The translations under genes and the position numbers were made by a program. A stretch of DNA of 64,000 nucleotides from contig NC_088314.1 in NCBI RefSeq assembly GCF_910592395.1, positions 12,898,001 through 12,962,000 of the forward strand, in the 5' to 3' direction. How positions within the stretch are numbered: position 1 is the stretch's first letter; each line of letters opens with the position of its first letter. Source of the stretch: Lineus longissimus. Taxonomy: Eukaryota > Nemertea > Pilidiophora > Heteronemertea > Lineidae. Below the pieces are notes generated by a model. That model had not been told where the DNA came from and did no database searches. It was given only the letters and a program-made list of their open reading frames with translations. This document shows positions 1-64,000 of this stretch, piece after piece.

Positions 1-903
1 ATGTACCTATGATATAAAATTGGTGCCAATCGGGCAAGTCATTACTAGGAATAATGGCATATTGAAGAATTTAGGATTTGGCCCCCTCCCTGGAGGCCAA
101 ACGGCAAATCAGATCGGACCAAACTTCGGTACCTGAGATCACCTGACCAAGGGGTACATGTGTACTTAATTTGTGATCAATAGTCATTGCAGTTAAGAAA
201 CGTGCCATAGTTACGGCCTGACGGCGAATTTAGGCCATTTGACCTCTGTGACCTTGACAAGAAGGTCAAATTAAAAACCTGTGTGACATATACTGTATGG
301 TGGTTAGATGTACCCATGATATCAAATTGGTGGCAATCGGGCAAGAAGTTAAGGAATAATCACATTTTTAAGGTTTTTGGATTTTGCCCCCTGGTGGTCA
401 AGTGGTGAATCATATTGGACCAAACTTCGGTCCCTGAGATCACCTGACTAAGGGGTAAATGTGTACCAAATTTGGTATCAATAGTCATTGCAGTTTAGAA
501 ACGTGCCATCGTTACATCCTGACGGCCAATTTACACCATTTGACCTCTGTGACCTTGAAAAGGAGGTCAAATCAAAAACCCGGAGGATATATGATGCACC
601 TTTGCTAGAAGTACTTACCATATTTTTTTCAAAATTTCCCGACTACTATTAAGGGAGATATTGCATATTTTCACTTTTAACGTTTGGCCCCCTGGTGGCC
701 AAACCATGAAACGAATCGGACCGAAACTTGGTCTCCCAGGTGTCATTACATAAGGGTACATGTGTACCAAGTTTCAACTCAATAGCTCTAACAGTTACGA
801 AACGTGCCCTGCTAACGGACGACGGACGACGACGACGACGACGACGACGGACGACGGACGCCACGGTATGGGATAAGCTCACCTCTGCTAAGAGGTGAGC
901 TAA
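1..903 (+). mobile_element. Helitron/Helentron-like element, family A, copy A1 (5' end outside window)
   Basis: Matches the family A copy at 1771-2894 from its base 214 onward, so about 213 bp lie before the window. It contains ~302-bp internal repeats with the AAACGTGCC box, a (GAC)n tract near the 3' end, and the terminal hairpin AGCTCACCTC (876-885) / GAGGTGAGCT (892-901), followed by a CTAA end. A 3' hairpin plus CTRR and an internal microsatellite are known features of non-autonomous Helitrons and Helentrons. No protein is encoded. Confidence 0.75.
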
Positions 904-1770
904 AAAGGTATCTCACAATATTATTCATGTTATTGTCAGTTCAACTTCTTTCCAGGGCAAGAAAATATTGTCCCTGCCCTGTCATCTTGAGGTGCCAATC
1001 TAATCTCCCTTGCAACACAGAAACTTGGGACTGTTTATAACGGTGTTGGAACTAGTGTTACGTGGAACAACCAACCCAGTATTCTAGTATAATTGAAAGA
1101 TTTTGACACCTAAAGATAAACTAGAAAAAAATGTTTTTGCCCTGCAGCATCCTGAGGAAATCAGTAGGCCTACGGGCTGTTACTTCCCCCTAGTCCAAGG
1201 AGGAGGACAAGAAGAACACCTGAACTCGGCGGCCCAGGATTGCCCTGGAGCTAAAAGAGCTACATTAACTGAACTTCACTCATTAATCCTCCATTGATCT
1301 GGTACCATGATCTTGCACCTTGGATGATGCTTGAATTACTGGACAGTGCTGGATGCAGACGTCGTACCCACCCCCACCCCCTGCCGGGTCCCTACCAACC
1401 TGGACCAACCTACATGTCCTAGTGACCTCTGAAGGTAAAAGGGGCGTGGCACATTAGAAATATCTATCTGCTAATAGCTGATTTGAGCCATGGGATTTAT
1501 GTTCAGGGTTCCCTCCAGGTGCTCTGGTTTCCTCCTACACTACCTGAGGTCCCTCTGCACTAGATTGGGGATTAAAAATTTATCAGAAAAAAATTGACAA
1601 CAAATGGCAGAAAGTAACTCTCATTTATGTGGAGAAATGACAAACTAATGTTATTACTATCTATAAATACAGATCAAGCAAACACGTGTCAAAAGTTAAA
1701 AATAAATTATCCCATCGGAAAACCCTCAGCCCAAGAATAGATTAGTGACGTCATTGAGTTAATTTCAAAA
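904..1770. other. Unassigned spacer between two family A copies
   Basis: 867 bp with no convincing exon, tandem repeat or terminal structure. The short open frame at 1103-1297 has no recognisable domain. Copy A2 begins directly after the A-rich end of this spacer. Confidence 0.5.
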
Positions 1771-2894
1771 TGAAATGGCCAGGGCCATTGTGCTCACCTC
1801 ATGTGGAGGAAAGATGGATAAAGAGCATGGTATTGTGTCATGTAGTGTTAGGTTTGATGTAGGTCCAAGCAATTACAATTTCCCCAAAATGGCCAATTTA
1901 CAGTACATTCGACCTCTGTGACCTTGAAAAGTAGGTCAAATCAAAGAAGACCCGGGTGACACATTGAATAGTTGTTAGAATTAGATGTACCTATGATATA
2001 AAATTGGTGCCAATCGGGCAAGTCATTACTAGGAATAATGGCATTTTGAAGAATTTAGGATTTGGCCCCCTCCCTGGAGGCCAAACGGCAAATCAGATCG
2101 CACCAAACTTCGGTACCTGAGATCACCTGACCAAGGGGTACATGTGTACTTAATTTGTGATCAATAGTCATTGCAGTTAAGAAACGTGCCATAGTTACGG
2201 CCTGACGGCGAATTTATGCCATTTGACCTCTGTGACCTTGACAAGAAGGTCAAATTAAAAACCTGTGTGACATATACTGTATGGTGGTTAGATGTACCCA
2301 TGATATCAAGTTGGTGGCAATCGGGCAAGAAATTAAGGAATAATCACATTTTTAAGGTTTTTAGATTTTGCCCCCTGGTGGTCAAGTGGTGAATCATATT
2401 GGACCAAACTTTGGTCCCTGAGATCACCTGACTAAGGGGTAAATGTGTACCAAATTTGGTATCAATAGTCATTGCAGTTTAGAAACGTGCCATCGTTACA
2501 TCCTAACGGCCAATTTACACCATTTGACCTCTGTGACCTTGAAAAGGAGGTCAAATCAAAAACCCGGAGGATATATGATGCACCTTTGCTAGAAGTACCT
2601 ACCATATTTTTTTCAAAATTTCCCGACTACTATTAAGGGAGATATTGCATATTTTCACTTTTAACGTTTGGCCCCCTGGTGGCCAAACCATGAAACGAAT
2701 CGGACCGAAACTTGGTCTCCAAGGTGTCATTACATAAGAGTACATGTGTACCAAGTTTCAACGCAATAGCTCTAACAGTTACGAAACGTGCCCTGCTAAC
2801 GGACGACGGACGACGACTGACGACGACGACGACGACGACGGACGACGGACGCCACGGTATGGGATAAGCTCACCTCTGCTAAGAGGTGAGCTAA
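1771..2894 (+). mobile_element. Helitron/Helentron-like element, family A, copy A2 (complete)
   Basis: Full 1124-bp copy. It starts TGAAATGGCC, contains the 5' palindrome AATGGCCAGGGCCATT, then subterminal GCTCACCTC, which is the reverse complement of one arm of the 3' hairpin. It ends in the hairpin AGCTCACCTC/GAGGTGAGCT and CTAA. A (GAC)n tract lies just before the hairpin. It carries no transposase, so it must be mobilised in trans. Confidence 0.8.
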
Positions 2895-2937
2895 CAAGGC
2901 GGGTACTGCAGGTGATTGCATTTAGCATCTACCTTTT

Positions 2938-3385
2938 GAGACAAGACCACAATTGATTTTTTAAGCCTTTTAGCAGTTAAATTGTCAATGTTTGACCACG
3001 ACGCATCAAAGAATGCGTCAAGTAGTGAAACTGAAATTCGGATATGATATACGGGTTAGTCTTGCGAGTAACTGGTGCGATGGAAATTGGTGATTGACCA
3101 TGGAAATTTTTTTTTAATCGACAAATTAGACAGACTTTGATATTTCTACTCTTTTCAGCCAACTGGCAGGAAAAACTCAAAACACGCCCCCTATTACCCA
3201 ATTAGCAAAATTCGAAATTAATTTTTTCATCAAATAATTTCTTTATATCTGTAGATTTGCCACAACAAATATTTTTTCAATACCTCTCCAAATATGTACT
3301 TGAGAGTAAAAAAACATGCACTCGTCTAATAGATAGGCCTGGACCCTTGCTCCAACCTATGAATATTCATTAGTGGTCTTGTCTC
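2938..3385. mobile_element. TIR block 1 (MITE-like, ~448 bp)
   Basis: Starts GAGACAAGACCAC and ends GTGGTCTTGTCTC, 13-bp perfect inverted termini. It is homologous along its length to the blocks at 12164, 15216 and 18466, and to the blocks that end each Mutator-like unit at 38012, 42213 and 46395. Confidence 0.75.
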
Positions 3386-4258
3386 AATGAAGGTACATTT
3401 CAGGGGTTAACATTTTGAGAATTTTTTCAAACCAATGTACATGACATCCCACAACTCTCCAACAAAGGAAAGTCATATCTGGACATTTTGGGAGAAATGA
3501 GAGACATTTCAAAGAGTGGTACAACTGTGCCAAAGCGACGAAAGAGGACAAAATGGACAAAAAGTCATGATTTTGCAGCCAACAGCTATGGAGCTGAAAA
3601 TTCAGGATGTGATTTAGGAATATCTTTGCTGCTTAGGGAACAACTTTCAGAATCAAGGCCTAAGAAGTTTCAAAGAAATTACAAAATGAATGGCAACACA
3701 ACAAGACTTGTAAAAATGAAACCGAACTTAGACCGGGGCTAGGTTGGCTCATATTGGGGTCAAATTAAGTTTTTTTCTCATTATTTTAGCTTGTTTTGAC
3801 CTTAAATCATCAGCAATACAATATTCTAAATGAATTAGAGTGATTTGAGCACATTCAAATTTTTCACTATATTGACCCAAAATGTAGTGTAAATGAAGGT
3901 ACATTTCAGGGGTTAACATTTTGAGAATTTTTTCAAACCAATGTACATGACATCCCACAACTCTCCAACAAAGGAAAGTCATATCTGGACATTTTGGGAG
4001 AAATGAGAGACATTTCAAAGAGTGGTACAACTGTGCCAAAGCGACGAAAGAGGACAAAATGGACAAAAAGTCATGATTTTGCAGCCAACAGCACCAAATT
4101 CAAAGACCAGCCCTGGCCAGAATAAGTAAGCTATGGAGCTGAAAATTTAGGATGTGATTTAGGAATATCTTTGCTGCTTAGGGAACAACTTTCAGAATCA
4201 AGGCCTAAGAAGTTTCAAAGAAATTACAAAATGAATGGCAACACAACAAGACTTGTAA
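3386..4258 (+). repeat. 545-bp satellite-like repeat, about 1.6 units
   Basis: One partial unit begins with AATGAAGG at the block edge. It lacks about 38 bp present in other units near 3590. A second unit starts at 3716 and is cut at 4258 by the family C element, resuming at 6531. Each unit carries a minus-strand open frame of 105 codons (here 3749-4066). Confidence 0.85.
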
Positions 4259-6530
4259 CAAGAGGCCCAAGGGCCTGGCGCTCAGCTGAAATGGATAGGT
4301 GAAGGCAAGGGTCAAGTGTGTGTCGGTACCGTTATTATGAGGCAACGAAGAAGATAAAGAGTTGGTTAACAAAATGAACTTTATTGGTGCGGCAGATATT
4401 TGATGCCTTTCGGCAGATATTGAAGCGCCTTGCAGCAGATATTTGTTGCCTTGCGGCAGATATTTGATAACGCTCTCCAGGAATGGAAAGCAGTAAAACG
4501 AGTAAGCACACCTTACTCTGAATGTGGGAACAGCAAGTGCTTTCCTGGACTTGAAATGTGCCAACGACTCCTCTTGCAATAACCAACAACAGTTAATCTG
4601 TAAAAAAAGAGAAGAGAAATTAACACTGACTGAATAAAAAAGGGTGACATAGACGGGGAAATGTACACCACCGGATACAGTCTGTGCTTGATCAGGCATC
4701 GGTCAGATGATATCCTGAACAAGGCATCTATGGAAGCAAATCCAGAAAGAGACTTAACCTTCGAAGGGCACACTTATCACTCAGTGAAAAGTCAGTCCTG
4801 GGGGTTGTTTTCCAATTCAAAATAAAAGTGTAACCTCTTTGAATTAGTCTCACAGACTGAACCATAACACTCAACAGCCAACCGTGCCCACATGATGTGA
4901 GCCGTGAGCGAGTGGTGTACTACATTTTGAAAATTGTCTATCATGTAACAGAACAGGATCTAGTGGACTTAATGATGAGGTACTATCAAATAAGGTGTCC
5001 ATCAAATGAATCATGAGGGCCTGTTGAGTTATACTCTAAGCCTGCACAGCGCAGTGTACAGACAGTACAGGATTGCCAACCAAAAACATGAGCATTGCTG
5101 CGTAAGGAAACTGCAGTGGAATTCATACTACGATGTCATAGGCCTAATGTGACTTTCAAAATAATTGTAAACAAACGTAAATGGCGAGATTTGTTGACCG
5201 TCCCAAAATGGCCGACGGCGAATTCTCCGGTCGCTAGCGCAGTCCATAAACAAGCATCAATTTTACCAACTTTGGGTGCAAGCTTGGTCATAAAAGTTAC
5301 AGAACTGTTAGAAATACATCTAAACAACATATATATACAGTTAAAAGTGCATAAAAATCCCGTTTCAACCTCCGGGCGCTACCTTTTTTTCTCCGCCACA
5401 CGCCGGGCCCTACCGGTCGTTATTTAGTGCGACCGCCACCAGAGTGTTTATCACGATCTTTCGCCGTTTTAATTGCGCGTTTTAGGTAGATTAATCAATT
5501 ATTACATGCATGCATTATATATCACCGAAATGATAATTGCGTAGGCTATTTGAAACTAAGTTCAGATGTCATTTTCGATCTTTGAATTGAATTTAGGCGA
5601 GTGATTTCTGACACCCGGTCGACATATCAGGACTTGCAAAATTCACGCGAGATCGCTTGCATCATCGGCACGTTTGAAAACCGAATTTCACAAATTCCAC
5701 AAATATTTATCACATACCATATGTATCACCACAAAGGTAACTCTCTAGACTATTTGAAACCAAGTTCAGATACTTATTTTCACAAAAATTCGAAGCTATG
5801 CAAGCGATTTTTCAGTGGTAGAGATCGACGGAAACAAATTTTTCGCTCTAAAATGACATGAGACGAGCACCAACTTCCGCTGATTTGTGCACAAAATTTC
5901 CGGAATATTATAAAAAACTATTGATAAATCTGAATTATATAGACTCTTTTCAGTACCTAAACAAATTTCAGGTACATGGTCATGTTGATTAAAAGAGTAT
6001 CAACCGATTGAACATGAGAAAGTTCACTCACCTTCATTGAAGCAGCGACTACCGCCATTTTTAAATGGTGGCATCTCTTCTATCGATCGGCCAATCAGCG
6101 GCACTGCTTGCAAAAAAGTTAAGCCACCGCCAAATTTGAAATCGCCAAAATTCAGGCAATGTGCCTGCAGCGCCAACTGGCGGTGAAAACTATATTAATT
6201 CCATTAAAAGTAAAAAATGAAAAAATATTTAAAAATATTCAGCCACATTTGAAAACAATATTTGCTCTGTGGACCGAGGTAAAAAGGGAAAGAAATCTAA
6301 ACGCGAAATGACCTCATTCTCTTAATACAGGTCGGATCGCGCCGATTTTTCGTTTTTTGAGTTCACCTTGGGCAACTCCTAATTTAGCACCGTCAACGAA
6401 GTGGCTAGGCCTTCCCGGTCAGAAATGTCCAAGTTTGTCCACAGATGGGTCCCTAGATGGATGGATTGCAGGACGGACACCATTTGAACAGCTATACTAC
6501 TAGCTCCGCTGACTTTGTCAGCTGAGCTAA
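4259..6530 (+). mobile_element. Helitron/Helentron-like element, family C
   Basis: 2272 bp inserted in a satellite unit. Removing it restores the satellite sequence ACTTGTAAAAATGAAACC exactly, with no target duplication. The 5' end has the palindrome AGGCCCAAGGGCCT and subterminal GCTCAGCTGA. The 3' end has the hairpin GCTCCGCTGAC (6503-6513) / GTCAGCTGAGC (6517-6527) and CTAA. The interior differs from families A and B. Around 4380-4475 it holds about four imperfect ~26-bp repeats containing GGCAGATATT. Open frames in it have no recognisable domain. Confidence 0.7.
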
Positions 6531-9181
6531 AAATGAAACCGAACTTAGACCGGGGCTAGGTTGGCTCATATTGGGGTCAAATTAAGTTTTTTTCTCATTA
6601 TTTTAGCTTGTTTTGACCTTAAATCATCAGCAATACAATATTCTAAATGAATTAGAGTGATTTGAGCACATTCAAATTTTTCACTATATTGACCCAAAAT
6701 GTAGTGTAAATGAAGGTACATTTCAGGGGTTAACATTTTGAGAATTTTTTCAAACCAATGTACATGACATCCCACAACTCTCCAACAAAGGAAAGTCATA
6801 TCTGGACATTTTGGGAGAAATGAGAGACATTTCAAAGAGTGGTACAACTGTGCCAAAGCGACGAAAGAGGACAAAATGGACAAAAAGTCATGATTTTGCA
6901 GCCAACAGCACCAAATTCAAAGACCAGCCCTGGCCAGAAGGAGTAAGCCATGGAGCTGAAAATTTAGGATGTGATTTAGGAATATCTTTGCTGCTTAGGG
7001 AACAACTTTCAGAATCAAGGCCTAAGAAGTTTCAAAGAAATTACAAAATGAATGGCAACACAACCAGACTTGTAAAAATGAAACCGAACTTAGACCGGGG
7101 CTAGGTTGGCTCATATTGGGGTCAAATTAAGTTTTTTTCTCATTATTTTAGCTTGTTTTGACCTTAAATCATCAGCAATACAATATTCTAAATGAATTAG
7201 AGTGATTTGAGCACATTCAAATTTTTCACTATATTGACCGAAAATGTAGTGTAAATGAAGGTACATTTCAGGGGTTAACATTTTGAGAATTTTTTCAAAC
7301 CAATGTACATGACATCCCACAACTCTCCAACAAAGGAAAGTCATATCTGGACATTTTGGGAGAAATGAGAGACATTTCAAAGAGTGGTACAACTGTGCCA
7401 AAGCGACGAAAGAGGACAAAATGGACAAAAAGTCATGATTTTGCAGCCAACAGCACCAAATTCAAAGACCAGCCCTGGCCAGGATAAGTAAGCTATGGAG
7501 CTGAAAATTTAGGATGTGATTTAGGAATATCTTTGCTGCTTAGGGAACAACTTTCAGAATCAAGGCCTAAGAAGTTTCAAAGAAATTACAAAATGAATGG
7601 CAACACAACAAGACTTGTAAAAATGAAACCGAACTTAGACCGGGGCTAGGTTGGCTCATATTGGGTCAAATTAAGTTTTTTTCTCATTATTTTAGCTTGT
7701 TTTGACCTTAAATCATCAGCAATACAATATTCTAAATGAATTAGAGTGATTTGAGCACATTCAAATTTTTCACTATATTGACCCAAAATGTAGTGTAAAT
7801 AAAGGTACATTTCAGGGGTTAACATTTTGAGAATTTTTTCAAACCAATGTACATGACATCCCACAACTCTCCAACAAAGGAAAGTCATATCTGGACATTT
7901 TGGGAGAAATGAGAGACATTTCAAAGAGTGGTACAAAGACCAGCCCTGGCCAGAATAAGTAAGCCATGGAGCTGAAAGTTTAGGATGTGATTTAGGAATA
8001 TCTTTGCTGCTTAGGGAACAACTTTCAGAATCAAGGCCTAAGAAGTTTCAAAGAAATTACAAAATGAATGGCAACACAACCAGACTTGTAAAAATGAAAC
8101 CGAACTTAGACCGGGGCTAGGTTGGCTCATATTGGGGTCAAATTAAGTTTTTTTCTCATTATTTTAGCTTGTTTTGACCTTAAATCATCAGCAATACAAT
8201 ATTCTAAATGAATTAGAGTGATTTGAGCAGATTCAAATTTTTCACTATATTGACCGAAAATGTAGTGTAAATGAAGGTACATTTCAGGGGTTAACATTTT
8301 GAGAATTTTTTCAAACCAATGTACATGACATCCCACAACTCTCCAACAAAGGAAAGTCATATCTGGACATTTTGGGAGAAATGAGAGACATTTCAAAGAG
8401 TGGTACAACTGTGCCAAAGCGACGAAAGAGGACAAAATGGACAAAAAGTCATGATTTTGCAGCCAACAGCACCAAATTCAAAGACCAGCCCTGGCCAGAA
8501 TAAGTAAGCTATGGAGCTGAAAATTTAGGATGTGATTTAGGAATATCTTTGCTGCTTAGGGAACAACTTTCAGAATCAAGGCCTAAGAAGTTTCAAAGAA
8601 ATTACAAAATGAATGGCAACACAACAAGACTTGTAAAAATGAAACCGAACTTAGACCGGGGCTAGGTTGGCTCATATTGGGGTCAAATTAAGTTTTTTTC
8701 TCATTATTTTAGCTTGTTTTGACCTTAAATCATCAGCAATACAATATTCTAAATGAATTAGAGTGATTTGAGCACATTCAAATTTTTCACTATATTGACC
8801 CAAAATGTAGTGTAAATAAAGGTACATTTCAGGGGTTAACATTTTGAGAATTTTTTCAAACCAATGTACATGACATCCCACAGCTCTCCAACAAAGGAAA
8901 GTCATATCTGGACATTTTGGGAGAAATGAGAGACATTTCGAAGAGTGGTACAACTGTGCCAAAGCGACGAAAGAGGACAAAATGGACAAAAAGTCATGAT
9001 TTTGCAGCCAACAGCACCAAATTCAAAGACCAGCCCTGGCCAGAATAAGTAAGCCATGGAGCTGAAAATTTAGGATGTGATTTAGGAATATCTTTGCTGC
9101 TTAGGGAACAACTTTCAGAATCAAGGCCTAAGAAGTTTCAAAGAAATTACAAAATGAATGGCAACACAACCAGACTTGTAA
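6531..9181 (+). repeat. 545-bp satellite-like repeat, about five units
   Basis: Units start near 6533, 7078, 7623, 8094 and 8639, each at ATGAAACCGAAC. The unit at 7623 is shortened by a deletion of about 74 bp near 7936. The others are 545 bp and differ by only a few bases. The first completes the unit interrupted by family C. The run ends at the family B insertion. Confidence 0.9.
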
Positions 9182-11436
9182 TGAAACGGCCAGGGGCCAT
9201 TGTGCTCACCGTATACATCTTTTAGTAGGCAGGATCATGCTTAGTTTAGAGGTGAATATGGTGAACACAATCAGGCATGAAGACTTTTTTTAGATGTGTA
9301 TTGATTTTTAGATGTGTATTGATGTCAAGTAATAAGACAGGGCAGTATATATAAGTTTATGATCCAACCAATAATTGTCTATGACATCAACAAGATCAAT
9401 ATCGTGTGATTGCTAAGAGTCCCTGCAATAAAAAATTCATCGAAAAAAAGTCATTAATAAGCAAGATATTGCACGTCCTACTTTTTCAGTTTTGACCCCC
9501 TGGTGGCCAAATCAAGAATCAGATGAGGCCAAAATTCGGTGTCAGAGATTATCTGATGTAGGGGGTTACATGTACCAACTTTCAAGTTCATAGCTTCAGC
9601 AGTTAAGAAACGTGCCATAGTTACACTCTAATGGCCAATTTACGCCATTTGACCTCTGTGACCTAGAAAAGGAGGTCAAATCCAAAAATCGTAGGACATG
9701 TGGTGTATCCTTGCTAGAAGTCCCTGCCATAAAAATTTTATCGAAAACAATTCACTCAAATAAGCAAGATATTGCACTTCTTCCTTTTTCCATTATGGCC
9801 CCCTGGTGGCCGAATAAAGAATCAGATCAGGCCAAAATTCGGCATCAAAGGTTATCTGATGTAGGGGGTTATATGCACCAAGTTTCAAGTTCATAGCTTT
9901 ACTGGTTAAGAAACGTGCCATAGTTTACACTCCAACGGCCAATTTACGCCATATGACCTCTGTGACCTTGAAAAGTAGGTCAAATTGAAAACCCGTAAGA
10001 CATGTGATGTATTCTTCCTAAGAGTACCTACCATAAAAATTTTATCGAAAACAAGTCACTTAATATAAGCGAGATATCACACTTTTTAGATATCCACTTT
10101 TGGCCCCCTGGTGGCAAAGTTGAGAATCAGATCAAACTGAAATTCAGCACCAGAGGCTATGTGATATAGGGGGTTATATGTACCAAGTTTCAAGTTCATA
10201 TCTTTAGTGGTTAAGAAACGTGCCATAGTTTACACTCTAACGGCCAATTTAAGCCATATGACCTCTGTGAACTTGAAAAGTAGGTCAAATTAAAAACCCG
10301 TATAATATAAGATGTATATTTGCTATGAGTACCTACAACACAAGTTTCATCGAAAACAAGTCACTAATAAGCGAGATATCACACTTTTTAGATATCGACA
10401 TTTGGCCCCCTGGTGGCCAAGTTGAGAATCAGATCGGACCGAAATTCAGTGTTAGAGGTCACCTGACCTAGGGGGTGCTGTGTACAAAGTTTTAAGTTCA
10501 TAGCCCTAGCGGTTAAGAAACGTGCCACTGTTTTTTAAATAGGATACGACGACGGACGACGACGACGGACGACGGACACTGCGGTATTACATAAGAATCC
10601 CCTACGGTGAGCCAAAAATCAAGAAAATGTAAGATACAAGTCAGAAAAGACAAAAGGGAAAAGATAAAAAATAATAAAATAAAAAAATATTTTTGGCCGT
10701 CCCTGACCGGGGTTTGAACTCACGACCTTTGGATTGCCACAACACGAAAAACACAAAACATGCAATTTCGGCCATATCTGTGTCTGCGTTGTGACCTCTG
10801 TGACCACGACAAGTAGGTCAAATTAAAAACCCATATGATATAAAAGTTTTATCGAAAACAAGTCATCAATAAGCGAATTATCACACTTTTTAGATATCCA
10901 CATTCGGCCCCCTGGTGGCCAAGTTGAGAATCAGATCAGACCGAAATTCAGCACCAGAGGTTATCTGGTATAGGGGGGTAAATGTACTAAGTTTCAAGTT
11001 CATAGCTGTGGAGGTTGAAAAACGTGCCATAGTTACACTGAAACAGCCAATTTACGCCATTTGACCTCTGTGACCTTGAAAAGTAGGTCAAATTAAAAAC
11101 CCGTATGATATATGATGTATCCTTGCTATGAGTACCTACCACAAAAATTTCATTCCAAACAAGTCATTAATAAGCGAGATATCACACTTTTTAGATATCT
11201 ACATTCAGCCCCCTGGTGGCCAAATTAAGAATCAGATCGGACCGAAATTTAGTGTCACAGGTCATCTGACCAAGGGAGTCCTGTGTACAAAGTTACAAGT
11301 TCATAGGCTTAGCGGTTAAGAAACGTGCCACTGTTTTTGAAACAGGATACGACGACGACGACGGACGACGACGACGACAGACGACGACGGACGACGGACA
11401 CTGCGGTATTGTAAAGACTCCCCTACGGTGAGCCAA
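9182..11436 (+). mobile_element. Helitron/Helentron-like element, family B, chimeric copy B1
   Basis: Starts TGAAACGGCCAGGGGCC with subterminal GCTCACCGTA and ends TACGGTGAGCCAA. An internal copy of the same 3' end stops at 10615, so the element looks like one full copy (9182-10615) joined to a second lacking its 5' end (10616-11436). Removal restores the satellite at the same site used by family C. The interior is ~302-bp repeats carrying GGCCCCCTGGTGGCC, AAACGTGCC and TTTGACCTCTGTGACCTTG, with (GAC)n tracts before each 3' end. Confidence 0.7.
10690..10745 (-). repeat. tRNA-like (SINE-type) B-box segment inside B1
   Basis: The minus strand contains GAGTTCAAACCCCGGTCAGG, which fits the pol III B box GWTCRANNC. 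An A box is not clear. The same segment occurs in B2 at 13850-13898. It is probably a tRNA-derived piece carried by the element, not a tRNA gene. Confidence 0.4.
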
Positions 11437-12163
11437 AAATGAAACCGAACTTAGACCGGGGCTAGGTTGGCTCATATTGGGGTCAAATTAAGTTTTTTTC
11501 TCATTATTTTAGCTTGTTTTGACCTTAAATCATCAGCAATACAATATTCTAAATGAATTAGAGTGATTTGAGCACATTCAAATTTTTCACTATATTGACC
11601 GAAAATGTAGTGTAAATGAAGGTACATTTCAGGGGTTAACATTTTGAGAATTTTTTCAAACCAATGTACATGACATCCCACAACTCTCCAACAAAGGAAA
11701 GTCATATCTGGACATTTTGGGAGAAATGAGAGACATTTCAAAGAGTGGTACAACTGTGCCAAAGCGACGAAAGAGGACAAAATGGACAAAAAGTCATGAT
11801 TTTGCAGCCAACAGCACCAAATTCAAAGACCAGCCCTGGCCAGAATAAGTAAGCTATGGAGCTGAAAATTTAGGATGTGATTTAGGAATATCTTTGCTGC
11901 TTAGGGAACAACTTTCAGAATCAAGGCCTAAGAAGTTTCAAAGAAATTACAAAATGAATGGCAACACAACAAGACTTGTAAAAATGAAACCGAACTTAGA
12001 CCGGGGCTAGGTTGGCTCATATTGGGGTCAAATTAAGTTTTTTTCTCATTATTTTAGCTTGTTTTGACCTTAAATCATCAGCAATACAATATTCTAAATG
12101 AATTAGAGTGATTTGAGCACATTCAAATTTTTCACTATATTGACCCAAAATGTAGTGTAAATA
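11437..12163 (+). repeat. 545-bp satellite-like repeat, 1.3 units
   Basis: One complete unit from about 11439, then a partial unit from 11984 that stops at the block edge after TAGTGTAAAT. Confidence 0.85.
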
Positions 12164-12606
12164 GAGACAAGACCACAATTGATTTTTTAAGCCTTTTAGC
12201 AGTTAAATTGTCAATGTTTGACCACGACGCATCAAAGAATGCGTCAAGTAGTGAAACTGAAATTCGGATATGATATACAGGTTAGTCTTGCGAGTAACTG
12301 GTGTGATGGAAATTGGTGATTGACCACGGAAATTTTTGTTTAATCGACAAATTAGACAGACTTTGATATTTCCACTCTTTTCAGCCAACTGGCAGGAAAA
12401 ACTCAAAACACGCCCCCTATTACCCAATTAGCAAAATTCGAAATTAATTTTTTCATCAAATAATTTCTTTATATCTGTAGACTTGCCACAACAAATATTT
12501 TTTCAATACCTCTCCAAATATGTACTTGAGAGTAAAAAACATGCACTCGTCTAATAGATAGGCCTGGACCCTCCAACCTATGAATATTCATTAGTGGTCT
12601 TGTCTC
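12164..12606. mobile_element. TIR block 2 (443 bp)
   Basis: GAGACAAGACCAC to GTGGTCTTGTCTC. The surrounding satellite reads GTGTAAAT before and AATGAAGG after, while the uninterrupted repeat reads GTGTAAATGAAGG, so a 3-bp AAT duplication is possible. Confidence 0.75.
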
Positions 12607-13514
12607 AATGAAGGTACATTTCAGGGGTTAACATTTTGAGAATTTTTTCAAACCAATGTACATGACATCCCACAACTCTCCAAAAAGGAAAGTCATATCT
12701 GGACATTTTGGGAGAAATGAGAGACATTTCAAAGAGTGGTACAACTGTGCCAAAGCGACGAAAGAGGACAAAATGGACAAAAAGTCATGATTTTGCAGCC
12801 AACAGCACCAAATTAAAAGACCAGCCCTGGCCAGAATAAGTAAGCTATGGAGCTGAAAATTTAGGATGTGATTTACTAGGAATATCTTTGCTGCTTAGGG
12901 AACAACTTTCAGAATCAAGGCCTAAGAAGTTTCAAAGAAATTACAAAATGAATGGCAACACAACAAGACTTGTAAAAATGAAACCGAACTTAGACCGGGG
13001 CTAGGTTGGCTCATATTGGGGTCAAATTAAGTTTTTTTCTCATTATTTTAGCTTGTTTTGACCTTAAATCATCAGCAATACAATATTCTAAATGAATTAG
13101 AGTGATTTGAGCACATTCAAATTTTTCACTATATTGACCCAAAATGTAGTGTAAATGAAGGTACATTTCAGGGGTTAACATTTTGAGAATTTTTTCAAAC
13201 CAATGTACATGACATCCCACAACTCTCCAACAAAGGAAAGTCATATCTGGACATTTTGGGAGAAATGAGAGACATTTCAAAGAGTGGTACAACTGTGCCA
13301 AAGCGACGAAAGAGGACAAAAAGTCATGATTTTGCAGCCAACAGCACCAAATTCAAAGACCAGCCCTGGCCAGAATAAGTAAGCTATGGAGCTGAAAATT
13401 TAGGATGTGACTTAAGAATATCTTTGCTGCTTAGGGAACAACTTTCAGAATCAAGGCCTAAGAAGTTTCAAAGAAATTACAAAATGAATGGCAACACAAC
13501 AAGACTTGTAAAAA
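12607..13514 (+). repeat. 545-bp satellite-like repeat, about 1.7 units
   Basis: A partial unit (12607-12977) and a nearly complete unit from 12978 with small deletions. The run is interrupted at 13514 by family B. Confidence 0.85.
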
Positions 13515-15036
13515 TGAAACGGCCAGGGGCCATTGTGCTCACCGTAAGTATTTTTAGTAGACAGTTACAGAAAGTGCTACAGTATGACAATGGTGAATAT
13601 ATTTTTAACTTTGACCTCAGTGACCCCGACAGGTAGGTCAAATAACAAACCAGGGTGATATGTGATGTAGACACATCCACCTGACCATAACAATTTCATC
13701 ACTCATCACTCACTACAGCAATCGGCAAAAAACGATTTCCAAGATGGCCGCCTAATTAAATCTATGGCACCAAATAAATCAAAAAATGAAGAAAATGTAA
13801 GATAGAACTCAGAAAAGAAAAAAGGAAAAGATGAAAAATACAAATATTTTTGGCTGTCCTTGACCGGGGTTTGAACTCACGACCTTTGGATTGCCACAAT
13901 ACGAGGAAAAACCCACAAAACATGCAATTTCGGCCATATTTGAATTCCGATCTGGCTGAAACTTGGCATACAAATAGTGGCTTCTTAGATGCATCATTAC
14001 ACAAAATTAAAACTCTTTACATTGAACAACGACAAAACGTACTAAGAACGGTAAAGTTTTCAACTTTGACCTCTGTGAACTTGAAAGGTGGGTTAAATCA
14101 AAAACCCGTAAGATATGTGATGTATCCTTGCTAGGAGTACCTACCATGAAACTTTTATCAAAAACAAATCAGTAATAAGCGAGAAATCACACTTTTTGAG
14201 TTTTGAGTTTGGGCCCCCTGGTGGCCAAGTCAATAATCAGACCGAACCAAAATTCAGTGTAAAAGGTCAACTGACCTAGGGGGTCATTTGTTCAAAGTTT
14301 CAAGTTCATTACTGTTGCGGTTGAGAAACGTGCCATAGTTACACTCAAACGGCAAATTTACGCCATTTGACCTCTGCGACCTTTAAAAAGTAGGTCAATT
14401 CCGAAAAATCGTGCAACATCTGAGGTAACCTTGCTAGGGGTCCCTGCCATAAAAATTTCATCAAAAACAATTTTGCTAATAAACAGGCTATTGCACTTCT
14501 TACTTTTTCAGTTTTGGCCCCCTGGTGGCCAAATCAAGAATCAGATCAGGCTGAAATTCAGCACCAGAGGTTATCTGATATAGGGGGTTATATGTACCAA
14601 GTTTCAAGCTCATAGCTTTGGTGGTTGAGAAACGTGCCATAGTTACACTCAAACAGCCAATTCACGCCATTTGACCTCTGCGACCTTGAAAAGTAAATCA
14701 AATTAAAAAAACGTAAGATATATGATGTATCCTTGCTATGAGTACCTACCACAAAAGTTTTATCGAAAACAAGTCACTAATAAGCGAGATATCACACTTT
14801 TTAGATATCCACATTTGGCCCCCTGGTGGCCAAGTAGAGAATCAGATCGGACAGAAATTTAGTGTCACGGGTCATCTGACCTAGGGGGTCATGTGTACAA
14901 AGTTTTAAGTTCATAGGCCTAGCGGTTAAAAAACGTGCCACTGTTTTTGAAATAGGATACGACGGACAACGACGACGACGACGACGACGGACAACGGACA
15001 CTGCGGTGTTGTATAGACTACCCTACGGTGAGCCAA
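13515..15036 (+). mobile_element. Helitron/Helentron-like element, family B, copy B2
   Basis: 1522 bp from TGAAACGGCC to GTGAGCCAA. Left flank TTGTAAAAA and right flank TGAAACCG rejoin to the intact satellite, so insertion was between A and T without duplication. It contains the tRNA-like segment at 13850-13898, three ~302-bp repeats with CTCF-like boxes, and a (GAC)n tract near 14960-14995. Confidence 0.75.
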
Positions 15037-15215
15037 TGAAACCGAACTTAGACCGGGGCTAGGTTGGCTCCTATTGGGGTCAAATTAAGTTTTTTTCTCA
15101 TTATTTTAGCTTGTTTTGACCTTAAATCATCAGCAATACAATATTCTAAATGAATTAGAGTGATTTGAGCACTTTCAAATTTTTCACTATATTGACCCAA
15201 AATGTAGTGTAAATG
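15037..15215 (+). repeat. 545-bp satellite-like repeat, partial
   Basis: The first ~180 bp of a unit, ending at the edge of TIR block 3 with GTGTAAATG. Confidence 0.8.
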
Positions 15216-16526
15216 GAGACAAGACCACAATTGATTTTTTAAGCCTTTTAGCAGTTAAATAGTCAATGTTTGACCACGACGCATCAAAGAATGCGTCAAG
15301 TAGTGAAACTGAAATTCGGATATGATATACGGGTTAGTCTTGCGAGTAACTGGTGCGATGGAAATTGGTGATTGACCACGGAAATTTTTGTTTAATCGAC
15401 AAATTAGACAGACTTTGATATTTCCACTCTTTTCAGCAACTGGCAGGAAAAACTCAAAACACGCCCCCAATTACCCAATGAAATGGCCAGGGCCATTGTG
15501 CTCACCTCATGTGGAGGAAAGATGGATAAAGAGCATGGTATTGTGTCATGTAGTGTTAGGTTTGATGTAGGTCCAAGCAATTACAATTTCCCCAAAATGG
15601 CCAATTTACAATACATTCGACCTCTGTGACCTTGAAAAGTAGGTCAAATCAAAGAAGACCCGGGTGACACATTGAATGGTTGTTAGAATTAGATGTACCT
15701 ATGATATAAAATTGGTGCCAATCGGGCAAGTCATTACTAGGAATAATGGCATTTTGAAGAGATTAGGATTTGGCCCCCTCCCTGGAGGCCAAACGGCAAA
15801 TCAGATCGCACCAAACTTCGGTACCTAAGATCACCTGACCAAGGGGTACATGTGTACTTAATTTGTGATCAATAGTCATTGCAGTTAAGAAACGTGCCAT
15901 AGTTACGGCCTGACGGCGAATTTACGCCATTTGACCTCTGTGACCTTGACAAGAAGGTCAAATTAAAAAACTGTGTGACATATACTGTATGGTGGTTAGA
16001 TGTACCCATGATATCAAATTGGTGGCAATCGGGCAAGAAGTTAAGGAATAATCACATTTTTAAGGTTTTTGGATTTTGCCCCCTGGTGGACAAGTGGTGA
16101 ATCATATTGGACCAAACTTCGGTCCCTAAGATCACCTGACTAAGGGGTAAATGTGTACCAAATTTGGTATCAATAGCCATTGCCGTTTAGAAACGTGCCA
16201 TCGTTACATCCTAACGGCCAATTTACACCATTTGACCTCTGTGACCTTGAAAAGGAGGTCAAATCAAAAACCCGGAGGATATATGATGCACCTTTGCTAG
16301 AAGTACCTACCATATTTTTTTCAAAATTTCCCGACTACTATTAAGGGAGATATTGCATATTTTCACTTTTAACGTTTGGCCCCCTGGTGGCCAAACCATG
16401 AAACGAATCGGACCGAAACTTGGTCTCCAAGGTGTCATTACATAAGGGTACATGTGTACCAAGTTTCAACTCAATAGCTTTAACAGTTACGAAACGTGCC
16501 CTGCTAACGGACGACGGACGACGACG

Positions 16527-16594
<68 letters not shown>

Positions 16595-16826
16595 ACGACG
16601 GACGCCACGGTATGGGATAAGCTCACCTCTGCTAAGAGGTGAGCTAATTAGCAAAATTCGAAATCAATTTTTTCATCAAATAATTTCTTTATTTCTGTAG
16701 ACTTGCCACAACAAATATTTTTTCAATACCTCTCCAAATATGTACTTGAGAGTAAAAAACATGCACTCGTCTAATAGATAGGCCTGGACCCTCCAACCTA
16801 TGAATATTCATTAGTGGTCTTGTCTC
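15216..16826. mobile_element. TIR block 3, interrupted by copy A3
   Basis: Block sequence occupies 15216-15478 and 16648-16826, with GAGACAAGACCAC and GTGGTCTTGTCTC ends. The other blocks read ACCCAATTAGC across the break, so A3 sits between A and T of that word. Confidence 0.75.
15479..16647 (+). mobile_element. Helitron/Helentron-like element, family A, copy A3
   Basis: 1169 bp, TGAAATGGCC to GAGCTAA, nested in TIR block 3. Its length exceeds the other copies mainly because the (GAC)n tract (about 16508-16592) is the longest in the window. The empty site in the other blocks shows insertion at A|T with no duplication. Confidence 0.85.
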
Positions 16827-18465
16827 AATGAAGGTACATTTCAGGGGTTAACATTTTGAGTATTTTTTCAAACCAATGTACATGACATCCCACAACTCTC
16901 CAACAAAGGAAAGTCATATCTGGACATTTTGGGAGAAATGAGAGACATTTCAAAGAGTGGTACAACTGTGCCAAAGCGACGAAAGAGGACAAAATGGACA
17001 AAAAGTCATGTTTTTGCAGCCAACAGCACCAAATTCAAAGACCAGCCCTGGCCAGAATAAGTAAGCTATGGAGCTGAAAATTTAGGATGTGATTTAGGAA
17101 TATCTTTGCTGCTTAGGGAACAACTTTCAGAATCAAGGCCTAAGAAGTTTCAAAGAAATAACAAAATAAATGGCAACACAACAAGACTTGTAAAAATGAA
17201 ACCGAACTTAGACCGGGGCTAGGTTGGCTCATATTGGGGTCAAATTAAGTTTTTTTCTCATTATTTTAGCTTGTTTTGACCTTAAATCATCAGCAATACA
17301 ATATTCTAAATGAATTAGAGTGATTTGAGCACATTCAAATTTTTCACTATATTGACCCAAAATGTAGTGTAAATGAAGGTACATTTCAGGGGTTAACATT
17401 TTGAGAATTTTTTCAAACCAATGTACATGACATCCCACAACTCTCCAACAAAGGAAAGTCATATCTGGACATTTTGGGAGAAATGAGAGACATTTCAAAG
17501 AGTGGTACAACTGTGCCAAAGCGACGAAAGAGGACAAAATGGACAAAAAGTCATGATTTTGCAGCCAACAGCACCAAATTCAAAGACCAGCCCTGGCCAG
17601 AATAAGTAAGCTATGGAGCTGAAAATTTAGGATGTGATTCAGGAATATCTTTGCTGCTTAGGGAACAACTTTCAGAATCAAGGCCTAAGAAGTTTCAAAG
17701 AAATTACAAAATGAATGGTAACACAAAAAGACCTGTAAAAATGAAACCGAACTTAGACCGGGGCTAGGTTGGCTCATATTGGGGTCAAATTAAGTTTTTT
17801 TCTCATTATTTTAGCTTGTTTTGACCTTAAATCATCAGCAATACAATATTCTAAATGAATTAGAGTGATTTGAGCACATTCAAATTTTTCACTATATTGA
17901 CCCAAAATGTAGTGTAAATGAAGGTACATTTCAGGGGTTAACATTTTGAGAATTTTTTCAAACCAATGTACATGACATCCCACAACTCTCCAACAAAGGA
18001 AAGTCATATCTGGACATTTTGGGAGAAATGAGAGACATACCAAAGAGTGGTACAACTGTGCCAAAGCGACGAAAGAGGACAAAATGGACAAAAAGTCATG
18101 ATTTTGCAGCCAACAGCACCAAATTCAAAGACCAGCCCTGGCCAGAATAAGTAAGCTATGGAGCTGAAAATTTAGGATGTGATTCAGGAATATCTTTGCT
18201 GCTTAGGGAACAACTTTCAGAATCAAGGCCTAAGAAGTTTCAAAGAAATTACAAAATGAATGGCAACACAACAAGACTTGTAAAAATGAAACCGAACTTA
18301 GACCGGGGCTAGGTTGGCTCATATTGGGGTCAAATTAAGTTTTTTTCTCATTATTTTAGCTTGTTTTGACCTTAAATCATCAGCAATACAATATTCTAAA
18401 TGAATTAGAGTGATTTGAGCACATTCAAATTTTTCACTATATTGACCCAAAATGTAGTGTAAATG
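16827..18465 (+). repeat. 545-bp satellite-like repeat, about three units
   Basis: A partial unit, then complete 545-bp units from 17196 and 17741, then a partial unit from 18286 ending at block 4. The minus-strand 105-codon frame is open at 17229-17546 and 17774-18091. Confidence 0.9.
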
Positions 18466-18908
18466 GAGACAAGACCACAATTGATTTTTTAAGCCTTTTA
18501 GCAGTTAAATTGTCAATGTTTGACCACGACGCATCAAAGAATGTGTCAAGTAGTGAAACTGAAATTCGGATATGATATACGGGTTAGTCTTGCGAGTAAC
18601 TGGTGCGATGGAAATTGGTGATTGACCACGGAAATTTTTTTTTAATCGACAAATTAGACAGACTTTGATATTTCCACTCTTTTCAGCCAACTGGCAGGAA
18701 AAACTCAAAACACGCCCCCTATTACCCAATTAGCAAAATTCGAAATTAATTTTTTCATCAAATAATTTCTTTATATCTGTAGACTTGCCACAACAAATAT
18801 TTTTTCAATACCTCTCCAAATATGTACTTGAGAGTAAAAAACATGCACTCGTCTAATAGATAGGCCTGGACCCTCCAACCTATGAATATTCATTAGTGGT
18901 CCTGTCTC
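18466..18908. mobile_element. TIR block 4 (right end of the composite)
   Basis: GAGACAAGACCAC to GTGGTCCTGTCTC, with one change in the right terminus. It is followed by TTTTAACTTCGG, which is not satellite. Confidence 0.75.
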
Positions 18909-19800
18909 TTTTAACTTCGGTTTGTGGTGGTCGCCATTAAACTCTAATGAATCTCGAAATTCCCCTCCAACGGGTAAGAAACACAGGAGAGCACCCTACC
19001 TACAGCGCACCTGTCGCCGGGGCTATTAACCATTATCTAACACCACTGATAGGTGTAAGTGCGCCCCGGGTTTTTTGACACACGGCGAAGACACGGGTTT
19101 TGAAAAAACACGGGGTTTTATGATAGGTGGAAGTACAACTTATGTCTCGTATGATTTGTCTAGGAATAGAGATGGTTTGCACTTTCTCCAATATGTTACT
19201 TTATTTAGAGAGAAATTGAAAGTTAACTAAACTTAGTATCTCGAATTATGCAATTACGAAATAAAAGATATTCTGTAATGATAATTAAAGTGTCGTTTTT
19301 ACTTCTGTTTTGGCGAATATAATCAGAAGAATTTGTGGATAAAACATGACTGAAAGGAGAGGATGTGTTCTGTTGTGTTGCTGCAAGGCCAATAGGCTAA
19401 AAAACAGTTGAAGTGTTCAGATGCAAAAGCCAATAAATTCCCTTGAGGTCGTTTTGAGGAAATGCAACTTTTCTGCCATGACTTACGTAATGGTTTTTAC
19501 AATAAAAGTGAATCTTTTTACATGATTTACAATGGGATCCTGCGGTTTTGCATTGAAACGTATTCCACCTTAAACTGTACAGTTACTTTCTGGTGGAGGT
19601 GGATCAGGAGTCAACAAGCTAATGTTGTGACAACAGACACCAACCCTCGCCAGTCGCGTGACGATGGAATAAAACCTACCCATACTAAACACCTTAACAA
19701 AAGTAAATCCCCCCAGAAATTTGTTAATAACTATAAAACAACTGATCATATAGGATCATATAGGAATGTCCATTGAATGAGGGCAATTTGAATGTCAAAA
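18909..19800. other. Unassigned DNA downstream of the composite
   Basis: AT-rich sequence with two similar stretches containing ACACGG and GGTTTT near 19060-19120. The plus-strand open frame at 19462-19776 has no recognisable domain. Confidence 0.4.
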
Positions 19801-20166
19801 AGTAAATCAGAAGCTATGAGCTTTCCATTGATGCTACTGTGACACCCATGCTGCTACGCATGACTGAGCACCAAGGCTCTGAAAAAGACTTGCAGATTTT
19901 ACCTTATTCCAAGTTGGGAAACTCCATCCTGATGTTATGCCAGATTATGTGGGCACAAAAGCATTCGTGTTTAAATAACCAATAACAGCTTACCCTCTTT
20001 CAGATACATTTTGTTCCCTGATAAATCCAGAATTTTACAGATTAAGCCCTGACACCCTCCACGTGGCCTCCTCCTCTTTCGATGAACAAGCCTTGGTGCT
20101 CAGTCATGCGTAGCAGCATGGGTGTCACAGTAGCATCAATGGAAAGCTCATAGCTTCTGATTTACT
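19801..20166. mobile_element. Foldback element with 76-bp perfect inverted repeats
   Basis: The left arm 19801-19876 and right arm 20091-20166 are exact reverse complements over 76 bp, separated by 214 bp. There is no coding capacity. The perfect arms suggest a young MITE or foldback. No clear target duplication is visible. Confidence 0.75.
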
Positions 20167-21144
20167 AAGAAGCAATGGCTTGCCAATGCCAAAAGTGTTA
20201 AAATGCATGATCTCATCACATTAACCCTTTTTGCCAGGATTACCTTTTTTCTGGGACACCCTGTATGTTGAAAAAACACAAATATTTTCAAGAAACAAAC
20301 AGTGACTCAATAAAATTCGCAAAAAATAATAGCTGCTGGGTGCAAGGAAGTGATGAAATAACTTCACTCAAGAGTCACGGGAGCTAATAAAATACAATAC
20401 ACTCAAATATATGCTGATACCATAGCGATCTGAGGGTTCTCCAAGAGGCGAAATGGAGTCTTGCAAATGATCAAAATGTTCTGCAGAAAGTGGACAATCA
20501 GAGTCAGCTACATGAACTGTATCAGTCTCATTTGCGGTCGGTCCTTCCCAATCAATACCATAATCTGGAAGATCATTTGGCTCCAAATGGTCATCACTAC
20601 CAGGGTCATAAAACATATTATCGATATGAGAATGTCCTGAACCTAACAGACGTAGAATACCCTCAATATAAAGTTGGCAAGGGGTATGACCACGTTCTGA
20701 GGAAAGTCGGTGATTATTCCACTGATTTTGGAAAATGGTGATGTTTCTCTGCATACGAGGTGTAAAACATATTGAAGGGACCAACGATGGATATTGTTAT
20801 TTATATCAAGGATATCAGAGTCCTCCATAAAATAAAAAAGATCATAATAGACATTAGTCGAACCGTGGAAAAGGTCACGCCAAAATCTTTCAATCCTTTG
20901 ATTATGAACAGAGCGGCCACGAATCATGCTCCCTCTGTTCATCCCACGATTGACGTTCATATAGGTCTCGACTTCATTGTTTTCTGTTCCACGATCCGCC
21001 CTTACTCTTGATGGTATTCCATATGTTGAGGTGGCAGTCCGAAAAGATCTTAGCATGGTTGCTGCACGATTGTTGCACGCAATGGACAGAAAAACCATCA
21101 AACGGCTGTACCCATCAATACCACCATGGATGACAAAGCCCCAT

Positions 21145-24100
21145 CTGAAAATATAAAATAAAATACATAAGTATATCAAAGTGATATTCACAGGACTAAT
21201 TGTGGTCGAAACAATTTGGACAAAAAATGTGCCCCTGCTAATGGCATTCTGGCTGCCCACTACATTACAAACAAGCTATTTATTGGCATAACAGTGCAAG
21301 GGTGCGGGGTGGTTGTAGTAGAAGAACCACGACAGTATGTATACATACAGGATGTCCCATGGGCTCCCGAACAAAGCAGCTTGCAAAGTGCCAAAAGGGC
21401 CGATCGACAACACTGGTCAATACGAGTATTTTACAATGGGCTCAAGAGCCCAGGGGACATGCTGTTTGTCATGTTTTCAGCGTCGACACCTACAGACGAT
21501 GGACCATTTGACACTAGTGAGTCACGTCAAAAATGCTGAGCGTCATCAACGATTGCCTGATGACCATGTTCACATTTGGCGCATATCTGTTTTCCACAAA
21601 AATATCCGAAAAAAATTCTCCAGGAACAAATGTTTTTGTTTTTGTCACATGCATGCACACAACGGTCATCTTGAACAAAATGTTTATGTCATTTTGTTCG
21701 TCATGTGTGCCTTAGCTTAAACATTTTTTGGTAGCCCAATCTATTCTACATATGAATTGAGAGGTCTACTCAGCCATTTCTCTTGGGAACTCTTTTTGTC
21801 AATAAACAAAATGGGGATAGTCTTAAATACCCTAAGACTATATTTATCAAAAATAAGGTACTCTTTTAAATAAAAAATATGTGTTAATTTCATTCAATTG
21901 CTCCAGTTGGTAAGGTCACACCAGGACTTTTAATGCGGAGACATCCTAGATTGTTACTTCGGCCCTTCCGGGAGAACATTTTGACCTCTGCTGATCTAAA
22001 TTACTAAATAAAGGTGTGGTCAATAATCAATCTATTTCAAATCGTAGCCTAGGCCAAACCCTTTCAGACGATACCTCATCGGATGATATTCTTCAATGAT
22101 TCCTATACACAAATGACGTTTTGGGTATTTTTTCGAGTCTCATAATGGTCCACAACAGGAGTTTCCAAGAGATGGCTAGGCAAACCCCTCAATTCATAGA
22201 ATGGATGTACCTACCCAAAAATGTTTATAGCACTTGTAACCTAAAAACCCTTTTTTTTGCACAATTCTTGCACTTGGCTCCCCTACATAGCCTTAGTTAG
22301 AACTTCTTTGCAGAAGACTACAGTTCATTTCCAGGATAAAACATTATGCAAATTGGTTTTTAAATTATTGAGGTCGGTCACGTGACCTCGGATTAGCAAA
22401 ATTAGTAAAAAATATATTTAGACATGTATGTATGATCTAGTTTTCCAATCGGCATCATTCTGGTCAGAAGAACAGTCTCATTATATTGCAGGAAATGAAA
22501 TGGCCAGGGCCATTGTGCTCACCTCACGTGGAGGAAAGATGGATAAAGAGCATGGTATTGTGTCATGTAGTGTTAGGTTTGATGTAGGTCCAAGCAATTA
22601 CAATTTCCCCAAAATGGCCAATTTACAGTACATTCGACCTCTGTGACCTTGAAAAGTAGGTCAAATCAAAGAAGACCCGGGTGACACATTGAATGGTTGT
22701 TAGAATTAGATGTACCTATGATATAAAATTGGTGCCAATCGGGCAAGTAGGAATAATGGCATTTTGAAGAACTTAGGATTTGGCCCCCTCCCTGGAGGCT
22801 AAACGGCAAATCAGATCGCACCAAACTTCAGTACCTGAGATCATCTGACCAAGGGGTACATGTGTACTTAATTTGTGATCAATAGTCATTGCAGTTAAGA
22901 AACGTGCCATAGTTACAGCCTGACGGCGAATTTACGCCATTTGACCTCTGTGACCTTGACAAGAAGGTCAAATTAAAAACCTGTGTGACATATACTGTAT
23001 GGTGGTTAGATGTACCCATGATATCGAATTGGTGGCAATCGGGCAAGAAGTAAAGGAATAATCACATTTTTAAGGTTTTTGGATTTTGCCCCCTGGTGGT
23101 CAAGTGGTGAATCATATTGGACCAAACATCGGTCCCTGAGATCACCTGACTAAGGGGTGAATGTGTACCAAATTTGGTATCAATAGTCATTGCAGTTTAG
23201 AAACGTGCCATCGTTACATCCTAACGGCCAATTTACACCATTTGACCTCTTGTGACCTTGAAAAGGAGGTCAAATCAAAAACCCGGAGGATATATGATGC
23301 ACCTTTGCTAGAAGTACCTACCATATTTTTTTCAAAATTTCCCGACTACTATTAAGGGAGATATTGCATATTTTCACTTTTAACGTTTGGCCCCCTGGTG
23401 GCCAAACTATGAAACGAATTGGACCGAAACTTGGTCTCCAAGGTGTCATTACATAAGGGTACATGTGTACCAAGTTTCAACTCAATAGCTCTAACAGTTA
23501 CGAAACGTGCCCTGCTAACGGACGACGGACGACGACGACGACGACGACGCCGACGACGACGACGGACGACGGACGCCACGGTATGGGATAAGCTCACCTC
23601 TGCTAAGAGGTGAGCTAAAAAGCAGTTTGAGAACTTTTTAGGTTTTTTTACCACACGCAGGTGTGTTTAGACTTAGAGGACTTTATTCATCACTGCACAA
23701 TGAAAATATTTTTTATTTTGATACCACCATTGTAATATAATGTAAAGGATTACACTTTTCGATTATAGCATGATTTATTCCAGCAAAGGTCTATGAATGA
23801 TGCCGATAGTGGACGTGACATCCACTATGCTGTTTTGGAAATGGGGAGTGCGGGAATACGGATTAGGCGTGGTGCAAATTGATAGAAAGTGATTTCAAGA
23901 TGGCCACCCTGGTTGTCATATCGAGAATCGAATGAGCCAATTTTCGAAAGGAACTTTCCTCTAGTCATCCCCAACATTCAGACCAAAAATTAATTTCACC
24001 TGACAAATGGTTCTACTTTAAATTGACAGAAACCGATTTCAAGGTGGCTGCCCAGGTGTTATATATCAAGAATCAAACAAGTCCCTTTTTTGAAATGAAC

Positions 24101-24201
24101 TTTCCTCTAGTCACACCCAAAATACATACCAAAAATGTTTTTACAAGAGTTCTCTTTTGAACGGAAATTGAAAAGTTAATGGACTTGGTGATGGTACATA
24201 C
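21145..24201 (-). other. Large intron of the integrase pseudogene
   Basis: 3057-bp intron. It contains copy A4 (22496-23618). About 23880-24140 carries two diverged ~130-bp tandem copies sharing GATTTCAAGRTGGC and AACTTTCCTCTAGTCA. 21150-22495 has no feature I can support. Confidence 0.6.
22496..23618 (+). mobile_element. Helitron/Helentron-like element, family A, copy A4
   Basis: 1123 bp from TGAAATGGCC to GAGCTAA, with the same palindrome, internal ~302-bp repeats, (GAC)n tract and 3' hairpin as A2. It lies within an intron, opposite in orientation to the host pseudogene. Confidence 0.85.
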
Positions 24202-24501
24202 CTAATCAACTTATGGTTCCCATCTATATGCCAAAGGGAATTTGGTCCTGCAACCCTGTATGAACGCCTCCTAATTGAATGACACCACCTTAATGCCACC
24301 GATGTCGGGTCTACTCGAAGCATACTATCTCTAACTCGCTGCCGAGAAACATAGATATTCTCGCTTACAAGCCTGGCGTGACCTAATCTGTAGCCAAGAT
24401 GTCATGGATGTCGATTGAAGGAACAGATGGTGCGGACAACTGCATCAAGTTGCATATTGTTTATCCTGGTACGACGCAATCTGTATGACAAGGAATAATA
24501 T

Positions 24502-25658
24502 CTGAAAGATATAATAATACAGAATGTTTCAGAGAATCTATCAGAATCTATGTAGACCAAAACCTCGCTATGCCGCGGTTTTGGCCAATATTTTGGCTCC
24601 ACCCGACCGGTTTGGGTGAGACAATCAATAACGACATTGAGGTATCAATTTCTATTCTAAAAACATCTCAAATTAAATATCGACTTATGTGGTGTTTTAA
24701 ATGCTTTTGAAATGACTCCACATTTTGCACCAACCCAAGCGGTTTGGGTTGTCTCACCCAAACCTCAGTGGTGAAAACGAAGCTAAATATCTATTATGAA
24801 AAAAATATTCTCAGTCGGGTGTTTTTAATTTGATACCTGGCTTACTTCTACGGATTTCGCGCTCACAAGTGGCCGTACAGATGGACGGACGGCAGGTATT
24901 TTCTCTGCGAGCGACCAGGGACAACTAAACAAAATGAGTCAACCAGGGAAACAGACAACAGTTTTCAATCCATCAACATCTTACAATACATTGTAAGGTG
25001 GATCGAACACCCGGCATAATACATGACCCGTTTAGGCCCAAGTAAAGGTAGAACTTTAAGGAGTATCGCAAAGCAAGAAAAATACAGATAGGAATTTCCG
25101 TTTCACAATATTAGCTGTCAGGGGTGTGGTTTTTGAAGAAGGAAATATCCCGCCAGACAAGCTAATTTGGGTTTTTTGAAACATGTGCAACTGCTTAGTT
25201 TTTATGTACAGTTTTAGCTATGACAATGACTATGTAATTTTTAACAACATTCAGCAGCCAATTTAATCCATGTTAATTCCCTGTGTAAATTTTCAAGACA
25301 CCCGAGAATTCAAATTAGTTTTGAGATCCAAGTTCAAAACGTTTATTTTTGGCCACCCGGTATTTCGCATTTCCAATTACCTGTATGACAAGACAAAGGA
25401 CTGAAAACTTTGAGTCCCATTATCTCTAAAGAACACGAAGATGGGATGGCCCAGTCAGGTTCTTAGGGGCTCAAATATTGATTATCAAAGGTCCACCCCA
25501 CCAACTATTATCAAGTTGACTGACTGTTGACAAGTACATGTATTTTTTGTTGAATGGCCTAAAATAAGTATTAATAATATAGCCCACAGTAGCCTGCATT
25601 ATTTATTGCCTCTAGGCTCTAGACATGCTATATCATGAGTTTTGAGCAAATGACTTAC
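24502..25658 (-). other. Second intron of the integrase pseudogene
   Basis: 1157 bp. The part at about 24540-24790 resembles, in inverted orientation, the hairpin foldbacks at 51964 and 56881 (shared word TTTTAGAATAGAAATT on the minus strand). The remainder is AT-rich with no support for a gene. Confidence 0.5.
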
Positions 25659-25745
25659 CTCAACCTGCGGCGCACTGTTGATACAGAAACATGTAGCATA
25701 GTTGCAATCCTTGGAACAGTGAAATCGAGGTCAAACAAAAATTCC

Positions 25746-26775
25746 AATTGTTGTGGGTAGTTGTAAAACAAGAAACACAGAAACAAAACAGAAACACAGA
25801 AACGCAGAAATGAAACGCAGAAACGAAAATCAAACGGGTTTTCATAAAAGTTGGAATCAAGCGGCACGCCGATACTTTCCTTGCCCAATCCGTTGTTATT
25901 GTCGTTTAAAAGTAAAATCTGAGATTGGTGGGTTGCGGCCAGCCGGAATGCAATAGAGTTGTTGAGGGGATACATGGAGCAACTTGGGGGGGGGGGGGGG
26001 GGGGGGCGGCACGATAAGGGTGAAGTCTTTTGAGGTGGTGGTGTAGTACTTTGGTAGGTTCGATTCGATTCCTACAGCATGTTATTTTAAATGAAGGTGC
26101 AGTGCAACATCTTGCCTTGTAGTGTTCAATTCACATGAAGTACCAGGATCATCCTACAAATCCCGTCTGATGCAGCACTAAATGCAAGGTACGGTACCAG
26201 TACATGGGTGAATCATTTCGACGTTATGTGAGACGTGAGAGACCAATTTTGGCGACTAGAATAGAGTAAAGTGGGGGGGGGGGGCGGGCGGGCACTAGAC
26301 TTGGACTTGGAGTAACTCAATCTTGCCTGCCCAGCTGCTGCCTTTAAATAGTCCCTTTAAATATCTGTTTATGTTAATGAGGTTGCAGTAGGGAAGTTCA
26401 GCCTAGTGTCGTGCACAGGCCATGGAATGTACAAAAGAACAGGACTCGCTATTCGAAGGACTATTTTCTATTTACGCCGTGTAGTACATACATGTAGTGT
26501 ATTGGGGAGGTCAGGGGCACGATCAAGGCCGGATGCTGCCAATCTGCGCACACGTTGATGAGGCTAAAAGGGATATTGGGAAATGAGCATTCCTCCTTCC
26601 ATTCCGACTGAATACCAGTTTTAGTTACACCTGCGTTCGCGGCCACAACCATGGCAACAAGATGGAGTCTGCAGACCATTATTCGCCACAAGACTGGTTT
26701 CTGCGTTTCGTTTCTGTGTTTCTGTGTTTCTGTTTCGTTTCTGTGTTTCTTGTTTTACAACTACCCAATTGTTGT
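25746..26775. mobile_element. TIR element (1012 bp) with 9-bp target duplication, inside an exon
   Basis: AATTGTTGT flanks both sides (25746-25754 and 26767-26775). The element 25755-26766 begins GGGTAGTTGTAAAACAAGAA and ends with its reverse complement. The TIRs extend at least 50 bp with imperfect AGAAACAC repeats. A 9-bp duplication is typical of Mutator-type transposition. It contains poly-G runs near 25986 and 26273. The minus-strand integrase frame is continuous across the site once the element and one duplication are ignored. Confidence 0.85.
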
Positions 26776-26859
26776 TGAGAAATTGCATAGGCTGGGGGGC
26801 CAACTTGACCACTCCAAGTACGCTGAGAATGAAATCCTGACCGTACACCTGCAAGTATC

Positions 26860-27474
26860 CTGAAAAAAAGAAGTTAAAGAAATTCACATTGAATTTGAAT
26901 ACATGTATGCCAGGTGGGTAGTGTGGCTGTGTGCTGGCCATGCGGAGGTTCGAATTTCTCACTACTAGACCCTCTTTCAGTATGCGTATTGACTAACATG
27001 GACGTGAAGTGTAGACCCATAGGCAATGTTTCCGCTAGGACTGAATGAAAAGGAGGTACAATGCTTTTTTAAAAAGCAATTTTGATGCAGTAAAACAACA
27101 TTTCAGGCGTAAAAAAGGTCATAAAATCCTATTTTAACTTAAAAATTACCTTACTTCAAATTAATAGACCACTTCCGCACCAGGTAGCGTACTGCAAGCC
27201 ATAACAAAGCCAGTCTTCAATTGGCTTGACCAGCACATAAAAATACCATATTTCTAGGGGCGGTGGTCTTTTTAGGACGCTTCTGTTTTTTGTTCATACA
27301 GTTCAGCTTTAATTTCACGATTTTGCGTAAACCCCGATGAATCTGTCTTAGAATGCTCAGAGTCAGAGAGCAATCGAATTGTGTGCTATGGTAGAAATCT
27401 TGTGTTTGATGTGTCAGCCAAGCCTAACACTTTATTTTGAACAGAAAAACAGCATGCTGTATACCGATAATGAA
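26860..27474. other. Unassigned DNA upstream of the integrase pseudogene
   Basis: No upstream exon could be recognised on the minus strand. The acceptor TTTTTTTCAG at the start of the 26859 exon implies that an earlier exon once existed. Nothing else is supported. Confidence 0.4.
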
Positions 27475-28609
27475 TGAAATGGCCAGAATTTTCACAAGAT
27501 TTTTTATGGATTGTTAGAGAAAAGAGAGAAGGAAAGATGCATTGGGACTGCGACATTTTATCTTACAGACTTGATTTGCTGTATATTTTGCATCATACAA
27601 CAGTTAAACCGGATGGATGTTATGATAACGAAACGAAAAAGGACAATGCGTTGGTTAAAGGGACGATGTGAAACGAATATGAAAACCGTTAGGCGATTAG
27701 GAACACTGGTTATTTTATTTTCACCAGAGCGAAGTTTATGCCCGCCCGCCATCTGACCATCCGATGGCCAACGTCATATTTTAAGTTGCAGAGAGAGGCA
27801 AATGCCAAATCTGGACTTAACTCTACTGTCTTTACTATCATTTAAGAACAAGGACGGATTTTTCTTAGTTAACGAGACAATAAGAATGTGTGATAGATTG
27901 TTTTTGAAAGGTAGTTCATTGAATGAGGATTGTGAGAAAAAGATGCTTTTTGAGTTTGAAATGGGAAGTAGAACTATAATGATTGATGAAACCAGAGTTG
28001 GAATAATTTGATTACAAAGCTTTATTTGTGTCGTACTTAGCATTAGAACATTTCATAATGGCTTATGTCATTAGTGTATTTAGAGGATGCTTGAGGATTA
28101 GTAGATTGATGGATTAGATTGATGATTAGATGGATGATTGGTTAAGTTGTTTGATCTAATGTGTTGATTGCCACCAAAGTTGTTGTGTGATTTAGATTAA
28201 AATGTTTATATATCATAACTGGATACTGTAAAGCTCTTTGATGGTGGTAAAGTAAGCTTTAGTCTTGTGTTTCCAGGTGGTCTGGATGTCTGAAATGACT
28301 ATGTTATTACATAACATCAGTCAGGGTCTCTTCTAGACAACTTGATAACAGGATGCAGGAGATTATAGCTTTATCAGATTATAAGCATTGTAATTTGAGT
28401 GTGGTTGAGTCTACGATTATTATTATTTGAGAGCAGATTTCAAGTATAGGAAAATAATTAGTTTTGGTGAGGTTAGTTTTGATTTTGATTTCGTGATTAA
28501 ACCCTTTGCTTAATGCATTGCATATTTTTGAGTTTTAAAAATTTATGCAAAATTTCCATTAAATTGGGGGGGGGGGATGCAAAGCTCACCTCTCAGACAG
28601 GAGAGCTAA
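27475..28609 (+). mobile_element. Helitron/Helentron-like element, family D
   Basis: Starts TGAAATGGCCAG like family A but diverges at once. It ends AGCTCACCTCTC...GAGAGCTAA with an imperfect hairpin and the CTAA end, after a poly-G run. The interior lacks the ~302-bp repeats. Its open frames (for example 27802-28011) have no known domain, but captured host sequence cannot be excluded. Confidence 0.5.
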
Positions 28610-29185
28610 AAAGAGCCTCATCACTTTTCAAAATGTCTTGGAAGTTGCATTAGTCTAAAAAGCAATCCGAGTACAATACAATGTGGCCATGCACGGGGCC
28701 GGATAGCCCTATGCTACCAGTGCATGGATTTGACGTGCCGGAAAAATAGGCCCCATGGTGCATGGCATATATAATAGCCTAATGGAGACAGTTAGGTTAC
28801 AAGCGTACGACAGATAAACCACTCACCTATTAATTTCAAACGTTTCCAATTGTCTCAGCATAGTTTGTATAATATCCGCTAGTTCTCCGATTTGCGGCCA
28901 CTCGTGTGCCGCACGAAATAAATTTGTCCGGACACCTTCCAGTCGTTGCACCGCAATCGTCACTTAATTTGTATCCATGTCCTGGTGCAAGTACCTACCC
29001 ACGTCCTGAACAACATTTCTGCATACATCCAAAAAGCTAAGAATATTGTATCTCTCAGGCGGTGGAGGCCCTTCAGCGCAGTTTGCCAGGGAAAAAATTA
29101 CAAAGAAGGCAACAAAAAACTTCGTCATGTCAAAATCTCCGCGTCGTATCTGACTAGCGTATGGCGCTCACGCAGGACAAGTCAC
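28610..29185. other. Unassigned DNA
   Basis: A short imperfect inverted repeat around CCATGCAC / GTGCATGG at 28685-28765. No gene is seen. Confidence 0.4.
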
Positions 29186-29840
29186 GAATTACAAATTACA
29201 AATTACAAAAGTTTATTGAATCCGTATAAAATTTACATTTTACATGGAACGAAAATACAATAAACAGTGCAGTGTAGATAGAAAGTCAGAAGAAAAGAGA
29301 GCAATAAGTAATAAAAGTAATCAAATAATACAGAAATTACTTAAGAGTGCAAGAGAGTTGGTGGGCATTATTACGATGATTGCAGCAGTATTTTTAATAA
29401 TTATAGAGCTTTCCTCACCTGAAATGCTAGATAACAGAATTTGCCGGTGAGGCGAGCTACATTGCCTTCAGCAGTTAAAAGATATAATAATAGATTTCTA
29501 TTTGAAAGTTCATTTGTTAACCCAATTCGAGTTTTGTTCAAATATTTATCACGAAGGTTAGAGAGCAAAGGGCATGAACACAAAAAGTGAGTCTCATCTT
29601 CAGTTTCTTTGATTCCCAATGATAAACAGTGAGGGCACCATCTCTCATCCCTGGGGATAATAGGACGAGAGTAGCGGCCTTTCTCGATTAAAAGACAATG
29701 ATTACTCAGTCTTAATTTGGTAAAATGGGACCTGTGCTCCCTATTTTGAATATCATCGAGATAATTTTCGTAGCAAAATCTATTTTTAAATAGAGTCACG
29801 TGACTCATCCGTAATGAAAGAATGTAAGAGGGCATTTGAT
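29186..29840 (-). pseudogene. LINE (non-LTR retrotransposon) 3' fragment
   Basis: The minus-strand frame 29835-29401 contains KLRLSNHCLLIEKGRY, then CPHC and THFLCSCPLL, the Cys/His pattern seen at the C-terminus of many LINE ORF2 proteins after the reverse transcriptase. The 3' tail is a short (AATTTGT)n repeat at 29210-29186. The copy is 5'-truncated, so no reverse transcriptase core is present. A related tail lies at 57893. Confidence 0.75.
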
Positions 29841-31257
29841 TGGTCGCCGGATAACCAACCTGTCATCAATCAAGAATGATTTGTGTTGAACACAAATCAC
29901 GAAAGGAGACAAGTGTTTAACGCTTATATTAATAGTGATCGCTTCCGCGCGCCATATATAGGCCTACAATGAGTATACAATGCATAAGCATAACAAGAAT
30001 GTAAACAAAACAAAACTTATGCCCGCCGTTCACGATCAAATTTTTTGGTCAAATCTGTTGGTCAAACTTTTGTGTCAAATTTTCTAGTTCAGCCGCCCGT
30101 CGTGCACGATGGATTTATTTCACCAAATCTTTTCCAGTATGGCTCCCGTGCAGTCAAGACTGATTGCGGCAGCTGCTGCATGGATCAGGGTTCGCCAGTC
30201 TACCTCTCTGGCTGGGCACCACCTCCACAGCTAGGAACCTCTCTGACCAGGCACAACGGATGCGCATGCTCCGTTTGGATCTATTCCGTTTCCGTTTTGA
30301 TCACTTCCGGTAACGCAGGCACATTGAAGTTGAGAAAAATATTAACTTAATATCGTATCCGTATTTCGCGTAGCTAATGCCTGAAATGCAGTGGCAGTGC
30401 CCAATCATGGCATAGTGATAGTAGTAAGGTGGATGCCTCATAGACATAGACAGTCATACCATGTACTGTAACGTACAATACCAGAAATCCCCGACCTCGA
30501 ACTTGCGCATGCGCACTAATTACCATCTCGGCCGATCAACGCAGTAGTGCGCTTAGCTTAGGGCAATCTCCAAAAGCAGAGTTAATCAGGCGGTGGGGAG
30601 CATTACGCACTTTGCCGATAGCCCATTGGTTTCCTCTAATGTCTAGCTAATAGGCCTACTGTGCGAAATTTCAGTGAATTTAGTCAAAAAAATCCTTTGT
30701 CCACCTTTGTACCACCGCTTTGCATGCATTGATGAAGTTCAAACAGGGAAAATCAGGAAAATAAGCCTTTGAGGCGTTTTTACGGCTCAAAAACTGGCAT
30801 TTCTAGCGATAATATTTTAGTTGCCGATAGATCCGCGAGAGGGCAATACCATATAGTCATAATAACACTGCTTCTGGTGTTTTGGAACATTTTTTTCTTT
30901 GTCCACTTGCATGCCGAAATTGGAGGTTTTAATGATGTGACAGCAAAAAATTGAATTGGTCATTGCGAGGGGGTCACTAGGGAGCTTGGGGGGTTGATCT
31001 ATGCAATATACCTAGTTTTAAATCGTGCTTGTTTCATGCTAATGTGAAACACCATCATTCTGATACTACTGAGATTTAAATTTTTCACTGTAGATTTTAA
31101 ATGAAGTTTGAAAATTCATTTTTCACTTGATGATCGTGCTAATCATGACTGCATGAGTCCAGTTTCCCTGCACCCAAAGTTTATTACTGATGGTAGCTTT
31201 CCTATATCTAATTGTCTAATGTAAAAAAGTTGGGCATTTTGTGGGGGGTGTACTGTG

Positions 31258-31315
31258 GTCTTGGCCTCTCCTACCTTGGGGGTGGGGGTGGGGTGGGGGT
31301 GGGGTGGGATGGAGG
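31258..31315. repeat. GGGGTG-rich low-complexity tract
   Basis: Imperfect GGGGTG repeats flanked by CCTACCTTGG and GATGGAGG. The minus-strand open frame across it is a by-product. Confidence 0.6.
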
Positions 31316-31859
31316 TTGGTCTTGTTGGCATCCAGGTTTGAAATTGATGTAGGCATTCCAGTAATTTGATTGCAAATTTGTTAGATCCTCTGGTGAACAG
31401 TCATATCAGGTGGGAGCATACAAACAAGGACATCAGGGACGCTGTCCTAAATAAAGAGGTGTCCTGATTATGATCACCTGTGTCCTCGAACACAAGACGT
31501 ACGATCGTTTAGCCAAAACATACTGCGAGCCGTACTTTTATTATGGACTACTCGTTTTTCTCTCTTGTAATTCGGCAATTTTATATCAGATAACAAAGCG
31601 TAATTCAAACGGATACCGCGTCTCGTTGAGGCTGCCATTGTGATTGATTGCTGCGAGCTGATTCGTCAATGGCGGCACGTGACTGATTACACTGGTGGCC
31701 TCTATCGGACGGCGTTGGTCGGGTTTTTCTGGTGTTGAAATCATGAAATACAGGCCACAGGCACAGCACAGGGCGTCTCCAAAAAAGGTAATTCTGACAG
31801 AACAGAAGGGGTCAATACTGATTTGATTGCATACAATACGGGAAGCTGATTGCCTATAC

Positions 31860-31985
31860 TGCAGCACAAGAGACCAACTTGTCACCGAGCAGTCCGAACC
31901 TGGAACCAGCTTCCAGAAGCAACAAGATCAGCTGAGACTGCCGAGGAGTTCCTGCCGAGTGCTCCTAGCCTCCCATCAGTAGACA
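31860..31985 (+). pseudogene. Possible LINE reverse-transcriptase tail fragment
   Basis: One plus frame reads RAVRTWNQLPEATRSAET, resembling the 'R.WN.LP......A....F' tail common downstream of CR1/RTE-type reverse transcriptases. It is very short and isolated. Confidence 0.4.
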
Positions 31986-32119
31986 ACAAGCACGCCTTTT
32001 TTAATCAAGACTTTTTTAACCAAGACTTTTTTATCATCGCACCCAAGATTTTATCTCTCCGCACCGTCTACTCATGGGCAAACAACAACATGGTTCACAA
32101 CGCGCAAGACTATGCCCAA

Positions 32120-32860
32120 TGAGAGAAATGACTTTGAAATGTTCTGTAATTAACACAGTTTACCCAATATTGAACAGACTCAAAGTTTTATTTGTTCAAG
32201 TAATCAAATGTATAAGGCCAGGGACACATACACTGCTTTTTCAACTTGGTGGTGCCTGGCTTTGGAGGTAACCTGCTTTCGACCATTTCAAGAGAAAAGA
32301 CTATGAAATGTTCTGTAATTAACACAGTTTACCCAATATTGAACAGAATCAAAGTTTTATTTGTTCAAGTAATCAAATGTATAAGGCCAGGGACACATAC
32401 AATGCTTTTTTCACTTGGTGGTGCCTGGCTGTGGAGGTAACCTGCTCTCGACCATTTCAAGAGAAAAGACTATGAAATGTTCTGTTATTAACACAGTTTA
32501 CCAAATATTGAACAGATTCAAAGTTTTATTTGTACAAGTATTCAATTACATAAGGCCAGGGACACATACAATGCTTTTTTCACTTGGTGGTGCCTGGCTG
32601 TGGAGGTAACCTGCTCTCGACCATTTCAAGAGAAAATACTATGAAATGTTCTGTTATTAACACAGTTTACCAAATATTGAACAGACTCAAAGTTTTATTT
32701 GTACAAGTATTCAATTGCATAAGGCCAGGGACACATACAATGCTTTTTTCACTTGGTGGTGCCTGGCTGTGGAGGTAACCTGCTCTCGACCATTTCAAGT
32801 GAAATGACTATGAAATGTTCTGTAATTAACACAGTTTGCCCAATATTGAACAGATTGGGT
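32120..32860 (+). repeat. 169-bp tandem repeat, about 4.4 copies
   Basis: Units start near 32129, 32298, 32467, 32636 and 32805 with ATGAAATGTTCTGTWATTAA or a close variant. Because 169 is not a multiple of 3, each unit's open frame runs into the next in another frame, giving overlapping 64-codon frames that are unlikely to be genes. Confidence 0.85.
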
Positions 32861-33186
32861 TATTGATCAGTTTGGAAGAAACTTCTTTGAAATATTCAAT
32901 ATTGGGTGGATTGTGGTAATAACTTTATAGTCATTTTACTTAAAAAGTCAAGAGTGGTATTCATTGATTGTAGTCACAGTGTAAAATGTTCAATTCTCAC
33001 CAGGAGGTTTTTATTAATAGATATGCGAATGTGTCCACTGAACAAAATTGTTGTAATTCAAATGATGTCCATTGATTGATTAATAAATACATCTTTAAAA
33101 CTAAATCGTGTGGTCATTTCATTACTTGGACCCTTCAGCCTGGAAATTATTCTTCTTTGTGTTCATTTCCATCTAACAGACTCTCC

Positions 33187-33640
33187 AGACTTACATACAT
33201 ACATACAAATAGCATTTATATAGCGCAAAATCCAATTAGAAAAATTGCTCAGTTGCGCTTAACAAAAACACTGTTCAAATAGTTTGGTTTTTAATCTTCT
33301 TTTGAACTCGCTGACGGTGGAGCTGTTGCGGGTGTTAGTGTCCAGCGAGTTCCATAATTTGCTGGCATAAACTGTAAAGCTTCTGCCACCAAAAGTCTCA
33401 AGGCGATACCTGGGAGTCACCAACAACTCTTGGTTATCCGATCTCAGGGATCGCCCTGGGACATACGATGGCAGGATGTCCGAGATAATGATGGAGCCAT
33501 GTTGTTTTTGGCTTTGAACACCATGAGTAAAACCTTGAAATCGATACGATATGGTATCGGAAGCCAGTGGAGAGTTGTCAAAGACTTACTAGTAATCAGA
33601 AGCGGAGTTGGTGTTCGTCAGCCGGTCAAGTCTCCCTCCT
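33187..33640 (-). pseudogene. LINE (CR1/L2-like) 3' fragment
   Basis: The minus strand reads RSLRSDNQELLV, RLETFGGRSFTVYA and KLWNSL in order, the conserved C-terminal end of many CR1-group reverse transcriptases. It is followed by GCGCTATATAAATGCTATTT and a (TATG)n tail. At least one frameshift separates it from the upstream FKVLLMVFKAKN segment. Confidence 0.75.
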
Positions 33641-33913
33641 CAACGCTGCAAGCGTTGGGCATCTTCCCAGGATGTGCTCTACAGTCATTGGCTCGATCTG
33701 GGGGGTGTCGCTATCTCCTTACTCCTAGACAGAAGCCTGGAACAAGCTGGACATCGGGCAGCAAACCCAATATTAATGTGCTCAGAACACTTCTCAAGTA
33801 ATTAGTGTTTCAGAGTAATCTATAGCCTATACCTAATACAATAGTGATGGTTTCGGGCAGGGCTTAGAGGAGGCTTAGAGTAACGAGACTAGTATATAGC
33901 AGGCCCGGGAAAG

Positions 33914-34075
33914 CAGGGGCGTAGGTAGCAGAGGGGGGGGGGGGCAAATGCCCCCTCCCCCGAGGTCACCAAAATATGTGTTTTTGGCCAAAAGATTTCA
34001 TAAAGGGTCATTTTGTCCCCCAGAGAGCCTTTTGCCCCCCCCCCCCGCCAGACCAAAAAGCTAGCTACGCCCCTG
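33914..34075. mobile_element. hAT-like MITE, copy M1
   Basis: 162 bp with termini CAGGGGCGTAGGTAGC and GCTAGCTACGCCCCTG. It is rich in G and C runs. The related copy is at 47844. CAGGGG-type ends are common in hAT elements. The 8-bp duplication expected for hAT was not found here. Confidence 0.65.
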
Positions 34076-35226
34076 GCCCTGTAGGTGTATAGTATAATTT
34101 ACTCTAAGTAAGGGCAGGGCAATAAGGAAAGGTGCTATGCTGTATGTAGGCCCTATTATATTCTATAACAAAGAAACCCAACATATGATTTAAAGGTGCC
34201 GGTGTAATAGAATCAGATGCCCCCTGATATTAAATGCCCTCAACAATAGAACACCGGCACCATTCAATAGGAATAAAGAGGCCAAGACCCTTCATCCGAA
34301 GAAGAACAATACAGGCGGGCATCAGGAAAGGGAGGGCATTTGATTCTATCACAGCGGAACAATATATCTCCCTTTTCCCACAAGAACTAATATTCCTCAC
34401 AAAGGAATTCTAGACTGGACTTAGATTCATGGGGACCAGCATTTCTTTTACACCCGCACGCGGAGCATGAGCTGAGCCACTACTGCACGCCAACATATCA
34501 ACCAACAGCACCGCCATTTCTTCAAACGGTTGGAAGTGATACTACCAGTCACGTGTGGTTCCTGGTCAGAGAGGTTCCTAGCTGTGGAGGTGGTGCCCAG
34601 CCAGAGAGGTAGGCTGGCGGAGGGTGTTGGCTGCATGTGCAGCCATAACTGCAATTGCTGCGAGCCCTATACTCTTCGATCAACACATCTACAGCATTTT
34701 GTGTCCAAACCATCTTGGTACAAGCCTGCGTTTCGACCGAGTGTGCAGGTATGGTGCGAGTTGCTTGTATAAAGTGTACCTGAATTATTTCTTGGCGCAT
34801 AATACTCATTATTATAACTATTAACTGTCTTTGTCGCTGTCCCGGCTCACAAAGGATCGGTACAGTATATGAATAGGCCTACCTATTTGGACAGCTCGGA
34901 TAGTGAAAGACCATGCTTTAATTGTTACTAAAAACGCCAATGCGCGTCACACCTGAAAAAAAACCCATCTAATTGATGTGTTCATTGATTGATGGCCCGA
35001 TAATATTGAAATGGCCACTTTGACTCAAACGGTTAATCGTACAGAAAAAATCCAATCCCGCCGCTCACGATCCAATATTTCCGAATCGTACTAAATAAAT
35101 AGGACCGGTCCTATCCACAACAATTTTTATCCTAGGAACATATTTCATCCAATTTCCCGTCGTTCACGATCAAACTTTTTGGTCATATTTTTTTGGTCAA
35201 ATTAAATTTGATCGTGAACGGCGGGC

Positions 35227-35399
35227 ATTACTCGTTTTCTCTCCCTTATCACGGCGGCATTTCGACTTCCAGTCAATTTGGGGGTCGTAAAAATGTTTGA
35301 TGAAGGACCAGGAACTGGGGTGAGAGGGCTTCGTGTAGCTCTCAGACGTTCTGTGACTGCAGAGGTCCCGGGTTTCGGCTTGCTGGGGAGAAGTGAAAC
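35227..35399. other. Junction DNA before the transposon array
   Basis: Unrelated to the array. The first array unit starts abruptly at GATATTCAAATATGG (35400), inside the transposase reading frame. Confidence 0.5.
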
Positions 35400-37175
35400 G
35401 GATATTCAAATATGGAGAGGTACGTAAGCAGGGGGTGTGTTGTTCAGTCACTTTGGTGTGTAAAAACTGTGGTTTTGATTCGAAATTGTATAAACTTTTT
35501 GAGGACATAGACACTGGCAAGCGCGGACGAAAAGCCGCTCTTCCAAATGTTGCATTACAGATTGCGTTGCAGGACACAATGATTGGCAACGAGAGTATGA
35601 GTTACATACTGAGCATGATGGGAATCCCACCCCCCTGTAGGAGTATCATGCAAAAGCAGGCAAATATAGTTGGTGAAGAAACAGTTAAAATGAATGAGGC
35701 CGATATGGCAGACATACGTGAGAACTTGAAAAGGATACTGCGCCGAAATCAGGACGACATAGGAATCAATGTCCAAGCTGATGGACGCTATAATAGTTTA
35801 CACCTCACTTCGAGGAACAAGATGGGCCGTTGTGCGAGCACAATGACTGGATTATGTGTTGAAAATGTGACAGATGAACACAAAATCATTGACATTGAGG
35901 TTAAAACAAAACTCTGCTGGATAGGGGCTGCAATGCGGGCGAAAGGTTTTGAAGTTAAATGTGGTGCCACTGGCACAAACGTTGACGAACGACACTCGAA
36001 GTGCACGGCTAACTTTCCTGAGGCAGATGCATTCAGAGAATATGATCTTGGGGTTGCATTTGCCGAGACTTTTGAGAAACAGCTAGGGCCTACATGTAGA
36101 ACATTTGACTACAGATGGTGATTCCAGTTCATTCAAAGGGTTAACTGATGCAACAAAAAAGCTCTTCGGCGGCTTATTCACGGTGAAGCATCAACTTGAC
36201 TCTATACATTTGCATCAAGCCCAGACGCGTGCAGGACATAGAGCTGAATTCAGTAAAGGTATGTTCCCGGGACGTACTGCAGAGGAGAGAACACTGTTAA
36301 AAACAACGTTTCTGAATGATCTTAGGGTAAGGTCATCCAAGATTTTGCAATCTCTATTCAAGCGCTGCAACGGTGATCTCGACAGGATCATGGGAAACCT
36401 GTATGACACTGTTGCCTGTGTTGTGAACTGTTATGGTGGTGACTGCACTGGTTGTCCACAGAACGAATTCTCACTGTGCTTAGGCACAACTGGTTCTTGG
36501 TGGCACAAATCAACACGATGGTCATCTTACGGTGAGATTCCCAAGTTTAAAATGACAGTGATTGACAAGAACTTGGTACATCTCGTTTTGGAGGTATGCC
36601 TTAGTAAAGGAGCGTTGCAACAGCTGAGTCTTGGCGTGACAACCCAGGGGGTTGAGTCCAAGAATCGAGGTCTGTCGACCAGCGATCCTAAGATTGTGAC
36701 CAGGAGCAGGAACTCAACCCCTCGTATCCATTCAGCAGCCCACAGAATGAACCATAACATAGCCGAGAGCGGGCGACGGAAACTAAAGTGGTTCAACATC
36801 GAAGTCGATACTTGTTGCCGCCCAATGAAAGCGCTCGACAGAATTGCAATGAACAGGCAGTACACAGTCAGGTACCAACGGAGTGCTAGACACCAGAAGT
36901 TAGCTGGTGTTTTGAAAAACATCAGGGCAACAGATTACTTCACGAAAAAGAAAAACAAAACCAGGGGTGGTGACTACAAGAAACATGTGATGATAACAAT
37001 GCCGGACTTGCGAAGGAAGGCTGTCAAGAAGGCTGTTGCACGACGAGACAGACCGCCTGTACCAGAGTGGAAATGTCTCGACCCAAACAGCAGAAACTAT
37101 GACCACTCCTACTTTCGGCGATCCTTCAAGATCCAACCAGCCACCAAGACATCCAAGAGGTTGCCATCGCGGTAA
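35400..37175 (+). pseudogene. Mutator-like transposase, unit 1 (5'-truncated, frameshifted)
   Basis: Corresponds to residues ~144-734 of the intact protein at 39168. The N-terminal ~143 codons are missing. A 4-bp insertion (CTAG type) near 36082 breaks the frame into 35400-36121 and 36105-37175. A T-to-G change alters the cysteine after the second catalytic aspartate, and one codon is deleted near 35743. Otherwise it is almost identical to units 2 and 3. It cannot make an active transposase. Confidence 0.9.
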
Positions 37176-37723
37176 GAAAACTTTCAAATGTCAATTCAAT
37201 ATAATGATATTTTCTTTCAACTTCAACATATAGCTTACCAGGAAAAATGCATTTAGGGCGGTTGCCATGGCCTGCACAGACTTTCTTGGCATTGCACCTT
37301 TTTCTACTTTGATTGACCCTTCCTCTTTCTATTGTCACGTGCTCGACTTTCACGCACAGAGGATTATGACAAAGATGACTTATATGATAACCTGCGCCAG
37401 TTTTGAACTTCAATTCATCATGGTCACACAAAAACATTGCACGGTGTGCAGTCATTGTGACCGGCTTATCCAAAAAACTTACTTTAACAAACCCGTATGT
37501 CACTTACCCCCCTCTTTTTTTGTTTAGCCCCCTCCCAATTCAAACAAAAACCATCACTTTTAGTCTTTGCTAAAATTCTCGCTCGTAATTCAGATACTTT
37601 TCTCTTGAATTCACCTGCTGAAATAAAAAAATTAGTGAAAGCTTGGTACCCTGCCACCCAGCGTGCTCTGTGCCCGACACCTCCAAAAATGAAAATAACA
37701 TGCAAAACAATCAACACTCTCAT
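37126..37723 (-). pseudogene. His-Me finger endonuclease, unit 1 (frameshifted)
   Basis: Same gene as 45524-46117, but a 4-bp insertion at about 37498 splits it into an N-terminal frame (37723-37484) and a frame with the complete zinc-loop core (37503-37126). The inserted bases create GTAAGT on the coding strand. Without a separate start the core would not be translated in frame. Confidence 0.85.
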
Positions 37724-38011
37724 TACTATTCACAATTGATGATTGTTATGAAACATATCTAGCCCAAAAAAGTAGAAAAATTTGAAATTATTTGAAATTT
37801 TTTGAAAATTTCAATTTTTGGCATTTTCAATTAAAAGCCCTGTAGGACAGGGGGGGGGGGGTTAAATTTGAGAATTTTCTTTTTTTCCACATTTTCCAAT
37901 TTCCATGATATGTCCACACATTCTCAACACATTTCAGCCAATTCAAACGGTTTTTGTGGATTTCAGAGCTCATTTACTATTTTTGACCTGTAACCCAAAA
38001 CCCTCTAAATA

Positions 38012-38440
38012 GAGACAAGACCACAATTGATTTTCCAAGCCATTTCCAGTTATTTCAAATGCACGCCATCAAAGAATGCGTGGAGCTGTGAAACTGAAAT
38101 TCGGATATGATATACGGTTTAGTCTTGTTAGTAACTGGTGCGATTTAAATTGGTGATTGACCACGGAAATATTTTTAAAAATTGACAAGTTTAACACAAG
38201 TGGACATTTTTACCCATTTCGGCCATTTTCACTCCAAATTTGAACCACCCCCTATGGCCAGGTTGTCAAAATTCAAAATTATTTTTTTACCAAACAATTT
38301 ATTTATATCTGTAGACTTGCCACAGCAAATATTTTTTCAATACCTCTCCAAATATGTACTTGAGAGTAAAAAACATGCACTCGTCTAATAGATAGGCCTG
38401 GACCCTCCAACCTATGAATATTCATTAGTGGTCATGTCTC
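38012..38440. mobile_element. Terminal TIR block of transposon unit 1
   Basis: 429 bp from GAGACAAGACCAC to GTGGTCATGTCTC, strongly similar at both ends to the blocks of the 2938-18908 composite and more diverged in the middle. The outside bases AAATA and AATGAAG are also shared with the satellite blocks. Confidence 0.8.
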
Positions 38441-39167
38441 AATGAAGAGGGATAATCTTGAGATATCAATGAAATATGCCTTTTCCCAAGCATTTGAGAT
38501 GTCTTGACTAACATAACCAAGTTTCATCAAAAATGAACTTGATTTGAGCGAGCTATTAACGTTTTAAAATTTTGTCCGATACGGACAACCTACCTTATAT
38601 TTCGTCTTCAAATTGTTTACAGACTGTCTTCAAGTTAAGCTCATTAACTCGTAGAATTCTTAATCGAATGGTACCGAATCTTCGACAAATCACCAGTGGT
38701 CTACAGTCAATCTGAAATAGGAATTTGAAACAATTTTAATTCATGAGAAATATTCAAAAATTTCAATTTTTTGGAAAAAAGTTGTCTTTTTAAAGGATGT
38801 TCCAAGGTTGTGACAGTGGTATCATGCTGAAAATGTCAAAATTTCAAATCGAACAATATTAACTTTGTCTGAAATTTGAAAAACAACAAATATATGATGC
38901 ATTATAAGCATGGAAAGCTTGTTAGTAAGGTGTAAAATGAGAAAAAGATTAACCCATATGTTATCTCCCTGTCTGTCACATCCAAGTCTGACACTTCCAC
39001 AACAGCAACCATTGTCATCGCTATTGTCCTATCAACATCGACCCTTTTGTAATCTCTTGTCCTTTCTTGTGTATTTTCAGTCTGTGGAAGGAAGCATCCC
39101 GAAATAGACATCTCCTAGGAGTACGATTTTAAGCAAAGAAAGACAAGTTACGAAAAGACAAGACAAG
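38441..39167 (+). promoter_or_regulatory. Leader of transposon unit 2 with likely splice acceptor
   Basis: 727 bp between the block and the transposase ATG, repeated nearly unchanged at 42642-43368. A strong acceptor, TTTCTTGTGTATTTTCAG at about 39063-39080, lies 88 bp before the ATG, so the mRNA may have a non-coding first exon. No clear TATA box could be fixed. Confidence 0.4.
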
Positions 39168-41372
39168 ATGAGGACAAAGGCGGGGAGATTGATAGGAAAA
39201 CGGGGTTCTCCGAGGCGCGCTAGGGCATCGAATGCAGCAACGAGAACAATGTTCAAGAGCGGACACGTGCGGAGTGGAGGTGTCGAGGTGGTGAGCGACG
39301 ACGAACGAGAAGTAGGCCTACAACCCGCATGGAGACGACTCACGCCCCAGGAGTACGGACAGGTCACAACGATGGGACACGACGGCAAAAGACACATACC
39401 GGATATTAATAACCGTACTGCCAAGAATGTCAACTTACTACGGGTCAACATGACAGAAGACACTGATGATGAGATGGAGATACCAGATGAGACCATGGAG
39501 CATGATCACGAGAGTTTCGTTGTTCAGACAACCAAACTGATGGATGTGCTCAACGACGTTAACAGGGCCCATAGCGAATATCACGTGAACTGTCAGCCGA
39601 TATTCAAATATGGAGAGGTACGTAAGCAGGGGGTGTGTTGTTCAGTCACTTTGGTGTGTAAAAACTGTGGTTTTGATTCGAAATTGTATAAACTTTTTGA
39701 GGACATAGACACTGGCAAGCGCGGACGAAAAGCCGCTCTTCCAAATGTTGCATTACAGATTGCGTTTCAGGACACAATGATTGGCAACGAGAGTATGAGT
39801 TACATACTGAGCATGATGGGAATCCCACCCCCCTGTAGGAGTATCATGCAAAAGCAGGCAAATAAAGTTGGTGAAGAAACAGTTAAAATGAATGTGGCCG
39901 ATATGGCAGACATACGTGAGAACTTGAAAAGGATACTGCGCCTAAGAAATCAGGACGACACAGGAATCAATGTCCAAGCTGATGGACGCTATAATAGTTT
40001 ACACCTCACTTCGAGGAACAAGATGGGCCGTTGTGCGAGCACAATGACTGGATTATGTGTTGAAAATGTGACAGATGAACACAAAATCATTGACATTGAG
40101 GTTAAAACAAAACTCTGCTGGATAGGGGCTGCAATGCGGGCGAAAGGTTTTGAAGTTAAATGTGTTGCCACTGGCACAAACGTTGACGAACGACACTCGA
40201 AGTGCACGGCTAACTTTCCTGAGGCAGATGCATTCAGAGAATATGATCTTGGGGTTGCATTTGCCGAGACTTTTGAGAAACAGGGCCTACATGTAGAACA
40301 TTTGACTACAGATTGTGATTCCAGTTCATTCAAAGGGTTAACTGATGCAACAAAAAAGCTCTTCGGCGGCTTATTCACGGTGAAGCATCAACTTGACTCT
40401 ATACATTTGCATCAAGCCCAGACGCGTGCAGGACATAGAGCTGAATTCAGTAAAGGTATGTTCCCGGGACGTACTGCAGAGGAGAGAACACTGTTAAAAA
40501 CAACGTTTCTGAATGATCTTAGGGTAAGGTCATCCAAGATTTTGCAATCTCTATTCAAGCGCTGCAACGGTGATCTCGACAGGATCATGGGATACCTGTA
40601 TGACACTGTTGCCTGTGTTGTGAACTGTTATGGTGGTGACTGCACTGGTTGTCCACAGAACGAATTCTCACTGTGCTTAGGCACAACTGGTTCTTGGTGG
40701 CACAAATCAACACGATGGTCATCTTACGGTGAGATTCCCAAGTTTAAAATGACAGTGATTGACAAGAACTTGGTACATCTCGTTTTGGAGGTATGCCTTA
40801 GTAAAGGAGCGTTGCAACAGCTGAGTCTTGGCGTGACAACCCAGGGGGTTGAGTCCAAGAATCGAGGTCTGTCGGCCAGCGATCCTAAGATTGTGACCAG
40901 GAGCAGGAACTCAACCCCTCGTATCCATTCAGCAGCCCACAGAATGAACCATAACATAGCCGAGAGCGGGCGACGGAAACTAAAGTGGTTCAACATCGAA
41001 GTCGATACTTGTTGCCGCCCAATGAAAGCGCTCGACAGAATTGCAATGAACAGGCAGTACACAGTCAGGTACCAACGGAGTGCTAGACACCAGAAGTTAG
41101 CTGGTGTTTTGAAAAACATCAGGGCAACAGATTACTTCACGAAAAAGAAAAACAAAACCAGGGGTGGTGACTACAAGAAACATGTGATGATAACAATGCC
41201 GGACTTGCGAAGGAAGGCTGTCAAGAAGGCTGTTGCACGACGAGACAGACCGCCTGTACCAGAGTGGAAATGTCTCGACCCAAACAGCAGAAACTATGAC
41301 CACTCCTACTTTCGGCGATCCTTCAAGATCCAACCAGCCACCAAGACATCCAAGAGGTTGCCATCGCGGTAA
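39168..41372 (+). CDS. Mutator-like DDE transposase, unit 2 (intact, 734 aa)
   Basis: Cuts and joins transposon ends in the nucleus. A basic N-terminus (1-30) and a variable region precede a Cys-rich segment (C157, C158, C164, C167), then an RNase H-like core with D272 in VQADGRY, D382 in TTDCDSSSF and E562 in TQGVESKNR. The order and spacing fit the Mutator-like transposase domain found in many invertebrate genomes. Between D382 and E562 lies a Cys cluster (C487, C492, C495, C503). The C-terminus is basic (680-734). The ATG is the first in frame. The translation is identical to unit 3. The stop overlaps the 3' end of the opposite-strand nuclease gene by 50 bp. Kolobok-type classification is a possible alternative. 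Confidence 0.88.
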   Translation: MRTKAGRLIGKRGSPRRARASNAATRTMFKSGHVRSGGVEVVSDDEREVGLQPAWRRLTPQEYGQVTTMGHDGKRHIPDINNRTAKNVNLLRVNMTEDTDDEMEIPDETMEHDHESFVVQTTKLMDVLNDVNRAHSEYHVNCQPIFKYGEVRKQGVCCSVTLVCKNCGFDSKLYKLFEDIDTGKRGRKAALPNVALQIAFQDTMIGNESMSYILSMMGIPPPCRSIMQKQANKVGEETVKMNVADMADIRENLKRILRLRNQDDTGINVQADGRYNSLHLTSRNKMGRCASTMTGLCVENVTDEHKIIDIEVKTKLCWIGAAMRAKGFEVKCVATGTNVDERHSKCTANFPEADAFREYDLGVAFAETFEKQGLHVEHLTTDCDSSSFKGLTDATKKLFGGLFTVKHQLDSIHLHQAQTRAGHRAEFSKGMFPGRTAEERTLLKTTFLNDLRVRSSKILQSLFKRCNGDLDRIMGYLYDTVACVVNCYGGDCTGCPQNEFSLCLGTTGSWWHKSTRWSSYGEIPKFKMTVIDKNLVHLVLEVCLSKGALQQLSLGVTTQGVESKNRGLSASDPKIVTRSRNSTPRIHSAAHRMNHNIAESGRRKLKWFNIEVDTCCRPMKALDRIAMNRQYTVRYQRSARHQKLAGVLKNIRATDYFTKKKNKTRGGDYKKHVMITMPDLRRKAVKKAVARRDRPPVPEWKCLDPNSRNYDHSYFRRSFKIQPATKTSKRLPSR

Positions 41373-41920
41373 GAAAACTTTCAAATGTCAATTCAATATA
41401 ATGATATTTTCTTTCAACTTCAACATATAGCTTACCAGGAAAAATGCATTTAGGGCGGTTGCCATGGCCTGCACAGACTTTCTTGGCATTGCACCTTTTT
41501 CTACTTTGATTGACCCTTCCTCTTTCTATTGTCACGTGCTCGACTTTCACGCACAGAGGATTATGACAAAGATGACTTATATGATAACCTGCGCCAGTTT
41601 TGAACTTCAATTCATCATGGTCACACAAAAACATTGCACGGTGTGCAGTCATTGTGACCGGCTTATCCAAAAAACTTACTTTAACAAACCCGTATGTCAC
41701 TTACCCCCCTCTTTTTTTGTTTAGCCCCCTCCCAATTCAAACAAAAACCATCACTTTTAGTCTTTGCTAAAATTCTCGCTCGTAATTCAGATACTTTTCT
41801 CTTGAATTCACCTGCTGAAATAAAAAAATTAGTGAAAGCTTGGTACCCTGCCACCCAGCGTGCTCTGTGCCCGACACCTCCAAAAATGAAAATAACATGC
41901 AAAACAATCAACACTCTCAT
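41323..41920 (-). pseudogene. His-Me finger endonuclease, unit 2 (frameshifted)
   Basis: Carries the same 4-bp insertion as unit 1 (near 41695), splitting the gene into 41920-41681 and 41700-41323. The shared lesion shows that units 1 and 2 descend from one frameshifted copy. Confidence 0.85.
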
Positions 41921-42212
41921 TACTATTCACAATTGATGATTGTTATGAAACATATCTAGCCCAAAAAAGTAGAAAAATTTGAAATTATTTGAAATTTTTT
42001 GAAAATTTCAATTTTTGGCATTTTCAATTAAAAGCCCTGTAGGACAGGGGGGGGGGGGGGGGGTAAATTTGAGAATTTTCTTTTTTTCCACATTTTCCAA
42101 TTTCCATGATATGTCCACACATTCTCAACACATTTCAGCCAATTCAAACGGTTTTTGTGGATTTCAGAGCTCATTTACTATTTTTGACCTGTAACCCAAA
42201 ACCCTCTAAATA

Positions 42213-42641
42213 GAGACAAGACCACAATTGATTTTCCAAGCCATTTCCAGTTATTTCAAATGCACGCCATCAAAGAATGCGTGGAGCTGTGAAACTGAAA
42301 TTCGGATATGATATACGGTTTAGTCTTGTTAGTAACTGGTGCGATTTAAATTGGTGATTGACCACGGAAATATTTTTAAAAATTGACAAGTTTAACACAA
42401 GTGGACATTTTTACCCATTTCGGCCATTTTCACTCCAAATTTGAACCACCCCCTATGGCCAGGTTGTCAAAATTCAAAATTATTTTTTTACCAAACAATT
42501 TATTTATATCTGTAGACTTGCCACAGCAAATATTTTTTCAATACCTCTCCAAATATGTACTTGAGAGTAAAAAACATGCACTCGTCTAATAGATAGGCCT
42601 GGACCCTCCAACCTATGAATATTCATTAGTGGTCATGTCTC
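42213..42641. mobile_element. Terminal TIR block of transposon unit 2
   Basis: 429 bp, nearly identical to the unit 1 block, with ends GAGACAAGACCAC and GTGGTCATGTCTC. It follows a poly-G tract at about 42047-42063, longer than the one in unit 1. Confidence 0.8.
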
Positions 42642-43368
42642 AATGAAGAGGGATAATCTTGAGATATCAATGAAATATGCCTTTTCCCAAGCATTTGAGA
42701 TGTCTTGACTAACATAACCAAGTTTCATCAAAAATGAACTTGATTTGAGCGAGCTATTAACGTTTTAAAATTTTGTCCGATACGGACAACCTACCTTATA
42801 TTTCGTCTTCAAATTGTTTACAGACTGTCTTCAAGTTAAGCTCATTAACTCGTAGAATTCTTAATCGAATGGTACCGAATCTTCGACAAATCACCAGTGG
42901 TCTACAGTCAATCTGAAATAGGAATTTGAAACAATTTTAATTCATGAGAAATATTCAAAAATTTCAATTTTTTGGAAAAAAGTTGTCTTTTTAAAGGATG
43001 TTCCAAGGTTGTGACAGTGGTATCATGCTGAAAATGTCAAAATTTCAAATCGAACAATATTAACTTTGTCTGAAATTTGAAAAACAACAAATATATGATG
43101 CATTATAAGCATGGAAAGCTTGTTAGTAAGGTGTAAAATGAGAAAAAGATTAACCCATATGTTATCTCCCTGTCTGTCACATCCAAGTCTGACACTTCCA
43201 CAACAGCAACCATTGTCATCGCTATTGTCCTATCAACATCGACCCTTTTGTAATCTCTTGTCCTTTCTTGTGTATTTTCAGTCTGTGGAAGGAAGCATCC
43301 CGAAATAGACATCTCCTAGGAGTACGATTTTAAGCAAAGAAAGACAAGTTACGAAAAGACAAGACAAG
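42642..43368 (+). promoter_or_regulatory. Leader of transposon unit 3 with likely splice acceptor
   Basis: Repeat of the 38441-39167 leader, including the TTTCTTGTGTATTTTCAG acceptor upstream of the transposase ATG. Confidence 0.4.
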
Positions 43369-45573
43369 ATGAGGACAAAGGCGGGGAGATTGATAGGAAA
43401 ACGGGGTTCTCCGAGGCGCGCTAGGGCATCGAATGCAGCAACGAGAACAATGTTCAAGAGCGGACACGTGCGGAGTGGAGGTGTCGAGGTGGTGAGCGAC
43501 GACGAACGAGAAGTAGGCCTACAACCCGCATGGAGACGACTCACGCCCCAGGAGTACGGACAGGTCACAACGATGGGACACGACGGCAAAAGACACATAC
43601 CGGATATTAATAACCGTACTGCCAAGAATGTCAACTTACTACGGGTCAACATGACAGAAGACACTGATGATGAGATGGAGATACCAGATGAGACCATGGA
43701 GCATGATCACGAGAGTTTCGTTGTTCAGACAACCAAACTGATGGATGTGCTCAACGACGTTAACAGGGCCCATAGCGAATATCACGTGAACTGTCAGCCG
43801 ATATTCAAATATGGAGAGGTACGTAAGCAGGGGGTGTGTTGTTCAGTCACTTTGGTGTGTAAAAACTGTGGTTTTGATTCGAAATTGTATAAACTTTTTG
43901 AGGACATAGACACTGGCAAGCGCGGACGAAAAGCCGCTCTTCCAAATGTTGCATTACAGATTGCGTTTCAGGACACAATGATTGGCAACGAGAGTATGAG
44001 TTACATACTGAGCATGATGGGAATCCCACCCCCCTGTAGGAGTATCATGCAAAAGCAGGCAAATAAAGTTGGTGAAGAAACAGTTAAAATGAATGTGGCC
44101 GATATGGCAGACATACGTGAGAACTTGAAAAGGATACTGCGCCTAAGAAATCAGGACGACACAGGAATCAATGTCCAAGCTGATGGACGCTATAATAGTT
44201 TACACCTCACTTCGAGGAACAAGATGGGCCGTTGTGCGAGCACAATGACTGGATTATGTGTTGAAAATGTGACAGATGAACACAAAATCATTGACATTGA
44301 GGTTAAAACAAAACTCTGCTGGATAGGGGCTGCAATGCGGGCGAAAGGTTTTGAAGTTAAATGTGTTGCCACTGGCACAAACGTTGACGAACGACACTCG
44401 AAGTGCACGGCTAACTTTCCTGAGGCAGATGCATTCAGAGAATATGATCTTGGGGTTGCATTTGCCGAGACTTTTGAGAAACAGGGCCTACATGTAGAAC
44501 ATTTGACTACAGATTGTGATTCCAGTTCATTCAAAGGGTTAACTGATGCAACAAAAAAGCTCTTCGGCGGCTTATTCACGGTGAAGCATCAACTTGACTC
44601 TATACATTTGCATCAAGCCCAGACGCGTGCAGGACATAGAGCTGAATTCAGTAAAGGTATGTTCCCGGGACGTACTGCAGAGGAGAGAACACTGTTAAAA
44701 ACAACGTTTCTGAATGATCTTAGGGTAAGGTCATCCAAGATTTTGCAATCTCTATTCAAGCGCTGCAACGGTGATCTCGACAGGATCATGGGATACCTGT
44801 ATGACACTGTTGCCTGTGTTGTGAACTGTTATGGTGGTGACTGCACTGGTTGTCCACAGAACGAATTCTCACTGTGCTTAGGCACAACTGGTTCTTGGTG
44901 GCACAAATCAACACGATGGTCATCTTACGGTGAGATTCCCAAGTTTAAAATGACAGTGATTGACAAGAACTTGGTACATCTCGTTTTGGAGGTATGCCTT
45001 AGTAAAGGAGCGTTGCAACAGCTGAGTCTTGGCGTGACAACCCAGGGGGTTGAGTCCAAGAATCGAGGTCTGTCGGCCAGCGATCCTAAGATTGTGACCA
45101 GGAGCAGGAACTCAACCCCTCGTATCCATTCAGCAGCCCACAGAATGAACCATAACATAGCCGAGAGCGGGCGACGGAAACTAAAGTGGTTCAACATCGA
45201 AGTCGATACTTGTTGCCGCCCAATGAAAGCGCTCGACAGAATTGCAATGAACAGGCAGTACACAGTCAGGTACCAACGGAGTGCTAGACACCAGAAGTTA
45301 GCTGGTGTTTTGAAAAACATCAGGGCAACAGATTACTTCACGAAAAAGAAAAACAAAACCAGGGGTGGTGACTACAAGAAACATGTGATGATAACAATGC
45401 CGGACTTGCGAAGGAAGGCTGTCAAGAAGGCTGTTGCACGACGAGACAGACCGCCTGTACCAGAGTGGAAATGTCTCGACCCAAACAGCAGAAACTATGA
45501 CCACTCCTACTTTCGGCGATCCTTCAAGATCCAACCAGCCACCAAGACATCCAAGAGGTTGCCATCGCGGTAA
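43369..45573 (+). CDS. Mutator-like DDE transposase, unit 3 (intact, 734 aa)
   Basis: Same 734-residue protein as unit 2, with D272, D382 and E562 and both Cys clusters preserved, 4201 bp downstream. This unit is the only one that also has an intact nuclease, so it is the best candidate for an autonomous copy. The stop codon falls within the last 50 bp of the converging nuclease gene. An upstream in-frame start was not seen, and the ATG context (GACAAGATGA) is acceptable. Confidence 0.88.
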   Translation: MRTKAGRLIGKRGSPRRARASNAATRTMFKSGHVRSGGVEVVSDDEREVGLQPAWRRLTPQEYGQVTTMGHDGKRHIPDINNRTAKNVNLLRVNMTEDTDDEMEIPDETMEHDHESFVVQTTKLMDVLNDVNRAHSEYHVNCQPIFKYGEVRKQGVCCSVTLVCKNCGFDSKLYKLFEDIDTGKRGRKAALPNVALQIAFQDTMIGNESMSYILSMMGIPPPCRSIMQKQANKVGEETVKMNVADMADIRENLKRILRLRNQDDTGINVQADGRYNSLHLTSRNKMGRCASTMTGLCVENVTDEHKIIDIEVKTKLCWIGAAMRAKGFEVKCVATGTNVDERHSKCTANFPEADAFREYDLGVAFAETFEKQGLHVEHLTTDCDSSSFKGLTDATKKLFGGLFTVKHQLDSIHLHQAQTRAGHRAEFSKGMFPGRTAEERTLLKTTFLNDLRVRSSKILQSLFKRCNGDLDRIMGYLYDTVACVVNCYGGDCTGCPQNEFSLCLGTTGSWWHKSTRWSSYGEIPKFKMTVIDKNLVHLVLEVCLSKGALQQLSLGVTTQGVESKNRGLSASDPKIVTRSRNSTPRIHSAAHRMNHNIAESGRRKLKWFNIEVDTCCRPMKALDRIAMNRQYTVRYQRSARHQKLAGVLKNIRATDYFTKKKNKTRGGDYKKHVMITMPDLRRKAVKKAVARRDRPPVPEWKCLDPNSRNYDHSYFRRSFKIQPATKTSKRLPSR

Positions 45574-46117
45574 GAAAACTTTCAAATGTCAATTCAATAT
45601 AATGATATTTTCTTTCAACTTCAACATATAGCTTACCAGGAAAAATGCATTTAGGGCGGTTGCCATGGCCTGCACAGACTTTCTTGGCATTGCACCTTTT
45701 TCTACTTTGATTGACCCTTCCTCTTTCTATTGTCAAGTGCTCGACTTTCACGCACAGAGGATTATGACAAAGATGACTTATATGATAACCTGCGCCAGTT
45801 TTGAACTTCAATTCATCATGGTCACACAAAAACATTGCACGGTGTGCAGTCATTGTGACCGGCTTATCCAAAAAACTTACTTTAACAAACCCGTATGTTA
45901 CCCCCCTCTTTTTTTGTTTAGCCCCCTCCCAATTCAAACAAAAACCATCACTTTTAGTCTTTGCTAAAATTCTCGCTCGTAATTCAGATACTTTTCTCTT
46001 GAATTCACCTGCTGAAATAAAAAAATTAGTGAAAGCTTGGTACCCTGCCACCCAGCGTGCTCTGTGCCCGACACCTCCCAAAATGAAAATAACATGCAAA
46101 ACAATCAACACTCTCAT
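45524..46117 (-). CDS. His-Me finger (I-PpoI-like) endonuclease, 197 aa, intact
   Basis: Predicted to cut double-stranded DNA using one metal ion. Core motif YHISHLCHNPLCVKVEHLTI: H115 matches the general-base His of I-PpoI, N136 its metal-binding Asn, and R93 (in TAHR) its Arg. Zinc ligands are C60, C117, C122, H127 for site one and C142, C148, H151, C157 for site two. These correspond to the homing-endonuclease zinc-binding loop family. The first ~50 residues are unlike the family. A GTAAGC just after the last ligand (KCIFPG) could be a splice donor, so the C-terminal ~36 residues may be intron read-through. It converges on and overlaps the transposase gene. It is frameshifted in units 1 and 2. 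Confidence 0.82.
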   Translation of the reverse strand: MRVLIVLHVIFILGGVGHRARWVAGYQAFTNFFISAGEFKRKVSELRARILAKTKSDGFCLNWEGAKQKKRGVTYGFVKVSFLDKPVTMTAHRAMFLCDHDELKFKTGAGYHISHLCHNPLCVKVEHLTIERGRVNQSRKRCNAKKVCAGHGNRPKCIFPGKLYVEVERKYHYIELTFESFLTAMATSWMSWWLVGS

Positions 46118-46394
46118 TACTATTCACAATTGATGATTGTTATGAAACATATCTAGCCCAAAAAAGTAGAAAATTTTGAAATTATTTGAAATTTTTTGAA
46201 AATTTCAATTTTTGGCATTTTCACTTAAAAGCCCTGTAGGACAGGTTGAATTTGAGAATTTTCTTTTTTTCCACATTTTCCAATTTCATGATATGTCCAC
46301 ACATTCTCAACACATTTCAGCCAATTCAAACGGTTTTTGTGGATTTCAGAGCTCATTTACTATTTTTGACCTGTAACCCAAAACCCTCTAAATA

Positions 46395-46823
46395 GAGACA
46401 AGACCACAATTGATTTTCCAAGCCATTTCCAGTTATTTCAAATGCACGCCATCAAAGAATGCGTGGAGCTGTGAAACTGAAATTCGGATATGATATACGG
46501 TTTAGTCTTGCGAGTAACTGGTGCGATTTAAATTGGTGATTGACCACGGAAATCTTTTTAAAATTGACAAGTTTGACACAAGTGGACATTTTTACCCATT
46601 TCGGCCATTTTCACTCCAAATTTGAACCACCCCCCTATGGCCAGGTTGTCAAAATTCAAAATTATTTTTTTACCAAACAATTTATTTATATCTGTAGACT
46701 TGCCACAGCAAATATTTTTTCAATACCTCTCCAAATATGTACTTGAGAGTAAAAAACATGCACTCGTCTAATAGATAGGCCTGGACCCTCCAACCTATCA
46801 ATATTCATTAGTGGTCTTGTCTC
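46395..46823. mobile_element. Terminal TIR block of transposon unit 3 (array end)
   Basis: 429 bp ending GTGGTCTTGTCTC, then unique flank AGCAGGCTCG. It is more like the satellite-composite blocks than are the blocks of units 1 and 2 (GTCTTGCGAGTAAC; intact right terminus). The poly-G tract before it is absent. Confidence 0.8.
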
Positions 46824-47745
46824 AGCAGGCTCGTAGCAGACGATGGATTTGGAAATTTTAAAACGCTAGTTAAAAAATAACTATCCGTAGGAAAATAATT
46901 ATTTTCATTCAGGATTGATTAAATGACTGCCATTAACCCATTTCTAAAGTTTTATCAGTACATCAAATATCTATGAAGTCTCTCTTTAAGTCCACCCCCC
47001 ATTTTGAACTCGTTTAGCAGAGCCTTATACCAAGAAATACCTCGTGTTTAGGACACAGTTTGTCTGTGTCTTCATCAACCTCAAAATAACATCACTGGTA
47101 CCTTTTTGGAAATATTGACCTGTCTCAATAAGATCCCCAGCCGTGAATAGATTACTAATCTATCTCAGGTACCAATTACACGTGTTGCTGTGTACACAGC
47201 TTCAAGTAAGCCACCAGAGCACGCTTACATCTGCTGAACTCAGGACCTTGTGTGATTCATTGAGCAAAACTCTTCTTTCCATATCACAAAAGGAAGAATT
47301 ATTCCCCAATCATTGTCCCTAACGTCTTGCCATTTCACAAGTGTAAGAATATCCCCTCGGATCACAGTCCCCACTACTGGACTAAATACTTACCATTTCA
47401 CAAGCGTAAGAATTACACTCCTCGGTCGACCCAATAGGTACCCCGTACCAGCCACAACTATTAACCCCTCTACACTACAAATTCATAGCGTCAAAAGAAA
47501 TGGGCTAATGTCCCGTGTCAAAAATTGGCCCCCGAGAATTCGAACGATGATATTTTTTCAGCAAAAACTAATCTGCTTGACTGTGTGTTATGTTATTTTC
47601 GCCAAGGATAACTTTTACAATGTAAAACATGTGATCTCTAAAGGTGAGGTGATTTGAAAGAGACAATCATACAGTTCGTGGGTCATCGTGTCATGCCTTC
47701 TGATTGTGTACAGCCCAGAGGTGTATTTCTCAGTGTAGCGGTAAG
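46824..47745. other. Unassigned DNA
   Basis: No gene is supported. Two short similar stretches (CATTTCACAAGYGTAAGAAT) occur at about 47330 and 47391. Confidence 0.4.
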
Positions 47746-48200
47746 GCGCCACCAATAAAGCAGACAAAGACAATGTCACAACCAAGGAGCGACTCCAACC
47801 ATATCGACCACGTCATCAGCTGGTTCGTTAAGGGCGATATCGCCAGAGGCGTAGCTAGCGGGGGGCCAGGGGGCAGATGCGCCCCACCCCAGAGCTCACC
47901 AAAATATGTGTTTTGTACCATGAATTTTGCCAAAAATGTCAAAAATGGCCATTTTGCCCCCGCCTCCCCGATAGCCTTTTGCCCCCCCCCCCCGACCAAA
48001 AAGCTAGCTACGCCCTGGCCTTGGTCACCACACAAATCATCACAGATTTGCATCACAGACTTGTCATAAATATCATCCAACTAATGATGTCGACAAAACA
48101 GACAAAGACAACGTCACAACCAAGGAGCGACTCGAAATAATCGACGAAATCAGCTAGTTCATAAGGCAATGATGTCACAACACAAATCATCACAGATTTG
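47746..48200. repeat. Short tandem duplication carrying a MITE
   Basis: ACAAAGACAAYGTCACAACC and AAGGAGCGACTC occur at about 47764 and 48104, and AAATCATCACAGATTTG at about 48034 and 48184. The first copy is split by the MITE at 47844-48017. Confidence 0.6.
47844..48017. mobile_element. hAT-like MITE, copy M2
   Basis: 174 bp, CAGAGGCGTAGCTAGC to GCTAGCTACGCCCTG. Similar to M1 throughout, including CACCAAAATATGTGTTTT and a poly-C tract. Confidence 0.65.
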
Positions 48201-49922
48201 TCACCAGTCGATCGAATCCAACTAATGATCCCAAACACAGACGACCAAAACTTCATATGTAACTAATTAACCTTTGTCTATTTTCTATTTCTATTCTAAC
48301 TCATTAACCAAGGGTACTCAAGCCACAGTCATACTGGTTGTGTAACTCAATTAGGTCTCCATGGCCATACAGTGTTTGTATTCCGCGCAATTTGCCGATC
48401 TGCGCTTACCGATCCTATGATTGCGCGGCCATCTCGAGATCGCGCAAGTCGGTTTTGGCCTATGCTGTGCTGGTCGTGAGATTGTGCTACGCGGACTTCT
48501 CTCTGTCGGTCCTGGAGTGTATCCAAATATTCTTACGAGTATTCTTATGAGTGAATATATTATGACGATTCTAATTCAATTTGCATGGGTCATGGTCGTC
48601 GGTCATGATATGGGTGGCTGTCTCGTCAAAAATTTTGTGGATATTGGAACAGCAATTGACCTGCTACTACAGTTTGAACATCTTTATTGACACCCTTCCC
48701 TTGGGACTGAGAAATGGGCTACTCATACTGTCCTTGAATTCAGAGGTGTCCTAATTCAATGCCAATATAAATTCCTTCTTTAATTGGGTTCTTTTTTATA
48801 ATGTTCCACTCTGCAGTTCTTTCCCAGAAATAATCTAAAAGTTACCAGGAAGTATTTTTTAAATTTTTTAGCAAATACTGACGATTTTTAGCCTAAATTA
48901 AATTAAATTAAATTAAATTCATTTATTCCCAGCTTCCTAGCTCTGTGATGATAGCTAGGCCTAGATTAGGCCCTGTCCATTAAGTGTCTTATATTTTGGA
49001 CAGAGATTTATAATGGTAAATTTGCAATTTATCCTCACACTGGCCAACTACTAGATGATTCGATTTCTATATTGTTCATACATTGGCCTCATTTAACTTG
49101 CAATTCCAAAACTGCTCTTTCTTTTGCAGGTCCACACATTTGAGAAGGATAATGAATGCTGTTTGCGTTGTTAGTTTCTATTTATTTGAAATTTATTGTA
49201 TTGAAAATTAGGATGAGACAACTAAGTGAAGTATCGGTCACAAATAAACTTTATTGAGTCTTTATAAATGCCATAGTATTAGTATTACATTAAATAACTG
49301 GGTATTACATATCATCTAAGAGTTTCAATAAAGCTTCTCATCACATGTGATGATTCTTCCCAAGACCCATTGGTCATGGAACTAAGTTTTCCTGAAAAAA
49401 GAAAAAATAATTTACGTAAATATCAACCAGCATAGATTATAATCAAGACCTTGGATGATTATACTCAATGAAATCAACAATGTCAATAAGCCTGTATGTT
49501 CAGGAACACTTTTCTATTTTGCATACTCCCCTTCCAGATTATTTGTTGGGTACATTTAGAGCCTATATATCATTTTCAGCCATCCAGTAAGAGAAAATAA
49601 TAGCAGGAGAATTTCTGAGTATTTTTACAGAAACGTTTCCCTAGAAAATGATGCAACTATGTCCAATTAAAGAACAATTAAAGAATTAAGAGATTAGAAT
49701 AAGAAAATATACATATTTGTATTGGAAGACATTGCAAAATAAAAAGTGTGCATTGTGTCATTCTAGTATTCAAATATTCATGAGTCGGAGAAATGTAAAG
49801 GAGCGCAGTTACGGTATTATTATCATTGGCAGAATATCTTGTACTATTGTTGTATTATAGACCTGCATATTATAATCGAGCTTTATACATTATAGGTCGT
49901 ATCACCCTGAAAGTAGAGTTTC
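48201..49922. other. Mostly unassigned AT-rich DNA
   Basis: An (AAATT)n run at about 48893-48918 followed by TCATTTATTCCCAGC may be a minus-strand LINE tail. A minus-strand AATAAA at about 49249 and a TTTTTTCAG-type acceptor near 49395 could mark a terminal exon, but the implied coding part is too short to support a gene. Confidence 0.3.
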
Positions 49923-50087
49923 TTGGCGGTCAATCAAAAACTCCCATGTGAACAAGTGGGAGTAAGGAAGATAAACTTCGTTCCTCAAAGGAAGACACGA
50001 GGAGAGAAAAACATCTGTAGAAGCAGCAAGCAGCAGATTTCTCGAAGTAGAGCGAGCATCGGTTCATGTTCGGCGATGCCAAACGTA

Positions 50088-50516
50088 GCTTATAATAGAC
50101 GACCGGGATTCAGCGTTGCACTCCAATCCGGGAAGCGCAAAAGATCTCGGACTCGTCATCCTGGAGAAATAAAAGCAAAACAACACCTCGATTTTCTATC
50201 TTTGTTCGGCAGAATTGGAAGTAGATCGACGAGGGCAAAGCTTCTCGATTTGGCGAACAAAGGACAGATTGACGCGATTTTAGAGTGTATTGAGAACGTT
50301 CACAGGTGTAACGTTCCGATACCGGCGAACAAAATACAAAAGCTTCGAAGACACAGCCCACTGGTAAGACAACTATAAAACCCCCCGAATCAGTCTTCAG
50401 ACCAGGAAAAAACTACTCGCACAATCGGGAGGATTTTTGGGATCACTCATACCGCTAGCTGTTGGAGCGATAGGTAACCTCGTAGGAGGGTTAATCGGCA
50501 AGAAATAAACATTTTC
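50088..50516 (+). pseudogene. Basic ORF with glycine-rich hydrophobic tail, frameshifted (virus-like?)
   Basis: The open frame reaches 50378. The first ATG is at 50088; the upstream part of the frame starts at a TTG. The product is strongly basic (GKRKRSRTRHPGE), with a helical region ending KLRRHSPLVRQL. In the next frame, 50379-50516, the sequence continues as a hydrophobic, Gly-rich stretch (GGFLGSLIPLAVGAIGNLVG), so one frameshift seems to separate two parts of one protein. Such basic plus Gly-rich hydrophobic proteins accompany minor virion proteins in some DNA viruses and Polinton-like elements. I cannot name the family. Confidence 0.4.
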
Positions 50517-50518
50517 AA

Positions 50519-51211
50519 ATGTCATCGACTGCAAATTTCAGCGAAAGCATCATCATTCCTTTGAGCACATACCGCAATAACTGTCTTGCAAGAACACACA
50601 CCGAAAACGAAGAAAGGAAGAAGAGTCCCGTACCAGAGAGCAAAGATGAAAATGCCAGCGAAATGCCTATGCCCGATGATGTGAAGCTATAAATACTGGA
50701 GAGAAAACGTTGGGAGCAAAAACAAACTGGAAAAATCAAGGATATCGCAAAAAGAACTGGACACGCGCAACGGCTCAAAGATTTGCTGAGTAAATTTGCA
50801 ATCATTGGGATTCGACATCCTTTTGTTAATATAATTTTACGCGATTACATACAACATTTTCCTAATGAAATCGATTGGAAGGACAACACCTATGAAATAC
50901 TAGTTGAAGGAAATCTAGTACCCAATTCGAACATTTTGCGAAGTCTACATTTCCTTCTAGCTCCCGATGACCTCAAATATCATGCTCCTCCGGGAGCCTT
51001 CAGCCTGGCCGCGAAACTATTGGACATTGGTGTGCCGCGTGGATGGTTCAACATAGTCGATGCCGCGGAAGCAGCAGAATTATCAAGAGCACAATTACCA
51101 ATATCGACGCAAGGTAAAACCAAGATATTGGAGAAGAAGAGACCGCCAGGTCACGATCCGAACGCCAAAAGCTACGTCTACACCCTTATTCGAGCTGGAA
51201 GAGGAAGATGA
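50519..51211 (+). pseudogene. Second ORF of the cassette, one internal stop
   Basis: ATG at 50519, open to a TAA at 50690-50692, then open again in the same frame to 51211. The second part includes an acidic-to-neutral domain with VEGNLVPNSNILRSLHFLL and a PPGAFSLAAKLLDIGVPRGW segment, then a basic tail RAGRGR. It follows the first ORF within a few bases, an arrangement typical of a compact viral or large-transposon gene block. The single in-frame stop suggests decay. Function unknown. Confidence 0.4.
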
Positions 51212-51963
51212 AAGATGAAAGCCAGCTGCGACCCGATTCGACGCCAAACGTTAGCGTTAAAAAAACCGATAGTCCCTGGCTCCCCACCTGATACAGGAGA
51301 TGTATATCGTAACGAAGCGGTTTCTGTTAAGGTTCGTCTGACTGTATGTAGCGCTCAGGATACGTAACTCCATATCCCAAGATATTTTGTTTAACGCTTT
51401 TTAACGATGTTTCACTGCATGAATGTATGCGCCTGCGTATATCCCGACCGTGAAGATATATTGTTAACACTTTATTCTAAAATACCTTGGTACCGTAAAG
51501 TCAACTTTTAAATGGAAAATGCATAAGCCTCGTTCTGAGAGTGGAGTGTTTTGGACACGCAACCAAGATGCTCTACCAAAGTTTCCTCGGGTTGCACTAA
51601 AATGTAGAAACCATGCACACAGCTCACTTCAGAAGTTTGAGGCTCTCAAAACACTGCTTCAAACACAAATCAGCCAAGGAAGCATCAACCACCCTAAGTT
51701 TTTTAATGAGCACTACACATATTTGCTGAGAAAATCGCTCCAAATAGCCCATTTGCGCGGATTTTAGCATCACTTGAGCGAGCCGATGCGGACTTCCTAT
51801 AGTATACGCGCTGCCGTAACATAATGTAAACAACGGCGCTACCGGCGCTCCGGGCAGGCGATGGATGGAATTTGCCAAATTCGCACATATTCAAGTTATT
51901 TTCGTGGCCTATCTTTTTAAGTTTGAGGTATTTTAGAATAGAAATTGAACCCTCGGCTTCGGA
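51212..51963. other. Unassigned DNA; open frame 51519-51767 of unknown nature
   Basis: An 82-codon plus-strand frame has no recognisable domain. From about 51780 the sequence (for example TTTTAGAATAGAAATTGA at about 51930) resembles the sequence before the foldback at 56881, so the foldback element may begin here. Confidence 0.35.
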
Positions 51964-52087
51964 CCTTGGTTGAGTTACCAAGACACTCTCGGGTGGAGCT
52001 AAAATTTCGTCCAAACCCTTGCCTATCGGCTCGGGTTTGGACTGTATTTTAGCTCCACCCGAGAGTGTCTTGGTAACTCAACCAAGG
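51964..52087. mobile_element. Hairpin foldback element, copy F1
   Basis: Arms 51964-52018 and 52033-52087 pair at about 52 of 55 positions around a 14-nt loop. The inner part (GTCCAAACCC / GGGTTTGGAC) matches copy F2 at 56881. The outer arms differ between copies. Confidence 0.7.
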
Positions 52088-53539
52088 ACCATGTTAACCG
52101 TCTTGTCATATCTTGTCATGATTTTTATTTCGTGCACCACTGGTCTTTGCGTCCCTACATGACAGAGATAGGCCTACTATAATAAGTATAGTTACGCCTA
52201 TTTGTATAGGGTTTTATGCGTCCTGGGTGCTATGATATTGTGTCCCATCTAATGATATGCACCAAAATAAAACAATTTTAGGCTTTGCAGGTACTATTGA
52301 ACAAGGATGACCCCCGGTTTCACTGAAATGGCTCTGGCTCTGGGCCCGGCAGAGTTGCGGGCTCTGGGTACCCTAATCCACATCCAATTTCTCAACCCTA
52401 ACTGTACCTAGGCCTAACACAATTTTATACACAGACACTGGGCATGCCGAGACACATAGAACTAGCATAGGCTATCTATTTTTTAGGGTCGGATAGCCAA
52501 TGGGTTGCAGCCCACCCCTCCCACAAGTTAATCTGCCTGCCCTGTGACCCCTGGCTGCCTTGCCTGCTCCTGCTTACCGGCCCCACTCCCTTTTTCCAAA
52601 TCGCCGATGTCTTGCCTCTCTTTAGTGCCGGATGCTGCACCTTATGAAAACCGATACTATTATCACGCCCCAATAAGGAGGCGGGGGTGGGGTGGGGGGG
52701 GGGGGGGGGGGTAGGCGAAGGGTTGTCGGGAAAGTGGCCTGGTACCCGTATGCTCTTTTTGCCGGGGATACCACTCGTTACCCCTCTCCTAAGTTTAGCT
52801 ATAGGCCTACCTGGCGGGGGTGTGCGGGTGGGGGAAGGGTGGCAGGGAAATTGGCCTGGACGTACCCGTATGCTCTTTTTGCCAGGGATACCACTCGCCA
52901 CCCCTCCCCTAAGTCTAGCTCCCTCGATCACAATCATGCTTTGGGATTAATTGATAAGCTATATGATAGTGCAATCACCAAACCCTACTTCGTAAGTGTT
53001 TTATATGGCCTTCGATCCGTTGAGAACGAAACGACTGCTACATATATACTTTTGTACTGTTCTGTCGTGGCACAGGTAGTTGTATTGTGTGGCCTAGTAA
53101 AAGGCCCCCAAAGTGAAAGATATACCCAAACCATACCATCATGTACTATGTAGGATGTAGCCTACATAGCAGACCCCCTATAGTATACCATACCACCAGT
53201 AGGCCTAGCTAGGCCTATGTACCCTACTACGTGTCCCACCTAGTGACCTAGGGTCGGGAAAACAGACTATTTTAACAATAGGCGTATGCATGTCATCATA
53301 CATGTAGGCCTGTCAATAGTCAACTGTCATGATAGTAGGCCTACTATACTAGGGGGCTACATGATAAATATTACATGGTTTACCAGCAGTCTACCACAGT
53401 TCCCATCATCAAGTGTACATAACACCTATAACGGTCGTTATACGTGTACCTATTCTTAATATCATCATACATATTACATGTCATAAAAGATGTTGTGACG
53501 TATTTTCTGCTTCATTTAAGATTCGTTTCTTCATTTCAG
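52088..53539. other. Unassigned DNA with a ~118-bp tandem duplication
   Basis: Two copies at about 52730-52800 and 52847-52920 share ACCCGTATGCTCTTTTTGCC and GATACCACTCG. A poly-G tract lies at 52692-52711. The remainder is rich in TAGGCCTA words. No gene. Confidence 0.55.
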
Positions 53540-56112
53540 GAAATGTCTTCCAAATGCCGAGTCAAAATTACTGATGACCAGCGAAAAAAGTTAATTGCCC
53601 ACTTCAATGGTGGATGAACTCCACAAAGCGGTCATGCCATTCAAAAATTGAAGAGGTGGCAAAAGAATTAGGATTGGAGTTCAAAAATGTGAAGGTAGGT
53701 TCTGAAAAAGGAATGTTCTTTGTGTTAAAATCTGAAATAATAGGACTAGAGTTTATGGAGCCTTCTCTGCAATGGATAGCCTTCGCTATTTATAAAAACA
53801 ATTTCCTGTGCTAGAAATCTGCAATTGTACATTGTACATTGTGAATTTTTACTGAAGGATGGTACAATTTCACACTGCAGAATAAAAATTCTTGTGCAAT
53901 GGTTTGTTACATATTTTTATATACTTTCAACTCGGCTGTGTAAGACCAGATCATATATTTCTTGCCCGCCCATTACAGACATGTAGGATTAACCAAAATC
54001 ACGATTCCAACCAGTGAGGTATGACGAGAATTTTTATAGGCCTACTACCCCTAACCTGGATGAATATCCTTATGAATAAACATCATAAATGTGGTATTGG
54101 GCAGTATTATCAACCTGGGAGTATTTCAGTATTTCATTGAAAACCATGCAAGGCCCTCCTGTTCACCTCAGTGGCACAATAAAGAAGAGGAAGCCAAGTT
54201 CATATAATATTTTTTTAAAAGAAAGGAAGGAGACCATGAAAGGTGAATATTTTCTTCTTAGTTCATGAAGAAAAAAATTCTGTAGTTTTACCAGGTAGTT
54301 ACTAAGTATTAATGACCTCCCGGCAGCAACATATTTTTTTTCTTCTGGAATATTTGTGGATCCTTAGAAATTTGAAAACGAATTGGATCTAATGCACTTC
54401 TGTGAAAGATAAACTAGAAAATAAACAATTTAACTACTGGGTACATTGTATTCTGTTAGATGTCTGCAGGGGGGGGGGGGGGGGGGGGGGGGGTGGACTG
54501 CAGAGCTCTTGCAAAATTGCAGATGATTTGGTGCTTAATAGTAAGATTAGAATGGAGTTAATCTTTGCTTTATGAATTGATTTTCTAAAGGCCGCCTTTA
54601 ATTTAAAGATTGTGAATAACCTTCATCTTTTATCCATCAGGTAAACCTCCTGGTGAACAGTTCCAGGCCTGGGCCAACGAGTGGAATGCCCTTTCTCCTG
54701 CAGCCAAGAAGGGCTTCCATGAAAAAAAGGGAGTCGTTGGACATCAGACCAACAAATGAAAGGGAACGGATGGCCAGGGTGGAATTTCTTTGGCGCAAAT
54801 TGATGAAGCTGTAAGTAATGCTACTTAAAATACATTGTACTGTCAATGTAAGTCAGTTGCTGGCTTACCTGGCATGAAACCCCAGTGTTCTAATGGCGAA
54901 ACTTTGTGGTCTGTTTTAAATTTGGCTGAACTGAACTCGAAATACTGCCCTGATGCATTACTGACTTGGTGACCTAGATAAATATACACTTACATTGTAT
55001 GCAAATAACGTCACAACATGAGAGCAGAGTTGAAGACCTGGACCCGGTTTCACAAAGAATCTTAAGTTTTCTGTATATTTTCTTGGTGGTGCTCTCGATG
55101 AAACTTAATTTCTTCTTTGTGTATGCAGCCTTATGTGTCGTAACCTTTTTTGTGCCATTGGATTTCTGTTTGATATCCCTGTTACAAAAGTTTACATGAT
55201 CTACATCTACCCCGCTCATTTCAGAGTTTTTTGTATTAATTCTTAATCCTTCCTGTTTTTGATTTTGTAGTGTCAAGAACTGGCAACTTATGGAACGGAT
55301 GTGTTCCTCCTCAGTTGTGACGTCAAGTCGGGGAAAGAGGTTGTCCTTGGAAATGGGAGGGGAAAGTCTTCCTGGGAAAGTTTCCCAGTTGTGCGACCAA
55401 TTTTCGTCTGCACTGTAGATCTGGTAAGCTTTGGCTCAAGTTTGTTTTCTACCGGGTGATCAATGCTGGTTGATTTCTCATTTCACTGAAACTTCATTGA
55501 AAAGAATATACATGTAGTTCTTTTTTTGGAAGAGGAGCTGGTTTGGTTAAACAACTACATTTAGGTACTGTAATGTACCCATTGGATTATTCTTATTTTT
55601 TAAGCTTACATTTGGTTTTTAACCTTTCTGGCTGTTAGATACTGGTAATATAATCTTACCAATTAATGTTGTTTTTTACTTTAAGGTGTATTGGATACTC
55701 AGGCTGCTGTTGGAACCAGCACATCAGGCATGTCAGGTCAAACTAGAGACCTCGAAAAGAGGGTTAGGGAGGCTCTTAATACTGCATATTGTAAGTTTCG
55801 TTTGTTTTGGTTTACTTCTTTAATTGCAAGGTGACACACCATTTCAGGCTTCTTCATTATTTCTTTTTTTGGTGAGTTAACTTTAACAGGTATTATATGG
55901 TGAAACATTGTCAATTTAAATTTATATCTTCTTTATTACGTTACAGGTGTTTCTACTGGTAGGGACCGTTTCCCTTACAGTGATCACCACAAAGTCAATG
56001 TTCATGGACTACCGGATGGACTTCACATTCCACAGTCTTTTGGGAGCATCGGGAAAGCCAAACTCCAAGAACTCCTGGAAGTTATACCACAGTTAAAGTT
56101 TGTGGTAAACCC

Positions 56113-57393
56113 GTAAGTTCAATTTTCCAAACTCATAGGACCTATGTTAGATACATGTATGCAGAACTTTCACAAGTAGTGGTTGCGTGCAAGACCATTT
56201 TTACCACTGCTGGATCCGAGCCTTATAGTAATAGTTACCAATAACTAAGCATCCAATGTGCCCTATTTGTGTTTTTACACGCACACTGTTGATTTGTTGA
56301 TTTTGTTACCCAGCTTTGATTTTTGAATCTTGCTCTACCCCAAGCACCACAGCAGAGCCAACACATGATGATGATGAAGAAAGGACATTCTAAAAGGCCT
56401 TAGTCACAGTATATCATTGTTTCTAATACAAAATACATTACGCCTCGTTTTGATCGGAGCGGTCTTGGTATCGTAACCAATGACCGCCTGGGTAGGTATA
56501 AAATTCTGAATTTTAGCAGACGAATTATTTTCACCAAGAAGCAACGACTCAGCCCCACAAAACAATGTCAAGAACACGAGATTTTGAAGTATTCCCCGAT
56601 ATATTGGGATTTGTGAAGTAGGGAGGATACCCGAGGACTCTTTCGAGGTCGTCAGTCAGGATTCAGAAGAGGTCAAAGACGAGGAAATGGTAGAAATCGA
56701 GCTAGCAGACTGGGAATTCCCTTGCTGCGTGACGTCATCTTCACAAGCAACAATATGGCGGAGTTCCGGACACCAGGCTGGATCATTCTTTGACGAAAAC
56801 GGAACATATATACCTTTCAAATCGTATTTAATTTGTTTAATTTTGAAACCTTTTAGAATAGAAATTAATACCTCGCTGTCGGTCATTGGTTGTATAATCA
56901 AGACCGCTCGGGTAGACCTCAAATTACGTCCAAAACCCTCGGCGAAGCGCCTCGGGTTTTGGACTGCATTTTCGGTCTACCCGAGCGGTCTTGATTATAC
57001 AACCAATGACCGCCAGCTCGGTATTAATTCCTTAAACCAACACCTCTACCTCCAGGTAATGTCCCTGTTTGTTTGGCCTTCTGCATTCATATGCTAATAG
57101 TAGAAGCATTTTGACATTGATCAGGTCTCCAGTGTTGACAGATACATACTAACATAGCTAAATGTGATTGATGTCATAACCCAAATTATGGCATGTTAAA
57201 TTCGAGTCCAGTAACCATGAATGAACTGCAAAAACTGAGAAAATGGTTATTGCTCATACATGCCTAGAATTGTTTTGAAGTGGACGTATATCTTCAGGCT
57301 ATTTTTAGTAAGGCTTGAAGTAGTGTGGGTAACTCTAAATTGGTTCGTGCGTTAATATATGTTACTTAAACGGTACTCTGTGTTACATTGCAG
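56113..57393 (+). other. Intron of the HMG-box-like gene, containing a foldback
   Basis: 1281 bp with GTAAGT and TTGCAG ends. The middle (about 56440-57030) is foldback element F2 and relatives. The remainder has no supported feature. Confidence 0.55.
56881..57011. mobile_element. Hairpin foldback element, copy F2
   Basis: Arms 56881-56940 and about 56952-57011 are near-perfect inverted repeats closing on an 11-nt GC-rich loop region. Words TTTTAGAATAGAAATT upstream and CCAAAACCC inside are shared with F1. A fragment of the opposite arm may lie at 56445-56500. Confidence 0.7.
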
Positions 57394-57892
57394 TATGCCA
57401 CAGCTAGAACCAGTGGATGGTGAAAACACCGGTACTCCCCTCTCAGATGATGAAGAATCTCTCCCATCATTAGATCAAGCTAGTGTCAGTGTTAGTGGTG
57501 AGCATTGATACTTAGGCGTTATTTGATAACGTTTGGTGTTGGTGTATCACAACGACGTCACAGGATTGCCTAAAATATGCTTCATTCTGTTATGTTGCTG
57601 TGCAACCTTTGCTAATTCTTATTCTCTATTCTATCAGCTATGCCAATGCTCAATTATCTTGCTGGAGGTGGGATTGGAGATGCTCCAGTGATTCAAAGTA
57701 AGTACAAAAACTACAACAGACTACTGCATTTAAACTGGAGCAGTGTCATAATGGCACTGGTTGAAAGTCATTATCACAAGCCTATCGGCGTCTGATTCAC
57801 AATGTGGTTTGTGAGGAGTGTCATAGTCGTCAACAGTGTAGCTTACGTATTTCGAAGACCAGTGGAATTGGCGGCGTCAAATTATTAGTGAA

Positions 57893-58040
57893 ATTTATAA
57901 TTTACAAATTACAAATTACAAATCGTTTATTGAAACCGTGTAAAAAGTTACATTTTACATAAGATGAAAGTACGATGACCATAAGTGCAGTGTGGACACA
58001 TTCGGTAAGAAGAAAGAGTGGGAGAAGATTGGTGATCATA
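57893..58040 (-). pseudogene. LINE 3' tail, second copy
   Basis: Minus-strand tail (AATTTGT)n at 57919-57897, preceded on that strand by sequence similar to 29210-29320 (TTTACATTTTACA, GTGCAGTGT, AGAAGAAA). Strongly 5'-truncated. Confidence 0.65.
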
Positions 58041-58699
58041 AATAGGTATGTAGTATTCAGCAGTGTTGACCTACAAGGTTCTAATATATATAGTAATCAG
58101 CTATACAGTCTTTCTTATCTGGTAAGCAAAAGGAAGTAAAATTGTCGTGGGGGGCTGGCGATTATTGGCTATGGCAGTTTACGGCACACGATTTGATGGA
58201 GAGTTTCATGCATTCATGTAAGTGTAGGACTGCAGCGTTATGCCAGCTATGAAAAGTTCGAAATGTGGCAACTATTTGAAACAATCGGCATCTATCACAG
58301 GTAGTCTATGATGTTTGTGAATTTATGATCATAACAATGTATTGCAATTAATGACTAAAATCCTTGTGGATGATGTTTAGGATGACCCATTTTCAACTAG
58401 CAGAGAATGAAGCAGCCAGCAAAAGAATGAATACCCTAATGGCTGCAGATGACTGGAGACCAGGACCATTTATTCAGCCATAAGGTTGTTTCCTGTCAAG
58501 AATTGACAAGTTGTCAAGAATTGACAAGTTGAGAATGTGTCAACCATTCAAAACACCAAGACGAAATTTACTAGCAAACTTTACCATGAGGCTTGGCCAA
58601 CCTATTCCAAAGATATGAATGAACAGCCTGAGGACAACGTCACAACCTGGGTTTGAGACCAAATGCAGGGACACTTATCTTCTATATTCATCAACATGC
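58041..58699. other. Unassigned DNA
   Basis: A small direct duplication of GTCAAGAATTGACAAGTTG at about 58496-58530. No gene. Confidence 0.4.
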
Positions 58700-59530
58700 C
58701 TGACAGTTGGTGCCATCTAGCGCAAAGCATGATGAACTAAATAACTGGTGTGACATTGTTGTGGATTTGGTGGTGTGCAGCTGGAGGAATGGACAATGTC
58801 ACAACCAGGGTTCCTACATTATATAAAGTGGAACCTCCGTTAGTAGACACCTCTCTATTAAAGACAACCTTTCCAATAAGGACACTAGTTTTGGTCCCAA
58901 ATTGGTTGTTTCCATTCAATTTTGACTTCTCTAATCAGTCTTTGGGTGTTCCGAATGCTTGACACATTTCGAACATGTTTTGGTTGGAAACAACCCTACA
59001 GTCTTACACTTATGGCTGAATGAATGACAGTGCATTTTCGTGTAAGCTCGGTGACGAAATGCTGCGACACTATTCGTCACCAACATGCTTGATGGGTGGT
59101 GCCATCTGCACAAAGGACGATGAATTAAATAACTGATGTGACATTGGGTGATATGAATAAAGACTAGCAAATGCTTTTACTTCAATTTTGTACAGAAAGG
59201 CCTAGTGTAAATGTACATGGAGTTTTAGATAAAAGCATTTGCTAGTCTTTATTCAAAATCACCCATTGTCGCTGCATTTGCAGGTGTCCACATCGAAGAG
59301 TAGATGATGTCACTACATGTACCAGGGTTTGTACTTTCATATACAGTGGACCTACTTTTTGTGGACACCTTTCTATTGAGGACAACCTCTTTAATAAGGA
59401 CAGTAGTTTTTGGTTCCAAATTGGTTGTTTCCATTCAACTCGACTTCTCAGATTAGGACACCTCTCTGTTAAAACAGCACTTTTCCGTCCCTGGGGCATT
59501 TCTGGAAATTTCATGCTATAGAGCAATTGG
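58700..59530. repeat. Degenerate ~390-bp tandem duplication with MITE-like ends
   Basis: GGTGCCATCT, GATGAAYTAAATAACTG, CCAAATTGGTTGTTTCCATT and GACACCTYTCTATT recur about 390-550 bp apart. The segments at about 58825-58945 and 59340-59480 (GTGGAACCTCC or similar, then AATAAGGACA) resemble pogo/Tigger-type MITE termini. Confidence 0.45.
59156..59253. repeat. 24-bp perfect inverted repeat
   Basis: The arms at 59156-59179 and 59230-59253 are exact reverse complements (AATAAAGACTAGCAAATGCT...) with a 50-bp spacer. Possible small foldback MITE. Confidence 0.7.
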
Positions 59531-60127
59531 TTCAGCTAAGTGACAAGAACAGTACTATAAGACGGTTTTAAAAAGTTGAAAATTATTTATTTAAATGACA
59601 TATGAATGGTTCAGCAGTAATTGGCAGTGTGCATTATGTAATGAAATATGATTTACATAATATAACATTTTTGTGACAAATAGTACAGATGATGGATAAA
59701 TCGATACAGTGGATAGCTGTTAGAATATGCAATACATGCAATAGCATTTGTTTTTATTGAGATTTTGCGAGAACCAAGTGGTATTTTGACAAGATAATTG
59801 AAAGCCAATAACACTACAAGAACATGACTTCAATACATTGACATTGTAGTACCGGTACTTGGTATACTAAAAATATTCAAAGATGGGTATCTTGAGTTAA
59901 AGTACAAGATGTATGAATGAAGGAGGCACTCGGGTAAGAAATGGTGTCGCTAATGAAAGATTAGAATTAAGACATATCTCTGTATTTCATGTGGTGTACT
60001 GACAAATGGTGCAGTTTGTTAGCAATTTTGTACATAGTTGGTGTGTCATGTTTATTCATACATCTTGCTATATAAAAGCGAGTGAGAGAGGCATTGTGAC
60101 ATTGGAGTGTTGTATATATCTATAGAA
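59531..60127. other. Unassigned AT-rich DNA
   Basis: No exon, repeat or terminal structure is seen. Confidence 0.4.
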
Positions 60128-60322
60128 TATGTGACCCGTCACAGCAAAACCAGGTACATGTCGCACAGAAGATGAGCCTAAATGACACCAGGAGATAATG
60201 GAACAAATTGATGTGCTCATATTTTGCAAAAGGCAGACAATAGATAAATGAACAAACAGTCCGTCTCAACCTGCCAAGCTCAGAGCGACATGTGCCTGGT
60301 TTTGCTGTAACGGGTCACATAT
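60128..60322. mobile_element. MITE with ~37-bp TIRs (TGTGACCCGT type)
   Basis: Begins TATGTGACCCGTCACAGCAA and ends with an inverted near-copy (TTTGCTGTAACGGGTCACAT). The inner arms share ACCAGGYACATGTCGC. TA at the borders suggests a Tc1/mariner-type MITE. Confidence 0.75.
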
Positions 60323-60519
60323 ACAAAGTTTACATAAAACAAGATTTGTATGTTTATTTAGGAGGAGTACAAAAGTTGTATATAAAATGCCGACTTCATA
60401 ATGATTTATAGGACACAAAATTTGACATGACAGCATTTTATAAAATATGAATAATCTATAATGAGAATAGTTTTGTAGCACCAATGATTTGAAAAAACTG
60501 AATTTATTTATTGCATGAA

Positions 60520-61065
60520 TAGAACACAAAAAACAGGATGATTACATGACTGTCACATGCGTGAAATATATTGTCATGGATGGGCATTGGGAACAAAAAG
60601 AATTGCTGTTATCAGCTGCATTGGTAGCGATTGCTTTAGCTGATTTGCAGAAACTGACAGGAATGAGAATGTTGATATAGTGTTAAAAAAATATTTTTAT
60701 AACATACATTGCATTCAAATAACACTAAGAAGTAGACGAGTACTAATTTCGCACACTTGAAAATATATGGACATTGACTGTCACTGGTAGTGGTAGTAGA
60801 GTAATTACATGCCATCAGCAGCACTAATTCAGACAGTTTTCGCTGTGCTTCAGTAACTGACTGGAATGACTAAGTTTGATTGTACTGAAATGATACATAA
60901 TAACGTACATTGCATAAACAAAATGATTACAAGATTTGTACTGTCTTGAAATATATGGACAGGGACAGTCACTGGAAGTTTGACATGCCATCAGTTGCAC
61001 TGCTCCCGACAGTTTTCACTGTGCTTCAGTAACTGACTGGAATGACTAAGTTTGATTGTTCTGTA
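60520..61065. repeat. ~180-200-bp imperfect tandem repeat, three units
   Basis: CAGTAACTGACTGGAATGAC occurs at about 60851 and 61027, with a weaker third copy near 60647. Each is followed by a GTTGATATAG / TTTGATTGT stretch and TACATTGCAT. No coding evidence. Confidence 0.6.
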
Positions 61066-61196
61066 TTTGCCTCCATTTGGATTTTGTGAACAAAAGTTAC
61101 TAACCTTGTGTAATTGAAGTGTCGAATTCGCCTTGGTCGAAATGATAATACAGTAAATAAATCTATTGAATGTTGCTGAAAAGAAAACATTTACTA

Positions 61197-63595
61197 CCCC
61201 TGCGAAATTCGACTGGAAATTGTCGGCAAAAGCCGGCAATTTCCACCTAATTCCAAACTATTTTTCCTTGCCAGGAGGCTGGAATTAGCTGGAAATTCCA
61301 GAAAATGTCAGGGCTGGAGTTTGGCGGTATTTTGGTAAATGGCAGTGCCAGAAAATGCCAGCTCTGGAAAAAGCTGGCATAACCTGGCATTAGCTGGAAC
61401 CTAATTTCCAGAGCTGGAATTAGGTGGAAAAATCTTGACCCAGGCCTTCCAGCTGATTACCAATGTCAGGGCTGTCATTTATTGGAAATAGCTGGCATTA
61501 GTTGACATTAGCTGGAAATTACAAATTCAGCAAGCAACGACGAATGTCAGGGCTGTCATTTATTGGAAATAGCTGGCATTAGTTGACATTAGCTGGAAAT
61601 TTAATATTGAGTATGTGACCTGCTCTACGTTTGAATCGATCAGAGCGCTGCACACTAATTAACAGGCGTTTTTTGTCACTCAACAGTGACTATGATTAGA
61701 ATCGTTGTGATATGCAACAAGAAGATCTCTTGTCGTGGAGTAAAACCGATAATCGCTTGGTTTTGACTTTGCTGATTGCAATCTTGTCACACGCACCTGC
61801 GATTATCACCACAGACAGGCAATTTTTCACATGCAAACATGATTGCATGTTGATTTTGCTTGATCCCTGGCCGTGCGATTTCCAATTCTAATTCAATTTT
61901 GATGGCATCTGCAATTATAACTGCAAACAAGCAATTTCTGTCACACAGAAATATGATTAAAGGTTGCAGGTTGATTTTGCTTCCAACAGAGGTTGCTAGG
62001 ATGACCAGTTCTTGTTGCGGGCACCTGAAATTATCTATGCAAACAAGTGATTTATGTCACTTGCAAACATGATTGCTGTGGCATTATCAAGTTTTGAGCA
62101 TATGCCACTGACCTAATCCCTTAGTTTTCTGACACAATCTTGTCACACTGTTATAATGTAAATATCATTCTTGGTGTGTGTTGAATGGACTTACACGAGC
62201 ATAAGAGGCCCATCATATAAAACGTAAGATTATTGCTTCACTCAGAGGCTCCTTGCAGACACCTCTGCCAGGCGGACACTTCCCCATTGCAGATGGTTTA
62301 AGTTGCCACATGACCTGGGTTGGAGTGCTCATCAATGCCGACTGGCGCCGTCAGGGCTCAATGCCCATCCTGGAGACAGCACGTCATTTACATCTTAGCT
62401 AATTGTGATCAGTTGATACGATGACGTCATTGACAATCACTGACAGGAAAATTTTGCCTCTCGTTTAATAATATAGATAGTGCAAAGTATTCACATTGTA
62501 ATATTAGGCTCGTAAGTTTGAGGATCATGGATTGACCAGATTGGTGTGAATTGCCCCAGGGCCCAATGGAACATATGTGTTCCAATTTTAAGTCCAGACT
62601 TTACGAAACGTGCCGCGCTAACATACGGCCGCCACCGACGATGGACGCCACATCATCGCATAGGCTCACAAGGTGAGCCAAATAAAAAAGAGGTGCCGTT
62701 TTAACTGGATACCGTGACATCAACATGATGTTAACCACACATAGCACACTCTGTCACTTTGATGTCTGAAGGGCAGGGTTAAAGACGGGGACTGACGTCC
62801 AAAATGGATGTCCAAATAACATCACTGCACGACCTTGAAAAGAACGATGGAGCAAGCCGACTGTTGATTGACTCCATCACTACATGAGTCATGAGCTGTG
62901 GACATCTCCCATGCAAAATCTTACAGTTATGATACCGTCTGGGTCCACGATCATGCATACAATAATACAGGCTTACAGCAAATGCACTGATTCAGGCTTC
63001 TTCATATGCTAAAAAAACAACCTCAAGGCCTGTCCAGATTACCCTTTTGGCATTCATTTGAATCCTTATGTGTTCCAATTCAATTTGTGTAAACTTTGGA
63101 TATCTTGATATCGAATTCGGGGTAAAAATCAAGAAATAAGAAGAGCTCCCGCATGATTTCTTTGTTTGACTTGAAAATTCAAACCTACAAGTTCCTGTCT
63201 GAGGTGTAATGCATCATGGGATAGGTCAGGTGATAAGACCACATGATAGAATTGCATAACATAATAGCAATTTGCATAATGCCAGCAAATGCCAGCTTTT
63301 TCCAACAATTGTCAGAAACATCGAATTTGAAATTTCCAGCTAATTCCAGCTCTGACAATCTCATAGTAAAGTGACAGAGATTTCCAGCGCTGGAACTTTT
63401 ACGAAAAGTAAAGTTCCAGAAAATGCCAAGAATTTCCACCCCATGGATAAAGTTCCAGTTTTTGTCAGCTTTTGCCAGCTATAACTTTTCGATGAAACTC
63501 TCTAAATTCAAAGTGTCAGCTTATTCCAGCCAAGAGCTGGAAATTCCAGCTATTTCCAACAAAATCCACCTGAGGTAAAATTCATTTCGCAGGGG
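61197..63595. mobile_element. 2.4-kb TIR element with subterminal GCTGGAA repeats
   Basis: Terminal CCCCTGCGAAAT (61197-61208) and ATTTCGCAGGGG (63584-63595) with TA on both sides. The inner ~350 bp at each end are dense in GCTGGAATT and GCTGGCATT type words, pointing inward as inverted sets. About 61460-61610 holds two ~84-bp tandem copies. About 61740-62060 holds imperfect repeats with GCAAACA and TTGATTTTGCTT. No transposase. Confidence 0.7.
62590..62682 (+). mobile_element. 3' end of a degenerate Helitron-like element
   Basis: ACGAAACGTGCC, GACGATGGACGCCAC and the terminal hairpin GGCTCAC AAG GTGAGCC followed by AAA match the 3' ends of families A and B. The 5' end is not clear; ATAAGAGGCCCATC at about 62202 is a candidate. 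Confidence 0.5.
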
Positions 63596-64000
63596 TACGT
63601 TAGAAGCCATGTACATGATAACACCACCACCACCATTATCAATATCATCACAAGTCAACTGGGGAATATGTGTGATATTTGTTCAAAACTTGCGTATATG
63701 GTATTTGCAGGTCTATTGTTTTGTAACATATTTTTCACTTTCAAAATTAACTTTTTTACTAGAAATTATGAATCAATACTAACCGTAAGAAGCGTATGAA
63801 ATTACAGAAGGCCTTCGTCGAAAAATGTAATGTACTTGTACTCATTCGTGTCATTAAACCTGAAAGCAGCACAGCATAACAGTGAAATTACCGTGACATC
63901 AATGGATGTCAAACTAACGTAGTGACGTGAATTTGAATTCGAAGTGCACAATTTCACAATTAAGGTTTTGAACACATTGAGAACTGAAAAACTTCATACA
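63596..64000. other. Unassigned DNA at the window end
   Basis: Starts with ACC-rich repeats near 63625. Nothing else is supported. Confidence 0.4.

Follow-up and report, generated by a model that had tools for sequence, protein, structure and literature searches.

What kind of DNA transposon carries a homing-type nuclease beside its transposase, and what does the nuclease do for it? The locus that raises this question lies in a 64,000-nucleotide stretch of contig NC_088314.1 from the nemertean Lineus longissimus (hereafter the window), where a sequence-only reading had placed a 734-aa DDE transposase and, converging on it, a 197-aa nuclease. Both genes are present as described, as open reading frames (ORFs) that match PF20700 and PF05551 above the Pfam curated cut-offs, so the observation is not a chance one, and the reading as a DDE transposon that carries its own I-PpoI-type nuclease, arranged convergently, is supported. 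The extent given for the element, 42642-46823, was correct for the interior and the right long terminal direct repeat (LTDR), but it starts at the first base of the interior (INT) and so leaves out the left LTDR at 42213-42641. The complete monomer is a 4611-bp LTDR-INT-LTDR composite at 42213-46823, with a 429-bp direct repeat on each side of a 3753-bp interior. It is the third and last unit of a tandem array of three, A, B and C, at 35401-46823; when the window is compared with itself, 35401-42642 matches 39599-46824 at 99.3%. The left end of the array has been lost, and the left LTDR of unit A is absent. The features of the array are as follows.

35401 to 38011, plus strand: INT of unit A, left-truncated within the transposase gene; 98.7% match to the unit C INT from base 1159 on
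38012 to 38440, plus strand: LTDR shared by units A and B, 429 bp, with ends GAGACAAGACCAC and GTGGTCATGTCTC; identical to 42213-42641
38441 to 42212, plus strand: INT of unit B, a chimera by its difference pattern, C-type left of 40876 and A-type right of 41534
39168 to 41372, plus strand: transposase ORF of unit B, 734 aa, protein identical to that of unit C
41323 to 41700, minus strand: nuclease remnant of unit B, a 125-aa ORF (PF05551, E = 4.8e-12), frame broken by a 4-bp insertion
42213 to 42641, plus strand: LTDR shared by units B and C; left LTDR of the element first read at 42642-46823
42642 to 46394, plus strand: INT of unit C, 3753 bp
43369 to 45573, plus strand: DDE transposase of unit C, 734 aa (PF20700, E = 2e-50)
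45524 to 46117, minus strand: His-Me (His-Cys-box) nuclease of unit C, 197 aa (PF05551, E = 1.7e-13), the sole open copy of three
46395 to 46823, plus strand: right terminal LTDR, with 19-nt inverted ends at 46395-46413 and 46805-46823, 89% complementary

All LTDRs of the array are 429 bp long, starting at 38012, 42213 and 46395; the two inner ones are identical to each other and 98.1% identical to the terminal one. Each begins with GA and finishes with TC, and the inverted ends (GAGACAAGACCAC...GTGGTCTTGTCTC) span 19 nt at 89% complementarity. Across units the right end reads GTGGTC(T or A)TGTCTC, which pairs with GAGACAAGACCAC at the left end.

This anatomy has a published counterpart in KolobokP, an animal DNA transposon of 228 families in seven phyla, whose hosts include L. 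longissimus (Kojima and Bao, 2022, Mob DNA 13:24; PMC9587614). As described there, an INT lies between LTDRs of ∼450 or 660 bp, each with short inverted ends (5′-RR and YY-3′), and autonomous oyster families are 4,022-4,748 bp long. A DDE transposase is encoded, and most families add a downstream His-Me nuclease, read from the complementary strand. Along with the DDE residues, the transposase has a CCHC zinc motif after the first D, a DxxH motif, and a further zinc motif between the second D and the E (PMC9587614). Copies occur as solo repeats and as multimers of the form (LTDR-INT)n-LTDR, the latter being common; the target-site duplication is 3-5 bp, and the main text reports no strong target preference (PMC9587614). 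Based on the composite anatomy, the 429-bp LTDR, the GA/TC inverted ends, the convergent gene pair, the transposase motifs and this published description, the element is almost certainly KolobokP. The pairing of transposase and nuclease is real, but the idea of a Mutator element with an undescribed partner is superseded, as the pair and its layout were published in 2022 and the kind of element is already known (PMC9587614). Absence of the nuclease from other copies, named earlier as telling against a partnership, is not what is found, with the nuclease region present in all three units and in most published families (PMC9587614). Insertion of the nuclease as a separate, later event is not favoured, since its position is constant across the three units and agrees with the published layout. 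Among open-licence papers in PubMed Central, no further KolobokP paper was found besides PMC9587614.

The transposase frame is open over 734 aa in two of the three units (B and C), while the unit A copy is truncated and frameshifted. Motif residues, assigned from the published description (PMC9587614) rather than from alignment to a characterised Kolobok protein, are Asp272; Cys317, Cys332, His343 and Cys346; Asp382; the DxxH pair Asp410-His413; Cys487, Cys492, Cys495 and Cys503; and Glu562. The best named match is a L. longissimus protein (P0004), 94% identical over 58% of the query. We aligned six of the 17 relatives found (P0002-P0006 and P0008) and saw that the open copies carry Cys383 where unit A and all six relatives have glycine, and Val333 where unit A and five of the six have glycine. 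These two substitutions suggest that the open transposase copies may be impaired. Other searches with the transposase returned a chance-level match among solved structures (E = 0.29), one chance-level match in PADLOC (E = 0.013), and two stretches fitting a pattern in the viral collection, neither of which was confirmed.

The 3′ ends of the unit C nuclease and transposase ORFs overlap by 50 bp. The nuclease frame is open in one unit of three, the 4-bp insertion being common to A and B. A phmmer alignment to I-PpoI (1evw) is weak (E = 0.021, query residues 90-164); counted by hand from it, Ser114, His115, Cys117, Cys122, His127, Glu131, Asn136 and Cys142 lie opposite I-PpoI Ser97, His98, Cys100, Cys105, His110, Glu114, Asn119 and Cys125. 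Of the full set of I-PpoI-type catalytic and zinc residues claimed from sequence, His115, Asn136, Cys117, Cys122, His127 and Cys142 are therefore in register. The second zinc stretch contains Cys148, His151 and Cys157, although gaps in the alignment there leave them out of exact register. The alignment does not confirm the roles given to Arg93, which lies within it though not opposite an arginine, or to Cys60, which lies outside it. PADLOC gave weak matches to three models named homing endonuclease. One protein of 28 candidate relatives passed (P0001), full length and 99% identical, and it is found on two contigs from another source. The open form is thus not peculiar to the NC_088314.1 record, though P0001 may come from the same species.

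How did the array grow? We aligned the three units, grouping adjacent gap columns into single difference events. On the left there are 10 such events, all separating A from B and C, and on the right 16, all separating A and B from C; the odds of so clean a split are ∼1.9e-7 for randomly ordered events. Left of the truncation of unit A, B and C show no differences. The switch falls at 40876-41534 of B, corresponding to 36679-37337 of A and 45077-45735 of C, an interval that covers the 3′ end of the transposase gene and the C-terminal part of the nuclease. From there to the right-hand LTDR is 678 (B), 674 (A) or 659 (C) bases, while the left-hand LTDR is more than 2.4 kb off. Growth by unequal exchange between misaligned units is the probable explanation, and a well-supported one if the assembly is correct. 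In a dimer A-C, one such exchange would create unit B with a left part of C type and a right part of A type, and would explain the identity of the two inner LTDRs.

An assembly in which a repeat-graph loop was run twice over units A and C would yield exactly this A-B-C pattern, and unit B has only two differences of its own, a G-run four bases longer than that of A and an adjacent substitution. However, these two differences suggest separately sequenced molecules, even if a homopolymer error would look alike, and multimers are common in the published family (PMC9587614). We consider an artefactual unit B unlikely, and retain unequal exchange. The G-run itself (42041-42063), near the LTDR, is present in A and B at different lengths and absent from C, and is either unstable or error-prone.

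The window holds a second, related element.

2938 to 18908, plus strand: nonautonomous KolobokP-like multimer, LTDR-(INT)8-LTDR-(INT)2-LTDR-(INT)3-LTDR, with an INT of ∼545 bp and TTTT on both sides

Its four LTDRs share 83-84% identity with those of the autonomous array, and its 13 interiors stand in groups of eight, two and three. A larger deletion or an insertion marks five of the 13 interiors, and one of the LTDRs is interrupted by an inserted sequence. At each of the 10 INT-INT junctions a single AATG or AATA is retained, like the one short shared motif described for KolobokP junctions, where abutted INT runs of up to four are reported (PMC9587614). The outer flanks read CTACCTTTT directly before the element and TTTTAACTT directly after it; TTTT is likely a 4-bp target duplication, with a chance match not negligible in such T-rich flanks. 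A blastn comparison of the autonomous INT with the multimer INT gave no matches. The multimer resembles a satellite that arose from a DNA transposon.

Three inserts in the multimer (4259-6527, 9182-11434 and 13521-15034) sit at nearly the same place, around base 366-376, each in a different 545-bp interior. The last two are related to each other, and no relation of the first to them is detectable; the shared position could reflect either a common target or remnants of an ancestral interior that was longer. The two related inserts belong to a dispersed repeat family, also found at 1-907, 1769-2898, 15480-16645 and 22494-23622, with an internal tandem unit of ∼301-305 bp and copies 72-98% alike. 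Several copies start near GGCCAGGG(G)CCAT and finish near GGTGAGC, and one splits an LTDR at 15479/16646. Elsewhere in the window, a 205-aa ORF on the minus strand (20643-21260) matches PF24764, “Integrase core domain” (E = 3.6e-56), and probably belongs to another transposon or retroelement, and a 169-bp tandem repeat occupies 32122-32854 (4.3 copies, 95% matches).

Comparison of LTDRs between the autonomous and nonautonomous families singles out their right end. Counting a column as shared if any state, gap included, occurs in both groups, a lenient measure applied to five LTDRs, 139 of the last 140 alignment columns are common to the two families against 236 of the remaining 309, and none of 20,000 shuffles was as extreme. 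This conservation could be explained by binding of the transposase, by a nuclease site or by gene conversion. Near the right end, four of the five LTDRs scanned contain a 12-bp palindrome, ATGAATATTCAT, which the rightmost LTDR misses by one base; one autonomous LTDR has a second, unshared palindrome. A mononucleotide-shuffled LTDR would be expected to contain 0.18 perfect palindromes of at least 12 bp, and ATGAATATTCAT is weak evidence.

These observations bear on what the nuclease does. In the published proposal, it would cut inside the LTDR or at its ends, and unequal crossover or integration of a circle would follow (PMC9587614). As judged from published copies, the transposase would move the whole composite or a single LTDR by way of the inverted ends (PMC9587614). 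On the published model, the nuclease would most likely cut within the LTDR or at its end and so provoke repair by exchange (PMC9587614). We hold this combined account, in which the transposase moves the composite, the array grows by unequal exchange and the nuclease cuts the LTDR, to be somewhat more probable than not as a whole. Its most doubtful component is the nuclease as the trigger of exchange, toward which we remain tentative and slightly sceptical. The exchange point lies inside the INT and not in an LTDR, and thus the array gives no direct support for such a trigger. If the nuclease does cut at the LTDR, repair must have reached at least ∼660 bp from the nearest one; the position does not favour a nuclease trigger, though repair may extend past a cut. 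Also counting against it, the nuclease is broken in two units of the three, and it was a broken copy that the duplication multiplied.

It is possible, if on balance doubtful, that the nuclease instead serves transposition, for example by opening a circle at abutted LTDR ends, and that ordinary recombination between long repeats, for which no nuclease is needed, made the array grow. Circles with abutted ends have been suggested as a possible nuclease target (PMC9587614), and an exchange point inside the INT is what ordinary homologous recombination would give. We think it improbable that the strongly conserved right third of the LTDR, which has the palindrome ATGAATATTCAT near its end, holds the nuclease cut site and that LTDR cutting with long-tract repair copies whole units, a form of homing within the array. 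If true, a DNA transposon would in this way become a satellite-like array that amplifies itself, as the 13-INT multimer at 2938-18908 would suggest. Improbable as well is the role first proposed from sequence, in which the nuclease would cleave the empty site, donor or allelic, and repair would recopy the transposon, as in homing or in TnpB-aided transposons. I-PpoI-type nucleases do act in homing (PMC9587614), and the predicted active-site His and Asn are kept here, but a long-site nuclease needs a constant target, which an element with no strong target preference reported does not offer (PMC9587614), and the right flank of the array differs from the flanks of the multimer; this role is not supported.

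To an already published transposon-nuclease pairing, the window adds traces of recombination that can be read. Provided that the trimer is real, the exchange in its last duplication took place in the INT rather than in the LTDR, and this constrains the published “induced unequal crossover” model (PMC9587614). The multimer ties KolobokP relatives to satellite-like arrays, and the kept right part of the LTDR is the first place to seek a nuclease cut site or a transposase-binding site.

Mutator (MuDR) elements have long terminal inverted repeats and a target-site duplication of ∼9 bp. The element described here resembles them in that Pfam names PF20700 “Mutator-like transposase” and that MuDR and Kolobok are among five superfamilies with a common C/DxxH motif (PMC9587614). 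In contrast, it has short, 19-nt inverted ends on direct repeats, the only terminal inverted repeats among the 25 longest of 45 inverted pairs, and Kolobok-type zinc motifs. On these two grounds MuDR membership is rejected, and the “Mutator-like” of the sequence-only reading reflects only the Pfam name. The nuclease shares with I-PpoI, a group I intron homing endonuclease, the PF05551 domain and, in register, the putative active-site His and Asn along with most of the zinc ligands, but it is encoded in a DNA transposon and the match is weak. TnpB and Fanzor are RNA-guided nucleases; they are unrelated to the nuclease here and comparable by analogy, as accessory nucleases carried by transposons. 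With KolobokP, as far as its published main text describes it, the array and multimer share the LTDR-INT-LTDR composite, the LTDR length class, the inverted ends, the DDE transposase with a complementary-strand His-Me nuclease, LTDR-sharing multimers and the INT-INT junction motif, and differ from it in nothing in kind (PMC9587614). The details that go beyond that main text are the exchange point mapped to within the INT, the eight INTs abutted in one run, and the conservation of the right third of the LTDR.
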